From assembly GCA_900696595.1 (NCBI GenBank), contig CAADGT010000119.1:1-43932 (forward strand): 43,932 bases of DNA, given 5' to 3'. Positions 1 to 43,932 of this stretch are shown here, piece after piece. The translations under genes were made by a program, and so were the position numbers. Position 1 is the stretch's first letter, and each line of letters begins with the position of its first letter. The notes below the pieces were generated by a model that worked only from the letters and a program-made list of their open reading frames with translations, made no database searches and was not told where the DNA came from. The stretch is from an uncultured Chloroflexota bacterium (GTDB lineage Bacteria; Chloroflexota; Anaerolineae; Anaerolineales; Villigracilaceae).

Positions 1-219
1 GACCAGGTTGAGTTTGCCCATCTCCTCCGCGGCGATTTGGGCGGGGTCCGGGGTCGGCGTCGGCTCGGGGGTGGGAGTCTGCGAGGGGGTGGGGGTGAAT
101 GTTACGGTTGGGGTTGCCGTCAAGGTGGCAGTCGCCTCGGGGGTGACTGTCACCTGCGGGGAAATCGAACACGCGGATAGGATGGAAGTAACAATGACGA
201 GAAACGAGATTTTCTTCAT
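1..219 (-). CDS. Thr/Pro-rich lipoprotein, N-terminal part (gene runs off the window)
   Basis: The 73 visible codons begin with a lipoprotein signal: basic MKK, a hydrophobic stretch, and the lipobox ILSAC with the lipidated Cys at residue 17. A low-complexity linker rich in TPTP and EPTPTP follows, then the start of a more ordinary domain (AAEEMGKLNLV) at the window edge. The mature protein would be anchored outside the membrane with the linker as a spacer. The function cannot be told because the C-terminal domain lies outside. A possible -10 box (TATACT on the minus strand, 268-273) lies about 50 nt upstream, but no good -35 is visible. The same signal-plus-linker design recurs in the lipoproteins at 20460, 29147 and 30077. 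Confidence 0.8.
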   Translation of the reverse strand, partial: MKKISFLVIVTSILSACSISPQVTVTPEATATLTATPTVTFTPTPSQTPTPEPTPTPDPAQIAAEEMGKLNLV

Positions 220-333
220 GACGGACTCCCTGAACAAAATCAAGCGAACGCGATGACCGGCAGGCGAAGTATAACAGGCGGAGCCGTCCGCGAATCCTTC
301 GACTGGGTTTCGACCTCAGGGCAGGTTCAGCCG

Positions 334-370
334 CGAATAACGAATACGGTCAGGCGCATTCGTTGATTCG
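334..370. repeat. Imperfect inverted repeat with heptad-like arms
   Basis: The arms CGAATAACGAATACG (334-348) and CGCATTCGTTGATTCG (355-370) pair with one bulge and a short loop. The arms are themselves built of roughly 7-nt units (CGAATAA, CGAATAC), like the hairpin at 7205-7246. It lies just past the stop of the YkgJ-like gene on the minus strand, so it could act as a 3' end structure, but no T-run follows. Confidence 0.55.
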
Positions 371-393
371 TTTTTCATTCGAGGACGGTTTTA

Positions 394-909
394 TTACGCC
401 TCGTAATCAACAAAATCATCCACCCCGAACATATCTTCATATCGCGCGAGCAAAACGGCGGTCTTCGCCGGAAACTCATTTTCCAAGCCTTTACCCGCCG
501 ACTCCAACCCCTCCTTGCGGGCGAGCAACCGCTCCCGAAAACTGACGGCGGGCGAATCGGGCAGGGACGCCTCGATCCCGCGGATCAAAGCAAGCGTTTC
601 TTCGATAACCGCCAATCCCTCCTGCAATGAAACGTCGCCTTCCTCCAACCGGCGGAATACTTTGCATTTATACCTCGCGCAACTCTTCGGGTATTCAGGG
701 AAGGTGTAAATTCTGCACGTCCCCTCCCACATCGGGCAGGGTTGTAAAAATCCGCGCTGGCGCGGGTCATCGCGAATGACAGCAATGCCCAGTTTTTCGA
801 TCACGTCGAGTTCGGAAGCGTTAAGCCGAACCCAGGAGAAGAGATGACCCGAGCAGCACAGTCCGCAGGCTTTGCACAAGGTTTGCAATTGAGGGTTAGT
901 CGATTCCAC
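394..909 (-). CDS. YkgJ-family cysteine-cluster (putative metal-binding) protein
   Basis: This is a 171-residue protein with the family signature near its N-terminus (LCKACGLCCSG), followed by CPMWEGTCRIY and PKSCARYKCKVF. These Cys residues are the conserved set of the YkgJ/CxxCxxCC family, which is thought to bind a zinc or iron-sulfur centre. The C-terminal half is helical and charged. Biochemical function in the family is poorly known. The start is GTG (907-909). The next in-frame Met is well inside the protein, so GTG is the sensible choice. It is not clearly in an operon: the upstream side is filled by repeats. Length is normal for the family. Confidence 0.8.
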   Translation of the reverse strand: MESTNPQLQTLCKACGLCCSGHLFSWVRLNASELDVIEKLGIAVIRDDPRQRGFLQPCPMWEGTCRIYTFPEYPKSCARYKCKVFRRLEEGDVSLQEGLAVIEETLALIRGIEASLPDSPAVSFRERLLARKEGLESAGKGLENEFPAKTAVLLARYEDMFGVDDFVDYEA

Positions 910-910
910 T

Positions 911-1118
911 GATTACCTTACACTTTCAAAATTGGGGCGCAGATGAACGCGGGTTTACGCTGATCAAAGAGAGAAAATCTGATTGCCTTACACTCTTAAA
1001 ATAGGACGCAGACGAGCGCAGAAAACGCGGATTCAAGGCATTTTTTTCGGGCGTTTTGCCAAAAAATCTGCGTTCATCCGCGTTTTCCGCGTCCTAAAAA
1101 CAAAGTGTAAGGTAATCA
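911..1118. repeat. Cluster of three copies of a dispersed ~60-70 bp repeat
   Basis: Two direct copies (911-980 and 981-1040) start GATTACCTTACACTTT and GATTGCCTTACACTCT, and continue into GACGCAGA-GA-CGC type sequence. A third copy (about 1060-1118) is inverted and ends AAAGTGTAAGGTAATC. The outer ends therefore form an inverted repeat of about 16 bp (911-926 with 1101-1116). Further copies are at 2669-2710 and 31728-31800. No gene is seen in this stretch. It lies between the YkgJ-like gene and the 3' end of the aldehyde dehydrogenase gene. Confidence 0.75.
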
Positions 1119-2639
1119 ATCGCCAAACTTGATCCCCTGCGCCAATGGAAGTTCCTTCGACCAGTTGATCGTGTTGGTCTGCCTGCGCATATAGACCTTC
1201 CACGCATCCGAGCCGGATTCGCGTCCGCCGCCGGTCTCCTTCTCGCCGCCGAACGCGCCGCCGATCTCCGCGCCCGACGTGCCAATGTTGACATTGGCAA
1301 TCCCGCAGTCCGAACCGCCCACGGAAAGGAAAGTCTCCGCCTCGCGCACCGAATCGGTGAATATCGCCGAGGAAAGCCCCTGCGGCACATCGTTGTGGAT
1401 GCGAAGCGCTTCTTCGATCGTTTCGTATTCAAGCAGGTAGAGAATCGGCGCAAAGGTTTCGGTCCTGACAATTTCGGTTTGCGCGGGCATCCTGATGATG
1501 GCGGGCGTTACAAAATTCGGTCCAAGTTCCGGGAGCATCTCCCCGCCGGTCAAGACCTCGCCGCCGTCCGCCTTCGCCTTGTTGACAGCGTCCATCATCT
1601 CTTCCACCGAGGTATTGACCACTAGCGGACCCATCAAGGTATCGGGCTGAAGCGGATCGCCGATGCGCACCTGTTTGTATGCGTTCACGAGGCGATTGGA
1701 CAACTCCCGCGCGACAGTTTTCTGCATGATGATGCGCCTTGTGGATGTACAACGCTGACCGGCTGTGCCAACCGCGCCGAACAAAATCGCGCGGGTCGCC
1801 ATATCCAGGTCGGCATTCGGCGTGACGATGATCGCATTATTGCCGCCGAGTTCGAGAATCGTTCTTCCAAAACGTCTCGCCACCGTCTCGGAAACATGCG
1901 TCCCGATGCTGGTCGAACCGGTGAACGAAACAAGGGGAATGCGTTTATCGTTCAACATCAACTCGCCCACATCCCGCCCCGAGCCGACCACAAGGTTGAA
2001 GATGCCGCTCAAGCCGTGATCCGCCATGACTTTGTTTGCGATATGAGTGACGGCAATCGCCGTCAACGGAGTGTACGAAGACGGCTTCCACATCACCGTG
2101 TCGCCGCAAATGGCGGCAAGCGCGGAATTCCACGACCAGACCGCGACAGGAAAATTGAACGCCGTCACCAGCCCCAGGATTCCCAATGGATGCCACTGTT
2201 CATACATTCGGTGCGCAGATCGCTCCGAATGCATACTCAGACCGTACAACATGCGGCTCTGCCCCACCGCGAAATCGCAGATGTCAATCATCTCCTGGAC
2301 TTCGCCCCACCCCTCGGCGCGGATCTTCCCCATCTCCACGGTGACGAGGTCTCCGAGAGGTTCCTTCAACTCGCGCAATGCATTCCCCAGGTCCCGGACA
2401 AGCTCGCCCCGTTTCGGCGCGGGGACATGCCTCCAATCGAGAAAAGCCTGATGCGCCGCCGAAGCGACCTTCTCATACGTCGCAGGCGTCGCCTGAATCA
2501 CCTTCGCGATCGCCTCGCCGGTCGTCGGGTTGTAGGAAATCAATTCCTTGCCGTTCTCATCCATCAACCAGCCATCCACGCCGGCGCATGCCCCGGCGTT
2601 AACGGGTTGAATCTTCAGTTTTTCGAGCAATGATTTCAT
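1116..2639 (-). CDS. ALDH7-type aldehyde dehydrogenase (aminoadipate semialdehyde / piperideine-6-carboxylate dehydrogenase-like)
   Basis: This is a 507-residue NAD(P)-dependent aldehyde dehydrogenase. Visible motifs are FNFP at 161-164, FTGSTSIG at 239-246, the general base Glu in LELGG at 263, and the nucleophile Cys297 in GTAGQRCTSTRR. The C-terminal run GGEKETGGGRESGSD followed by RRQTNTINW is characteristic of the ALDH7/antiquitin group, which oxidises alpha-aminoadipic semialdehyde and, in some members, betaine aldehyde. The start is set at ATG 2639 because GGAGAAACC lies just upstream. A longer frame to 2741 runs through the dispersed repeat and is judged spurious. It is the last gene on the strand of the formate dehydrogenase locus, 105 bp after it. 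Cotranscription is possible but not shown. The substrate is uncertain; a link to lysine- or choline-type compounds is inference. Confidence 0.88.
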   Translation of the reverse strand: MKSLLEKLKIQPVNAGACAGVDGWLMDENGKELISYNPTTGEAIAKVIQATPATYEKVASAAHQAFLDWRHVPAPKRGELVRDLGNALRELKEPLGDLVTVEMGKIRAEGWGEVQEMIDICDFAVGQSRMLYGLSMHSERSAHRMYEQWHPLGILGLVTAFNFPVAVWSWNSALAAICGDTVMWKPSSYTPLTAIAVTHIANKVMADHGLSGIFNLVVGSGRDVGELMLNDKRIPLVSFTGSTSIGTHVSETVARRFGRTILELGGNNAIIVTPNADLDMATRAILFGAVGTAGQRCTSTRRIIMQKTVARELSNRLVNAYKQVRIGDPLQPDTLMGPLVVNTSVEEMMDAVNKAKADGGEVLTGGEMLPELGPNFVTPAIIRMPAQTEIVRTETFAPILYLLEYETIEEALRIHNDVPQGLSSAIFTDSVREAETFLSVGGSDCGIANVNIGTSGAEIGGAFGGEKETGGGRESGSDAWKVYMRRQTNTINWSKELPLAQGIKFGD

Positions 2640-2668
2640 GAGGTTTCTCCAAAAGCGAGTTGAATTTT

Positions 2669-2710
2669 GATTACCTTGCGCTTTGTTTTTTGGACGAAAA
2701 CGCAGAAGAC
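2669..2710. repeat. Partial copy of the GATTACCTT dispersed repeat
   Basis: The sequence GATTACCTTGCGCTTTG followed by TTGGACGAAAACGCAG matches the start of the repeats at 911, 981 and 31728. It sits between the cysteine formate dehydrogenase and the aldehyde dehydrogenase, directly upstream of the latter's ribosome binding site. Confidence 0.6.
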
Positions 2711-2744
2711 GCTCGTCGCTTCGATTTAAATATTTTCGCAAGCC

Positions 2745-5030
2745 CTAATACCTGCCCCTTTTCACCTCAAATTCAGGGTTCGGCAAATCGTCCTCCCGCG
2801 CCGGAAAGACCTGCACGGCGCACGCTTTGAATTCGGGGATTTTCGCCTGCGGGTCGAGCGCGTCGTTGGTGAGCAAATTTGCGGCGGCTTCGTGAAAATG
2901 CCAGGGGATGAAAACCACGCCGACGGTGGTCTTCTCCGTCACGGTGGCGCGCAGGACGACTTCGCCGCGTCTGCTCTGGACTTTGACCGGGTCGCCGTTT
3001 CTGATTCCATGAATCTCCGCGTCGGCCGGATGAATCTCCACGCGGGCTTCGGGGTAGGTTTCGTTTAGCGCGGAGTTGCGCGTCATGGAACCGCCGTGCC
3101 AGTGTTCGAGCAGTCTTCCGGTGGTGAGGATGAAGGGATATTCGTCGTCCGGCTCTTCGCGCGCGGGGACGTAATCGAGCGGGTGAAATTTCCCTTTGCC
3201 GCGCGGGAAGGATTCGGTGAACAGCGTCGGCGTGCCGGGGTGATCGAGAGTCGGGACGGGGTAGATCAATCCCTCTTTTTCAATGCGTTCGTAGGTAATG
3301 CCCGCATAATCTTGATTCACGCTTCCCATCTCGCGCAGAATCTCTTCGGGGTGGGAATATGCCCAATGGGCGGTATCCAGCCCGAGGCGCGATTCGAGGC
3401 GCAGGGCTAAATCGCAGATGATCTGCCAGTCGGGGCGGGCGTTTCCTCGCGGCGGGTGCGCGGCGCGGACTCGTTGTACGCGGCGATCCGTATTTGAGAA
3501 CGTGCCGTCTTTTTCCGCAAATGGCGTGGCGGGCAGGAAGACATCCGCAAACGCGCCGGACTCGTTGATGAAAATATCCTGCGCGACGAGAAATTCCAGG
3601 CGCTGCATGTGTTTGCGCGTTTCGTTGAGGTTCGGTTCGGACATCATCGGGTTTTCGCCCATGATGTACAGCGCGCGGATCCCGCCTTCGTGGGCGTGAC
3701 TCAAAATTTCGGTGGTGGTGAGCCCGAGTTTGAGACTCAACCCGCCTGCTTCGATGTTCCAGCATTTTTCCCATTGGGCGCGGTTTTCGGGGTTGTCCAC
3801 GCGCATGTAGCCGGGGTAATGAAACGGCATCGCGCCCATGTCGCTGGCGCCCTGCACGTTGTTCTGTCCGCGCAGGGGGTTGAGCCCCGTGCCGTCGCGC
3901 CCGACATGGCCGGTGAGGAAGGCAAGGTGGATGATCGCCATGGCGCTGGCTGTGCCGTGCGAAAGTTGCGAGATGCCCATGCCCCAGTAAATGGCGGCGT
4001 TTCTGGCGTTGGCGTACAGACGCGCGGCTTTGCGAATGTCCTCGGCGGGGACGCCGGAAATTTCTTCGGCGTATTCGGGCGTGAATTTTTCGAGCGATTC
4101 GAGAAATTCGTCCAGGTTTTCTGTGCGGCTGTTGACGAATTCCCAGTTGACCAAATCTTCTTTCACGATGACATGCGCCATGGCCGAAAAAACGGGGACG
4201 TTCGTGCCGGGTTTGAGCGGCAGCCAGAGTTCAGCCATGTCCGCCAGGTCAATGCGGCGCGGGTCGGCGACGATCATCTTCGCGCCGTGTTTCATCACCG
4301 CTTCCTTCATCTGGAGCGCGATGATGGGATGATTTTCAGATGTGTTCGAGCCGGTGACGATGAACACGTCGTTCATTATGACCTGGCTTGCGGTGTTGCT
4401 CATGGCGGAGGAGCCGACGGCTTGCTGAAGCGCGACCACCGAACCGGCATGGCACAGGCGCGTGCAATGATCCACGTTGTTGGTGCGGAAGATGGCGCGG
4501 TACATTTTTTGCAGGAGGTAGTTGTCTTCGTTGGTGGCTTTGGCGCAGCAATAGACCGCCATCGCGTCCGAGCCGTCGCGCTTGTAGATGCGGGTCAGGT
4601 TGTCGGCGACGATGTTTAGGGCGGTCTCCCAGTCGGTTTCGACCCAGTCCCAGGAAGACAATAGATGACTAGAGACTGGATGACTAGTGGTTTCACCATT
4701 CTCTATTCTCTGCTCTCCAGTCTCTTTCCGTTCACTAATCTCAAATCTCTGTTCTCTATTCTCCGGTCTTGGTTTTCCTTCCAACAAATACCTTCTCGCC
4801 AACGGCGTTGTGACGCGTTTGGAGTGATAGACGAAGTCGTAGCCGAAGCGCCCTTTGACGCACAGGTTTCCGCGGTTGACGGGCGCGTCGAACGGCGAGG
4901 TGACTTTGAAGATGAAGTCGTCTTTGACGTGCAGTTGGAGGTTGCAACCCACCCCGCAATATGGGCAGGTGGTCGAGACTGTCCTGTCTGCGACCACCCG
5001 ATTGGGATTAAGCGGAACAACGGCTCTCAT
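2745..5030 (-). CDS. fdhA: Formate dehydrogenase catalytic subunit, cysteine form
   Basis: This is a 761-residue molybdopterin (Mo or W bis-MGD) oxidoreductase that should oxidise formate to CO2. The N-terminal [4Fe-4S] site is Cys22, Cys25, Cys29 and Cys57 (CPYCGVGC, NLCVKGRFG). The metal ligand is Cys193 in VDHCTRLCHAGS, at the position held by selenocysteine in its upstream paralogue, followed by the His expected in formate dehydrogenases. Cofactor-binding segments GRDGTGLNPLRGQNNVQGASDMG, GENPMMSEP and the C-terminal domain (TTGRLLEHWHGGSMTR) are intact. Residues about 85-127 are an insertion encoded by a heptad-repeat array (4656-4772) that keeps the frame. The ATG at 5030 has GAAGGAG upstream. 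It follows the Sec paralogue by 67 bp on the same strand and probably shares its electron-transfer subunits. Confidence 0.93.
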   Translation of the reverse strand: MRAVVPLNPNRVVADRTVSTTCPYCGVGCNLQLHVKDDFIFKVTSPFDAPVNRGNLCVKGRFGYDFVYHSKRVTTPLARRYLLEGKPRPENREQRFEISERKETGEQRIENGETTSHPVSSHLLSSWDWVETDWETALNIVADNLTRIYKRDGSDAMAVYCCAKATNEDNYLLQKMYRAIFRTNNVDHCTRLCHAGSVVALQQAVGSSAMSNTASQVIMNDVFIVTGSNTSENHPIIALQMKEAVMKHGAKMIVADPRRIDLADMAELWLPLKPGTNVPVFSAMAHVIVKEDLVNWEFVNSRTENLDEFLESLEKFTPEYAEEISGVPAEDIRKAARLYANARNAAIYWGMGISQLSHGTASAMAIIHLAFLTGHVGRDGTGLNPLRGQNNVQGASDMGAMPFHYPGYMRVDNPENRAQWEKCWNIEAGGLSLKLGLTTTEILSHAHEGGIRALYIMGENPMMSEPNLNETRKHMQRLEFLVAQDIFINESGAFADVFLPATPFAEKDGTFSNTDRRVQRVRAAHPPRGNARPDWQIICDLALRLESRLGLDTAHWAYSHPEEILREMGSVNQDYAGITYERIEKEGLIYPVPTLDHPGTPTLFTESFPRGKGKFHPLDYVPAREEPDDEYPFILTTGRLLEHWHGGSMTRNSALNETYPEARVEIHPADAEIHGIRNGDPVKVQSRRGEVVLRATVTEKTTVGVVFIPWHFHEAAANLLTNDALDPQAKIPEFKACAVQVFPAREDDLPNPEFEVKRGRY
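4656..4772. repeat. Heptad-type degenerate repeat array inside fdhA
   Basis: Consecutive units such as ATTCTCT, ATTCTCT, GCTCTCC, AGTCTCT and later CTCTGTT, CTCTATT and CTCCGGT are 7 nt long. The left part has GATGACTA and GAGACTG. The region replaces nothing visible in the paralogue: it encodes about 40 extra low-complexity residues (Glu/Arg/Ser-rich) between the iron-sulfur domain and the rest of the enzyme, with no stop and no frameshift. Confidence 0.75.
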
Positions 5031-5071
5031 AGGAATACTCCTTCAACCAATAAAGAACGCCCGATGCGGAG

Positions 5072-5097
5072 TGCAAACTGAAGTTTGCAGTACCGTA
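5072..5097. repeat. Palindromic intergenic repeat, GCAAACT family, copy 1
   Basis: TGCAAACT-GA-AGTTTGCA (5072-5089) is an 8-bp inverted repeat, followed by GTACC. It matches the copies at 37967 and 39473, including the flanking GTAC. It occupies the gap between the Sec and Cys formate dehydrogenase genes and would form a hairpin in the shared transcript. Confidence 0.65.
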
Positions 5098-7188
5098 TTA
5101 TATCCGCTCGATTTTCACCGCGCTGACTTTGTATTCGGGAATCTTCGCGACCGGGTCCACGGCGTCGCCCGTTAATGCGTTGGCGGGAACTTCGGCGAAG
5201 TGGAAGTTCATGAAGACCATGCCGCGCGGAAGTTTATCCGTCAGGCGGGCTTTGCCGGTCGCTTCGCCGCGCCGGGATGCGACGCGGATCATTTCGCCGC
5301 TGGCAATGCCCAGCCTTTCGCCGTCCGCATCGTTGATTTGAATCTCGCCCTCCGGCACGACCCAGTCGAGTCCCTCCGAGCGGCGGCTCATCGTCCCGCC
5401 GTGCCAGTGTTGCAAAATGCGCCCAGTGTTGAGCGTGAAGGGATATTCGGAGTCGGGATTCTCCATCGGCTCGCGGAAGACCAGCGGGGTGAATTTGCCG
5501 AGTCCGCGCGTGAATTTTTCTTTATGCAGAATCGGCGTGCCGGGGTGATCGGCCGCCGGGCAGGGCCATTGGATTCCGCGTGGATCAAGCCGCTCGTGGC
5601 TGATTCCAGCCAGGGAGGGAGTCAGAGCCGCGATCTCGTCCCACACGGCGGCGGCATCGGCGTAGTTCCAATCCGAGACGGGGCGAATCGCATCCGAAGA
5701 ATTTTTTGCATCCGCGCGGCTGAGGCGTTGTCCGAGGTCGCAGATGATGTCCAGATCGCGCCGCGCGTCGCCGCGAACCGGCAACGCCGCGCGCACAAGT
5801 TGCACGCGCCGCTCGGTGTTGGTGAACGTGCCTTCCTTCTCGGCGAAACTGACTCCGGGCAATACCACATGCGCCAGTTGCGCGGTCTCGTTCAGGAAGA
5901 TGTCCTGCGCGACGAGGAATTCGATTTTCTCCAGCGCCTCTTTCACATGGTTTGTGTTCGGGTCGGAGAGCATCGGGTTTTCGCCCAGGATGTATAGCGC
6001 CTTGATGCGCCCGTCGAGGACGCCGTTCATCATCTCTGTGACGGTCAACCCCGGCTTGGACGGAATCTTCACGCTCGTCTGCCAGGCGTTCTCGAATTTT
6101 GCGCGCGCATTTTCATCCGCCACCTGTTGATAGCCGGTCAGCACATTTGGCAGTCCGCCCATGTCGCACGCGCCCTGCACGTTATTCTGTCCGCGCAACG
6201 GGTTGACTCCCGAACCGGGCTTGCCAAAATTTCCGGTGAGGAGCGCGAGATTCGCAAGCGCCTGGACGTTATCCACGCCGTGCGAGGATTGCGTGATGCC
6301 CATTGCCCAAAAAATGGCCGCGCTTCCTGCCTGACTGTAAACCTGCGCGGCTTCTTCGATCATTTCCGCCGGGACGCCTGTCACATCCTCGCCCCACTGC
6401 GGCGTGGATTCTTTGACGGCCTCCCTCAGCGCGTCGAAGTTTTCCGTCCTCGCGGCGATGAATTCCTCTTTCGCCCATCCGCGCCCGATGATGACATGCG
6501 CCATCGAGTTCAGCAAAGCCACGTCCGTGCCGGAGCGCGGGCGCAGGTGCAGGGTTGCAAAGTCGGCCAGTTCGATCTCGCGCGGGTCAATCAGAATCAA
6601 TTTTGCGCCGCGCTGTCGAACCGCTTTTTTCATCTCCAGGCTGATGACCGGATGCGCCTCGGTGGTGTTGCTGCCGGTGACGAGCAGAACTTCCGCGAGA
6701 TGAATGTCGGCGATGGAGTTGGTCATCGCGCCCGAGCCCAGGGTGGCCGCCAGACCGGCGACGGAACTGGAGTGTCAGAGCCGCGCGCAGTGATCGACGT
6801 TGTTCGTGCCGATCAATCCGCGCGCAACCTTTTGCAGGAGATAGTTTTCCTCGTTCGTGCATTTTGCCGAAAGCAAAAAGCCGATGGAGTCGGGTCCGTA
6901 TTTGTCGCGGATTTCGAGCAGCCGTTCCGCGACATGACCCAGCGCCCCGTCCCATTTTGCGGGGGCGAGTTCGCCGTCCTTCCTCATCAACGGTTTCGTC
7001 AGCCTGTCTTTTGAATGGATGAAGTCATAACCGAAGCGTCCCTTCACGCACAGGTTGCCGTGATTGGCGGGCGCGTCGAACGGCGACGTGACGCGATAGA
7101 CGACGTTTTCCTTGATGTGCAGGTTGAGCGTACAGCCCACGCCGCAGTAGGGGCAGGTGGTGGCGACAATTCGGTCGGGTTTGATCAT
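5098..7188 (-). CDS. fdhA: Formate dehydrogenase catalytic subunit, selenocysteine form (in-frame UGA)
   Basis: This is one gene of 697 codons read through a UGA at 6775-6777, giving 696 residues with Sec138. The N-terminal [4Fe-4S] site is Cys12, Cys15, Cys19 and Cys47. The active-site segment reads NNVDHCARL-Sec-HSSSVAGL, which matches the Sec-His pair of E. coli FdhF. Downstream, the molybdopterin-binding segments (GSGVNPLRGQNNVQGACDMG, GENPMLSDP, NTGRILQHWHGGTMSR) are all intact, so the UGA is not decay. A hairpin fitting a bacterial SECIS follows 12 nt later. The ATG at 7188 has GGAG six bases upstream; a TTG at 7194 is less likely. It is preceded by the HoxU-like and NuoEF-like subunits, so the enzyme is probably a soluble NAD-reducing (or electron-bifurcating) complex. 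It needs SelA, SelB, SelC and SelD from elsewhere. Confidence 0.93.
6746..6762 (-). promoter_or_regulatory. SECIS hairpin of the Sec formate dehydrogenase
   Basis: On the mRNA strand, GUCGCC-GGUCU-GGCGGC forms a six-base stem (one G-U pair) with a GGUCU loop, starting 12 nt after the UGA. The GGUCU apical loop at this distance is what SelB recognises in E. coli fdhF. The residues it encodes (VAGLA) are also conserved, so the signal is embedded in coding sequence. Confidence 0.88.
6775..6777 (-). other. UGA selenocysteine codon
   Basis: The codon lies between CARL and HSSSVAGL, exactly where the paralogue at 2745-5030 has Cys193. Both flanks stay in one frame for the whole length of the enzyme. 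Confidence 0.92.
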
Positions 7189-7204
7189 GTGCAACTCCAG
7201 TGCG

Positions 7205-7246
7205 CAATGCGTAATTCGTTCCTTACGGATCGCGCATTACGAATTA
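7205..7246. repeat. Inverted repeat of CGTAATTCG type at a gene end
   Basis: GCGTAATTCGT (about 7209-7219) and ACGAATTACG (about 7239-7249) are reverse complements, and the interior reads in 7-nt units (minus strand TCGTAAT, TCGTAAT, GCGCGAT, CCGTAAG). The TAA stop of the HoxU-like gene (7244-7246) lies inside one of these units. It fills the gap before the Sec formate dehydrogenase. Confidence 0.6.
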
Positions 7247-7930
7247 CGATTTTCTTCTCTTCCTTCCGGTATTCATCACGCTGATTTCTTCTGCGCTGAC
7301 GCCCTGCTCCAACAAATACTGGCGTTTTGGTTTCAGCGCGCCGGTGGGACAGACTCCCACGCATTGACCGCATAGCACGCAGGTCGTTTCGGGAATGGGC
7401 TTGTCGAAGAATGTGCCGATCTGGGTTTTGAATCCGCGCCCATCGAAATTGATGGCGTAGGTGTATTGCGCGTCCTCGGCGCAGACTTGCACGCAGCGCC
7501 AGCACAGCAGGCATTTCGAGTAGTCGCGGATGTACATCGGGTTGTCGTCCTTGACTTCCGACTCGCGCCGCGCCGCGTCCGGGAAGCGTTCCGCGCTTGC
7601 GCCGTATTCGTCCATCATCGCCAGGACTTCGGGCGCGTCGGACAGGTCCATGGTGGAGGCGAGCAGTTCCAAAATCGTCCTGCGGGCGCGGATAACTCTC
7701 TCGCTTCGCGTCTGGACCTTCATATCCTTCCCGGCTTTGACGATGCACGCAGGCTGGAGCAGTCGCACCCCCTCGATCTCGACCACGCACATGCGGCACA
7801 AGCCGTTCGCCGTCGTCGCCGCGTGCCAGCAGATGGTGGGGATGTCAATTCCATTTTCGCGCGCGGCTTCGAGGATCGTCTTGCCGTCCTCGATGGTTAT
7901 TTCTTTTCCGTCAACAATCAGCGTGAACAT
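7244..7930 (-). CDS. HoxU/NuoG-N-terminal-like iron-sulfur subunit of the formate dehydrogenase complex
   Basis: This is a 228-residue electron-transfer protein. Residues 1-75 are a plant-type [2Fe-2S] ferredoxin domain with Cys34, Cys45, Cys48 and Cys62. Residues 135-200 hold two [4Fe-4S] motifs, Cys140-143-146-150 and Cys184-187-190-194. The stretch between them, where NuoG and HoxU have the His-Cys3 cluster, reads [16 protein letters not shown] and lacks those ligands, so that cluster is probably absent. It should carry electrons between the FMN subunit and the catalytic FdhA. In many NAD-linked formate dehydrogenases this segment is fused to the N-terminus of FdhA; here it is separate. 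A GAGG ribosome binding site precedes the ATG at 7930. It lies between the NuoEF fusion and the Sec FdhA. Confidence 0.9.
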
Positions 7931-7983
7931 AAAACCTCATATGGGCAGTTGCGACAAACAGGGGGAACAACGAAGTAAAATTT

Positions 7984-8047
7984 CATCCTTCATCCTTCAT
8001 CATTCGTCCTTCATCCTTCATCCTTCATCCTTCATCCTTCATCCTTG
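7984..8047. repeat. Tandem heptad array (ATCCTTC)
   Basis: The 7-nt unit ATCCTTC is repeated about nine times with a few variants (ATCATTC, GTCCTTC). On the minus strand it reads GGATGAA, and the TGA stop of the NuoEF fusion (8039-8041) is part of the first unit. The array fills most of the 108-bp gap before the HoxU-like gene. Confidence 0.9.
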
Positions 8048-9688
8048 AAACAGTTCGGGCCACAACTTCATCGCGCTCAACACCGCGCTTGCCGCCGTCT
8101 GCCCAAGCCCGCACAGCGAAGCGTCCGTCATCGTCCAGCCCACATCCTGCAAGCGGACAAAGTCGCCGCCGCGAATTTCGCCCTCCGCCACGCGGTCGAG
8201 GATCTCCTTTTGTCTTTGCGTGCCCATCTGGCAGGGGTAGCATTTTCCGCAGGATTCGTGGGCGAAGAAGCGCGCCAGACTTTTCAATACCTGCCGCATA
8301 TCGCGGGTTTCGTCGAAGACCATCACCACGCCCGAGCCAAGCGGCAGCCCGGATTCGCGCAAGTCTTCAAACGTCAATTTCACATCGAGATGCGCGGAGG
8401 TTGCAAACGCTCCCGCCGCGCCGCCGAACAGAACCGATTTCAGCGTTCCTCCATCCGCCACGCCCCCGGCCATTTCGAGCAGGTCGCGCAGGGTGACGCC
8501 GAATGGAACTTCGTAAACGCCCGGTCGCGCCACGTCGCCGGACAGACAGAACAATTTCGGTCCCGGCGATTTTTCGGTGCCGATCTTGCGGTATTCCGCC
8601 GCGCCCATCGAAATAATGAGCGGCACATTGCACAGCGTTTCGACGTTGTTGATGACGGTCGGTTTGCCGAACAAGCCGTGAGTCGTCGGGAAGGGCGGCT
8701 TCACACGCGGAAAACCGCGCTTCCCTTCGATGGACTCGAACAGCGCAGTCTCCTCGCCGCAGATATAGGCGCCCGCGCCGACCCGGATTTCAATATCGAA
8801 GTCTTCCAAATAGCCCGCTTCGCGCGCTTCGTTCACCGCGTTTTCCAAAACAGGAACAATATACGGATATTCTCCGCGAATATAAATGTAGCCTTTCGTC
8901 GCGCCGATGGCGTGCGCCGCAATGCACATGCCCTCAATGGTTCGATGCGGATCGTCCAATAACAGGATGCGATCCTTGAACGTGCCAGGCTCGGACTCAT
9001 CCGCATTGCAGACGACATATTTGGCGTCGCCCTGCGCCTTGAGCGCGCCCTCCCATTTGATTCCAGCCGGGAAGGCTGCGCCGCCTCTTCCCACCAGACC
9101 GGAGGCTTTGATCTCGTCCACGACTTTTTCCCGGCTGAGGGTTTTGGCTTTCTTCAACCCGGCGTATTCGCCGTATTTTTTCAGGGAGGTCGTTTCGCCG
9201 CCGCAATTTTTGGTCAGCAGACGCAACGAGCCGTAAACCGGCGAAGGCGGGATCCCCTTCTCGTTGACGACGCTCACGCCGTTGTCCGTCGTCCACACGG
9301 CTGGGGCGTGGTCGCAAAGCCCCAGGCACGGGCTCGGCTCAATGGTCAGGGACAGGTCTTCGGGAGTCTGATGCGGTTGAAGTCCATGCCGAGCGCGCAG
9401 GCGGGAGAGGATTCCATCCGCGTCTTTGAGCGCGCAAGCCGCATCCGTGCAAACGCGGATGACGCGCTTCGAGGTCGGCTTATCGTAGAAGAGGGAATAG
9501 AATTCGATCACTCCGTGCGCGTCGGAAAGCGGAACGCGCAATGCGCGGGCGATCTCGGCGGCGACCGGCTCCGGGACCCAGCCGTAAATATTTTGAGCCG
9601 CGTGCAAGGCTGGCAACAGCCCCGAGCGGCCCAATGGGATGTATTTTTCGATTGCAAGTTTGACGGGGGTAAGGTCGAAGGCGTCCAT
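8039..9688 (-). CDS. Fused NuoE-NuoF-type NADH:acceptor subunit of the formate dehydrogenase complex
   Basis: This 549-residue protein joins two complex I-like modules. Residues 1-140 are NuoE-like, with the thioredoxin-fold [2Fe-2S] ligands Cys80, Cys85, Cys121 and Cys125. The rest is NuoF-like: [10 protein letters not shown] (NADH/FMN region), [25 protein letters not shown], and the C-terminal [4Fe-4S] motif [12 protein letters not shown] with a distant SLCGLG Cys. It should pass electrons between formate dehydrogenase and NAD (or bifurcate with ferredoxin). ATG 9688 is preferred because TGGAG lies upstream and NuoE homology begins there. An in-frame GTG at 9805 and ATGs at 9793 and 9751 would add a non-conserved extension. 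It is the first gene of the minus-strand locus and is divergent from the GntR gene. Confidence 0.9.
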
Positions 9689-9805
9689 GATACTGGCTCC
9701 ATCTGCGAGTATAACCGAACTCCATGGCGGGCAAAATTGATATTCGTCCATGAATCCGCGCATTTCTTCGCGTTGGGCGAAGAGTCTTTTCATGAGGCGC
9801 GCCAC

Positions 9806-9834
9806 TTCCGAAATCTGCAGGGATTATATATAAT
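9806..9834 (+). promoter_or_regulatory. Probable leaderless promoter of the GntR gene, with AT palindrome in the divergent gap
   Basis: TATAAT at 9829-9834 lies eight bases before the ATG at 9843. TTCCGA, a weak -35 match, is 17 bp upstream. Transcription would start at or next to the start codon. The -10 is part of a perfect 12-bp palindrome ATTATATATAAT (9823-9834), which gives a second TATAAT facing the formate dehydrogenase locus. The palindrome could also be an operator for the GntR protein; that is inference. Confidence 0.6.
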
Positions 9835-9842
9835 GTACAATC

Positions 9843-10583
9843 ATGGCGTCAATGGCGAAGGAACTCACCCATAAACCCTTGAGGGAAGAAATCTACGACG
9901 CGATCCACCGCAAGATCATCGCCGGTAGATACGCGCCCGGCGACTGGCTCAGACAGGAGGAGATCGCCGGACAGATGGGCGTGAGCATGACGCCCGTGCG
10001 CGAAGCGTTGGATTTATTGGTGGCAAAAGGCATTGCGGAGCGTGTGCCTTATCGCGGCGTGTGCGTGCGTCAAATGTCGGAGAAGGATGTCGTGGAAGCC
10101 TATGGGATGCGGCTTTTTCTGGAGGCGATGATCGCCCGCGAAACTGCGCTGAACATCTCGCCGGAACAGATCGCAAACCTCGAGTCCATCCTGGCGGAAA
10201 TGGACAGGCATGTTGACTTGAACGAAATGCCGCAGGAACGCCAGCTAAGCCGCGAGTTCCACGCCGCGATTGCGGAGGCTTCCGGAAACAATTTACTGAT
10301 CCAGTTGTACGCCATCGTCTCGAACGCCTTCCCCGACTGGTTGTTGTACGAGGCTTTGTTCCGCAAACCGGAACTGGTCTCGAGCAGCGTGGCGCAGGCG
10401 CACAGCGAACATGCCGCCATCCTGTCCGCTTTCAAAAAGCGCGACCCCGACCTGGCGATGAAGGTCTCGCTGGAGCATGTGATGGAATCGGGCAGGTGGC
10501 TGGAGAATTACCGCAACATTCCCTCGAAACTGTTGAGGGAGAAAGAAAAACAAGTCGCGCACTTGATGAAGAAAGCAAAATAA
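9843..10583 (+). CDS. GntR-family (FadR/FCD subgroup) transcriptional regulator
   Basis: This is a 246-residue one-component regulator. A winged helix occupies residues about 10-78 (IIAGRYAPGDWLRQEEIAGQ, then VSMTPVREALDLLVAKG). An all-helical FCD ligand domain follows, with His residues typical of its metal site (REFHAAI, HSEHAAIL, LEHVMES). FCD regulators usually sense small organic acids or amino acids. It sits between the divergent formate dehydrogenase locus and the corrinoid/MttB genes that follow it in the same direction after 46 bp, so it is well placed to control both. An alternative start at 9852 exists. The ligand cannot be inferred from sequence alone. Confidence 0.9.
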   Translation: MASMAKELTHKPLREEIYDAIHRKIIAGRYAPGDWLRQEEIAGQMGVSMTPVREALDLLVAKGIAERVPYRGVCVRQMSEKDVVEAYGMRLFLEAMIARETALNISPEQIANLESILAEMDRHVDLNEMPQERQLSREFHAAIAEASGNNLLIQLYAIVSNAFPDWLLYEALFRKPELVSSSVAQAHSEHAAILSAFKKRDPDLAMKVSLEHVMESGRWLENYRNIPSKLLREKEKQVAHLMKKAK

Positions 10584-10629
10584 GAGGCGGGCGGCGATCG
10601 CCTGCCGAACCAACATTCAAGGAGGCTGT

Positions 10630-11289
10630 ATGTCTGACGAACTCGAGAAATTGTACAAGGATATGGCGCAGAGCATCATAGACGGGGATTCGGATGTGTC
10701 GGTGGAATTGGCGAAGAAATCCATCGAACTGAACATTCCGCCGCTGGACGCCATCACAAAAGGATTTGTGGTCGGCGTGAACTACATCGGCGACCAGTTC
10801 GGCGCGGGCGAAGCCTTCTTGCCGGAACTGGTGATGGCGGGCGAAGCGATGAAAGCCGCCGTCGCCGTTCTCGAGCCGGAATTACTCAAACTGGGCTCCG
10901 CCCGCGAGACGATGGGCAGGGTTGTACTGGCCACCGTCGAAGGCGACATTCACGAGATCGGTAAAACGCTGGTCGGCACCATGCTCAGCGCCTCCGGCTT
11001 CGAAGTGACCGACATGGGCGTGGATCAACCCGCCGAAAAGATCATCGGCAAAGCGCTGGAGATTGACGCGCAACTCATCGGCTTGAGCGCCCTGCTCACA
11101 ACCACGATGGTGCGCCAGCGAGAATTGATCGAAGAAATGGACAAGGAAAACCTGCGTCCGCGCATCAAGGTCATGGTCGGCGGCGCGCCCATCACCCGCG
11201 ACTGGGCGACCAAGATCAACGCCGACGGCACATCGGAAGACGCGGTCGGCGCGGTGCAGTTGGCCAAACGCCTGGTGGGCAAGGCCTAA
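10630..11289 (+). CDS. Corrinoid (cobalamin-binding) methyl-carrier protein, MttC/MtgC-like
   Basis: This 219-residue protein has the two-part layout of methyltransferase corrinoid proteins. A helical cap domain covers about 1-90 (GVNYIGDQFGAGEAFLPELVMAGEAM). A Rossmann B12 domain follows with D106-x-H108-x-x-G111 (EGDIHEIGKTL), in which His108 is the lower cobalt ligand, then SALLTTTM and VMVGGAP. It would accept a methyl group from an MttB-type enzyme and give it to a methyl-H4folate methyltransferase. It lies 12 bp upstream of an MttB gene and has a strong AAGGAGG site. It is the only corrinoid protein in the window, although six MttB paralogues are present, so it may serve several of them. 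Confidence 0.93.
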   Translation: MSDELEKLYKDMAQSIIDGDSDVSVELAKKSIELNIPPLDAITKGFVVGVNYIGDQFGAGEAFLPELVMAGEAMKAAVAVLEPELLKLGSARETMGRVVLATVEGDIHEIGKTLVGTMLSASGFEVTDMGVDQPAEKIIGKALEIDAQLIGLSALLTTTMVRQRELIEEMDKENLRPRIKVMVGGAPITRDWATKINADGTSEDAVGAVQLAKRLVGKA

Positions 11290-11301
11290 GAAAGCGGTTT
11301 C

Positions 11302-12774
11302 ATGAGACCGAAGTTAACCCTGCTCAGCGACGAAATCATCGCCCGCATTCTGGCAGAAGCCTACGAGCTGCTCCTGCGCCCCGGAATCAAAATTCAAAAC
11401 GAAGAGGCGCGCGACCTGCTTCGACGCGAGGGCGTTGCCATCAACCCCGAAACGCATGTTGCACAGATCCCCGCTTCGCTCGTTCAACGCGCGCTGGAAA
11501 GCGTTCCGCGCGAATTTTTTCTGTACGATTTACACGGCAATCCCGCCGTCCAATACGGCGGCGACGCGGTTCACTTCGACCCGGGTTCCTCCGGCATCAC
11601 CATGCTCAACCCGGAAACGCTGGAGCATGAGACTACCGAAACCGAACATCTCATCCGATTGTTGAAAGTCGCCGAGCAGATCCCGCAATACGACGCGCAA
11701 TCCACCGCCGTCATCTGCCACGACGTTCCCAAAGAGATACAAGATTCGTATCGCCTCTATCTGGCATTGCTTTACTCCAAAAAACCCATCGTCACCGGCG
11801 CATTTACCAATCAGACTGTGCGGGAGATGATCGAAATGCTGGCGCTCTTTGCGGGAAGCCCCGAAGCCGCCCGCGAAAAACCGCGCGCCATCTTCGACGT
11901 CTGCCCGGCTCCGCCGTTGATCTGGTCAAACTTCGGCGCGGGAAACCTCATTCAACTGGCCCGCTCCGGCATCCCGGCGGAGATCGTCTCCGTCCCCCTG
12001 GCGGGCGCGGCGTCCCCAGTCACCATGCTTGGGACGGTCACCCAACACACAGCGGAATGTCTCGCCGGGATCACCATCCATCAACTCGCGCAACCCGGCT
12101 CCCCCATCGTCTGGGGCGGCGCGGCGGCGATCTTCGACATGAAAAAAGGCGCAACCCCGATGGGCGCCATCGAAACCGCCATGCTCGATTGTTCGTACGC
12201 GCAAGTCGCCAAGACTCTTGGAATGCCCACGCACACCTACCTCGGCGCAACCGATTCAAAACTGGTGGACGCGCAAGCCGGGCTGGAAAGCGGCATCACC
12301 GCCATGGTCGGCGCGTTGAGCGGAATCAACATGATCTCCGGCTCCGGCATGTTGGACTTCCTCGCCTGTCACAGCGCCGAAAAACTCGTCATAGACGCGG
12401 AAGGCATCGCCATGGCAAAGCGCATGATCGGCGGCGTCAAACAGCACACCGACACGCTCGCCACCGGATTCTACGACGACAAGATCAACTTCAAGGGCGG
12501 CGACTTCCTCAAACAAAAGATCACCATGCAACTCTTCCGCGAAGAGCAACACCTGCCCAGCGACGTGATTGACCGCAACTCGACCCGCCAGTGGAAAGCC
12601 TCCGGCTCGCTGGACGCCTTCGGCAGGGCCAAACTGCGCGTGAAGGAATTACTCGCCTCCTACCGCCGCCCCGAACTGGATTCTGACCAGATGGCGCGAC
12701 TCCACTCGTACATGCTCGACCTGGCAAAAAAGGCCGGGGTGGAAGAGTTGCCCAGGTTGGATGATGGGAAATAG
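11302..12774 (+). CDS. MttB-family (non-pyrrolysine) corrinoid methyltransferase, paralogue 1
   Basis: This is a 490-residue member of the trimethylamine methyltransferase superfamily (TIM-barrel MttB/MtgB). Family features are the N-terminal LSDEIIARILAEAYELL helix, the PASLVQRALESVP segment, the central CPAPPLIW, and a block AECLAGITIHQLAQPGSPIV. The frame is open throughout, with no UAG, so it lacks the pyrrolysine of true trimethylamine MttB. It is therefore expected to act on a quaternary amine or another methylated compound. It is paired with the corrinoid protein 12 bp upstream, which suggests the two form a functional methyltransferase. Its TAG stop (12772-12774) falls within the first unit of a heptad array. 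It is the most divergent of the six paralogues at the C-terminus (FKGGDFLKQKIT). Confidence 0.92.
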   Translation: MRPKLTLLSDEIIARILAEAYELLLRPGIKIQNEEARDLLRREGVAINPETHVAQIPASLVQRALESVPREFFLYDLHGNPAVQYGGDAVHFDPGSSGITMLNPETLEHETTETEHLIRLLKVAEQIPQYDAQSTAVICHDVPKEIQDSYRLYLALLYSKKPIVTGAFTNQTVREMIEMLALFAGSPEAAREKPRAIFDVCPAPPLIWSNFGAGNLIQLARSGIPAEIVSVPLAGAASPVTMLGTVTQHTAECLAGITIHQLAQPGSPIVWGGAAAIFDMKKGATPMGAIETAMLDCSYAQVAKTLGMPTHTYLGATDSKLVDAQAGLESGITAMVGALSGINMISGSGMLDFLACHSAEKLVIDAEGIAMAKRMIGGVKQHTDTLATGFYDDKINFKGGDFLKQKITMQLFREEQHLPSDVIDRNSTRQWKASGSLDAFGRAKLRVKELLASYRRPELDSDQMARLHSYMLDLAKKAGVEELPRLDDGK

Positions 12775-12808
12775 GGAATAGAGGGTAGAGAATGGAGATT
12801 AGAGAGGC
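12767..12808. repeat. Tandem heptad array (GGGAATA type) overlapping the MttB stop
   Basis: There are six units in strict 7-nt phase: GGAAATA, GGGAATA, GAGGGTA, GAGAATG, GAGATTA, GAGAGGC. The TAG stop of the preceding gene spans the first two units. The same unit type makes up the longer array at 16765. Confidence 0.85.
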
Positions 12809-12846
12809 GAGCGCTGGAAATACCCCAACCGCGCAGGAGAGTCCCC

Positions 12847-13389
12847 GTGTTTAAGAAGATCGTCAAATTTATTGCAACCTTCATCATTGTCTTTTTTATA
12901 GGGGGAGCGGCCTTGTTCCTTCTCGGCGGGGTTGCCTCGTCGCTGAAAGTCCGCTGTAAATTGCAGGGGGATCAACTTTATACCTGCCAGTCTCATGACG
13001 CCATACTCGGCATCCCATTCACGACGGTTCGCGCAGATCGCGTCTCCGCCGTGGAGCATGAACTCAAGTGCGAAGGCGGCGGCACGACAAAACGGTGCAG
13101 CGACCGCGCGTACTTCATAACCGCCGACGGCGGGCGAATCCTCGTGAGCGGCATCTATATTGACACGGATCAAGTCCCCAAAATGGCGGACGCGCTCAAC
13201 TCCCTCATGGCGGAAAAAACCACGCCGATTGACGCGGCTTTTTCGCCCTCGACGTTCGCCTCGGTGGTCACCCTCTCGGTGTGTTCGTGCCTTTTCATTC
13301 TGTTTATTTTTATCGCATTCATAACGCTGTTTGGCAAGGACGCAAAAGACCTCGAATCCCGCGCGATTGACCTGAGAAGGGCGGGTTGA
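12847..13389 (+). CDS. Unknown membrane protein with two TM segments
   Basis: This is a 180-residue protein with a TM helix at about 8-30 (FIATFIIVFFIGGAALFLLG) and another at about 137-162 (VVTLSVCSCLFILFIFIAFI). Between them is a soluble domain with four Cys (CKLQGDQLYTCQS, KCEGGGTTKRCSD) that could form disulfides on the outer face. The start is GTG 12847 with AGGAGAG upstream. I do not recognise the family. It ends 3 bp before the S9 peptidase frame, so the two are probably cotranscribed and perhaps translationally coupled. Confidence 0.7.
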   Translation: MFKKIVKFIATFIIVFFIGGAALFLLGGVASSLKVRCKLQGDQLYTCQSHDAILGIPFTTVRADRVSAVEHELKCEGGGTTKRCSDRAYFITADGGRILVSGIYIDTDQVPKMADALNSLMAEKTTPIDAAFSPSTFASVVTLSVCSCLFILFIFIAFITLFGKDAKDLESRAIDLRRAG

Positions 13390-13392
13390 CCG

Positions 13393-15168
13393 TTGCTTTC
13401 GCTTGAACAGTTATTGCGCATTCCCAACGTGGACGCTGGGCTGCCCTTCGCCGTCTCGCCGGATGGGAGCCGGGTTGTTTTCTCGTGGAATAAATCCGGG
13501 GCATGGGAATTATGGGAGAGTAGAGGATTAGAAAGTAGAAGAGTAGAGATTAGTTTGCAAGGCGCGAAGTTTTCGCCGCGTTTTTCGCCGGATGGGACGA
13601 AGATCGCCTTTGCGCTGGATCTGGATGGGGGCGAGTCGTATCACATCTGCGTCCATGATTTCACGAGCAACGCTTCCACCGACCTGACGCCGGATATTTT
13701 GTACGCGCATCAACCCAATGTATCGTGGTCGCCGGACGGTCAATCGCTGGCGGTACTTTCCGACGCCAAGGGAATCTTCTCGCTGTATGTTTTGCCGCTG
13801 GATGGGAGCGGAGCGCGAATGATTCGCAACATCTTCCGTCCCTGCTGGGATGCCGCCTGGTCGCCGGATGGCAAGTGGATCGCGGTCGAGTCGGAAGCGG
13901 CGGCGAGCGAGCGCAGTATTCATATCGTGCCGGTGGGCCGCCATAAAGGGAAAGTTCGCGCCATCCAGTTAATGCAGGACGGCAAAGCGTTGAACGCGCA
14001 ACACCCGGCTTGGTCGCCGGACTCCAAGTCTCTGGCGTTTTCCTGCGAAAATGGGGAATGGTTCAACATAGGCTTATTCGATGTCGAAACGCAGGAGATC
14101 GCATGGGCGACGGATTCAACCGGCGATGACACGCAACCCTGCTGGTCGCGGAGCGGGGACGTTATCGGCTGGGTACACAGCGAGGGGGCGAGGACCAGGT
14201 TTCAGTTTAGAGAGAGAGGCGGCGCCATTCGTGAGATCAAAGTCGGGGAGGGAGTTCACGCTCACCCGCAGATCACAGCCGATGGGGTCGTCATCCTGTT
14301 TGAAGGCGCGAATCATCCGCCCGATTTATGGAAGATCGCTCTCGACAGCGGCGAAGCGACTCAACTGACGAAATCGCTCGAGGCGGATCTCAACTTTCCG
14401 CCGCCGGAGGAAGTCTGGTATGCGGGCATGGACGGCGCGCAGGTTCCGGCGTTGTTGTATCGCGGCGCGGGCGATTGCGCGGCGCTCGATATTCATGGGG
14501 GGCCCAACTGGCATTTGCAGTTTTCATGGAATCCTGTTTTGAGTTTGATGGCGCTGCGCGGCTGGACGGTTCTCGCGCCGAATTATCGCGGCTCGACGGG
14601 GTACGGAAAACAATGGCAAAACGCCAGCCGCTACGACATGGGCGGCGTGGACAACGACGATTGCGCGGCGGGCGCAAAATATTTGCTGGAGAATGGGCTT
14701 GCAAAAAAAGTCGCGGTGACGGGCAGGAGTCACGGCGGTTATTTGACGATGACCTGCCTGACGGGCTACCCCGAATTGTTCGCGGGCGGCTCGGCGGTCG
14801 TGCCGTTCTTGAATTGGATCAAGTCGCATCGCGAGTCGCGCGAGGATCTTAAACATTGGAACATCGAGAACATGGGCGACCCGGAAGAGAATAAAGAACT
14901 ATGGATCGCGCGCTCGCCGTATTTCTTTTTGGACAAGGTCGCCGCGCCCGTGCAGTTGATTTGCGGCGAGAACGATCCGCGCTGTCCGGCTTCGGATTCG
15001 ATGGACGCGCGCGACAAACTGGCGGAGTTGGGGAAGGAAGTGGAATTGCTTTTATACGAAGGGGAGGGACATGCGTTTTATAAGATCGAAAATATTGTTG
15101 ATGCGGAAGTAAGGCGGGTGGAGTTTTTGGAGAAGGTATTGGAAAGAGGCGGCGGCGTAGACAGGTAA
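13393..15168 (+). CDS. S9-family (prolyl oligopeptidase / dipeptidyl aminopeptidase-like) serine peptidase
   Basis: This is a 591-residue cytoplasmic peptidase with no signal peptide. The N-terminal two thirds is a beta-propeller with repeated SPDG motifs (FSPRFSPDGTKIAF, VSWSPDGQSLAV, AAWSPDGKWIAV, AWSPDSKSLAF). The C-terminal alpha/beta hydrolase has Ser446 in GRSHGGY, Asp528 in GENDPRCP and His560 in GEGHAFY as catalytic triad. It would cleave small peptides. The start is TTG 13393, chosen because it directly follows the previous stop and no ATG is near. Residues about 41-54 (WESRGLESRRVEIS) are encoded by a purine-rich repeat array within the propeller. The stop TAA lies in an 8-nt repeat array. 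Its place between two MttB genes may reflect peptide or amino-acid catabolism. Confidence 0.88.
   Translation: MLSLEQLLRIPNVDAGLPFAVSPDGSRVVFSWNKSGAWELWESRGLESRRVEISLQGAKFSPRFSPDGTKIAFALDLDGGESYHICVHDFTSNASTDLTPDILYAHQPNVSWSPDGQSLAVLSDAKGIFSLYVLPLDGSGARMIRNIFRPCWDAAWSPDGKWIAVESEAAASERSIHIVPVGRHKGKVRAIQLMQDGKALNAQHPAWSPDSKSLAFSCENGEWFNIGLFDVETQEIAWATDSTGDDTQPCWSRSGDVIGWVHSEGARTRFQFRERGGAIREIKVGEGVHAHPQITADGVVILFEGANHPPDLWKIALDSGEATQLTKSLEADLNFPPPEEVWYAGMDGAQVPALLYRGAGDCAALDIHGGPNWHLQFSWNPVLSLMALRGWTVLAPNYRGSTGYGKQWQNASRYDMGGVDNDDCAAGAKYLLENGLAKKVAVTGRSHGGYLTMTCLTGYPELFAGGSAVVPFLNWIKSHRESREDLKHWNIENMGDPEENKELWIARSPYFFLDKVAAPVQLICGENDPRCPASDSMDARDKLAELGKEVELLLYEGEGHAFYKIENIVDAEVRRVEFLEKVLERGGGVDR
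13515..13555. repeat. Short purine-rich repeat array inside the S9 peptidase gene
   Basis: Units of seven to eight bases (GAGAGTA, GAGGATTA, GAAAGTA, GAAGAGTA, GAGATTA) resemble the heptad arrays at 12767 and 16765. They are read in frame and add a short Glu/Arg/Ser-rich loop to the propeller. Confidence 0.6.
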
Positions 15169-15189
15169 ATAGGTAGACAGGTATTTGGC
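15158..15189. repeat. 8-nt tandem array overlapping the S9 peptidase stop
   Basis: The units GTAGACAG, GTAAATAG, GTAGACAG and GTATTTGG run in phase. The TAA stop of the S9 gene (15166-15168) is in the second unit. Confidence 0.75.
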
Positions 15190-15212
15190 GCGTCTACTTG
15201 TTTACTTAGAAA

Positions 15213-15325
15213 GTGTCTGAAAACTGTCATTTCGACGAGCGGAGCGAGGAGAAATCCTGCGCGCTCGCGGGAAAAGATTTCTCGCCAGCGCTCGAAATGA
15301 CAATGACATGGGTTTTCAGACGCTC
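15213..15325. repeat. Large imperfect palindrome with TGTCATTTCGA arms
   Basis: The left arm (15213-15256, containing TGTCATTTCGACGAGCGGAG and GAGAAATC) pairs imperfectly with the right arm (15276-15325, GATTTCTCGCCAGCGCTCGA onward to TTTTCAGACGCTC). The arms are over 40 bp. This type of palindromic repeat, with TGTCATTTCGA and GAGAAATC, is common between genes in environmental bacteria. No gene is seen in 15169-15361. Confidence 0.75.
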
Positions 15326-15361
15326 TCTTAAATACTTTTATCCCCGAACTCAGGAGAGACC

Positions 15362-16777
15362 ATGGAACCCTTAAAGTTTTTATCGGACGCAGATGTGCAA
15401 GCCATGCACGAAGCGACCTTGCAGGTGTTGAATGAGGCGGGCGTTTTCTGGACGCATAAACCCAGCCTTGAAATTTTGCAGGGAGCCGGATGCGCCGTTC
15501 GGGATAACCGCGTTTTCTTTCCGCCCGACCTGGTGGTGGATTGCATTGCCAAAGCCAATAAGCGGCCTGTGATTCGCGGGCGCAATGGGCAGGTCAACGA
15601 ACTCGGCAATGGCGCGTTGTATTTCCACAACCTCGGCGGGGCGCGCGATGTGTACGACGCCGGGAGCAATACGCGCCGCGCGGCGACCGCGCAGGATTGC
15701 GCCGACGCCGTGCGATTGCTGGACGCGCTGCCGAACTGCAACACGGTCACTCCATTTTTTACCCCGCCCGATGTTTCAAATGAAATGATGTCGCTGCGCA
15801 TGTACCGCCATGCGCTTTCGAATACGGTCAAGCCTGTGCAGGGTCCCGGCATTCAATTCGGTCATGAAGCGCGCTTTGCGGTGGAACTGGCGGCGGTGGT
15901 CGGGACTCCGGCGAATGAATTAACGCTTTCGCTTTCGCCGGTCAGTCCGCTGACGATGCACGACATCGCCGCCGAAGCGATCATGGAAATGGCGAAGTAT
16001 GGCGTTATTCACGCCAACCTGCCCTGCCCCACCGGCGGCGCGACTTCGCCCATGACGATTACGGGAAGCCTCATGCAACAAAGCGCGGAAACGCTTGCCC
16101 CGCTCGTGCTGGCGCAGTTGATCAACCCGGGATGCGGCGTCGTTTACTGCGGACGTTTGGGGATGTTGGAGCCTCGCACCGGGCTGATCTGGGGCGGCGT
16201 CGAGTTGGGTTTATCCTCCGCCGCCACGGTTCAACTCGGACATTTTTACGGGTTCAGCGTCAACGTGTATGGATTCTCGACCAATGCCCACACCCTCGAC
16301 GCCCAAAACGCCTTCGAGCGCGGACTCAACGCCGCCATCCCCGCCCTGGCTGGAGCGGACGAACTCTCCGGCATCGGCGAGATGGAAGCGGGCGTGATGG
16401 GTTCGTTCGCCCAAATGGTTTTGGATAACGAACTGGCCGGCAGTATTCAACGCCTGCGCAAAGGCTTGTCGGCGGACGCGGAACACTTGGCGGTCAATAT
16501 TATTTTGGATGTCATGAACGGTTCGCGCAACTTCCTCGGGCAGAAGCACACCATGAAGCACCTGCGCGGCGGCGAAATGGCGCTGACAAAACTGGCGGAG
16601 CGCAACTCATGGGACGCATGGGACGAAAAACTCAACCGCAAGCAAATGGCGGATTACGCGGTTGAAGAATCCGAACGGATCTTGCGCGAACACGTCGTCC
16701 CGCCGTTGGACCTGGCGCAGGAAGCGGAGTTGGATAAAATTCTAGCGGCGGCGGAAAAGGAGATGGGGAGAGGATAG
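15362..16777 (+). CDS. MttB-family (non-pyrrolysine) methyltransferase, paralogue 2
   Basis: This is a 471-residue MttB-superfamily protein. It shows LSDADVQAMHEATLQVLNEA at the N-terminus, LSPVSPLTM in the middle, the conserved AETLAPLVLAQLINPGCGVV block, and NFLGQKHTMKHLRGG near the C-terminus, which corresponds to the family G-x-x-F-L motif. There is no UAG in frame. AGGAGA precedes the ATG. It is followed by the M20 amidohydrolase and the methyl-H4folate methyltransferase, so it lies in the part of the cluster that would complete methyl transfer to folate. The stop TAG is inside a heptad array. The methyl donor is unknown. Confidence 0.9.
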   Translation: MEPLKFLSDADVQAMHEATLQVLNEAGVFWTHKPSLEILQGAGCAVRDNRVFFPPDLVVDCIAKANKRPVIRGRNGQVNELGNGALYFHNLGGARDVYDAGSNTRRAATAQDCADAVRLLDALPNCNTVTPFFTPPDVSNEMMSLRMYRHALSNTVKPVQGPGIQFGHEARFAVELAAVVGTPANELTLSLSPVSPLTMHDIAAEAIMEMAKYGVIHANLPCPTGGATSPMTITGSLMQQSAETLAPLVLAQLINPGCGVVYCGRLGMLEPRTGLIWGGVELGLSSAATVQLGHFYGFSVNVYGFSTNAHTLDAQNAFERGLNAAIPALAGADELSGIGEMEAGVMGSFAQMVLDNELAGSIQRLRKGLSADAEHLAVNIILDVMNGSRNFLGQKHTMKHLRGGEMALTKLAERNSWDAWDEKLNRKQMADYAVEESERILREHVVPPLDLAQEAELDKILAAAEKEMGRG

Positions 16778-16876
16778 GGGATAGAGAATAGAGAATAGAG
16801 AATAGGGGATAGGGGATAGGGGATAGGGGATAGGGAAACGTAAGCAGTAAACGGTTATCGGTAAGCGGCAAGCGGT
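16765..16876. repeat. Sixteen-unit degenerate heptad array
   Basis: The run reads in strict 7-nt phase: GGGGAGA, GGATAGG, GGATAGA, GAATAGA twice, GAATAGG, GGATAGG four times, GAAACGT, AAGCAGT, AAACGGT, TATCGGT, AAGCGGC, AAGCGGT. It contains two sub-families (GGATAGG and AAGCGGT). It supplies the TAG stop (16775-16777) of the MttB gene and fills the gap to the M20 gene. Confidence 0.95.
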
Positions 16877-16904
16877 AAAATAGGTCGCATAGAAGAGGAT
16901 ACTC

Positions 16905-18062
16905 ATGCTCAAACAATCACATGCAATATCGGAGGAAATGATCGAGTGGCGGCGGGATTTCCACCAACATCCCGAAATTGGATTCGAGGTTCACCGTACG
17001 GCGGGGATCGTGGCGGATGAATTGGAAAAGATGGGGTATAGGGTAAGGCGCGGAGTGGGTAAAACCGGCGTGGTGGCGGAGATCGGCGAAGGCGGCAAAG
17101 TGGTCGCCATCCGCGCCGATATGGACGCCCTGCCCATCTTTGAACTGAACGAGACAGAGTATGTCTCGCAGAATGAAGGCCGAATGCACGCCTGCGGTCA
17201 CGACGCGCATACTGCCATGGCGCTGGGCGCGGCAAAAATTCTCGCCGGGGAAAAAATAAACGGGCGCGCGCGTTTTCTTTTTCAACCGTGCGAAGAGACC
17301 GCCGACGAAGAAGGTTTGAGCGGGGCGCAACGCATGTATGCCGAAGGCGCGGCCGACGGCGCAGATTACGTCATTGCCCAGCACGTGGACCCCACCCGCC
17401 CCGTGGGGACGATCTCCATCAATGAAGGGCCGAGCGGCGGCGGCGTGACCTCATGGCAGGCGACGATCTACGGCAAGGGCGGGCATGGAGCCTACCCGCA
17501 CGCGAGCAACGATCCGTTCGTTATGCTGGCGCATGTCATCATGGGAATCAATGCGATTGTCTCGCGCCGACTCGATCCGTTTGAACCGGCGGTCATCAGC
17601 GTAGGCGCGATCAACGGCGGATTCACGGAGAACGTCATCCCCGACAAGGTCGAAATGAAAGGAACGATCCGCTTTACCTCGCTGGAGGTCGAGAAGCGGA
17701 TTCGCGCAGAATTAACGCGCGTATTTGAGATCGTCAAAACGCTCGGCGGGGATTATCGGGTAAACTTCCTGTTCGGCGGAATGCCGATCATGAACGATAA
17801 ATTCGTCTCGGATACCATCGCGCGAGTCGGGCAGGACCTGCTGGGCGAAGGGAGCGTCGGTCCGCTGGCCAAAACGCTCGGCGCGGAAGACTTTCCCGAA
17901 TTTCTCAGGGACGCGCCGGGGGCCATGTATATGCTCGGCGTACAGATCGAAGGCCGCCCGCTGTACGAACTGCATCACCCAAAATTCGACCTGGACGAGC
18001 GCGCGCTTTCAGTCGGCGCGGCTGTGCTGGCCGAGACGGCGCTGCGGCTTTTAAGAGCGTAA
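16905..18062 (+). CDS. M20-family amidohydrolase (N-acyl-amino-acid / IAA-amino-acid hydrolase type)
   Basis: This is a 385-residue dinuclear metal amidohydrolase of the M20D group. Metal and catalytic residues are visible: RADMDALP (70-77), MHACGHDAHT with Cys97, His99 and His102, QPCEE with Glu130 and Glu131, His160 in IAQHVD, and the C-terminal LHHPKFD. A lid/dimer domain (about 180-300) contains GKGGHGAYPH. The family cleaves amide bonds of N-acylated amino acids or related conjugates. It lies 127 bp after an MttB gene and 36 bp before the methyl-H4folate methyltransferase, so it may release a methylated amino acid from a conjugate; that is inference. A GAGGAT site precedes the ATG. Confidence 0.92.
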   Translation: MLKQSHAISEEMIEWRRDFHQHPEIGFEVHRTAGIVADELEKMGYRVRRGVGKTGVVAEIGEGGKVVAIRADMDALPIFELNETEYVSQNEGRMHACGHDAHTAMALGAAKILAGEKINGRARFLFQPCEETADEEGLSGAQRMYAEGAADGADYVIAQHVDPTRPVGTISINEGPSGGGVTSWQATIYGKGGHGAYPHASNDPFVMLAHVIMGINAIVSRRLDPFEPAVISVGAINGGFTENVIPDKVEMKGTIRFTSLEVEKRIRAELTRVFEIVKTLGGDYRVNFLFGGMPIMNDKFVSDTIARVGQDLLGEGSVGPLAKTLGAEDFPEFLRDAPGAMYMLGVQIEGRPLYELHHPKFDLDERALSVGAAVLAETALRLLRA

Positions 18063-18098
18063 GACCCTGCAAATTCCATCAACCTCTGGAGAACAACC

Positions 18099-18971
18099 AT
18101 GCACACCATCCTCAAATCGGAAAAAAAAGAAGTTGTCATCGGCTACGACAAGCCGTTTGTGATGATCGGCGAGAAACTCAACCCGACCGGCATTAAAAAA
18201 TTAGGGCAGGCGCTCGTTGACCGAAACATGGATTACGTCAAACACCTTGCCAAGCGCCAGGTGGACTGGGGCGCGGACGTGCTGGACGTGAACGTCGGGC
18301 ATCCTCAAATTGATGAAGCCGCGGTCATGCCGCTGGTGGTCGAAGCGGTGCAATCGGTGACGGACGTTCCGCTGTGCATTGATTCCAACGAACCGAAGAT
18401 TCTCGAAGCGGGATTGAACGCCATCAAAGGCGGCAAGCCGCTGATCAACTCCGTCAACGGCGAAGAAAAACAACTGACGACGATTCTGCCCATCGTCAAA
18501 GAACGCGGCGCGGCGGTGATCGCCCTCACCATCCTCGACGAAGGCATCCCGCCCACCGCCGAGGGACGCCTCGCCGCGGCGGGAAAAATTCTCGAACGCG
18601 CCGCGAAGATGGGCATCCCCGCCGAAGACATCATCTTCGATCCGCTGGTGATGACCGTCGGACACGACTCCAAAGCCGCGACCGTCACCATCAAAGCCAT
18701 CGAACTCATCCGAAAAGAATTCGATTCGAATATTTGCCTCGGCGCGAGCAACGTCTCCTTTGGGTTGCCGGATCGTCACGCCGTCAACGCCGCCATGCTC
18801 TCGCTCGTCATGCCTGCCGGAGCAACCGCCTCCATCACCGACCCGATCAAACTTGGCGGAGCCATCCGCGCCACCGACCTGCTGCTGGGGCGCGACCCGA
18901 ACTCGATGCGCTACCTGAAATATTTCCGCGCCACGGAAAAACTGCGGCAAGCCGAAGCCGCCGCAAAATGA
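18099..18971 (+). CDS. mtgA: Methyltetrahydrofolate:corrinoid methyltransferase (MtgA/AcsE-like, pterin-binding)
   Basis: This is a 290-residue pterin-binding TIM barrel. Conserved folate-site strands are MIGEKLNPTG, DVLDVNVGHPQID, LCIDSNEP, INSVNGE, FDPLVMTVG and ASNVSFGLP. This family moves methyl groups between a corrinoid protein and tetrahydrofolate (AcsE in acetogens, MtgA with the glycine betaine enzyme MtgB in Desulfitobacterium). Here it would take methyl from the corrinoid protein at 10630 and form methyl-H4folate. TGGAG precedes the ATG. Its TGA stop overlaps the ATG of the homocysteine methyltransferase (ATGA), so translation is coupled. The symbol follows function by context; the sequence alone says MeTr family. 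Confidence 0.9.
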   Translation: MHTILKSEKKEVVIGYDKPFVMIGEKLNPTGIKKLGQALVDRNMDYVKHLAKRQVDWGADVLDVNVGHPQIDEAAVMPLVVEAVQSVTDVPLCIDSNEPKILEAGLNAIKGGKPLINSVNGEEKQLTTILPIVKERGAAVIALTILDEGIPPTAEGRLAAAGKILERAAKMGIPAEDIIFDPLVMTVGHDSKAATVTIKAIELIRKEFDSNICLGASNVSFGLPDRHAVNAAMLSLVMPAGATASITDPIKLGGAIRATDLLLGRDPNSMRYLKYFRATEKLRQAEAAAK

Positions 18972-19900
18972 GCGCGCTGGAACGTCTTCTCAAAGACCAG
19001 CGCGTCATCGTCGTGGACGGCGCAATGGCGACCGAACTCGAAGCGCGCGGGTGCGACCTGAATGACGCACTGTGGTCGGCGAAAGTTTTGCTCGAACAAC
19101 CCGAACTCATTCGCGCCGTGCATCTCGACTATTTCAACGCGGGCGCGGACATCGCCATCACCGCCAGTTATCAAGCGACGGTCGAAGGTTTTGCAAAGCG
19201 CGGGTTGAATCGCGGGCAGTCCATCGAATTGATAACGAAGTCTGTGCAATTGGCAAAGGACGCGCGCGCTGAATTCTGGTCAAAGGAAGAGAATCGCATA
19301 AATCGCGCCCATCCTTTGATCGCCGCTTCGGTCGGACCTTACGGCGCGTACCTGGCGGACGGTTCGGAGTATCGCGGCGATTACAATTTGACGGAAGATG
19401 AACTGATCGCCTTTCATCGTCCGCGCATCGAAGCCCTCGCCGCCTCAAACCCGGACCTGTTGGCTTGCGAGACCATCCCATGCGGAATCGAAGCCCGGGC
19501 CTTGATTCGGTTGCTTGCAGAATTTCCAAATACGTTCGCGTGGTTCGCCTTCACGGCAAAAGACGGCGAACGCATCAGCAACGGCGAAAAGATCGCAGAC
19601 ATCGCCGCCTTTCTCGACACCCAGCCTCAAGCCGCCGCCATCGGAATCAATTGCACGTCCCCGCTCCACATCCCGGCATTGATCCGCGAAATCAAAAAGG
19701 GTACAAGCAAGCCGATCATCGTCTATCCCAATTCCGGCGAATACTACAGCGCCGTGACAAATTCCTGGCACGGCGAAACCTCGAGCGAAAACTTCGGACT
19801 GCAATCCAAAGAGTGGCGCGAGGCAGGCGCAAGCCTCATTGGCGGATGTTGCCGGACGACTCCCGCTCACATCCGCGAGATCAAGCATTGGGTTTCATAA
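18968..19900 (+). CDS. Homocysteine S-methyltransferase (MmuM/BHMT-like)
   Basis: This 310-residue protein has the zinc homocysteine methyltransferase fold: the start VVDGAMATELEARG, then Cys229 in GINCTSP and Cys294-Cys295 in IGGCCRTTP as the three zinc ligands. It transfers a methyl group from a donor such as S-methylmethionine or a betaine to homocysteine, making methionine. ATG 18968 overlaps the stop of the pterin-binding methyltransferase. An open frame that extends upstream to 18734 is only an out-of-frame read of that gene. In this cluster it could draw methyl groups from methylated substrates into methionine. The donor is not known; the stand-alone family does not itself use methyl-H4folate. 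Confidence 0.9.
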   Translation: MSALERLLKDQRVIVVDGAMATELEARGCDLNDALWSAKVLLEQPELIRAVHLDYFNAGADIAITASYQATVEGFAKRGLNRGQSIELITKSVQLAKDARAEFWSKEENRINRAHPLIAASVGPYGAYLADGSEYRGDYNLTEDELIAFHRPRIEALAASNPDLLACETIPCGIEARALIRLLAEFPNTFAWFAFTAKDGERISNGEKIADIAAFLDTQPQAAAIGINCTSPLHIPALIREIKKGTSKPIIVYPNSGEYYSAVTNSWHGETSSENFGLQSKEWREAGASLIGGCCRTTPAHIREIKHWVS

Positions 19901-19935
19901 GGCAAATTAATTTTGCCCCGCAAAAAGGAGAGCGC

Positions 19936-20343
19936 ATGAACGGAAATTTCCTCCCCGGCGACGACGGACCCATCGAAGAAAGACTGCCCTACCCCACCCG
20001 CCCATTATATTTTCCCGATGGATCAAGCGTCGAAGAGTTCATCATTCCTGATGAAGACAAAGAGATCGTCCTCGCACAACTCTATCCCTTTTCGCCCGTC
20101 CCAAAATTGACCGATGAAATGGAAGACCTGCATTCGGGCAAAAAATTTCTCGTCAAGGATTTTCGCGTCACCTGGGAACACGGCATGAACTACCTCGTCA
20201 GTCCGTACTATCCCGAGGGCGGCGGCACGGTCATTGATTGGATCGGCGAAGGCGCCTGGGTCGAGGATGATTTCGACGAGAGCGAGTTCAACGACGGGGA
20301 TGACTTTAACGCGACAGCCTCCGACGACGACAATCCGTTTTAA
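19936..20343 (+). CDS. Small acidic protein of unknown function
   Basis: This is a 135-residue protein, strongly acidic, especially at its C-terminus (EDDFDESEFNDGDDFN). It has no signal peptide, Cys cluster or TM segment. ATG 19936 has a good AAAAAGGAG. The middle (KDFRVTWEHGMNYLVSPYYPEGGG) looks like a folded domain, but I do not recognise it. It follows the homocysteine methyltransferase by 35 bp and could be part of its transcript. A hairpin-forming stretch (GGCAAATTAATTTTGCC) lies in the gap. Confidence 0.65.
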   Translation: MNGNFLPGDDGPIEERLPYPTRPLYFPDGSSVEEFIIPDEDKEIVLAQLYPFSPVPKLTDEMEDLHSGKKFLVKDFRVTWEHGMNYLVSPYYPEGGGTVIDWIGEGAWVEDDFDESEFNDGDDFNATASDDDNPF

Positions 20344-20459
20344 CGATCCGCGCGTTGTTGGGCAAAAGACGGGAGCGGAAAGCCAAAACCATTTGTAATC
20401 TCCGGGGTTGGATTCGACAAGAAGGAATGTTCGCTTCGGTCAAGACCAGGAGGCTTTCC

Positions 20460-21794
20460 ATGAAATTCAAAATCCAAGCCGCGCTTATCGTTTTAGTTGC
20501 CGTCTCGCTTGCCTGCGGCGGCGAAAAATATGTCCCCCCACCCCCTTCGCCGCAACCGCCGATCCCTCTCTCTCCTCTTCCCACGCCCACCTTCATACCC
20601 CTCCCAACCAAAACCTCCCTGCCCCCCGTCAATATCCACGTCGAGACCGTTCAACTTACCCCCGAACAACTGACCATTTCCGGGCAACTCTCCGGCATTC
20701 CCGCTGAAACGGCATATCAAAGTCAGGTGGCTCTGGATCTTTTTGACTCCAGCCAAACCATCCAGGGCGGTCAAGCGGCCGCGTGTGATCAGCCGCCTCA
20801 TACCGAAGGCGCAATCTGCGCCTTTACCCTCCTGGTCATGAACCCGCCCGCCAGCGCCGTCAGTTACTCCATCACTGCGCGGGTATATTCTCAAACTGCC
20901 TTCATGTTTACCGGGCAAACCGGAGGCGCTCTACCCGTACAGGAAATGGCGGTAAACGCCACGGCGCTCCCGGAAATCCCGGCATCTCCGAGCCTGCCTC
21001 CCAATCCATCTGTTCCGCCAAATTCTCCCATCCAAAACAAGGATTTCGCACTATCCGTTCAATTCCCATTCGAATACTATGCGCCCGAAAACGGCTCCTA
21101 TGCCACAGTTACGGCAACTTACTGGGAAGCCCCAACAGCCCTGGGCGCCGCCAGCCTGGAACTGTGCGCCACAATCACCGAACAGCGCCGGTACGAATCC
21201 GGGCAAACCGCCGAAGTCGTTCTATCCGAAGGATGCAAGCCCATAACCTTCACGGGAAGCCAATCCACGGCGCACGCGTCCGCAAAATTCCTCTTCACTC
21301 CTTCGGGATATGGCTATGTATGGACCAACGGGACGGATGGGCGCTATCAGATTACGCAAATATTCGCCTCCGCCGCCTTGCTCAAAGACCGAGAATCAAT
21401 GAAAACAGCCGTCGCAAACCACCTGCCCGTCCCCGCGCGCGTGACAGGACTGTCATGGGCCAGCGGCAATCAGGCAAACGCCAGTGTCGTAACGACAGCC
21501 GGGGAGGGAGAGACCTACACCATCACGCTCAAGGTGTACCAGGTGGAAGGCGACCCGGACGAAATCTTCTGGAGCTTCTTCCTGCTCTTCACACCCTGCC
21601 TCATCCCTGAAATTTGCGACGACCGCACAAACGCCGGAGAATCCATCCGCCAAATTACCCTCTCGCCCGGCGCCGAAACTGCAATCACCACTGCATACAA
21701 CGTCGTACCAGTCAAAGAAGAGGGCAATTATGTCACCGGCTATGAAATGGTCGTCTTTTTCGAGGATAAAATTATCGGACGCCAATCCAAATAA
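20460..21794 (+). CDS. Lipoprotein with Pro-rich linker, unknown function
   Basis: This 444-residue protein starts with MKFKIQAALIVLVAVSLAC, a lipoprotein signal with lipobox SLAC and lipidated Cys19. A Pro-rich linker (PPPPSPQPPIPLSPLPTPT) follows. The rest is beta-rich, with two similar halves that each read like an immunoglobulin-type domain. Surface-anchored location is clear; role is not. ATG 20460 has CAGGAGG upstream. The open frame extends upstream to 20355 through a TTG but without a signal sequence, so that start is rejected. Confidence 0.8.
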   Translation: MKFKIQAALIVLVAVSLACGGEKYVPPPPSPQPPIPLSPLPTPTFIPLPTKTSLPPVNIHVETVQLTPEQLTISGQLSGIPAETAYQSQVALDLFDSSQTIQGGQAAACDQPPHTEGAICAFTLLVMNPPASAVSYSITARVYSQTAFMFTGQTGGALPVQEMAVNATALPEIPASPSLPPNPSVPPNSPIQNKDFALSVQFPFEYYAPENGSYATVTATYWEAPTALGAASLELCATITEQRRYESGQTAEVVLSEGCKPITFTGSQSTAHASAKFLFTPSGYGYVWTNGTDGRYQITQIFASAALLKDRESMKTAVANHLPVPARVTGLSWASGNQANASVVTTAGEGETYTITLKVYQVEGDPDEIFWSFFLLFTPCLIPEICDDRTNAGESIRQITLSPGAETAITTAYNVVPVKEEGNYVTGYEMVVFFEDKIIGRQSK

Positions 21795-21830
21795 TCGTGT
21801 ACACGCAAAACATGTCAGGCAGGTTGCTCC

Positions 21831-21884
21831 CTGCGCCGTCCCCGGCGCAGGATTCCCTCATAACACGCCGCCGGGGACGGCGGC
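21831..21884. repeat. Two GC-rich hairpins sharing a CCGTCCCCGG core
   Basis: CTGCGCCG-TCCC-CGGCGCAG (21831-21850) is one perfect hairpin and GCCGCC-GGGGAC-GGCGGC (21867-21884) is another. The core of the second is the reverse complement of the core of the first, so the two can also pair with each other. They lie after the lipoprotein gene, with no T-run. Nothing else is seen in 21795-22022 except a possible -10 (TATACT, 21957-21962) for the next gene. Confidence 0.6.
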
Positions 21885-22022
21885 TTGAGCGTATGCCGCT
21901 GACAACCTTTGCATGAACACAAATAATCCTTAAAGGCTGCGCAGCGCCATCTATGCTATACTCTCTCCAGTCCGCTCAAATCCGAGTTCCCTCTTTATAA
22001 AATCAGACAAGAGAGGCGCCCC

Positions 22023-23348
22023 ATGTGTGATACTCTCATCGCAACCAAACTCGCCGGGGTTAACGGCGTGGCCGTCTTCGGCAAAAACTCCGACCGTCCG
22101 CCGAACGAAGGACAGTCCATGGTGTTCTTCCCCGCCGCAGACCACGCGCCGGGGAGCAAGGTCAAATGCACTTATATCGAAATCCCGCAAGCCGCGCACA
22201 CGCACGCCGTCCTGCTCTCGAAACCATACTGGATGTGGGGCGCGGAAATGGGAATCAACGAACACGGACTGGTCATCGGCAACGAAGCCATCTACTCCAA
22301 AATCCCCGCAAGCAAGGAACCGGCGCTGCTCGGCATGGACATGCTGCGCATCGCGCTCGAACGCGCCGTCACGCCGCGCGAGGCGATCACCGTCCTCACC
22401 GATATACTGGCGCAATTCGGGCAGGGCGGCAACTGCGCCGCAGACGGCGACCACCTGTATTATCACAACAGTTTCATCGCCGCGGACGCCGATGACGCCT
22501 GGGTTCTCGAAACCGTGGACAAACAATGGGCGGCGAAACAAGTCAAGGACGTTTACACCATCTCAAACTGCCTGACCATCGGCAACCAATACGATCTCTC
22601 GTCCGACTCCCTCGTGGACTTCGCAATCCAAAAGGGCATCTCCAAATCGAAGAACGACTTCCACCTCGCGCGCGACTTCAGCGATTTTCTTTACACCACA
22701 TTCTCCAGGGGTCGCGCGCGCCGCGAAACGACTTTCGATTCACTCGACGGTCAAAAAGGCAGGGTCGGCGTCGAAACCATGATGGCGACCCTGCGCCACC
22801 ACAAACACGCCGACTTCGATCCGCGCACAAGCATCAGCGAACAGGATGTCTGCATGCACGCGGGATTCGGCCCAATCCGCATCAGTCAAAGCGCCGCCTC
22901 GCTCGTCGTTTATCTGGATAAATCCAGCCCGATCATCTTCGCCACCGGGACAGCCGCGCCCTGCACCAGCCTGTTCAAACCCTTCTGGATGGACGCCGCT
23001 TCATTCCTTTCGGGCGAGCCTGTCCCCACCCATCGAGCGGATTCCAACTCCCTGTTCTGGTCCCACGAAAAACTGCACCGCGCCGTCATCCAAAACTACC
23101 GCGCGCGGCTGGAGACCTACGCCGCCGACCGCGACGCGCTGGAGAAAAAATTCATCGCGGGCGCGATGAAACTGAACAACGCCCCCGCCAAGGAACGCGC
23201 CGAATTCAGCCGCGCCTGCTACGAAGAAGCCCGCGCCGCCGAAGCCGAGTGGCTCAAGCGCGTCGAATCTGCGCCGGTCAAAAAATCCTTCCTGCACGCC
23301 ATGGCGTGGAACGGGTTCAACCAGAAGGCGGGAATGGCTTCTGGTTAA
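22023..23348 (+). CDS. Peptidase C69 / secernin-family dipeptidase
   Basis: This is a 441-residue N-terminal nucleophile hydrolase. It begins MCDTLIATK, so Cys2 becomes the catalytic N-terminal residue once Met is removed, as in the secernin/PepD group. Further family blocks are GKNSDRPPNEGQ, SKPYWMWGAEMGINEHGLVIGNEA and FGQGGNCAADGDHLYYHNSF. It would hydrolyse dipeptides. The last 22 residues (from APVKKSFLHAM onward) are encoded by a 66-bp segment that is duplicated after the BrnTA genes, so this gene's 3' end marks an insertion or duplication boundary. It is cytoplasmic with no signal. Confidence 0.88.
   Translation: MCDTLIATKLAGVNGVAVFGKNSDRPPNEGQSMVFFPAADHAPGSKVKCTYIEIPQAAHTHAVLLSKPYWMWGAEMGINEHGLVIGNEAIYSKIPASKEPALLGMDMLRIALERAVTPREAITVLTDILAQFGQGGNCAADGDHLYYHNSFIAADADDAWVLETVDKQWAAKQVKDVYTISNCLTIGNQYDLSSDSLVDFAIQKGISKSKNDFHLARDFSDFLYTTFSRGRARRETTFDSLDGQKGRVGVETMMATLRHHKHADFDPRTSISEQDVCMHAGFGPIRISQSAASLVVYLDKSSPIIFATGTAAPCTSLFKPFWMDAASFLSGEPVPTHRADSNSLFWSHEKLHRAVIQNYRARLETYAADRDALEKKFIAGAMKLNNAPAKERAEFSRACYEEARAAEAEWLKRVESAPVKKSFLHAMAWNGFNQKAGMASG
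23271..23336. repeat. 66-bp perfect direct repeat, left copy
   Basis: It is identical over all 66 bases to 24038-24103. This copy encodes the C-terminus of the C69 peptidase. The two copies bracket the BrnT/BrnA genes, 767 bp apart. Confidence 0.95.
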
Positions 23349-23453
23349 TACTCATGGACTCCCGCTTACTTTTCAGGAAAAATTTCCCGACTTCATACGA
23401 TTTCCCATAACGAAAGTGGATCAACAGGAAATGAAGAAGTCGAACAAATGCGG

Positions 23454-23472
23454 GCGGGGCGCAAAGCCCCGC
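23454..23472. repeat. GC-rich hairpin upstream of brnT
   Basis: GCGGGGC-GCAAA-GCCCCGC is a perfect 7-bp stem with a five-base loop. It lies 15 bases upstream of the brnT start, where it might limit access or mark the end of the previous transcript. Confidence 0.55.
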
Positions 23473-23486
23473 AAGGATAGAACTGG

Positions 23487-23804
23487 ATGAAGGATACAGA
23501 AGAAGAAGATGGTGATGATGAGCAAACCTTGCAATTCGAATGGGATCCCGAAAAGGCGAAAAAGAACCTGAAAAAGCATGGCGTCAGCTTTGAAGAAGCA
23601 AGTACAATATTCAAGGATCCGCAGTACATCAGTTTTCTGGACGAAGAACATTCGGCAGACGAAGAGCGCCATATTACAATTGGAATGTCCGTCAAAGCGC
23701 GTTTGCTGATGGCGGCGCACACGGCGCGCAAGAACCTGGTCCGCTTGATTAGCGCAAGAAAGGCTACAAAAAATGAAGAAGAGTTCTACAATGAAACAGG
23801 ATGA
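23487..23804 (+). CDS. brnT: BrnT-family ribonuclease toxin
   Basis: This is a 105-residue protein with the BrnT pattern: FEWDPEKAKKNLKKHGVSFE at about 18-37, a middle EERHITIGMS, and a C-terminal LVRLISARKA. BrnT is a RelE-fold ribonuclease that arrests translation when its antitoxin is lost. An acidic N-terminal extension (MKDTEEEDGDDEQT) is unusual. AGGA precedes the ATG. Its 3' end overlaps the start of the antitoxin gene by 32 bp, as is common for such pairs. The pair lies between the 66-bp direct repeats. Confidence 0.88.
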   Translation: MKDTEEEDGDDEQTLQFEWDPEKAKKNLKKHGVSFEEASTIFKDPQYISFLDEEHSADEERHITIGMSVKARLLMAAHTARKNLVRLISARKATKNEEEFYNETG

Positions 23805-24012
23805 CTACGAATTGAAAGACGAGTACGATTTATCAAAAATGACCATTCTGCCAAAAGGGCGCTTTGATCCCAAACGCAGGCTTGGCAATAACGTCGTCGT
23901 GCTGGACCCCGACATTGCCAGGGCATTCCCCAGCGACGAAGCAGTCAATGAAGCCTTGCGCCTGCTCTTACAGGCGGCAAAGATACCGCATGCGCCGTCC
24001 CCGGCCGGATAA
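23773..24012 (+). CDS. brnA: BrnA-type antitoxin
   Basis: This is a 79-residue partner of brnT. The central part (DEYDLSKMTILPKGRFDP) and the C-terminal DNA-binding segment (VVLDPDIARAFPSDEAVNEA) fit BrnA-like ribbon-helix-helix antitoxins. BrnA proteins neutralise BrnT and repress their own operon. Either ATG 23773 or ATG 23791 could be the start; the latter has GAAGAAGAG upstream. The last residues (PHAPSPAG) are encoded by CGCCGTCCCCGG-like sequence that resembles the hairpin cores at 21831, so the 3' end may have been altered by a repeat. Confidence 0.8.
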   Translation: MKKSSTMKQDDYELKDEYDLSKMTILPKGRFDPKRRLGNNVVVLDPDIARAFPSDEAVNEALRLLLQAAKIPHAPSPAG

Positions 24013-24037
24013 GATGGGAATCACACGCGCCCAAGCC

Positions 24038-24112
24038 GCGCCGGTCAAAAAATCCTTCCTGCACGCCATGGCGTGGAACGGGTTCAACCAGAAGGCGGGA
24101 ATGAATCTCTGA
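24038..24112 (+). pseudogene. Duplicated 3' end of the C69 peptidase gene (66-bp repeat, right copy)
   Basis: Positions 24038-24103 repeat 23271-23336 exactly, keep the same reading frame (APVKKSFLHAMAWNGF) and run on to a TGA at 24110-24112 (ending KAGMNL rather than KAGMASG). No start or body of the gene is present here, so it is a remnant. It marks the far edge of the 767-bp segment that carries brnTA. Confidence 0.85.
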
Positions 24113-24191
24113 CGCGCAAAAAAAACTTCGACAAATAAACCGCGCAGAAACGCCTGCGTAAGGTTCTCCCGGCAAACATCATCTTCATTCC

Positions 24192-25034
24192 ATGAAAACC
24201 CGAACCATATCCCAAATCATCGAACCGAAAATGGTGATCGAAGGCGCAGGCGTTTTACTGCGGCGCTCCATCGCCCCGCACGCCAGCAACCTCTTCGACC
24301 CGTTCCTGCTCTTCGACCACTTCGCATTCAACAACCCGCTCGAAGGACCTCTCCGCGGCTTTCCCATGCACCCGCATCGCGGCATCGAAACCGTCACCTA
24401 CATGCTCGAAGGCACAGTCCGCCACCGCGACAGCCTCGGCAACGCCGGAACCATCACCGAAGGCGACGTGCACTGGATGACCAGCGGGCGCGGCATCCTG
24501 CACGAAGAAATGCCGCGCCGCAGCGAGCAGGGCAACATCTACGGCTTTCAACTGTGGGTCAACCTGCCCGCCGCGCAAAAAATGGGCGAGCCGCGCTACC
24601 AGGAAGTTGCAACCGAGACCATCCCCGTCGTCAAAAAAGACGGAATCACAATTCGACTCGTCGCCGGAGAATCGGATGGAGTCCGCGGCCCCGTGACCGA
24701 CATCGCCGCCTCGCCTCTTTACATGGACGTGAAGCTGGATCCCGGTTCCCGGTTCGTTTACCCCATCCCAGGCGGACACACCGCTCTCATGTATGTCTTC
24801 GAAGGCGCAGGCGAGTTTTCGCGCGAAGCGGTAGAAGCCGTCAGCATGATAAAACTCAACGACGACGGCGACCAGATCGAGGTCAAGACCGAAGCGGGGG
24901 TTCGATTCATGCTCATCGCGGGCGCGCCGTTCAAGGAACCCATCGTGCCTTATGGCCCGTTCGTCATGAACAGCCGCGAAGAGATCGAGGAAACCCTGCG
25001 GGAATTGCGAAATGGGACGTTCATAAAAGCATGA
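24192..25034 (+). CDS. Pirin-family bicupin protein
   Basis: This is a 280-residue pirin. Metal ligands of the N-terminal cupin are His60 and His62 (MHPHRGIET), His104 and Glu106 (ILHEEM). The second cupin lies at about 170-270. Some bacterial pirins have quercetinase activity; others bind partner enzymes; the role here is open. No clear ribosome binding site is seen before ATG 24192. The stop overlaps the start of the Nudix gene (ATGA), so the two are coupled. Confidence 0.9.
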   Translation: MKTRTISQIIEPKMVIEGAGVLLRRSIAPHASNLFDPFLLFDHFAFNNPLEGPLRGFPMHPHRGIETVTYMLEGTVRHRDSLGNAGTITEGDVHWMTSGRGILHEEMPRRSEQGNIYGFQLWVNLPAAQKMGEPRYQEVATETIPVVKKDGITIRLVAGESDGVRGPVTDIAASPLYMDVKLDPGSRFVYPIPGGHTALMYVFEGAGEFSREAVEAVSMIKLNDDGDQIEVKTEAGVRFMLIAGAPFKEPIVPYGPFVMNSREEIEETLRELRNGTFIKA

Positions 25035-25495
25035 CCCAGGTTTTATACGGACCCCGGCTGGGAAAAGAAGGCGAACTGCGCGTCGGATGCAGCGCGGTGA
25101 TTTTCGATCAAGCCCGTGAAAAAGTATTGCTCACCCAACGCGCGGACAATGGACATTGGTGCCTGCCCGGCGGCCACATGGAATCTGGCGAAAGCGCGGC
25201 GGAGGCGTGCGAGCGCGAAGTGTTGGAAGAGACCGGGCTGAAGGTGCGGGCGAAACGCCTGCTCGGCGTGTACAGCAACCCGGATCAACTGGTCATATAC
25301 AAAGACGGGAACAAGGCGTTCTTCGTTGTCCTGAATTTCGAAGCAGAAGTGTTGGAAGGCGAGGTTGGATTGAGCGAAGAAACAACCGCGTTCGGATGGT
25401 TCACCCCTGATGAGATGGATGCCATGCCGATCCACGCCAATCACACCCTGCGCGTAAGGGACGCTTTGCGCGAAGATTCCCCGGTCATGCGGTAA
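25031..25495 (+). CDS. Nudix hydrolase
   Basis: This is a 154-residue protein with a complete Nudix box (G48 to about residue 70: GHMESGESAAEACEREVLEE then TGL), matching G-x5-E-x7-R-E-U-x-E-E-x-G-U. The upstream LPGG and downstream GWFTPDEM are also typical. It would hydrolyse a nucleoside diphosphate derivative, perhaps an oxidised or modified nucleotide. The substrate cannot be deduced. The start overlaps the pirin stop. Confidence 0.92.
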   Translation: MTQVLYGPRLGKEGELRVGCSAVIFDQAREKVLLTQRADNGHWCLPGGHMESGESAAEACEREVLEETGLKVRAKRLLGVYSNPDQLVIYKDGNKAFFVVLNFEAEVLEGEVGLSEETTAFGWFTPDEMDAMPIHANHTLRVRDALREDSPVMR

Positions 25496-25513
25496 AAGGT
25501 TGGAGGAGGATTT

Positions 25514-26074
25514 ATGTTGAGCAGAGTTTCCGAAAAATTTTACGGCTGGGCAAAGGGCGGGCTCGTGATCGCCCTGCTGGTTCTAACCGGCTTCTTCGGC
25601 GGCTTTCTGATGCCGCTCATCGGCGGGCTGATGCAGGGCGGGCAGGGCGACATTCAACCGCTCGACACAATGCTTTTTGTCCCGCCGGACGAACTTTTCA
25701 ATATGATCGAAAAATACGGCGAATACGGGCGCGTCTTTTATCGCAACGCCGAACTGACGGCGGATATCGCCTACCCGATCGCCTATCTGTTTTTCTTCGC
25801 GCTGGCGATCTCATGGTTGTTTCAGCGCGGGTTCGCGCCAGAGAATCCCCTGCGGAAATTCAACGTCGTCCCGCTGGGCGCGTGGTTCTTCGACCTGCTC
25901 GAAAACCTTGCCATCGTCTTTCTGCTCTCGGTCTTTCCCTCAACGCCAACAGCCGTTGCCTGGCTTTTGTTCGCGTTCATCGCCTTGAAATGGATGTTCG
26001 CGCTGGCCTGCATCGTCCTCGTCCTCATCGGTCTGGCGGCGGCGCTGAAAAACGGATTTAGAAAGCGGGCTTAA
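25514..26074 (+). CDS. Unknown membrane protein (about four TM segments)
   Basis: This is a 186-residue protein with hydrophobic segments at about 14-40, 84-103, 119-141 and 149-178. A hydrophilic loop (GQGDIQPLDTMLFVPPDELF) after the first would face one side of the membrane. GGAGGA precedes ATG 25514. It follows the Nudix gene by 18 bp and is probably in the same transcript. Its stop overlaps that of the convergent methyltransferase by 4 bp. I do not recognise the family. Confidence 0.7.
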   Translation: MLSRVSEKFYGWAKGGLVIALLVLTGFFGGFLMPLIGGLMQGGQGDIQPLDTMLFVPPDELFNMIEKYGEYGRVFYRNAELTADIAYPIAYLFFFALAISWLFQRGFAPENPLRKFNVVPLGAWFFDLLENLAIVFLLSVFPSTPTAVAWLLFAFIALKWMFALACIVLVLIGLAAALKNGFRKRA

Positions 26075-26763
26075 ACAGCCAGATGCCAGACGCCGGTACA
26101 CTCAGGCAGGATGACCCATTCATTATCTCGAACCTTGTTTCCCAGTTCATCCCCAAAAAAGAAGCGCGAAAGTTCCTCCGCCTCGTCCAGCGATTCGAAT
26201 TTGTAATCGGTGCGAATCCACTTGAACTGGAATCCAGTTTCGTCCAGCCAGGGATAGAAATTCTCGAGATGCTCCAGCCGGACGGGCGACTCGTTCCCCG
26301 TGCCAAGCGATTCAAAGAGGACGATGCGACCGCCGGGCGTCAGGACGCGCCGCATTTCCGCCATCCACGTTTCCAGTTCTTCGCGCCAGGTGTCGGGATT
26401 CCAGACTGCAAGGTAACTGACGCTCCAGCCGGAGACCGCTAAATTTGCCGAATGATCCGCGACGGGGAGTTTGCGATGGTCGGCGATATCCGCCCGCCAG
26501 TTGGAGAGCCCGCTTTTGGCGAATTTCTGACGGCACACCCGCAACATCTCTTCCGAAATATCGAAAGCGTGGACGCTCTTAACCGCCGGGGCGAGCAGGC
26601 AGGCTAATCGTCCGGTGCCAGCCCCGAGGTCCAGGACGAGGCGGTCTTCGAGCGGGGTAATCTCCCGCAGGGATTTGAGGATATTCCCGGCGTAATCCTC
26701 CCGCGCAATCAGGGCTTCGTATTTATCCCCTTCGGTTTTGTAGATTTCTTCTTGAGTAGTCAT
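26071..26763 (-). CDS. Class I SAM-dependent methyltransferase
   Basis: This is a 230-residue protein with motif I LVLDLGAGTGRLACLL (about 42-57), an acidic motif II (VHAFDISEEML) and LTPGGRIVLFESLG as a later strand. It belongs to the methyltransferase type 11/25 group. The substrate is unknown. ATG 26763 is chosen because a TATAAT box lies 6 bases upstream, consistent with a leaderless mRNA; a longer frame to 26793 would run through that promoter. It is divergent from ybaK with only 20 bp between start codons. Confidence 0.85.
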   Translation of the reverse strand: MTTQEEIYKTEGDKYEALIAREDYAGNILKSLREITPLEDRLVLDLGAGTGRLACLLAPAVKSVHAFDISEEMLRVCRQKFAKSGLSNWRADIADHRKLPVADHSANLAVSGWSVSYLAVWNPDTWREELETWMAEMRRVLTPGGRIVLFESLGTGNESPVRLEHLENFYPWLDETGFQFKWIRTDYKFESLDEAEELSRFFFGDELGNKVRDNEWVILPECTGVWHLAV

Positions 26764-26769
26764 CCTGCC

Positions 26770-26777
26770 ATTATAAT
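26770..26777. promoter_or_regulatory. Palindromic -10 box serving two divergent leaderless genes
   Basis: ATTATAAT is its own reverse complement and gives TATAAT on both strands. The ATG of ybaK (26784) is exactly 6 bases from it on one side and the ATG of the methyltransferase (26763) exactly 6 bases on the other. RNA polymerase could start in either direction but hardly both at once. Confidence 0.7.
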
Positions 26778-26783
26778 TCGGGG

Positions 26784-27260
26784 ATGTCCACACTCTCCCC
26801 CTCCGCTCAGAAAATCCAAAATTTGTTGAAAGAACTCGGTTACGGCTATGTCGTGATCGAACACGCTGAATCCACCCGCACGGCGCAAGAGGCGGCCGAC
26901 CGCGCCGGGTGCGAACTTGGACAGATCGTCAAGTCGCTGATCTTCAAAGGGAAGACCTCCGGCAAACCGATTCTCGTGCTGGCGTCCGGCCCCAACCGTG
27001 TGAACGAAAAACGGATCGAAGAATATGCGGGCGAGCCGATCGGCAAAGCGGACGCGGATTTTGTCCGCGCCGTGACCGGCTTCGCCATCGGCGGCGTGCC
27101 GCCCATCGGTCACGCGCAACAAATGGAAACCTATCTCGACCAGGATTTCTTCAACTATCAGACCATCTGGGCGGCGGCGGGGACGCCCAACGCGATCTTT
27201 GAATTAAAGACGGACGATTTGCAAAAGATGACTGGAGGAAAAGCCGTTTCCATAAAGTGA
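26784..27260 (+). CDS. ybaK: YbaK/EbsC-type aminoacyl-tRNA deacylase
   Basis: This is a 158-residue single-domain editing protein (HIEHAESTRTAQEAA-like start, GQIVKSLIFKG, GFAIGGVPPIGH, NYQTIWAAAGTPNAIF). The YbaK family removes wrong amino acids from tRNA, typically Cys from tRNA-Pro. The conserved Lys in VKSLIF is present. It starts 6 bases after a TATAAT box, so the mRNA is probably leaderless and no ribosome binding site is visible. Confidence 0.92.
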   Translation: MSTLSPSAQKIQNLLKELGYGYVVIEHAESTRTAQEAADRAGCELGQIVKSLIFKGKTSGKPILVLASGPNRVNEKRIEEYAGEPIGKADADFVRAVTGFAIGGVPPIGHAQQMETYLDQDFFNYQTIWAAAGTPNAIFELKTDDLQKMTGGKAVSIK

Positions 27261-27305
27261 TTGTTTCGTCCTCAATGAATAAATCAAATCAACCGGGAGG
27301 CAGGT

Positions 27306-28046
27306 ATGAGCGATTTTTTTTCAGTCGAGTACACAGACGTTCCATTACAGTACTTCGGGAGCAAACACCTGATTGTTCTGGCGGGTTTCGCCCTGCTCTG
27401 GCTGTCATTCTTTTTCTTTCGCAATGCCTGGAATGAAAAACAGCGAAATGTAATTCTCAAGACGCTCGCCCTTGCGCTGGCGGTCAACGAGATTGGGCTT
27501 CACGCCTGGTCGGCGTATTGGGGCATTTGGAATATTCAAACCATGCTCCCATTGCATATATGCAGCGTGATGGTATGGGTCACGTCCTATACCGCGTTGA
27601 GCGGCAATCGCTCCATGTACGATTTCATGTATTTTCTGGGGATCGGCGGAGCGTTGCAAGCCTTGCTGACCCCGGCGGACGCCCTCAATTACGACCTGCC
27701 CCATTACCGCAGCCTGCAAGCATTTACCGCGCATGGATTACTGGTCACCATTCCGCTGTTCATGACCATCGTCGAAGGCTGCCGTCCCACGCTGGCGTCG
27801 TTCAAGCGCATCTTCATCTGGACGAACATCTACATGGTCGTCATCTTCTTCGTGAATCAAGCCATCGGCAGCAACTATCTATTCGTCGCGGCGAAACCGC
27901 CCTCCCCCACCCTGATGGACGCGCTCTCGCCGTGGCCCTGGTACATTCCGCAACTGGAGATACTGGCGTTCGTCATTTTCTCCATCATGTACCTGCCCTT
28001 CCTGATCAAGGATCGCGCGGCGGTTCGACAGGCGAACCCGGCTTGA
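27306..28046 (+). CDS. YwaF / TIGR02206-family integral membrane protein
   Basis: This 246-residue protein has about seven TM segments. Family marks are LPLHICSVMVW (about 80-90), GIGGALQALLTP, and the C-terminal NQAIGSNYLFVAAKPPSPTL then LSPWPWY. Function in the family is not established. GGGAGG lies before ATG 27306. It is not obviously in an operon with ybaK (45 bp gap) or the esterase (52 bp). Confidence 0.88.
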   Translation: MSDFFSVEYTDVPLQYFGSKHLIVLAGFALLWLSFFFFRNAWNEKQRNVILKTLALALAVNEIGLHAWSAYWGIWNIQTMLPLHICSVMVWVTSYTALSGNRSMYDFMYFLGIGGALQALLTPADALNYDLPHYRSLQAFTAHGLLVTIPLFMTIVEGCRPTLASFKRIFIWTNIYMVVIFFVNQAIGSNYLFVAAKPPSPTLMDALSPWPWYIPQLEILAFVIFSIMYLPFLIKDRAAVRQANPA

Positions 28047-28098
28047 TGACGGAGATAACAGTCGTGAGACTTTCGAGCCCGGTCGTCTCAATCTCAAT

Positions 28099-29028
28099 AT
28101 GAACACAACAAGGTTTTGGCCGATACTCGCGTGGGCGGCGCTCCTGCTCATGGCGGTTTCATGCAGGCGAGAAGCGGGCGGAATGACGGAAGGCGAAACG
28201 CTTCACACGCTCGCGCATAACGGCGCAGAGCGTTCGTATATTCTCCACACGCCGCCGGGTTTGGATTCTTCCGTTCCGGCTCCACTGGTGTTCATCCTGC
28301 ACGGCGGCGGGGGAAACGCGGAGAACGCCGTCCGCATGAGCGAAATGGACGCGGTCGCTGAAGGACACGGCTTCCTTGTCGTTTACCCCAATGGGTCGGG
28401 GCGCTTCGAGGGCAACCTCTTTACATGGAACGCCGGGTCATGTTGTGGCTTCGCGCAGGCAAATAACGCGGACGATGTCGGTTTCATCCGCGCTATTGTG
28501 GAAGACCTGCAAAACAGCGCCGCCATAGACCCAAAAAGAATCTACGCCGCGGGCATGTCCAACGGAGCCATGCTGTCCTACCGGCTGGCGTGCGAGGCGT
28601 CCGACCTTTTTGCCGCCGTCGCCCCGGTCGCCGGGACGTTGAACTTCAGTCCGTGCCAGCCGTCGCAACCGGTTGCCGTCATCCACTTTCACGGCGCGGC
28701 GGATGAGCATGTTCCCTTCGACGGCGGCAGGGGCGCGGAATCGGCCTCAGGCGCGGACTTTGTTTCAGTTCAAGATTCGCTCGATTTTTGGATCGCCTTT
28801 AATGGCTGTGATTCCCAGCCGCAGACCAATTCTTTTGAGGACATACAACATCAAGTTTGGGGCGGATGCGCGGATTCTTCCTCCGTTGAACTTTACACGA
28901 TCATCGGCGGGAAACATGCCTGGCCCGGCAGTCCGCGCCCCGGCTGGGTTGGGGGCGACGCGCCGACTCAATCCATCTCCGCCTCGAACCTGATGTGGGA
29001 ATTTTTCGCGGCTCATCCCAAGCCGTAA
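28099..29028 (+). CDS. Secreted lipoprotein esterase of the PHB depolymerase / feruloyl esterase (LpqC-like) family
   Basis: This is a 309-residue protein with an N-terminal lipoprotein signal (ILAWAALLLMAVSC, Cys22). The alpha/beta hydrolase has an oxyanion HGGGGNAENA, Ser154 in GMSNGAM, Asp202 in GAADEHVPF and His273 in GGKHAWPG. NAGSCCG and other Cys pairs suggest disulfides. It would cleave esters of polymers or of plant phenolics outside the cell. The gene begins the group of surface-anchored proteins that runs to 31667. Confidence 0.87.
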   Translation: MNTTRFWPILAWAALLLMAVSCRREAGGMTEGETLHTLAHNGAERSYILHTPPGLDSSVPAPLVFILHGGGGNAENAVRMSEMDAVAEGHGFLVVYPNGSGRFEGNLFTWNAGSCCGFAQANNADDVGFIRAIVEDLQNSAAIDPKRIYAAGMSNGAMLSYRLACEASDLFAAVAPVAGTLNFSPCQPSQPVAVIHFHGAADEHVPFDGGRGAESASGADFVSVQDSLDFWIAFNGCDSQPQTNSFEDIQHQVWGGCADSSSVELYTIIGGKHAWPGSPRPGWVGGDAPTQSISASNLMWEFFAAHPKP

Positions 29029-29146
29029 GCAGATGCGGCTCCATCGGGCTTTTGCCTCCCCGTACCAATGTGTCACAGCCGGTTTCGGTCATCGTCCATA
29101 AAATATAGGGGAAGCAAAAAAATAATTCCCACAGGAGCAATACATA

Positions 29147-30070
29147 ATGAATAAAGCAAAAATGATCGCCGGGATTCTGGCTACCGCGCTGGCGATCACA
29201 GCCTGCGGGGCGAATCCCCAGCCGACCCAGCCCCAAGCCGGGGCGGTCGAAACCATCGTCGCCGCAACCTTGCAGGCGGTCACGCAGGAAGCGTCAGGAC
29301 AATCCCCCGCCCCGACCTCGCAGGCCGTCTCGCCCGAGGCGGGGAGTCAACCCACTGCGCAACCCGCCGGAACGCCGGTCTCATTTCAAAACGTCAGTTT
29401 CATCATACCGCCCGGGCTCGCGGACGGCGCAACCCCCGAGGTTGTTCCGCTGGCGGACGAATCAACCGGCAGCGATCCCTGGGGCATGGCGCCCGAACAT
29501 ATTGTCTTTACGCTGACAAATTATCCCGCCATCGAGAATAACCCCACCGCAGCGACTCTGCATGTCTATCCCGCACAACCCTACGCAGACGTTAACCCCT
29601 GGGCGGCGAACAGCATCGAAAAATTGCGCGCTTTTCTGGCAAACCCCGGCGCGACAGTCGCCAACGACAACGCGCCCACCGTGCCGTTCCTCGGCGCCGC
29701 CGCCCAGCAATATGCCGCACAAATTCATGCGCTGGATTTCAACAACGGCAACGGCATTCGCATGATCTCGCAATACGGACAATTCCCCGGTCCCATTGCA
29801 AAAGATCACAGTTTCTATCATTATGAAGGATTGACCGCCGACGGCAAATATCTCGTCGCCGCGCGCTTCCCGCTTGTCCTACCCCTGCAATCCACTTCAG
29901 ACAATCCCTCCGCTGACGGGCCGGTATATCCCAGCGACATGTCAGATACCGCCGGATTGGAGGCATACTATCAAGGCATGACGGAAAAACTGAGCGCCGC
30001 CGATCCCAACTCCTTCCAACCCGCGCTTTCGCAACTGGACGCGCTCATCCAATCCATTCAAGTGAAATAG
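29147..30070 (+). CDS. Lipoprotein, paralogue A
   Basis: This is a 307-residue protein with signal MNKAKMIAGILATALAITAC (Cys20) and a Gln/Pro/Thr/Ala-rich linker. The folded domain from about residue 75 contains HALDFNNGNGIRMISQYGQF and HYEGLTADGKYLVAARFPL, which align with YRFLL and MYQGITDDEKYFVSF in the next gene, so the two are paralogues. AGGAG precedes the ATG. Function unknown. It is 6 bp upstream of paralogue B, so the two form an operon. Confidence 0.82.
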   Translation: MNKAKMIAGILATALAITACGANPQPTQPQAGAVETIVAATLQAVTQEASGQSPAPTSQAVSPEAGSQPTAQPAGTPVSFQNVSFIIPPGLADGATPEVVPLADESTGSDPWGMAPEHIVFTLTNYPAIENNPTAATLHVYPAQPYADVNPWAANSIEKLRAFLANPGATVANDNAPTVPFLGAAAQQYAAQIHALDFNNGNGIRMISQYGQFPGPIAKDHSFYHYEGLTADGKYLVAARFPLVLPLQSTSDNPSADGPVYPSDMSDTAGLEAYYQGMTEKLSAADPNSFQPALSQLDALIQSIQVK

Positions 30071-30076
30071 GATGCG

Positions 30077-30904
30077 ATGACTCGCAGGACGATTCTAACG
30101 CTGACGCTTCTCCTCCTTGCCGGATGCGCGCCCGCCTCTCCCCCGCCCGAAACGGATTTAACAACCCAGACTCAACCGCCGCCGGAATCGCCGTCCACGA
30201 CGCCCCAGCCAACCGAAACAGAACCCGCTGTCCCTGAGATCGAGGCGCAGAACGTATTCACATTCGACGAGATGGGAATCGCCGTCGGCTTCGATTTTCC
30301 CGAAGGGTTTTCAGAGGCTATGCTGACGGGCGCTGCGGGCGTTTACGAACCGAACGCTCCCTATGATCTGCCGTACCCGCCGCGCGCCTATATACTGTTT
30401 ACCGCCAACCCCGGCGACGATATGAAGGTCAGCGGCATCCGCGTCTTCCGCGTCGAAGATATCAACGCGCTCCAGGCAGGCGTGGTGGAAAATCTTTTCG
30501 CCGTTCTGGAGGGACAGGCGGATCATCACAACGATTTTCCGCGGCTGGCCGGCGCGGGCAACCTGATAGACGCGCAATTAACACCGCTGGACTTTGAAAA
30601 CGGCATGGGCTATCGCTTCCTGCTCACCAAATCGTTTTCCGCCGACCCGCTCCAAAACTCCTCCATGACGTACATGTATCAGGGCATCACAGACGACGAG
30701 AAATATTTCGTTTCCTTCATCGCCAGCGTGGAGGCGCCTTTCCTCGCGCAATATGTAAACCAGCCGTTGACGACCGTGGAAGAGTTCGAAGCGTTCTATT
30801 TGAAAATCAACGGCGAGGTAGACGCCGCGGACGAAAGCCAGTTCGCGCCTTCGCTCGCCGTTTTGGATGCCCTGGTCGCATCCGTTATTGCGATCGAGAA
30901 GTGA
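30077..30904 (+). CDS. Lipoprotein, paralogue B
   Basis: This is a 275-residue protein with signal TLTLLLLAGCAP (lipobox LAGC, Cys16) and a linker of the form PPPESPSTTPQPTETEP. The domain resembles that of paralogue A (LTPLDFENGMGYRFLL, SSMTYMYQGITDDEKYF). The location outside the membrane is well supported, the role is not. It is followed by a possible 20-residue frame and an SH3-type lipoprotein. Confidence 0.82.
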   Translation: MTRRTILTLTLLLLAGCAPASPPPETDLTTQTQPPPESPSTTPQPTETEPAVPEIEAQNVFTFDEMGIAVGFDFPEGFSEAMLTGAAGVYEPNAPYDLPYPPRAYILFTANPGDDMKVSGIRVFRVEDINALQAGVVENLFAVLEGQADHHNDFPRLAGAGNLIDAQLTPLDFENGMGYRFLLTKSFSADPLQNSSMTYMYQGITDDEKYFVSFIASVEAPFLAQYVNQPLTTVEEFEAFYLKINGEVDAADESQFAPSLAVLDALVASVIAIEK

Positions 30905-30915
30905 GGAGAACCGTC

Positions 30916-30978
30916 ATGCCGATTTACCGTAAACGACGGTACGGGAAATACATCAATCCACAATGGAGTATGTCATGA
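30916..30978 (+). CDS. Possible 20-residue basic peptide upstream of the SH3 lipoprotein
   Basis: An ATG at 30916, eight bases after GAGGAG, opens a frame MPIYRKRRYGKY then INPQWSMS, ending in a TGA that overlaps the ATG of the next gene (ATGA, 30975-30978). The ribosome binding site and the overlap suggest real translation, perhaps as a coupling leader. Nothing else supports it. Confidence 0.35.
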   Translation: MPIYRKRRYGKYINPQWSMS

Positions 30979-31667
30979 AGCGTTACGCCCGCATCCTGGT
31001 CGTTATAAGCCTGTTCGTCGCTTCCTGCAATATGCCGACAACGGGAGACGCCGCCGACCCGGCGGTGGCAACTTCAGCCGCCATGACCGTTCAAGCCGCA
31101 TTGAATCAATCCCCGCTCGCCAGCCCCACCGCCGGGGAAGATCCTCCATCCGGCGAAAATCCCTCCGCAAGTTTCGAAGATGTGACCAATTGCCGCACGG
31201 GCCCCGGGGTGAACTACCCGCCCGTGACGCAGATTCAGCCCGGCGTATCCGTCGAGATCGTGGGTTTTCTTCCGCCCGGTTTCTGGGTCGTGAAGACCGA
31301 TAAAGGCGAATGTTGGGTGGCGGGACAATTCGTAACGCCAACGGGAGACGTCAGCGCTGTGGCGACCGTCACCGCCCCACCCCTGCCGGAAGGCGGCGCG
31401 CCGCAGGGTGTCAGCCTTCAAAAATGGGACATCTCCTGTAATTATGAAACGAACCAGGCGAATGTCGCAATTCGCTGGGCGGACAAGGAAGACGAAACCG
31501 GCTATCGCGTCGTTCGCAACGATATAGTGATTGCGGAACTCCCCGCAAACGTCGCAGCGTTCACAGAGACGATTACCTTGCTGCCGGGCCAGACTGTAGG
31601 TTATCGAATCATCGCCTTCAACCCTGCCGGAGACGCCAGCAGCAAGACGATCTCGCTGGGGTGCTGA
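30975..31667 (+). CDS. Lipoprotein with bacterial SH3-type domain and C-terminal Fn3-like domain
   Basis: This is a 230-residue protein with signal YARILVVISLFVASC (Cys18). After a short linker, residues about 65-120 are an SH3b-like domain (NCRTGPGVNYPPVTQIQPG, ending GECWVAGQFV), a fold that often binds cell wall peptides. The C-terminal part (ADKEDETGYRVVRNDIVIAE) resembles a fibronectin type III strand pattern and ends in Cys. ATG 30975 is preferred over 30963 because GGAG lies before it. A terminator follows. Confidence 0.82.
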   Translation: MKRYARILVVISLFVASCNMPTTGDAADPAVATSAAMTVQAALNQSPLASPTAGEDPPSGENPSASFEDVTNCRTGPGVNYPPVTQIQPGVSVEIVGFLPPGFWVVKTDKGECWVAGQFVTPTGDVSAVATVTAPPLPEGGAPQGVSLQKWDISCNYETNQANVAIRWADKEDETGYRVVRNDIVIAELPANVAAFTETITLLPGQTVGYRIIAFNPAGDASSKTISLGC

Positions 31668-31686
31668 TCGCCCTGAATTCCCGCAA

Positions 31687-31715
31687 CCGCCCGCCTCGCA
31701 AACGGGCGGTTTTTA
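31687..31715 (+). terminator. Rho-independent terminator after the lipoprotein genes
   Basis: CCGCCCG (31687-31693) and CGGGCGG (31703-31709) form a 7-bp GC stem, followed directly by TTTTTA. It ends the transcript of the lipoprotein group. Confidence 0.85.
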
Positions 31716-31727
31716 TATACAGGACCT

Positions 31728-31800
31728 GATTGCCCTTCACTTTCAAAATTGAGACGCAGATGAACGCTGATTTACGCTGATCCAAGAGAGAGAATCCGCG
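31728..31800. repeat. Distant copy of the GATTACCTT dispersed repeat
   Basis: It matches the copy at 911-980 over about 70 bp with few differences (TTTCAAAATTG, CGCAGATGAACGC, TTTACGCTGATC, AGAGAGA in the same order). It sits between the terminator and the gbsR-type promoter. Confidence 0.75.
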
Positions 31801-31836
31801 TTTTTCTGCCTCCGGCAAGACGCCGGTTTTCAGCCC

Positions 31837-31865
31837 TTGACACATAAAAATTCTCATCATATACT
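31837..31865 (+). promoter_or_regulatory. Sigma-70-type promoter of the GbsR-like gene
   Basis: A perfect -35 TTGACA (31837-31842), a 17-bp spacer and TATACT (31860-31865) make this the best promoter match in the window. The start codon is 39 bp downstream, with an AGGAAA ribosome binding site. Confidence 0.88.
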
Positions 31866-31867
31866 GT

Positions 31868-31885
31868 GTTTAGTATTTACTAAAC
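31868..31885. promoter_or_regulatory. Perfect 18-bp operator-like palindrome at the transcription start
   Basis: GTTTAGTA-TT-TACTAAAC begins 2 bp after the -10 box and covers the expected transcription start. A MarR/GbsR-type dimer bound here would block the promoter, so autoregulation by the following gene is likely (inference). Confidence 0.8.
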
Positions 31886-31904
31886 GCTCTAAACAGGAAA
31901 CCTC

Positions 31905-32435
31905 ATGCCAATCAAACTTCCCCAATTGAAAAGAGACTTCACTGAAAACCTGAGCCAGATCAGCCGGTTTTGGGGCTTTCCCAAGGGGATGGGCGCGATC
32001 TTCGCCGCGCTTTACCTCTCCCCCGCCCCGCTTTCGCTGGATGAGATCGTCGCGCAGACGGGACTCACCAAAGGCGCGATCAGCGCCGAAGTGCGGACGC
32101 TGGCGCGCATGGGTCTCGTCCATCGCTCGACGAAACTCGGCGACCGCAAGGATTATTACGAGGCGGAGGCGGATTTTTACGCCGCCATCCGCGCGATTTT
32201 GAAGGAGCGGCAAAACAGCGAGTTTGACCGGGCGCTGCGCGGGGTGAGGGAAATTCTGGAGAAACTGGAATCAGGCTCCGTGTCGGGGGAAGAGGCGGAG
32301 GTGGAATTCATCTGTCAGCGCGTGAAAGCCCTGCAGGAATTCTTCAACGCCATAGACAGCCTGTCCAATGCGGTCATCAAACTGGAGAAGTTGGGGGCTT
32401 CCAATGTCGTCAAAATCCTCGGCGTTTTGAACTAG
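31905..32435 (+). CDS. GbsR/MarR-family transcriptional regulator
   Basis: This is a 176-residue winged-helix protein. The HTH is at about 37-75 (LSLDEIVAQTGLTKGAISAE, VRTLARMGLVHR) with a wing STKLGDRKDYYEAE and a long helical C-terminus for dimerisation. It resembles the GbsR group, which in Bacillus represses betaine synthesis genes in response to choline. Here the neighbours do not include those genes, so a betaine role should not be assumed. It likely represses its own operon with the next two genes, through the palindrome at 31868. Confidence 0.88.
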   Translation: MPIKLPQLKRDFTENLSQISRFWGFPKGMGAIFAALYLSPAPLSLDEIVAQTGLTKGAISAEVRTLARMGLVHRSTKLGDRKDYYEAEADFYAAIRAILKERQNSEFDRALRGVREILEKLESGSVSGEEAEVEFICQRVKALQEFFNAIDSLSNAVIKLEKLGASNVVKILGVLN

Positions 32436-32443
32436 GAGAACCC

Positions 32444-32797
32444 ATGAATACCGTTTTGTATTTCGCGCTTCAAATCGTCCTGACGATCGTCATCGTCGGA
32501 CTCATCGTCGGATACCTGCGCCCGTTCCTGAAAAGGATACTGGTTGACCTGTGCGGCGCGGAAGAGCGCGCGCAGTTTTGGACGGCGTTTTCCAACATTT
32601 TACTTTTCGGGCTGCCGCTTCTGTTTTCGCTGAATTTTCACCCCGCCGCCGAAAACAATGAAGAATTGATCTTCGAGATCGCGGGGAAGATCAGCGGAAA
32701 CCTTGGCGCATTGCTATTTGCCTTGATCGGCGTTGGGGTCTTTGTCTCCTTCTTTGCGCTGTTTGCGCCCAGAACTCCGAAAGCCGAGGCAAAATGA
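32444..32797 (+). CDS. Small membrane protein with three TM segments
   Basis: This is a 117-residue protein with hydrophobic segments at about 4-28, 47-63 and 84-108. AGGAG precedes ATG 32444. Its TGA overlaps the ATG of the next gene (ATGA). I do not recognise the family. It belongs to the three-gene operon of the GbsR-like regulator. Confidence 0.75.
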   Translation: MNTVLYFALQIVLTIVIVGLIVGYLRPFLKRILVDLCGAEERAQFWTAFSNILLFGLPLLFSLNFHPAAENNEELIFEIAGKISGNLGALLFALIGVGVFVSFFALFAPRTPKAEAK

Positions 32798-33696
32798 AGG
32801 TCGCAGTCACAGGCGCGTTCAGTTATTCGGGCAAGTACATTACCAGGCGGTTGCTGGAGCGCGGCGAGGAAATCGTCACGCTGACCAACCACCCAAACCG
32901 CCCCGATCCCTTCAACGGAAAAGTCAAAGCCTTCCCCCTGAATTTCTCGAACCCGGCGGAATTGGTCGAATCCCTGCGCGGCGCGGACGTCCTGGTCAAC
33001 ACATATTGGATCCGCTTCGACAAAGGCTCGAACACCCAGCCAAAGGCGGTCGAGAACACAAAAATTTTGGTGGACGCGGCGGTCAAGGCGGGCGTGAAGC
33101 GCATGATTCATATCAGCATCACGAATCCCTCCGCCGATTCGCGCCTGCCCTACTTTTGGGGAAAAGCCGCCAATGAAAAATTCGTGACCGAATCGGGCAT
33201 GAGTTACGCCATCCTGCGCCCCACCGTCTTGTTCGGCAAAGAGGATATTCTCGTCAACAACATCGCCTGGTTGATGCGCCGCCTGCCGCTCTTCGGCTTG
33301 CCCGGCGACGGCTCCTGCAAACTCTCCCCCGTTTATGTGGACGACCTGGCGGAACTGGCTGCTGAAGCCGTCTATAAAAAGGAAAATTACGTTTGGGACG
33401 CCGTTGGACCGGACGAATTTACATTCAAGGAAATGACGCAGTTGATCGGCGCAACCATCGGGAAGAAACGCCTGCTCATCCCCCTGCCGCCGCGTCTGGC
33501 GCTGCTTGCCGCCCAGTTCCTCAGCCTGTTCGTGAACGATGTCATGCTCACCTCCGAAGAAGTGGACGGATTGATGGCGAACCTGCTCGTCTCAAAAGAA
33601 CCGCCGCGCTGCAAGACCAGTTTAAAGGATTGGTTGAAAGAGAATCGGGAAACGGTCGGGAGGAATTACGCCTCGGAACTGGCGAGACATTTTTAG
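32794..33696 (+). CDS. NAD(P)-dependent atypical SDR (NmrA / NDUFA9-like epimerase family)
   Basis: This is a 300-residue protein with an N-terminal Rossmann motif VTGAFSYSGKYITRRLL, then RGADVLVNTYW, KRMIHISITNPSADSRLPYF then WGKAANE, and LRPTVLFGKEDIL. It fits atypical short-chain dehydrogenases that bind NAD(P) and may be enzymes, sensors or complex I-like assembly factors. The substrate is unknown. The start overlaps the previous stop and the end overlaps that of the convergent DUF2726 gene by 4 bp. Confidence 0.85.
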   Translation: MKVAVTGAFSYSGKYITRRLLERGEEIVTLTNHPNRPDPFNGKVKAFPLNFSNPAELVESLRGADVLVNTYWIRFDKGSNTQPKAVENTKILVDAAVKAGVKRMIHISITNPSADSRLPYFWGKAANEKFVTESGMSYAILRPTVLFGKEDILVNNIAWLMRRLPLFGLPGDGSCKLSPVYVDDLAELAAEAVYKKENYVWDAVGPDEFTFKEMTQLIGATIGKKRLLIPLPPRLALLAAQFLSLFVNDVMLTSEEVDGLMANLLVSKEPPRCKTSLKDWLKENRETVGRNYASELARHF

Positions 33697-34265
33697 GGAA
33701 TCGGAACAGCCCCGGCGCAATGAGGGTTGTCAATACAGCCGTAATACATCCGCTCATCGTGGGCGCCATTGCGATGGATTCTCAACACCATCATCTTGCC
33801 GCAGAGCGGGCAGTTGGGAACGGCGTCATCGGCGTCTTCCGGTTTCCCGGCCTTCACAAGCGCCAGTTGGAAAAGCGGAATCAGGTCGTTTGGGTCGTAC
33901 TTTTCGAGGGACGGGACATGCACAAGCGGAACCCCGGCGTCGGCAAAAACCTCCGCGATGTATTTATCGGCTTCGCGCATACCCTCCTTCAAGATCGGCT
34001 TGACGATCTCCACGCCGAAGGACGGGCGGAAGGTCTTTATCTCGCACAGCAAAAAATCCACATGCTTGCGAAAGAGTTTATTGAAGTAATGCACATTCTC
34101 GTTCGGACGGACAATCGTAAAGAGATCGCTCAACGCAACCTTGGGGCTGATCAGATAACGCGCGCCCATCAACTCCGTCAAGGAACGAAAAAGAGCCGCT
34201 TCCGTTTTGCTCAGGAAGGGCTCTCGAAGCCGGTAGGGCAGGCGGGCGCGTTTCACATCGGTCAT
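33693..34265 (-). CDS. DUF2726-domain protein with C-terminal zinc ribbon
   Basis: This is a 190-residue protein. Residues about 15-140 (LREPFLSKTEAALFRSLTEL, HVDFLLCEIKTFRPSFGVEI, ADKYIAEVFADAGVPLVHVP) fit DUF2726, a restriction-endonuclease-like fold. The C-terminus has NCPLCGKMM and YYGCIDNPHCAG, a four-Cys zinc ribbon like that of topoisomerase C-termini. It may act on nucleic acid. ATG 34265 is chosen because a TATAAT lies 6 bases upstream (leaderless); an in-frame extension to 34331 would pass through that box. Confidence 0.82.
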   Translation of the reverse strand: MTDVKRARLPYRLREPFLSKTEAALFRSLTELMGARYLISPKVALSDLFTIVRPNENVHYFNKLFRKHVDFLLCEIKTFRPSFGVEIVKPILKEGMREADKYIAEVFADAGVPLVHVPSLEKYDPNDLIPLFQLALVKAGKPEDADDAVPNCPLCGKMMVLRIHRNGAHDERMYYGCIDNPHCAGAVPIP

Positions 34266-34271
34266 GAGGCG

Positions 34272-34277
34272 ATTATA
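34272..34277 (-). promoter_or_regulatory. -10 box of the leaderless DUF2726 gene
   Basis: On the minus strand, TATAAT is followed by CGCCTC and then ATG. The six-base gap places the transcript start at the start codon. Confidence 0.65.
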
Positions 34278-34346
34278 CGGCAGGTTCAACCCTGCGTACA
34301 GAATTTTATTTTGGCGGCGGCTCCAATGCAATGATGGCGTCCGCAG

Positions 34347-34365
34347 GTCGGAGCGACACTCCGAC
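34347..34365. repeat. Hairpin GTCGGAG-CGACA-CTCCGAC
   Basis: This is a perfect 7-bp stem that ends one base before the stop codon of the CruF-like gene (34366). It lies at the 3' end of that transcript and may protect or end it. No T-run follows on the minus strand. Confidence 0.55.
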
Positions 34366-35142
34366 TTACTTCATGTATCGCTTCATTTGCGTCCATGCAA
34401 AGAAAAGCCAGGGAAAGATAGCAAAAAGACCGGCAAGCGCCGGCCCGCCCAGCCCGCCCAGAAAAGCATTGGAAATATGCATCGTCGCAATAAGCGCGAA
34501 CAGGATAACGGCAAACCGGTCAAATTGCGGATCGTCGCGCCACGGCAGCGCGGGCTTGCCCAGCAGGAGGAAAACGCCAAAAGAAATAAAGGTCGTCAGC
34601 CACCAGCCTAAAAAATTGTGAACGGGAATGCCAAAATACGCGCCTTGAATCTCCCAGACCCAATGCCCGGCTCTGACCATGATCGGGTCCATGACCAGGT
34701 CCCAGGCTGTCATGACGGCCGCGCCGATTGCCGCAACCTGCGCCCGCCGCCAAGCCGCTCCGGCGGGGATGATCCAATCCGCAATGACAAAGGAAGGATA
34801 GGTCATCATGAACCATGCGGCAGGGATGATTAAAGGCACAAGTCCCAGGAACAGAAACCCAAGTTTATCGCTGTAATGATAGGGACCATAAATCGCGCCG
34901 GTCGCCACGCCCAGCGACTCAAACGTCAGGCTGACGCTGAAGGTCGCCGCCAACATCCCCGCCGCCCTGCCCCAGCCCATGCGTTGTGAGGCGTGAAACA
35001 GGGCGATCAAAAAGCCGAGCAGGGTGGAAAGCGGCGCAAGAACATGCGGAACCTTCTCCAGCGCAAACAGGGAATATTGAATGCCCGCCGCCGTCAGCGC
35101 CAGGGCGACGAGTAAAACGATGATAAGTTTTCGAAGATTCAT
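34366..35142 (-). CDS. CruF-like carotenoid biosynthesis membrane protein (DUF422)
   Basis: This is a 258-residue integral membrane protein with about seven TM segments. Family marks are FESLGVATGAIYGPYHYSDK and WDLVMDPIMVRAGHWVWEIQ, GAYFGIPVHNFLGWW. CruF-type proteins hydrate carotenoid end groups. ATG 35142 overlaps the stop of the CCA-adding enzyme (ATGA); an upstream extension to 35562 is only an out-of-frame read of that gene. No other carotenoid genes are nearby. Confidence 0.87.
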   Translation of the reverse strand: MNLRKLIIVLLVALALTAAGIQYSLFALEKVPHVLAPLSTLLGFLIALFHASQRMGWGRAAGMLAATFSVSLTFESLGVATGAIYGPYHYSDKLGFLFLGLVPLIIPAAWFMMTYPSFVIADWIIPAGAAWRRAQVAAIGAAVMTAWDLVMDPIMVRAGHWVWEIQGAYFGIPVHNFLGWWLTTFISFGVFLLLGKPALPWRDDPQFDRFAVILFALIATMHISNAFLGGLGGPALAGLFAIFPWLFFAWTQMKRYMK

Positions 35143-36416
35143 GCGCCCTGCCAGGGCTGCCCGGCAAGCAATTTGTCGAGCAGCGTTTCTTCCTGCGATC
35201 CGTTCGCAATCTCGCCGTCCAGCCAGGCGGCGCGCAAACGCAACAGGATTTCGCCGAAGCGCGGGCCCGGCGGCAAGCCGCGCGCCTTCAAGTCGTTGCC
35301 CGTCGTAAACGGTTTGACGTGCCGCCAGATGGAAATATAACTCAACAGCGAATTCTCGCGTGAGACAAGATACACGGCATAGATCGAAAGCAGGGGCAGT
35401 TTTTCCAGCGCGTAAGTCCATTCGCTCGGTCTCATGTCCGTCAGGTGAACCAGCCCGCGCTTCAACTGCGCCGCCGCCCAAACCGCCAGCGTCAACTCGT
35501 TGGTGAAATCCAGGCGGTTGGCAAGCAGGATCACATCCGCCTCCGCCAGCTCCATAAACCACAACATGTACCCCATCGTCCGCCGGTCGGCTTGAATATC
35601 GAGTTGGGCGTCCATCTCAAGAAAGTCCGCGTAGTCCTGGTTAAACTCAGGCATCTTTGGATGAATCGCGTCCAAAATCCCTAATTTGGCTACGCGCAAC
35701 ATCATGACTGCAAACCGCTCTTCGTCCAAGATCAGGTCAAACTCGTGGCGCAACCGCTCGCCGCTCAGGGAATGTAAGACTTTCAACGTCTCTTCATTGA
35801 TTTGTTCAAGCGTAGACGAATCCATCTGAAAGGAATAACGTCCTTCGTAACGGATTGCGCGAAAAATACGAGTCGGGTCGTCCAACAACGATTTGGGATG
35901 AAGAGCGCGGATCACCCTCCGCTCGAGGTCTGTTTGCCCTTTCAGCGGGTCGAGGATTTCGCCCAAGCCTTCGCCGTCCAAACGGAGCGCCATGGCGTTG
36001 ATGGTGAAGTCGCGCCTGCGCAGGTCGTCCTCGATCGTGGCTGGCGCGACTGTCGGAAGCGCGCCCGGTTTGTCGTAGGTTTCTTTGCGGGCGGTGATGA
36101 GGTCAAGGGTTGAAGGTTGAAGGTCGAAAGTTGAAGGCAGCTGCCAGATGGCAGTGCGGAATGGGAAGTGAGGGATGAGTCTGCCGCCGTAGATTTCAAC
36201 GAGTTTGTTTCCAAGTTTAATCGCGTCGCCTTCGACGACAATATCCAAATCGTTGACGGGCTTTCCCAGCAACAGGTCGCGGACGAAGCCGCCCACCGCA
36301 TAGCAGGGCATGTTGAGGGATGCGGCCAGGTCGGCGATGTTCGAGAGTAGAACCCGTTTCTCGGGCGGGACCAAGTCCGGGTCGAGAAAGAGGCGGAGAA
36401 CTTCATCCTTTTGCAT
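35139..36416 (-). CDS. cca: CCA-adding enzyme / poly(A) polymerase-type tRNA nucleotidyltransferase
   Basis: This is a 425-residue class II nucleotidyltransferase. VGGFVRDLLLG at 41-51, the metal-binding DLDIV with Asp56 and Asp58, and RRRDFTINAMA at about 133-143 are all intact. The neck and body follow. It adds or repairs the CCA end of tRNAs. Residues about 93-106 (LPSTFDLQPSTLDL) are encoded by a heptad array that keeps the frame within the head domain. On the minus strand, TAGAAT lies 6 bases before the ATG, so the mRNA is probably leaderless. The stop is coupled to the CruF-like gene. Confidence 0.92.
   Translation of the reverse strand: MQKDEVLRLFLDPDLVPPEKRVLLSNIADLAASLNMPCYAVGGFVRDLLLGKPVNDLDIVVEGDAIKLGNKLVEIYGGRLIPHFPFRTAIWQLPSTFDLQPSTLDLITARKETYDKPGALPTVAPATIEDDLRRRDFTINAMALRLDGEGLGEILDPLKGQTDLERRVIRALHPKSLLDDPTRIFRAIRYEGRYSFQMDSSTLEQINEETLKVLHSLSGERLRHEFDLILDEERFAVMMLRVAKLGILDAIHPKMPEFNQDYADFLEMDAQLDIQADRRTMGYMLWFMELAEADVILLANRLDFTNELTLAVWAAAQLKRGLVHLTDMRPSEWTYALEKLPLLSIYAVYLVSRENSLLSYISIWRHVKPFTTGNDLKARGLPPGPRFGEILLRLRAAWLDGEIANGSQEETLLDKLLAGQPWQGA
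36103..36140. repeat. Heptad array inside cca
   Basis: Units GAAGGTT, GAAGGTC, GAAAGTT and GAAGGCA run in phase after TCAAGGGTT. They encode a short Ser/Thr/Leu repeat (PSTFDLQPSTLDL on the minus strand) without disturbing the catalytic motifs on either side. Confidence 0.85.
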
Positions 36417-36422
36417 GGGTCA

Positions 36423-36428
36423 ATTCTA
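36423..36428 (-). promoter_or_regulatory. -10 box of the leaderless cca gene
   Basis: On the minus strand, TAGAAT is followed by TGACCC and then ATG (36416). The six-base spacing equals that of the boxes at 26770 and 34272. Confidence 0.55.
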
Positions 36429-36444
36429 CCCGCACTCCATCCGT

Positions 36445-37881
36445 CTACGCCTCAAGTTCAGCGTCCGCTTTTTGCAGCAGGTCGTCCAGTTTGGATGAAG
36501 CGTCGTCGGGCAACGGGTCTTGGACCGGTTGGGCAAGAATCTCCTGCGCTTTTTTGCGCGCGTTGGAATACATGGACGGCTTGCCAAGTTGAAGCCACTG
36601 GTCGAGGGTGTGGCGGTCGAGCAGGTCGGCGTAATGGACTTCGTCGCCGCGCGCGAATTTGCGGGTGGATTTGCGCGAGAGGAAATGCCCGCCGGGTCCC
36701 ACTTCCACAACGTCGTCGGTGAGAATTTTTTCTGGGGTTGAATCGACGCCTTGAAAGATGCGCTCGCAGAAATGCGCGATCTCGTTGTCCACGACGATCT
36801 GTTCAAGCACGAGCAGTTGGTCGCTTTCAATTTCGCCGAAGCCGACGAGGATATCCGAGCCTGCCAAAACAGGCGGAATGGTGGAGATGACTTTTTCCAG
36901 CACTGCTTCCGCGCCGGGCTGGCGCGCGTCGGCGGTGCATCCGGCGGATGTGGCGGGAAGGTTGTAGTAGCGTCCCATCTCGACCAGCGCGGCGGACATC
37001 AACCCCATTTCGGGCGTTCCGGCTGTGTAGGCGCCGCTGCGCATATCGGTCGTGCCGGTGGCGCTGCTGTAAATCATCGGGCGGCCCGGATGCGCCAATT
37101 GGTAGACGACGATTGAGGATAACGCTTCGGCGTTGGCGAGGCAGATGTTGCCGAACAGGCTGGCGGGTCCGGTCATGCCGGGGACGGGCATGGGCAGGAC
37201 CATGATGGGGAGATTCAAGCCGCCCAGTTCAAAGTAGGCGTCCATCATGGGCCCGTCGTGGATGAGCGGCGAGACAGGGCAGTAGATCAACGAGTAGGCA
37301 TGGCGCGCGCGGACTTCGTCTTCGCTGCCGAATAACGCGATCAGGGCTTCTGCAAGGTAGGGGGCTTGCTCGGCGTTGTGCAGTTCGTGCTGTCCGTGTT
37401 TGGAGCAGTATTTCATCATGGCGGCCCATTCATGGAGCGGGCGCGAGTGGGCGGGTTTGTCCTCGGCGGAGACGGGCGGCCATGCCATTACGCCCATGTC
37501 CATGCTTTGAAAGATGCGCAGGGCGTTTTCGTTATCTTTAAATGTGCCGTAGCGCCGTTCGCCAGTGTGAAAGTCCTGGGCGAAGGCGGCAGTGCCGTCG
37601 AGCGCGTAACGCGAGACGGGGGAAGGCAGGGGGTAGTCGTTTTGCGGGTTGCGCGCGCCGAGCGTGAAGGATTCCGGCGAGGATTGCAGGGCGCAATCCA
37701 CAAGTTCGGACGGGATGTAGGCAATGCGCTCCTCCCAGTCCACTTCTGCGCCGTTGGACTCCAACAGTTTCAACGCTTTGTCGCTGTGGTAGCGCACGCC
37801 CGCCTCCCGCAAGATGCGCAGGGTCTCGTTGTGGGCGCGTTCTTTTTCTGATTCAGTCAATACCTGGCTTTGAAATCGCAT
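36445..37881 (-). CDS. MttB-family (non-pyrrolysine) methyltransferase, paralogue 3
   Basis: This is a 478-residue protein. The N-terminal LTESEKERAHNETLRILREA, central YCPVSPLIHDGP, the block AEALSSIVVYQLAHPGRPMI and the C-terminal EVGPGGHFLSRKSTRKFARG mark it as MttB superfamily. No UAG interrupts it. AAAAGGAG precedes ATG 37881. It is the last of four MttB genes downstream of the ABC permeases. The substrate is unknown; its differences from paralogues 5 and 6 in the region after PLHEW suggest a different methyl donor (inference). Confidence 0.92.
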   Translation of the reverse strand: MRFQSQVLTESEKERAHNETLRILREAGVRYHSDKALKLLESNGAEVDWEERIAYIPSELVDCALQSSPESFTLGARNPQNDYPLPSPVSRYALDGTAAFAQDFHTGERRYGTFKDNENALRIFQSMDMGVMAWPPVSAEDKPAHSRPLHEWAAMMKYCSKHGQHELHNAEQAPYLAEALIALFGSEDEVRARHAYSLIYCPVSPLIHDGPMMDAYFELGGLNLPIMVLPMPVPGMTGPASLFGNICLANAEALSSIVVYQLAHPGRPMIYSSATGTTDMRSGAYTAGTPEMGLMSAALVEMGRYYNLPATSAGCTADARQPGAEAVLEKVISTIPPVLAGSDILVGFGEIESDQLLVLEQIVVDNEIAHFCERIFQGVDSTPEKILTDDVVEVGPGGHFLSRKSTRKFARGDEVHYADLLDRHTLDQWLQLGKPSMYSNARKKAQEILAQPVQDPLPDDASSKLDDLLQKADAELEA

Positions 37882-37966
37882 GATTACTCCTTTTGTCCTG
37901 CGCGCAAAAGAGGCGCTATCGTCTGACGGTGTGGGGAAATCTTATTTCAGTTTGTTCTCGCACGGG

Positions 37967-37990
37967 CGCAAACTAAAGTTTGCGGTACGA
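37967..37990. repeat. Palindromic intergenic repeat, GCAAACT family, copy 2
   Basis: CGCAAACT-AA-AGTTTGCG (37967-37984) is followed by GTACGA. The core and the GTAC flank match the copies at 5072 and 39473. It lies between MttB paralogues 3 and 4. Confidence 0.7.
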
Positions 37991-37996
37991 ACCGCG

Positions 37997-39442
37997 CTAT
38001 GCGATCTTGACTCCTGCGCGGGCGCGGCGTTCAATTTTTTCGAGTTCGCGTTCGGTCGCTTCGTCGAAGGGAATGGGCTGGTGCGTCCGGGCGATCTGTT
38101 TTACCTTGTCCCGCAGTTCGTCCACGAAGGTGGGTTTGCCGGGCGCGGACCAGGTCTCGTAGGTGTCGGAGGCGTCGTAGTCGGTCATGTACACTTCTTC
38201 GCCGTTGCGCAGAGCGTCCAGCGTGGAGCGGCGGCTGAGGAAGTTGCCGCCATGCCCGACGGCGGCCAGGTCAACCTCCAGCCATTCGCGCACGCCGGTA
38301 TTGACGCCGGAGGAAAGGCGCGAAGAGCGGCGGAAGATTTCCACGTCTATCATCAATTGTTCGAGGCTGAGGAACATGGAGCCGCCCACCTGACCCGGTC
38401 CCACCAGCAGGTCGGGCCACGAGAGCGTGACCATCGCCCAGTTCAAGGCGCGCTCATAACTGGCGCGGATGCCCGGCACATAATGTCCCGTGCTTCCGGC
38501 GGAGGCTTCCACGGGCAGTTCGTAAAAACGCGCCATCTCAGCCACAGCCGCGCCGAGCAAGCCATGCTCCACTTCACTGCCGGTGAAGCGCCCTGTGTAG
38601 GGGTCCATGATGGAAGGGCATGGGGCGTAGATCACGGGCGTCCCGGGCGCTGCGGCTTGCACGAGGCACAAGGTTGCGATGGTTTCGCAGTTGGCAAGCA
38701 ACAGGGTGGAAATTAAACGCGCGGGCGACGTGCCGCCAAACATGGGCATGGGCATGATCGCGGCGGGGACGCCCCATTCGATCATTTCGAGGTAAGCGTC
38801 GGTGTGATCGGCTTCGATGATCATGGGCGAAACGGGCGTGATCAAAAACGAGTACGGTTTTATCTCGCAGACCTTTTCCCTGCCTCCGAAAGCGGCGCCG
38901 AGAATCTCCAATGCCCAGCGCGATTGTTCGACGCTATGAGTCGTGTCCTGCCAGTGTTTTGTGAAATTACTGGTCATCATGCGGAAGTAGTGGGCAAAGT
39001 CGCCGATGGATTCCTGCGCGAAGCCGGGGTCCACCATCGCCCAATAGACGCCGACCTCGTCAATGGAATCGATCACACGCGTGGCGTTCAGCCAGTCTTC
39101 GTATCCGGCCAGACGACGTTTGCCGGTCAGGTGGTCAATGATGTAGGATGCGCCGCCGTCGGCCACCAGCGAACATTGCTCCGCGTTCAACGGGAAATGC
39201 CAGCCCGGTCTCCTGCCGCCCAATGAAAATTTGCGCGGAGCCTGTTTCAAACATTCCTCCACCAGACTGCGCGGAAAACGAACGATGTTCGTCTTGGGGT
39301 TGACATCCGCCCCGGCTGTTTTGAGGATTTTCCGCCCCCGCGCCGTGTCCACGCGCACGCCGATCGAAGCCAGGGTCGAGAGCGTCCGTTCGTGGACTTG
39401 CGTAATTTCGTTATCAGAAAGGATTCGTAATTTTGTTTCCAT
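37997..39442 (-). CDS. MttB-family (non-pyrrolysine) methyltransferase, paralogue 4
   Basis: This is a 481-residue protein with LSDNEITQVHERTLSTLASI at the N-terminus, LITPVSPMIIEADHTD in the middle, ANCETIATLCLVQAAAPGTP, and AVGHGGNFLSRRSTLDALRN near the end, all typical of the MttB superfamily. The frame is free of UAG. AAGGAA lies before ATG 39442. The 205-bp gap upstream, larger than the others in this group, holds a palindromic repeat and a TATAAC that could be a -10, so it may have its own promoter. Substrate unknown. Confidence 0.92.
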   Translation of the reverse strand: METKLRILSDNEITQVHERTLSTLASIGVRVDTARGRKILKTAGADVNPKTNIVRFPRSLVEECLKQAPRKFSLGGRRPGWHFPLNAEQCSLVADGGASYIIDHLTGKRRLAGYEDWLNATRVIDSIDEVGVYWAMVDPGFAQESIGDFAHYFRMMTSNFTKHWQDTTHSVEQSRWALEILGAAFGGREKVCEIKPYSFLITPVSPMIIEADHTDAYLEMIEWGVPAAIMPMPMFGGTSPARLISTLLLANCETIATLCLVQAAAPGTPVIYAPCPSIMDPYTGRFTGSEVEHGLLGAAVAEMARFYELPVEASAGSTGHYVPGIRASYERALNWAMVTLSWPDLLVGPGQVGGSMFLSLEQLMIDVEIFRRSSRLSSGVNTGVREWLEVDLAAVGHGGNFLSRRSTLDALRNGEEVYMTDYDASDTYETWSAPGKPTFVDELRDKVKQIARTHQPIPFDEATERELEKIERRARAGVKIA

Positions 39443-39472
39443 AGGATATTCCTTCGTGAATTCCGCGCAAAG

Positions 39473-39495
39473 GGCAAATTGAAGTTTGCCGTACG
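39473..39495. repeat. Palindromic intergenic repeat, GCAAACT family, copy 3
   Basis: GGCAAATT-GA-AGTTTGCC (39473-39490; one T-G pair) is followed by GTACG. It is in the same orientation as the copies at 5072 and 37967 and lies just upstream of MttB paralogue 4. The rest of 39491-39647 shows no gene. Confidence 0.7.
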
Positions 39496-39647
39496 CGCAG
39501 TGAAAAATTAAACGTTATACGACTCGCTTGCTTAAGGGGAGTTGATCGCTTGCGGCGGTTGCATTTGTTCCGCCAAAAATCTCTTGCGCCAGGAGGGTTT
39601 ATTTTTCCGGGAAGATCAAAACCCGCTCCTGAAGGAAGAGGTATCGT

Positions 39648-41108
39648 TCATTCTCTTCCTCCGATCTCCCGGTCTGCCCCTGCCAGGATGCGGGCTAATT
39701 CTTTTTGCTGAATTTCTTCGAGCGGTTGGGGATGATGGTTCTCGAGGATCCACTCCGCCTTTTCGCGCGCCACTTCGACGGGGTCGCGCATCCCGCCGGA
39801 CGGGTTGGGCTGGGCCGTCAACCCGGAGAATGTCCTGCGCCGGAGGTTTTCGCGCGTATGACGATGCTTGAGGTAATGGCTGCGCGGTCCCACCGCCTTG
39901 ACAACATCCAGAGCCATTGCTTCGCGGCTGGCGTCAAATCCCTCCGCGTTTATGCGAACGCGATGATAGATGTCGCTGTCGAGGATGATTTCCTCGGGTA
40001 TGAGCAATTTGCAGGTTTCGAGCAAGCCAAGCCCCGAGCCGGTGTCTGCCCCGGCGAGCGCGCAAAGCAAAAGCGCGGTCGCGGCTTCCTGCGCGGATTG
40101 CCAGCCGGGCATGGTCGCGTCTGTGCCAAACACGCCCGCAAGGGTCGGCACGCCCCAATGATGAGCCAATTCCACGCCGACGACGTAGGGAAGTTCGTTC
40201 TCCAAAGGCGTGGTCAAAAAAGCGCCGGTGCGCGGGTGCATGATTCCCGGCATGAAGGAATGAAAGACCGGCGCGCCCGGATACGCCATTTGAATCAACA
40301 CCAGCGCGGAGACGATTTCCGCGTGACCCGCGACGATGTTTCCCGCCAGGGTCGCCGGACCCGTCGCCCCCGCATTCGCCATGGACATAAATCCGACCGG
40401 CAAGCCCGCTTCCGCAAAAAGCAGGGCGGATTCCATTCCGTCTTTGTCCTGCGCGAGCGGGGCGATGCAGCAAACCAACAGGGAAAGCGGCGGGCGTTTT
40501 CGCATTGTCTCTTCATCCCCAGCCACGACGCGCGCCATCTCGACGGCGTATTTGCCCATGGTCTCCCCCATCACCGTTTCAGATTGAACGTGTTTGACGG
40601 TGTTGTTGAAGGAAGCGTCCAATTCGTGCAAAGGCGCCGTGCTGGGATGATCCGAGGCGGTGACGATGGGCCAGTAAAACCCGATGGAGGATAAGTAATC
40701 GGACATGCGCGCCATCTTCGCCACATCATCCTTGCAGGAGGGGCGGCGCTGGCGCGTGTCGAAGTCCACGGTTTCGACGCCGCATCCGTCTGTGGCGCAG
40801 AACATGCTTTTGCCGTCGAGATGTATATCGTGGGAAAGGGATCGCGCGCCCATGCAATAATAGCGGGGAGCCGTCGCAAGGGAGGCGGCTGCCAGGTCGG
40901 GGGCGAGGCGGACGATTTGCTTCTCGAAGTCCACCTGCGCGCCGTGTTCGGCATAGATCTTCAGGCATTTTTCCGAGGGGCAATGCACGCCCGTTTCCGC
41001 GAGAATTTCGAGCGCGCCATCGGCAAGCTGGCGAATCTGTTTGTCGTCAATTACATGGAAATGACGATTGGGGCGGATGGGTTGCAGCGGAGGGGTTGCC
41101 GAAGACAT
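39648..41108 (-). CDS. MttB-family (non-pyrrolysine) methyltransferase, paralogue 5
   Basis: This is a 486-residue protein. It is a close paralogue of the next gene upstream (41161): both have ATDGCGVETVD or TTDGCGVEVVD, SIGFYWP, and APLHELDASFNNTVKHVQSE or SPLHELEAGWNNTVKHFQSE. Family blocks CCIAPLAQDKDG, PATLAGNIVAGHAEIVSALV and VGPRSHYLKHRHT are present; the glycine pair of GPGGHF is changed to RS here. No UAG occurs in frame. The pair probably arose by local duplication and may share a substrate class. No strong ribosome binding site is seen before ATG 41108. Confidence 0.92.
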   Translation of the reverse strand: MSSATPPLQPIRPNRHFHVIDDKQIRQLADGALEILAETGVHCPSEKCLKIYAEHGAQVDFEKQIVRLAPDLAAASLATAPRYYCMGARSLSHDIHLDGKSMFCATDGCGVETVDFDTRQRRPSCKDDVAKMARMSDYLSSIGFYWPIVTASDHPSTAPLHELDASFNNTVKHVQSETVMGETMGKYAVEMARVVAGDEETMRKRPPLSLLVCCIAPLAQDKDGMESALLFAEAGLPVGFMSMANAGATGPATLAGNIVAGHAEIVSALVLIQMAYPGAPVFHSFMPGIMHPRTGAFLTTPLENELPYVVGVELAHHWGVPTLAGVFGTDATMPGWQSAQEAATALLLCALAGADTGSGLGLLETCKLLIPEEIILDSDIYHRVRINAEGFDASREAMALDVVKAVGPRSHYLKHRHTRENLRRRTFSGLTAQPNPSGGMRDPVEVAREKAEWILENHHPQPLEEIQQKELARILAGADREIGGRE

Positions 41109-41128
41109 AGTGTCTCGCTTATTTTACA

Positions 41129-41159
41129 GTAGAACAAGTCTTTAGACGACTTGCTCTAC
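41129..41159. repeat. 12-bp-stem hairpin between MttB paralogues 5 and 6
   Basis: GTAGAACAAGTC (41129-41140) pairs with GACTTGCTCTAC (41148-41159) with one G-T pair and a 7-base loop. It ends one base before the stop codon of paralogue 6. Confidence 0.7.
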
Positions 41160-41160
41160 C

Positions 41161-42630
41161 TCAGGCGTAGAGCAACGCCAATTCTTTTTCCGCGGCGGCG
41201 AGGATTTTATCGAACTCGGCCTGCTGGGCGGGTTCAAGCGGTTCGGGCTGATGGTTGTCGAGAATCCAGCGAGCCTTCTCGCGGGCGACTTCGATGGGAT
41301 CGCGGTATTTACTGCCGCTTTCGAGGGCGTGGGTGACGCCGCGCACGAGAGAGGTGCGCATGTGTTCGCGGGTATGTTTTTGTCCAAGGAAATGCCCGCC
41401 GGGACCGACATTCTTGATCGCTTCGAGCGCGAGGGAATGATCGTCCACTTCCATTTTTTGAAGGTAGGCGCGCGCGCGTTGATACAGATCGTCGTCGAGG
41501 ATGATTTGTTCGGGAAAGAGGCGGGTGTAGGTGCGGGAGAGTCCCATCCCGGTGACGATTTCCGGGCTGGCGAGTCCGGCCAGGAACGGGTCGAGAGCCG
41601 TCTCCGCGGCTTGTTGCCAGGTTCCGGTAATTTTGGAATCCGTCCCGTAGCAGGCGCCGAGGGAGGGTAATCCCCAATGGTGAGCCATATCCACCACGCC
41701 GTAACGCCCGCGCGCGTCGCGTGGATAACTGACATAGCCGCCGGTGCGCATGTCCGCCCAGGCTTGCATGATGGAATGACCGACGGGACAGCCGGGGAAT
41801 ATCAGTTGCAGAAGAACCGTGGCGCTGATATTTTCCGCGTCCGCCATGGCGAGCGCGCCCGCGTGAGTGGCTGGAGCCGTTGTGCCAAGCGTCGGCATGG
41901 ACAGAAAAAAGACCGGGATGCCCACTTCCGAAAAAGTCATGGCGGCTTCGAGGCCGGGCTTGTCCTGCATCAACGGCGAGACGGTGCAAATCAATGAAGA
42001 GAGCGGCGGGCGTCTGCGGAGGTTCTCCCGGCTCCCGGCAATGACCAGAGCCATCTCGACGGCGTACTTCGCCTCGGCTTCGCCCATGATGGTTTCGGAT
42101 TGAAAATGTTTGACGGTGTTATTCCAGCCGGCTTCGAGTTCGTGCAAGGGAGAGGCGCGCCCGCAATCCTGCGCGCTGACCATGGGCCAGTAAAACCCGA
42201 TGGACGGCAGATAGTCGGCGATGCGCGCCATCATGCCGACGTCGGCTTTGGTGGACGGGCGCGGTTCGCTTGCGCCGAGGTCCACGACCTCCACGCCGCA
42301 GCCGTCGGTGGTGAAGTAGGTTGTGTTCTCCTGAAGATGCAGGTCGTATTCGGGGACGCGAGCCGCCAGGGTAAAGAAGCGCGGCGCGGTCTTCATCGCT
42401 TTGAAGACCAGGTCGGGTTTCATTTTGACGATCCCGGTCGTTTTGTCCACATCCGCGCCGTGGCTGGAGAGGACGTCGAGCGCTTTGTCGGTCGCAAATT
42501 TTACGCCGATGTTTTCGAGAATATCCAGCGTAGCCTGTTGGAGTTTATCCAGTTCTTCGTCTGAAAAATATTGGATGCGATACGAGGGGCGCAGCGGTTC
42601 GAGCGGCGGGCGGGAGTCATTTCCGGTCAT
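41161..42630 (-). CDS. MttB-family (non-pyrrolysine) methyltransferase, paralogue 6
   Basis: This is a 489-residue protein with FSDEELDKLQQATLDILENI at the N-terminus, LICTVSPLMQDKPG, ATHAGALAMADAENISATVL and NVGPGGHFLGQKHTREHMRT. It is MttB superfamily and has no UAG. ATG 42630 is chosen because AAAAGGAG lies before it; an upstream extension to 42717 has no support. It is the first MttB after the permease genes in transcription order, 113 bp downstream of them across a paired hairpin. It is closely related to paralogue 5. Confidence 0.92.
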   Translation of the reverse strand: MTGNDSRPPLEPLRPSYRIQYFSDEELDKLQQATLDILENIGVKFATDKALDVLSSHGADVDKTTGIVKMKPDLVFKAMKTAPRFFTLAARVPEYDLHLQENTTYFTTDGCGVEVVDLGASEPRPSTKADVGMMARIADYLPSIGFYWPMVSAQDCGRASPLHELEAGWNNTVKHFQSETIMGEAEAKYAVEMALVIAGSRENLRRRPPLSSLICTVSPLMQDKPGLEAAMTFSEVGIPVFFLSMPTLGTTAPATHAGALAMADAENISATVLLQLIFPGCPVGHSIMQAWADMRTGGYVSYPRDARGRYGVVDMAHHWGLPSLGACYGTDSKITGTWQQAAETALDPFLAGLASPEIVTGMGLSRTYTRLFPEQIILDDDLYQRARAYLQKMEVDDHSLALEAIKNVGPGGHFLGQKHTREHMRTSLVRGVTHALESGSKYRDPIEVAREKARWILDNHQPEPLEPAQQAEFDKILAAAEKELALLYA

Positions 42631-42682
42631 GGAGCGTTCTCCTTTTGGCATCTCATCAACGAAATTCGTGTTTATTCTGCAA

Positions 42683-42735
42683 CGTGCGGCAATCTTCAGA
42701 TTGCAATCCGCTGGCAACCTGAAGATTGCCGCACG
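42683..42735. repeat. 17-bp perfect inverted repeat after the permease gene
   Basis: CGTGCGGCAATCTTCAG (42683-42699) is the exact reverse complement of 42719-42735. Each half can also fold on itself (GCAATCT-TC-AGATTGC). It lies just past the stop of the permease gene, where it could act as a processing or stability element between that gene and the MttB genes. Confidence 0.8.
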
Positions 42736-42743
42736 CTATTCGT

Positions 42744-43688
42744 CTAAACTTCGCCGACTTTGCTCAACATCTTGTTCGGGTCGAAGGCGTCGCGCAAACC
42801 GTCGCCGATGTAGTTGATCGAGATGATGCTGAGGAAGATCATGAAACCGGGGAAGATCGCCAGCCAGGGATATTTGACGAAATGCTCCTGCGCGTTGCTG
42901 AGCAGGTTGCCCCATGAAGGCGTCGGCGGCTGGATGCCGAAGCCGAGAAAACTCAGACCGGATTCTTCGATGATGGCGTATCCGAATTCGAGCGTGGCTT
43001 CCACGATGATGGGACCGATGGCGTTGGGCAGGATGTGGCGGGTCATGATGCGCGTATCGGAGCCGCCCAGGGCGCGGGAGGCGGCGACAAATTCCGTTTC
43101 TCGAATACTGAGGAACGCGGCTCGCACCAGACGGGCGAACGTCGTCCACGAAAAGATGCCGATCACAAAACTGATGGTAAAAATGCTGTTGCCCTGAAAC
43201 ACGGGAATTTCCACTTCGAGCAGGATCGCGCTGAGCAGAATCAGGACAAGGAAAGAAGGCAGGGAGAGAAAAGCGTCCGTGACGCGCATGAGGACGGCAT
43301 CCACTGCGCCGCCGTAGTAACCAGCCAACGCGCCGACGGGGACGCCGATCAGGATCGAGATGGCAACCACCAGCAATCCCACCGTGAGAGAGACGCGCCC
43401 GCCATGCAACACACGCGTAAACAGGTCGCGCCCAAGCGCGTCCGTGCCCATGATGTGCTTAAGCGACGGCGACTCATACCGGACGGCGATCTCGGACGCC
43501 TCCGGGTCGTAGGGCGAGAGCGGGGCCGTCAGGGCCATGACAACCAGGATGGCAAGAACAACCATCCCGAAGATCGCGCCGGGGTGTCTTCGGAAGCGTC
43601 TCCAGACGCCCATGCTCATGGTCGTCAATTCGGGGCTTGCGTTCAATATGCCGTTAATGGCGGAGGACAATGGGTTGGTCTCACTCAT
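42744..43688 (-). CDS. ABC transporter permease, DppC/OppC type
   Basis: This is a 314-residue inner-membrane permease of the peptide/nickel family. An N-terminal TM (AIFGMVVLAILVVMALTA) and five more helices are visible. The family signature GTDALGRDLFTRVLHGGRVS and the EAA loop (EFVAASRALGGSDTRIMTRH, ILPNAI) contact the ATPase. It imports peptides or other small solutes with its DppB-type partner, whose gene overlaps it by 8 bp. Its position before four MttB genes suggests that it brings in their substrate, but the family range is wide. Confidence 0.92.
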   Translation of the reverse strand: MSETNPLSSAINGILNASPELTTMSMGVWRRFRRHPGAIFGMVVLAILVVMALTAPLSPYDPEASEIAVRYESPSLKHIMGTDALGRDLFTRVLHGGRVSLTVGLLVVAISILIGVPVGALAGYYGGAVDAVLMRVTDAFLSLPSFLVLILLSAILLEVEIPVFQGNSIFTISFVIGIFSWTTFARLVRAAFLSIRETEFVAASRALGGSDTRIMTRHILPNAIGPIIVEATLEFGYAIIEESGLSFLGFGIQPPTPSWGNLLSNAQEHFVKYPWLAIFPGFMIFLSIISINYIGDGLRDAFDPNKMLSKVGEV

Positions 43689-43932
43689 ATCGAATGCGCG
43701 GGTCGAGCCAGGCGTAGAGAATATCCGCCAGAAGGTTGGAGAGGATGATGGACGACGCCCCGATGATCAGGACCGCCATCAGAACCGGGTAGTCGCGCTC
43801 CAGCGCCGCCTGATAATACAATCGCGCCATACCGGGCCAGGCGAAGAGGGTTTCGACGAAGATCGCCCCGCCGAACAGATAAGGAAGGTCGAGGGCTAAC
43901 AGCGTCACCAGCGGAACCAGGGCATTGCGCAA
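43681..43932 (-). CDS. ABC transporter permease, DppB/OppB type (C-terminal part; gene runs off the window)
   Basis: The last 83 residues are visible. RNALVPLVTLLALDLPYLFG, GAIFVETLFAWPGMARLYYQ and the closing LADILYAWLDPRIRY are the usual C-terminus of DppB-type permeases. The frame is open to the window edge, so the start and the first TM segments lie outside. It overlaps the DppC-type gene by 8 bp, as expected for a coupled pair. The substrate-binding protein and ATPases are not in the window. Confidence 0.9.
   Translation of the reverse strand: MRNALVPLVTLLALDLPYLFGGAIFVETLFAWPGMARLYYQAALERDYPVLMAVLIIGASSIILSNLLADILYAWLDPRIRYE

Follow-up and report, generated by a model that had tools for sequence, protein, structure and literature searches.

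Tandem repeats with a step of 7 or 8 nucleotides occur above chance in the genome of the uncultured Anaerolineales bacterium studied here (assembly GCA_900696595.1), and four genes of the window (the whole analysed stretch of 43,932 nt of contig CAADGT010000119.1) terminate inside arrays of this kind. Targeting of stop codons by the arrays is not supported in this genome, and the departure from chance is that arrays are kept off start codons. With moderate confidence, we interpret the arrays as dispersed simple sequence repeats (heptameric and octameric) that have grown wherever they are tolerated and have been filtered by translation.

Arrays at gene ends in the window

A sequence-only reading of the window had placed the stop codon inside a phase-perfect repeat in five cases. 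Four of them (NuoEF, MttB1, S9 peptidase and MttB2) are clear, each gene terminating inside its own array, whereas the HoxU-like case amounts to two similar units in a hairpin. The features concerned are as follows.

7191–7250, reverse strand: end of a HoxU-like gene, CGTAATT CGTAATG over the TAA stop, in a hairpin; weak as an array
7982–8046, reverse strand: heptad array GGATGAA, 9.3 copies (TRF), with the TGA stop (8039–8041) of the NuoEF-like gene inside
8039–9688, reverse strand: NuoEF-like fusion gene, stop in the array (ORF ends; Pfam Complex1_51K and 2Fe-2S_thioredx)
11302–12774, forward strand: MttB1, trimethylamine methyltransferase family, stop 12772–12774 (ORF ends, Pfam)
12770–12805, forward strand: degenerate heptad array, consensus AATAGAG, 72% matches (TRF), holding the MttB1 TAG stop
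13393–15168, forward strand: S9 peptidase gene (ORF ends, Pfam)
15157–15183, forward strand: 8-nt array GTAGACAG, 3.4 copies (TRF), with the S9 peptidase TAA stop (15166–15168) inside
15362–16777, forward strand: MttB2, trimethylamine methyltransferase family (ORF ends, Pfam)
16769–16835, forward strand: heptad array GRATAGR (TRF, lag scan), with the MttB2 TAG stop (16775–16777) inside
16840–16878, forward strand: second, degenerate heptad stretch 3' of the MttB2 array, with a lag-7 score of 12, the lowest accepted

The description as phase-perfect is nearly true for two of the five, namely the NuoEF array (TRF period 7, 93% matches, score 116), whose stop-bearing strand is the sense strand of the gene, and the MttB2 array (16772–16835 in TRF, period 7, 9.1 copies, 92% matches, score 86). 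It does not hold for the others. The MttB1 array (period 7, 5.1 copies, score 37) reaches only 72% matches and the S9 array (score 40) 78%, while the HoxU site (stop at 7244) is absent from the TRF output at score 30 and its two units are picked up only under relaxed lag-7 conditions (score of at least 8). The S9 array has a TRF period of 8; the earlier reading had mentioned 8-nt units once.

Genome-wide excess of 7- and 8-nt steps

Our sample of the genome consisted of at most the first 20 kb of every fourth contig (C4 to C240; 12,872 bases are N); the window belongs to this set and its cases are counted there. In 686 kb, 65 arrays were found at lag 7, 12 at lag 8 (one poly-C run being scored at both) and 0 to 4 at each of the lags 4–6 and 9–13. 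Among lags 3–32, the prominent ones were 7, 8 and multiples of these. At a TRF score of at least 40, a 642-kb sample contained 40 period-7 arrays compared with none in each of three third-order Markov sequences used as controls; the corresponding numbers were 19 versus 3, 4 and 1 for period 14, and 14 versus 0, 0 and 1 for period 21. Three consecutive units of GRATAGR gave 51 genome-wide matches and those of GGATGAA gave 33, versus 2 and 0, respectively, for the reversed patterns. The genome-wide excess at period 7 that the earlier reading had anticipated is thus present, and period 8 shares in it.

That unit length is kept while unit sequence varies, as had been proposed from the window, is borne out: the sampled fifth of the genome yields 41 unit consensuses, the four commonest being GGATGAA, TAATTGG, AGAGAGT and GCAGGTT, and the same units recur at many sites of the genome. 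A stop codon on one strand only is present in 24 of the 41 (tallied by eye from the consensus list, 8-mers included), compared with 36% of random 7-mers. Unit variants are mixed within arrays, 2 to 13 different units occurring in a single long array, and higher-order repeats are present in 4 of 17 long arrays.

Placement relative to stops and starts

Lag-7 arrays cover 15 and lag-8 arrays 5 of the 557 stops in our sample, and 7 and 3, respectively, of the 560 starts (one gene may count under both lags). Arrays at other lags of 4–13 cover none of the 557 stops, and no gene midpoint is covered at lag 7 or lag 8. The sequence-only reading had suggested a mechanism that places or grows the units at gene ends. 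This suggestion is not supported for the genome sampled here because random placement of the arrays within the same short gaps yields about as many stop overlaps (15 seen, 14.2 expected, P 0.45), and arrays also lie at starts and inside genes. Start overlaps are fewer than expected in the same test (7 seen, 14.3 expected, P 0.006), which was repeated after the removal of duplicates (2, then 4 further rows). Genes were taken from a simple caller of our own, later with a stricter threshold; start positions are therefore uncertain and some small genes are wrong, and some of the called start codons are supplied by arrays. Only when all sets are pooled does a slight stop excess appear (51 seen, 41.6 expected, P 0.036), a weak hint of stop targeting; the pooled counts are not fully independent because the wider set, made up of 80 loci around NuoEF, has some genomes in common with the congener sets (judged by length, L156 and G016:C2 are one contig). 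In genome G016, lag-7 arrays cover starts as often as stops (5/350 and 4/349), and in other families the numbers are 3 and 3.

Displacement of stops by arrays relative to orthologues was also considered. In raw comparison, end positions differ in 7/17 array-stop genes versus 24/171 others and in 21/35 versus 127/445 (window included), but the idea was rejected once permutation was carried out within gene families: without the window, 3 cases were seen and 2.2 expected in the congener blocks (P 0.39), and 18 were seen and 18.0 expected in the wider set (P 0.61).

The arrays follow a definite pattern of location and strand. A noncoding position was found for 43 of 55 arrays, and 142 deduplicated arrays in or beside gaps comprise 133 in co-directional, 6 in convergent and 3 in divergent gaps, where the gap totals are 1654, 208 and 235. 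In our genome, arrays touching a stop are G-rich in sense in 12 cases and C-rich in 3, whereas those more than 10 nt past a stop are G-rich in 1 and C-rich in 14 (Fisher P 1e-4). Arrays over stops are G-rich in sense by 22 to 1 where the following start is over 20 nt away, and those 1–20 nt past a stop by 13 to 3 (7 to 2 in our genome). In mid-gap the C-rich strand prevails by 10 to 3, and before starts by 25 to 2. No bias is seen in stop-covering arrays whose end lies within 20 nt of the following start (7 G-rich, 8 C-rich). Gaps with N runs were dropped; from the strand tables, arrays that project fewer than 10 nt beyond a gene were removed as well. The strength of lag 7 in long gaps does not differ consistently between the first 63 nt past stops and the last 63 nt before starts (0.291 and 0.301 in our genome, 0.262 and 0.296 in congeners, 0.291 and 0.271 in the wider set).

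Sense stop triplets exceed antisense ones in 14 of the 15 stop-touching arrays of our genome. Elsewhere the skew is only slight, with touching arrays at 4 to 2 for the congener blocks and at 12 to 7 for the wider set; when all co-directional arrays outside our genome are counted, antisense and sense triplets are about equal (61 and 63; 101 and 116). An array lying 1–20 nt past a stop needs no stop codon of its own. A filter acting through stop codons alone accounts neither for the G-rich bias at this position nor for the unbiased group between nearby stops and starts.

Arrays inside genes

Three arrays of the window lie within coding sequence.

4698–4763, reverse strand: degenerate heptads AGAGAAT, 66% matches, in a molybdopterin oxidoreductase gene at 2745–5030 (TRF, Pfam)
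13517–13547, forward strand: repeat inside the S9 peptidase gene with TAGs spaced 8, 7, 8 and 7 nt, none in frame (TRF; spacings counted by hand)
36108–36135, reverse strand: short heptad array within a coding gene, with no stops on the sense strand (TRF)

The S9 repeat sits in a loop of variable length among congeners, and the AGAGAAT heptads likewise occupy a length-variable loop. Lag-8 arrays are scarce in genes (3 inside, 36 outside); at lag 15, where 7 and 8 combine and the frame is kept, 9 arrays lie inside genes and 10 outside. No clear bias against stop-bearing strands was found among 59 intragenic arrays (20 richer in sense, 24 in antisense). Annotators of these genomes should bear in mind that a gene end or a flexible loop may consist of repeat DNA.

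Turnover among relatives

Comparison of relatives at the same stop reveals that the arrays differ, in line with the variation that the earlier reading called for. At the MttB2 stop, other repeats, other elements or nothing are present in 20 congener loci; lag 7 or 8 scores best in 8 of the 20 and the units differ. At the NuoEF stop, lag 7 or 8 is best in 19 of 80 Anaerolineales loci. In this comparison, which draws on one genome per species, arrays thus turn over between congeners at one site. Their density also differs about tenfold among congeners, from 65 in 686 kb here to 4 in 400 kb in G020, where over-representation of period 7 is not clear; this range opens the question of what sets the step of seven to a comparative test.

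Proposed growth of repeats and filtering by translation

According to the explanation that we favour, duplications of 7 or 8 nt would originate and lengthen through slippage or unequal exchange while DNA is being synthesized, in places where they are tolerated, mostly co-directional gaps, gene ends and flexible intragenic loops, and translation would filter the arrays that survive. Because 7 leaves a remainder of 1 on division by 3, a heptad with TAA, TAG or TGA in its sense strand would shut all reading frames within three units (21 nt); such an array may therefore extend over a gene end without a long readthrough protein being made, and the stop codon of the upstream gene would thereby end up within the array. 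Before starts, the C-rich strand would survive, presumably as it is free of start codons and of purine runs resembling ribosome sites. The fixed step of 7 or 8 together with free sequence directs attention to the DNA synthesis machinery rather than to a particular sequence motif, and gene ends shape where such repeats can persist. However, slippage explains neither the recurrence of one unit at many sites nor the step of 7 and 8.

It is rather unlikely that the arrays are instead kept as intergenic RNA stem-loops, in which a G-rich arm at the stop pairs with its C-rich complement ahead of the following start and which might act as operon-internal terminators, processing sites or protectors of mRNA ends. 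A complementary 10-mer is present in the same gap, or internally inverted, in 33 of 103 arrays, compared with a mean of 6.3 when the complement is sought in different array-bearing gaps from the same set; among 40 arrays with an inverted 10-mer in the gap, 30 have a G-rich first arm, 6 a C-rich one and 4 an equal one. Long inverted gaps are present in our genome. In G016, inverted repeats of at least 10 nt occur in 8/13 array gaps versus 24/108 others, and the fold z lies below -3 in 11/15 array gaps (32/79 versus 41/160 others over all sets). Within the window, the S9 end, where the 8-nt array pairs with an inverted stretch directly downstream, and the HoxU hairpin fold well (z -3.22 and -3.62). 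However, shuffled sequences fold better than the NuoEF and MttB1 arrays do (z +1.47 and +1.65), and MttB2 folds only moderately well (-2.12). In our genome, array gaps contain inverted repeats no more often (7/32) than other co-directional gaps do (47/157), and the frequency is scarcely higher in array gaps of the congener blocks (7/14 versus 60/126) and the wider set (12/26 versus 100/258); only 9/33 array gaps of our genome have z below -3. As a general purpose, the hairpin is unsupported in this genome and fares better in G016.

That a dedicated activity writes the 7–8-nt units, for example by foldback or telomerase-like addition of G-rich DNA at 3' ends followed by rejoining, is improbable. 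Such addition at breaks in gaps would leave the G-rich strand pointing outward from both genes, with one unit family on both sides. The outward G-rich polarity just off the stop (13 to 3), the abundance of same-gap complements, the preponderance of G-rich first arms, and a step fixed at 7 or 8 with free sequence all agree with such writing. However, the mixture of units within single long arrays is unlike copies of one template, and the 41 consensuses in a fifth of one genome, the lack of gene-end targeting there and the arrays in gene loops also speak against it. The specific form in which an Anaerolineales activity adds 7- or 8-nt units, G-rich outward, and rewrites gaps as inverted arms, the added DNA supplying stops and starts, is quite improbable.

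Selection for G-quadruplex formation, as in the elements of Xanthomonas and Nostoc, whose unit length and strand pattern near stops and starts are matched here as far as described in Rehm et al. 2015 (PMC4692102), is highly improbable as a general purpose, for only 9 of the 41 consensuses, and none of the four commonest, contain at least three consecutive G or C residues; this count concerns runs of at least three, two-G runs apart. Equally improbable is a mobile element that carries heptads and inserts behind stop codons: identical units do occur at many sites, but no common flank was seen by eye beside the arrays inspected, units vary among congeners at one stop, and placement in our genome fits random.

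Relation to known heptameric repeats

The heptanucleotide tandem repeats of cyanobacteria are known as short tandemly repeated repetitive (STRR) sequences, and Chloroflexus aurantiacus belongs to the class Chloroflexia, not Anaerolineae. Published examples of the present kind come from Xanthomonas, Nostoc, Beggiatoaceae and Chloroflexus, and a search of the literature found no published description of them in the group of this bacterium. What seems to be new relative to the known kind is the large number of units, the 8-nt class and the purge at starts.

For the GGGAATC/GGGGAYT heptamers of Xanthomonas and Nostoc, Rehm et al. 2015 (PMC4692102) describe the G-rich strand as sense within 50 bp of stops (stop overlap included) and antisense before starts. 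Like these, our arrays have 7-nt units, are dispersed and mainly noncoding, are scarce between divergent genes and follow the same strand pattern, except for the unbiased 7-to-8 group. They differ from what is described there in their 41 consensuses, mostly without GGG (neither GGGNATC nor GGGGAYT was seen among them by eye), in the 8-nt class, in the arrays of coding loops, and in start overlap, which was tested here and found purged.

TAACTGA heptamers occur in marine Beggiatoaceae, some cyanobacteria and Bacteroidetes, and the forward repeats contain stops in all three reading frames, with 13 ORFs where they lie over the stop of the upstream gene, according to MacGregor 2015 (PMC4679880). 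The 7-nt arrays and the closure of all frames over a gene end are shared; unlike here, that system has one unit, mostly just 5' of start codons, and TAACTGA was not seen by eye among our 41 consensuses.

Within the same phylum, (GATAGRA)n heptamer satellites are scattered in the genome of Chloroflexus aurantiacus (PMC6749651). They are TAG-bearing purine heptads to which GRATAGR of the window is similar, not identical. A single unit is described in that account, and its main text does not contain the term "stop codon". The resemblance to cyanobacterial heptads noticed in the window is supported, STRR sequences likewise being heptanucleotide tandem repeats, and in Calothrix three different heptanucleotide units have been reported (as cited in PMC4692102).

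Stop codons within arrays in the window

The window (contig C119, 43,932 bases) belongs to a 3.45-Mb genome in 272 contigs. The sequence-only reading had placed the stop codons of five genes inside short repeats, and the names of these genes are upheld by Pfam (Complex1_51K with 2Fe-2S_thioredx; Fer2_4 with Fer4; MTTB twice; Peptidase_S9). Four of the five cases are clear, the exception being the HoxU-like gene:

NuoEF-like gene: stop TGA within GGATGAA heptads
MttB1: stop TAG within a degenerate heptad array (72% matches)
S9 peptidase: stop TAA within an 8-nt array
MttB2: stop TAG within GRATAGR heptads
HoxU-like gene: gene end with two similar units in a hairpin

Four further MTTB-like matches are located on the minus strand of the window between 36454 and 42576 (at 36454, 38024, 39660 and 41179).

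Abundance and unit diversity

The genome-wide excess of period 7 that had been proposed as a check is present in this genome. With TRF (score of at least 40) on a 642-kb sample, 40 period-7 arrays were found versus 0, 0 and 0 in three third-order Markov controls, together with 19 arrays of period 14 (controls 3, 4 and 1) and 14 of period 21 (controls 0, 0 and 1). Our lag detector, run on 686 kb including the window, called 65 lag-7 arrays and 12 lag-8 arrays, against 0–4 at each of lags 4–6 and 9–13; lags 15 and 18 gave 8 and 7. Autocorrelation of the noncoding sequence peaks at lags 7, 14, 21 and 28 (0.287, 0.277, 0.280 and 0.278 versus about 0.255) with no peak at lag 8, and is also high at lags 1–3. 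In the whole genome, three successive GRATAGR units match 51 times (2 for the reversed control) and three GGATGAA units 33 times (0 for the control).

After removal of homopolymers, 75 array calls were kept, and these cluster into 41 unit consensuses, the commonest being GGATGAA (11), TAATTGG (8) and AGAGAGT (6). Counted by eye, 13 consensuses contain stop triplets on neither strand, 24 on one strand only and 4 on both.

The genus-level search covered 24 genomes of the same genus, and the nearest relatives of the window's NuoEF in a named collection are metagenome genomes of Anaerolineales and other Chloroflexota. Lag-7 arrays number 21 in 400 kb of the congener genome G016, 14 in 365 kb of 20 congener blocks around MttB2, 63 in 1.19 Mb of 80 wider loci around NuoEF and 8 in 308 kb of 20 stretches from other families; in a second congener, G020, the excess is not clear (4 arrays in 400 kb). 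Arrays of 7- and 8-nt units are real and widespread, and they belong to a known kind.

Placement relative to stops and starts

In the own genome, lag-7 and lag-8 arrays cover 15 and 5 of 557 stops, while arrays at lags 4–6 or 9–13 cover none. Of 560 starts, 7 are covered at lag 7 and 3 at lag 8, with a single one at lag 6 and another at lag 12, and no gene midpoint is covered at lags 7 or 8 (one at lag 9). Coverage at lags 7 and 8 is 19 and 6 of 878 stops and 5 and 0 of 881 starts in the wider loci, 4 and 1 of 349 stops and 5 and 0 of 350 starts in G016, 1 and 0 stops and 1 and 1 starts in G020, and 3 and 0 stops and 3 and 0 starts in other families.

A mechanism aimed at gene ends had been suggested. 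When the 46 own co-directional arrays are placed at random within their gaps plus 30 nt, the outcome does not bear this out: 15 stop overlaps were seen versus 14.2 expected (P 0.45), with a slight excess in the pooled deduplicated sets (51 versus 41.6, P 0.036). Start overlaps are depleted, both in the own genome (7 versus 14.3, P 0.006) and in the pooled sets (15 versus 41.6, P 0.0005). The stop is therefore a place where arrays are allowed and the start one where they mostly are not, and stops can fall within arrays for a simple translational reason. Called start codons do occur inside arrays; a single GGATGAA array spans one gene's stop and the next gene's called start at locus L036 (gap 4509–4518) and again at L044 (gap 5931–5948).

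Strand bias and inverted arms

Composition of deduplicated pooled arrays in the sense of the adjoining gene (own genome as G-rich to C-rich)
Over stop, >20 nt from next start: 22 G-rich, 1 C-rich, 1 equal; own 8 to 0
1–20 nt past stop, >20 nt from start: 13 G-rich, 3 C-rich; own 7 to 2
Mid-gap: 3 G-rich, 10 C-rich, 1 equal; own 1 to 3
>20 nt past stop, 1–20 nt before start: 2 G-rich, 25 C-rich, 1 equal; own 0 to 9
Short gap, over stop and 1–20 nt before start: 7 G-rich, 8 C-rich
Short gap, filled without touching stop or start: 1 G-rich, 10 C-rich
Short gap, over both stop and start: 7 G-rich, 1 C-rich
Short gap, over start only (two bins): 3 G-rich, 6 C-rich

G-rich arrays over stops and C-rich arrays before starts agree with a translation filter. 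Such a filter does not predict the G-rich bias seen 1–20 nt past the stop, which is now the strongest evidence in favour of a polar mechanism. The translational explanation accounts neither for the step length nor for the fact that arrays off the stop have G-out polarity.

Of the 15 own arrays touching a stop, 14 carry more stop triplets on the sense strand than on the antisense strand; sense-richer arrays outnumber antisense-richer ones 4 to 2 in the congener blocks and 12 to 7 in the wider set. When every co-directional array is included, the sense/antisense totals of stop triplets are 206/184 (own), 61/63 (congener blocks) and 101/116 (wider). At four loci of the own genome (L062, L067, L075 and L086), C-rich arrays end at or near an ATG; because the heptad array closely precedes the start called by us, these starts have no Shine-Dalgarno-like purine run.

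A complementary 10-mer lies in the same gap for 33 of 103 arrays (gaps of at least 60 nt), versus a mean of 6.3 using other gaps, and 30 of the 40 arrays with an inverted 10-mer have a G-rich first arm. Certain own gaps consist of inverted arrays almost end to end. At L041 (8665–8978), inverted octads run from stop to start through a 314-nt gap between two co-directional genes, the second of which presumably encodes a CoaD-like protein.

Growth of the arrays and earlier reports

Long arrays contain 2 to 13 different units each, with higher-order periodicity in 4 of 17, and the differences between adjacent units in own arrays comprise 358 transitions and 183 transversions. A single fixed template matches these features poorly. 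They agree with arrays that would grow by slippage or unequal exchange, together with point mutation.

PMC4679880 already gives the all-frame-stop argument and the stop overlap of heptamers, as PMC4692102 does the strand pattern and PMC6749651 the heptads of Chloroflexus. For the number seven, a proposal of Mrazek's group, cited in PMC4692102 and PMC4679880, is that DNA polymerase touches seven nucleotides. Among the matches listed from the open full-text literature, heptads of Anaerolineae are described in none of the titles or abstracts.

Turnover among relatives

Comparison of close relatives at orthologous stops, which had also been proposed, reveals that array content varies. At the MttB2 stop, the 20 congener loci carry ATCAGTR or GTTGAAG heptads, TAGTCNNN octads opening with the stop codon, elements of other kinds, or nothing, with the best score at lag 7 in 6 and at lag 8 in 2. 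Other stops of these blocks score best at lag 7 (MttB1, 3 of 18; S9, 2 of 17) or lag 8 (M20, 1 of 18), and the NuoEF stop at lag 7 in 16, lag 8 in 3 and lag 12 in 2 of 80 loci. The idea that arrays shift stop positions was rejected, as a within-family test gave nothing.

A dispersed element with GTCATTGCGAG...GAAGCAATC directly follows MttB stops at four congener loci (L201, L204, L210 and L214), at sites where other congeners have heptads. Another dispersed element, flanked by the S9 octad array and MttB2, occupies 15215–15330 of the window, with 10 more matches in the own genome (6 nearly full length, 84–92% identity).

Arrays inside genes

In the pooled sets, 59 arrays within well-scoring genes are 45 nt or more away from the ends of the gene. 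Counts inside and outside genes are 57 and 108 at lag 7, 9 and 10 at lag 15, and 8 and 12 at lag 24; lag-8 arrays are scarce in genes (3 versus 36). The S9 gene of the window has internal TAGs at spacings of 8, 7, 8 and 7, never in frame, and the molybdopterin oxidoreductase gene contains degenerate heptads. The loops holding these repeats vary in length among relatives, and at locus L093 a 7-residue repeat in them, QSTVNSN, corresponds to three heptads. In eight NuoEF orthologues (L094, L095, L101, L108, L120, L122, L154 and L156), a TGGACGATGGACGATGG heptad array encodes WTMDDGRW-like repeats, which in several relatives fall in roughly the same region of the protein, at about residue 130.
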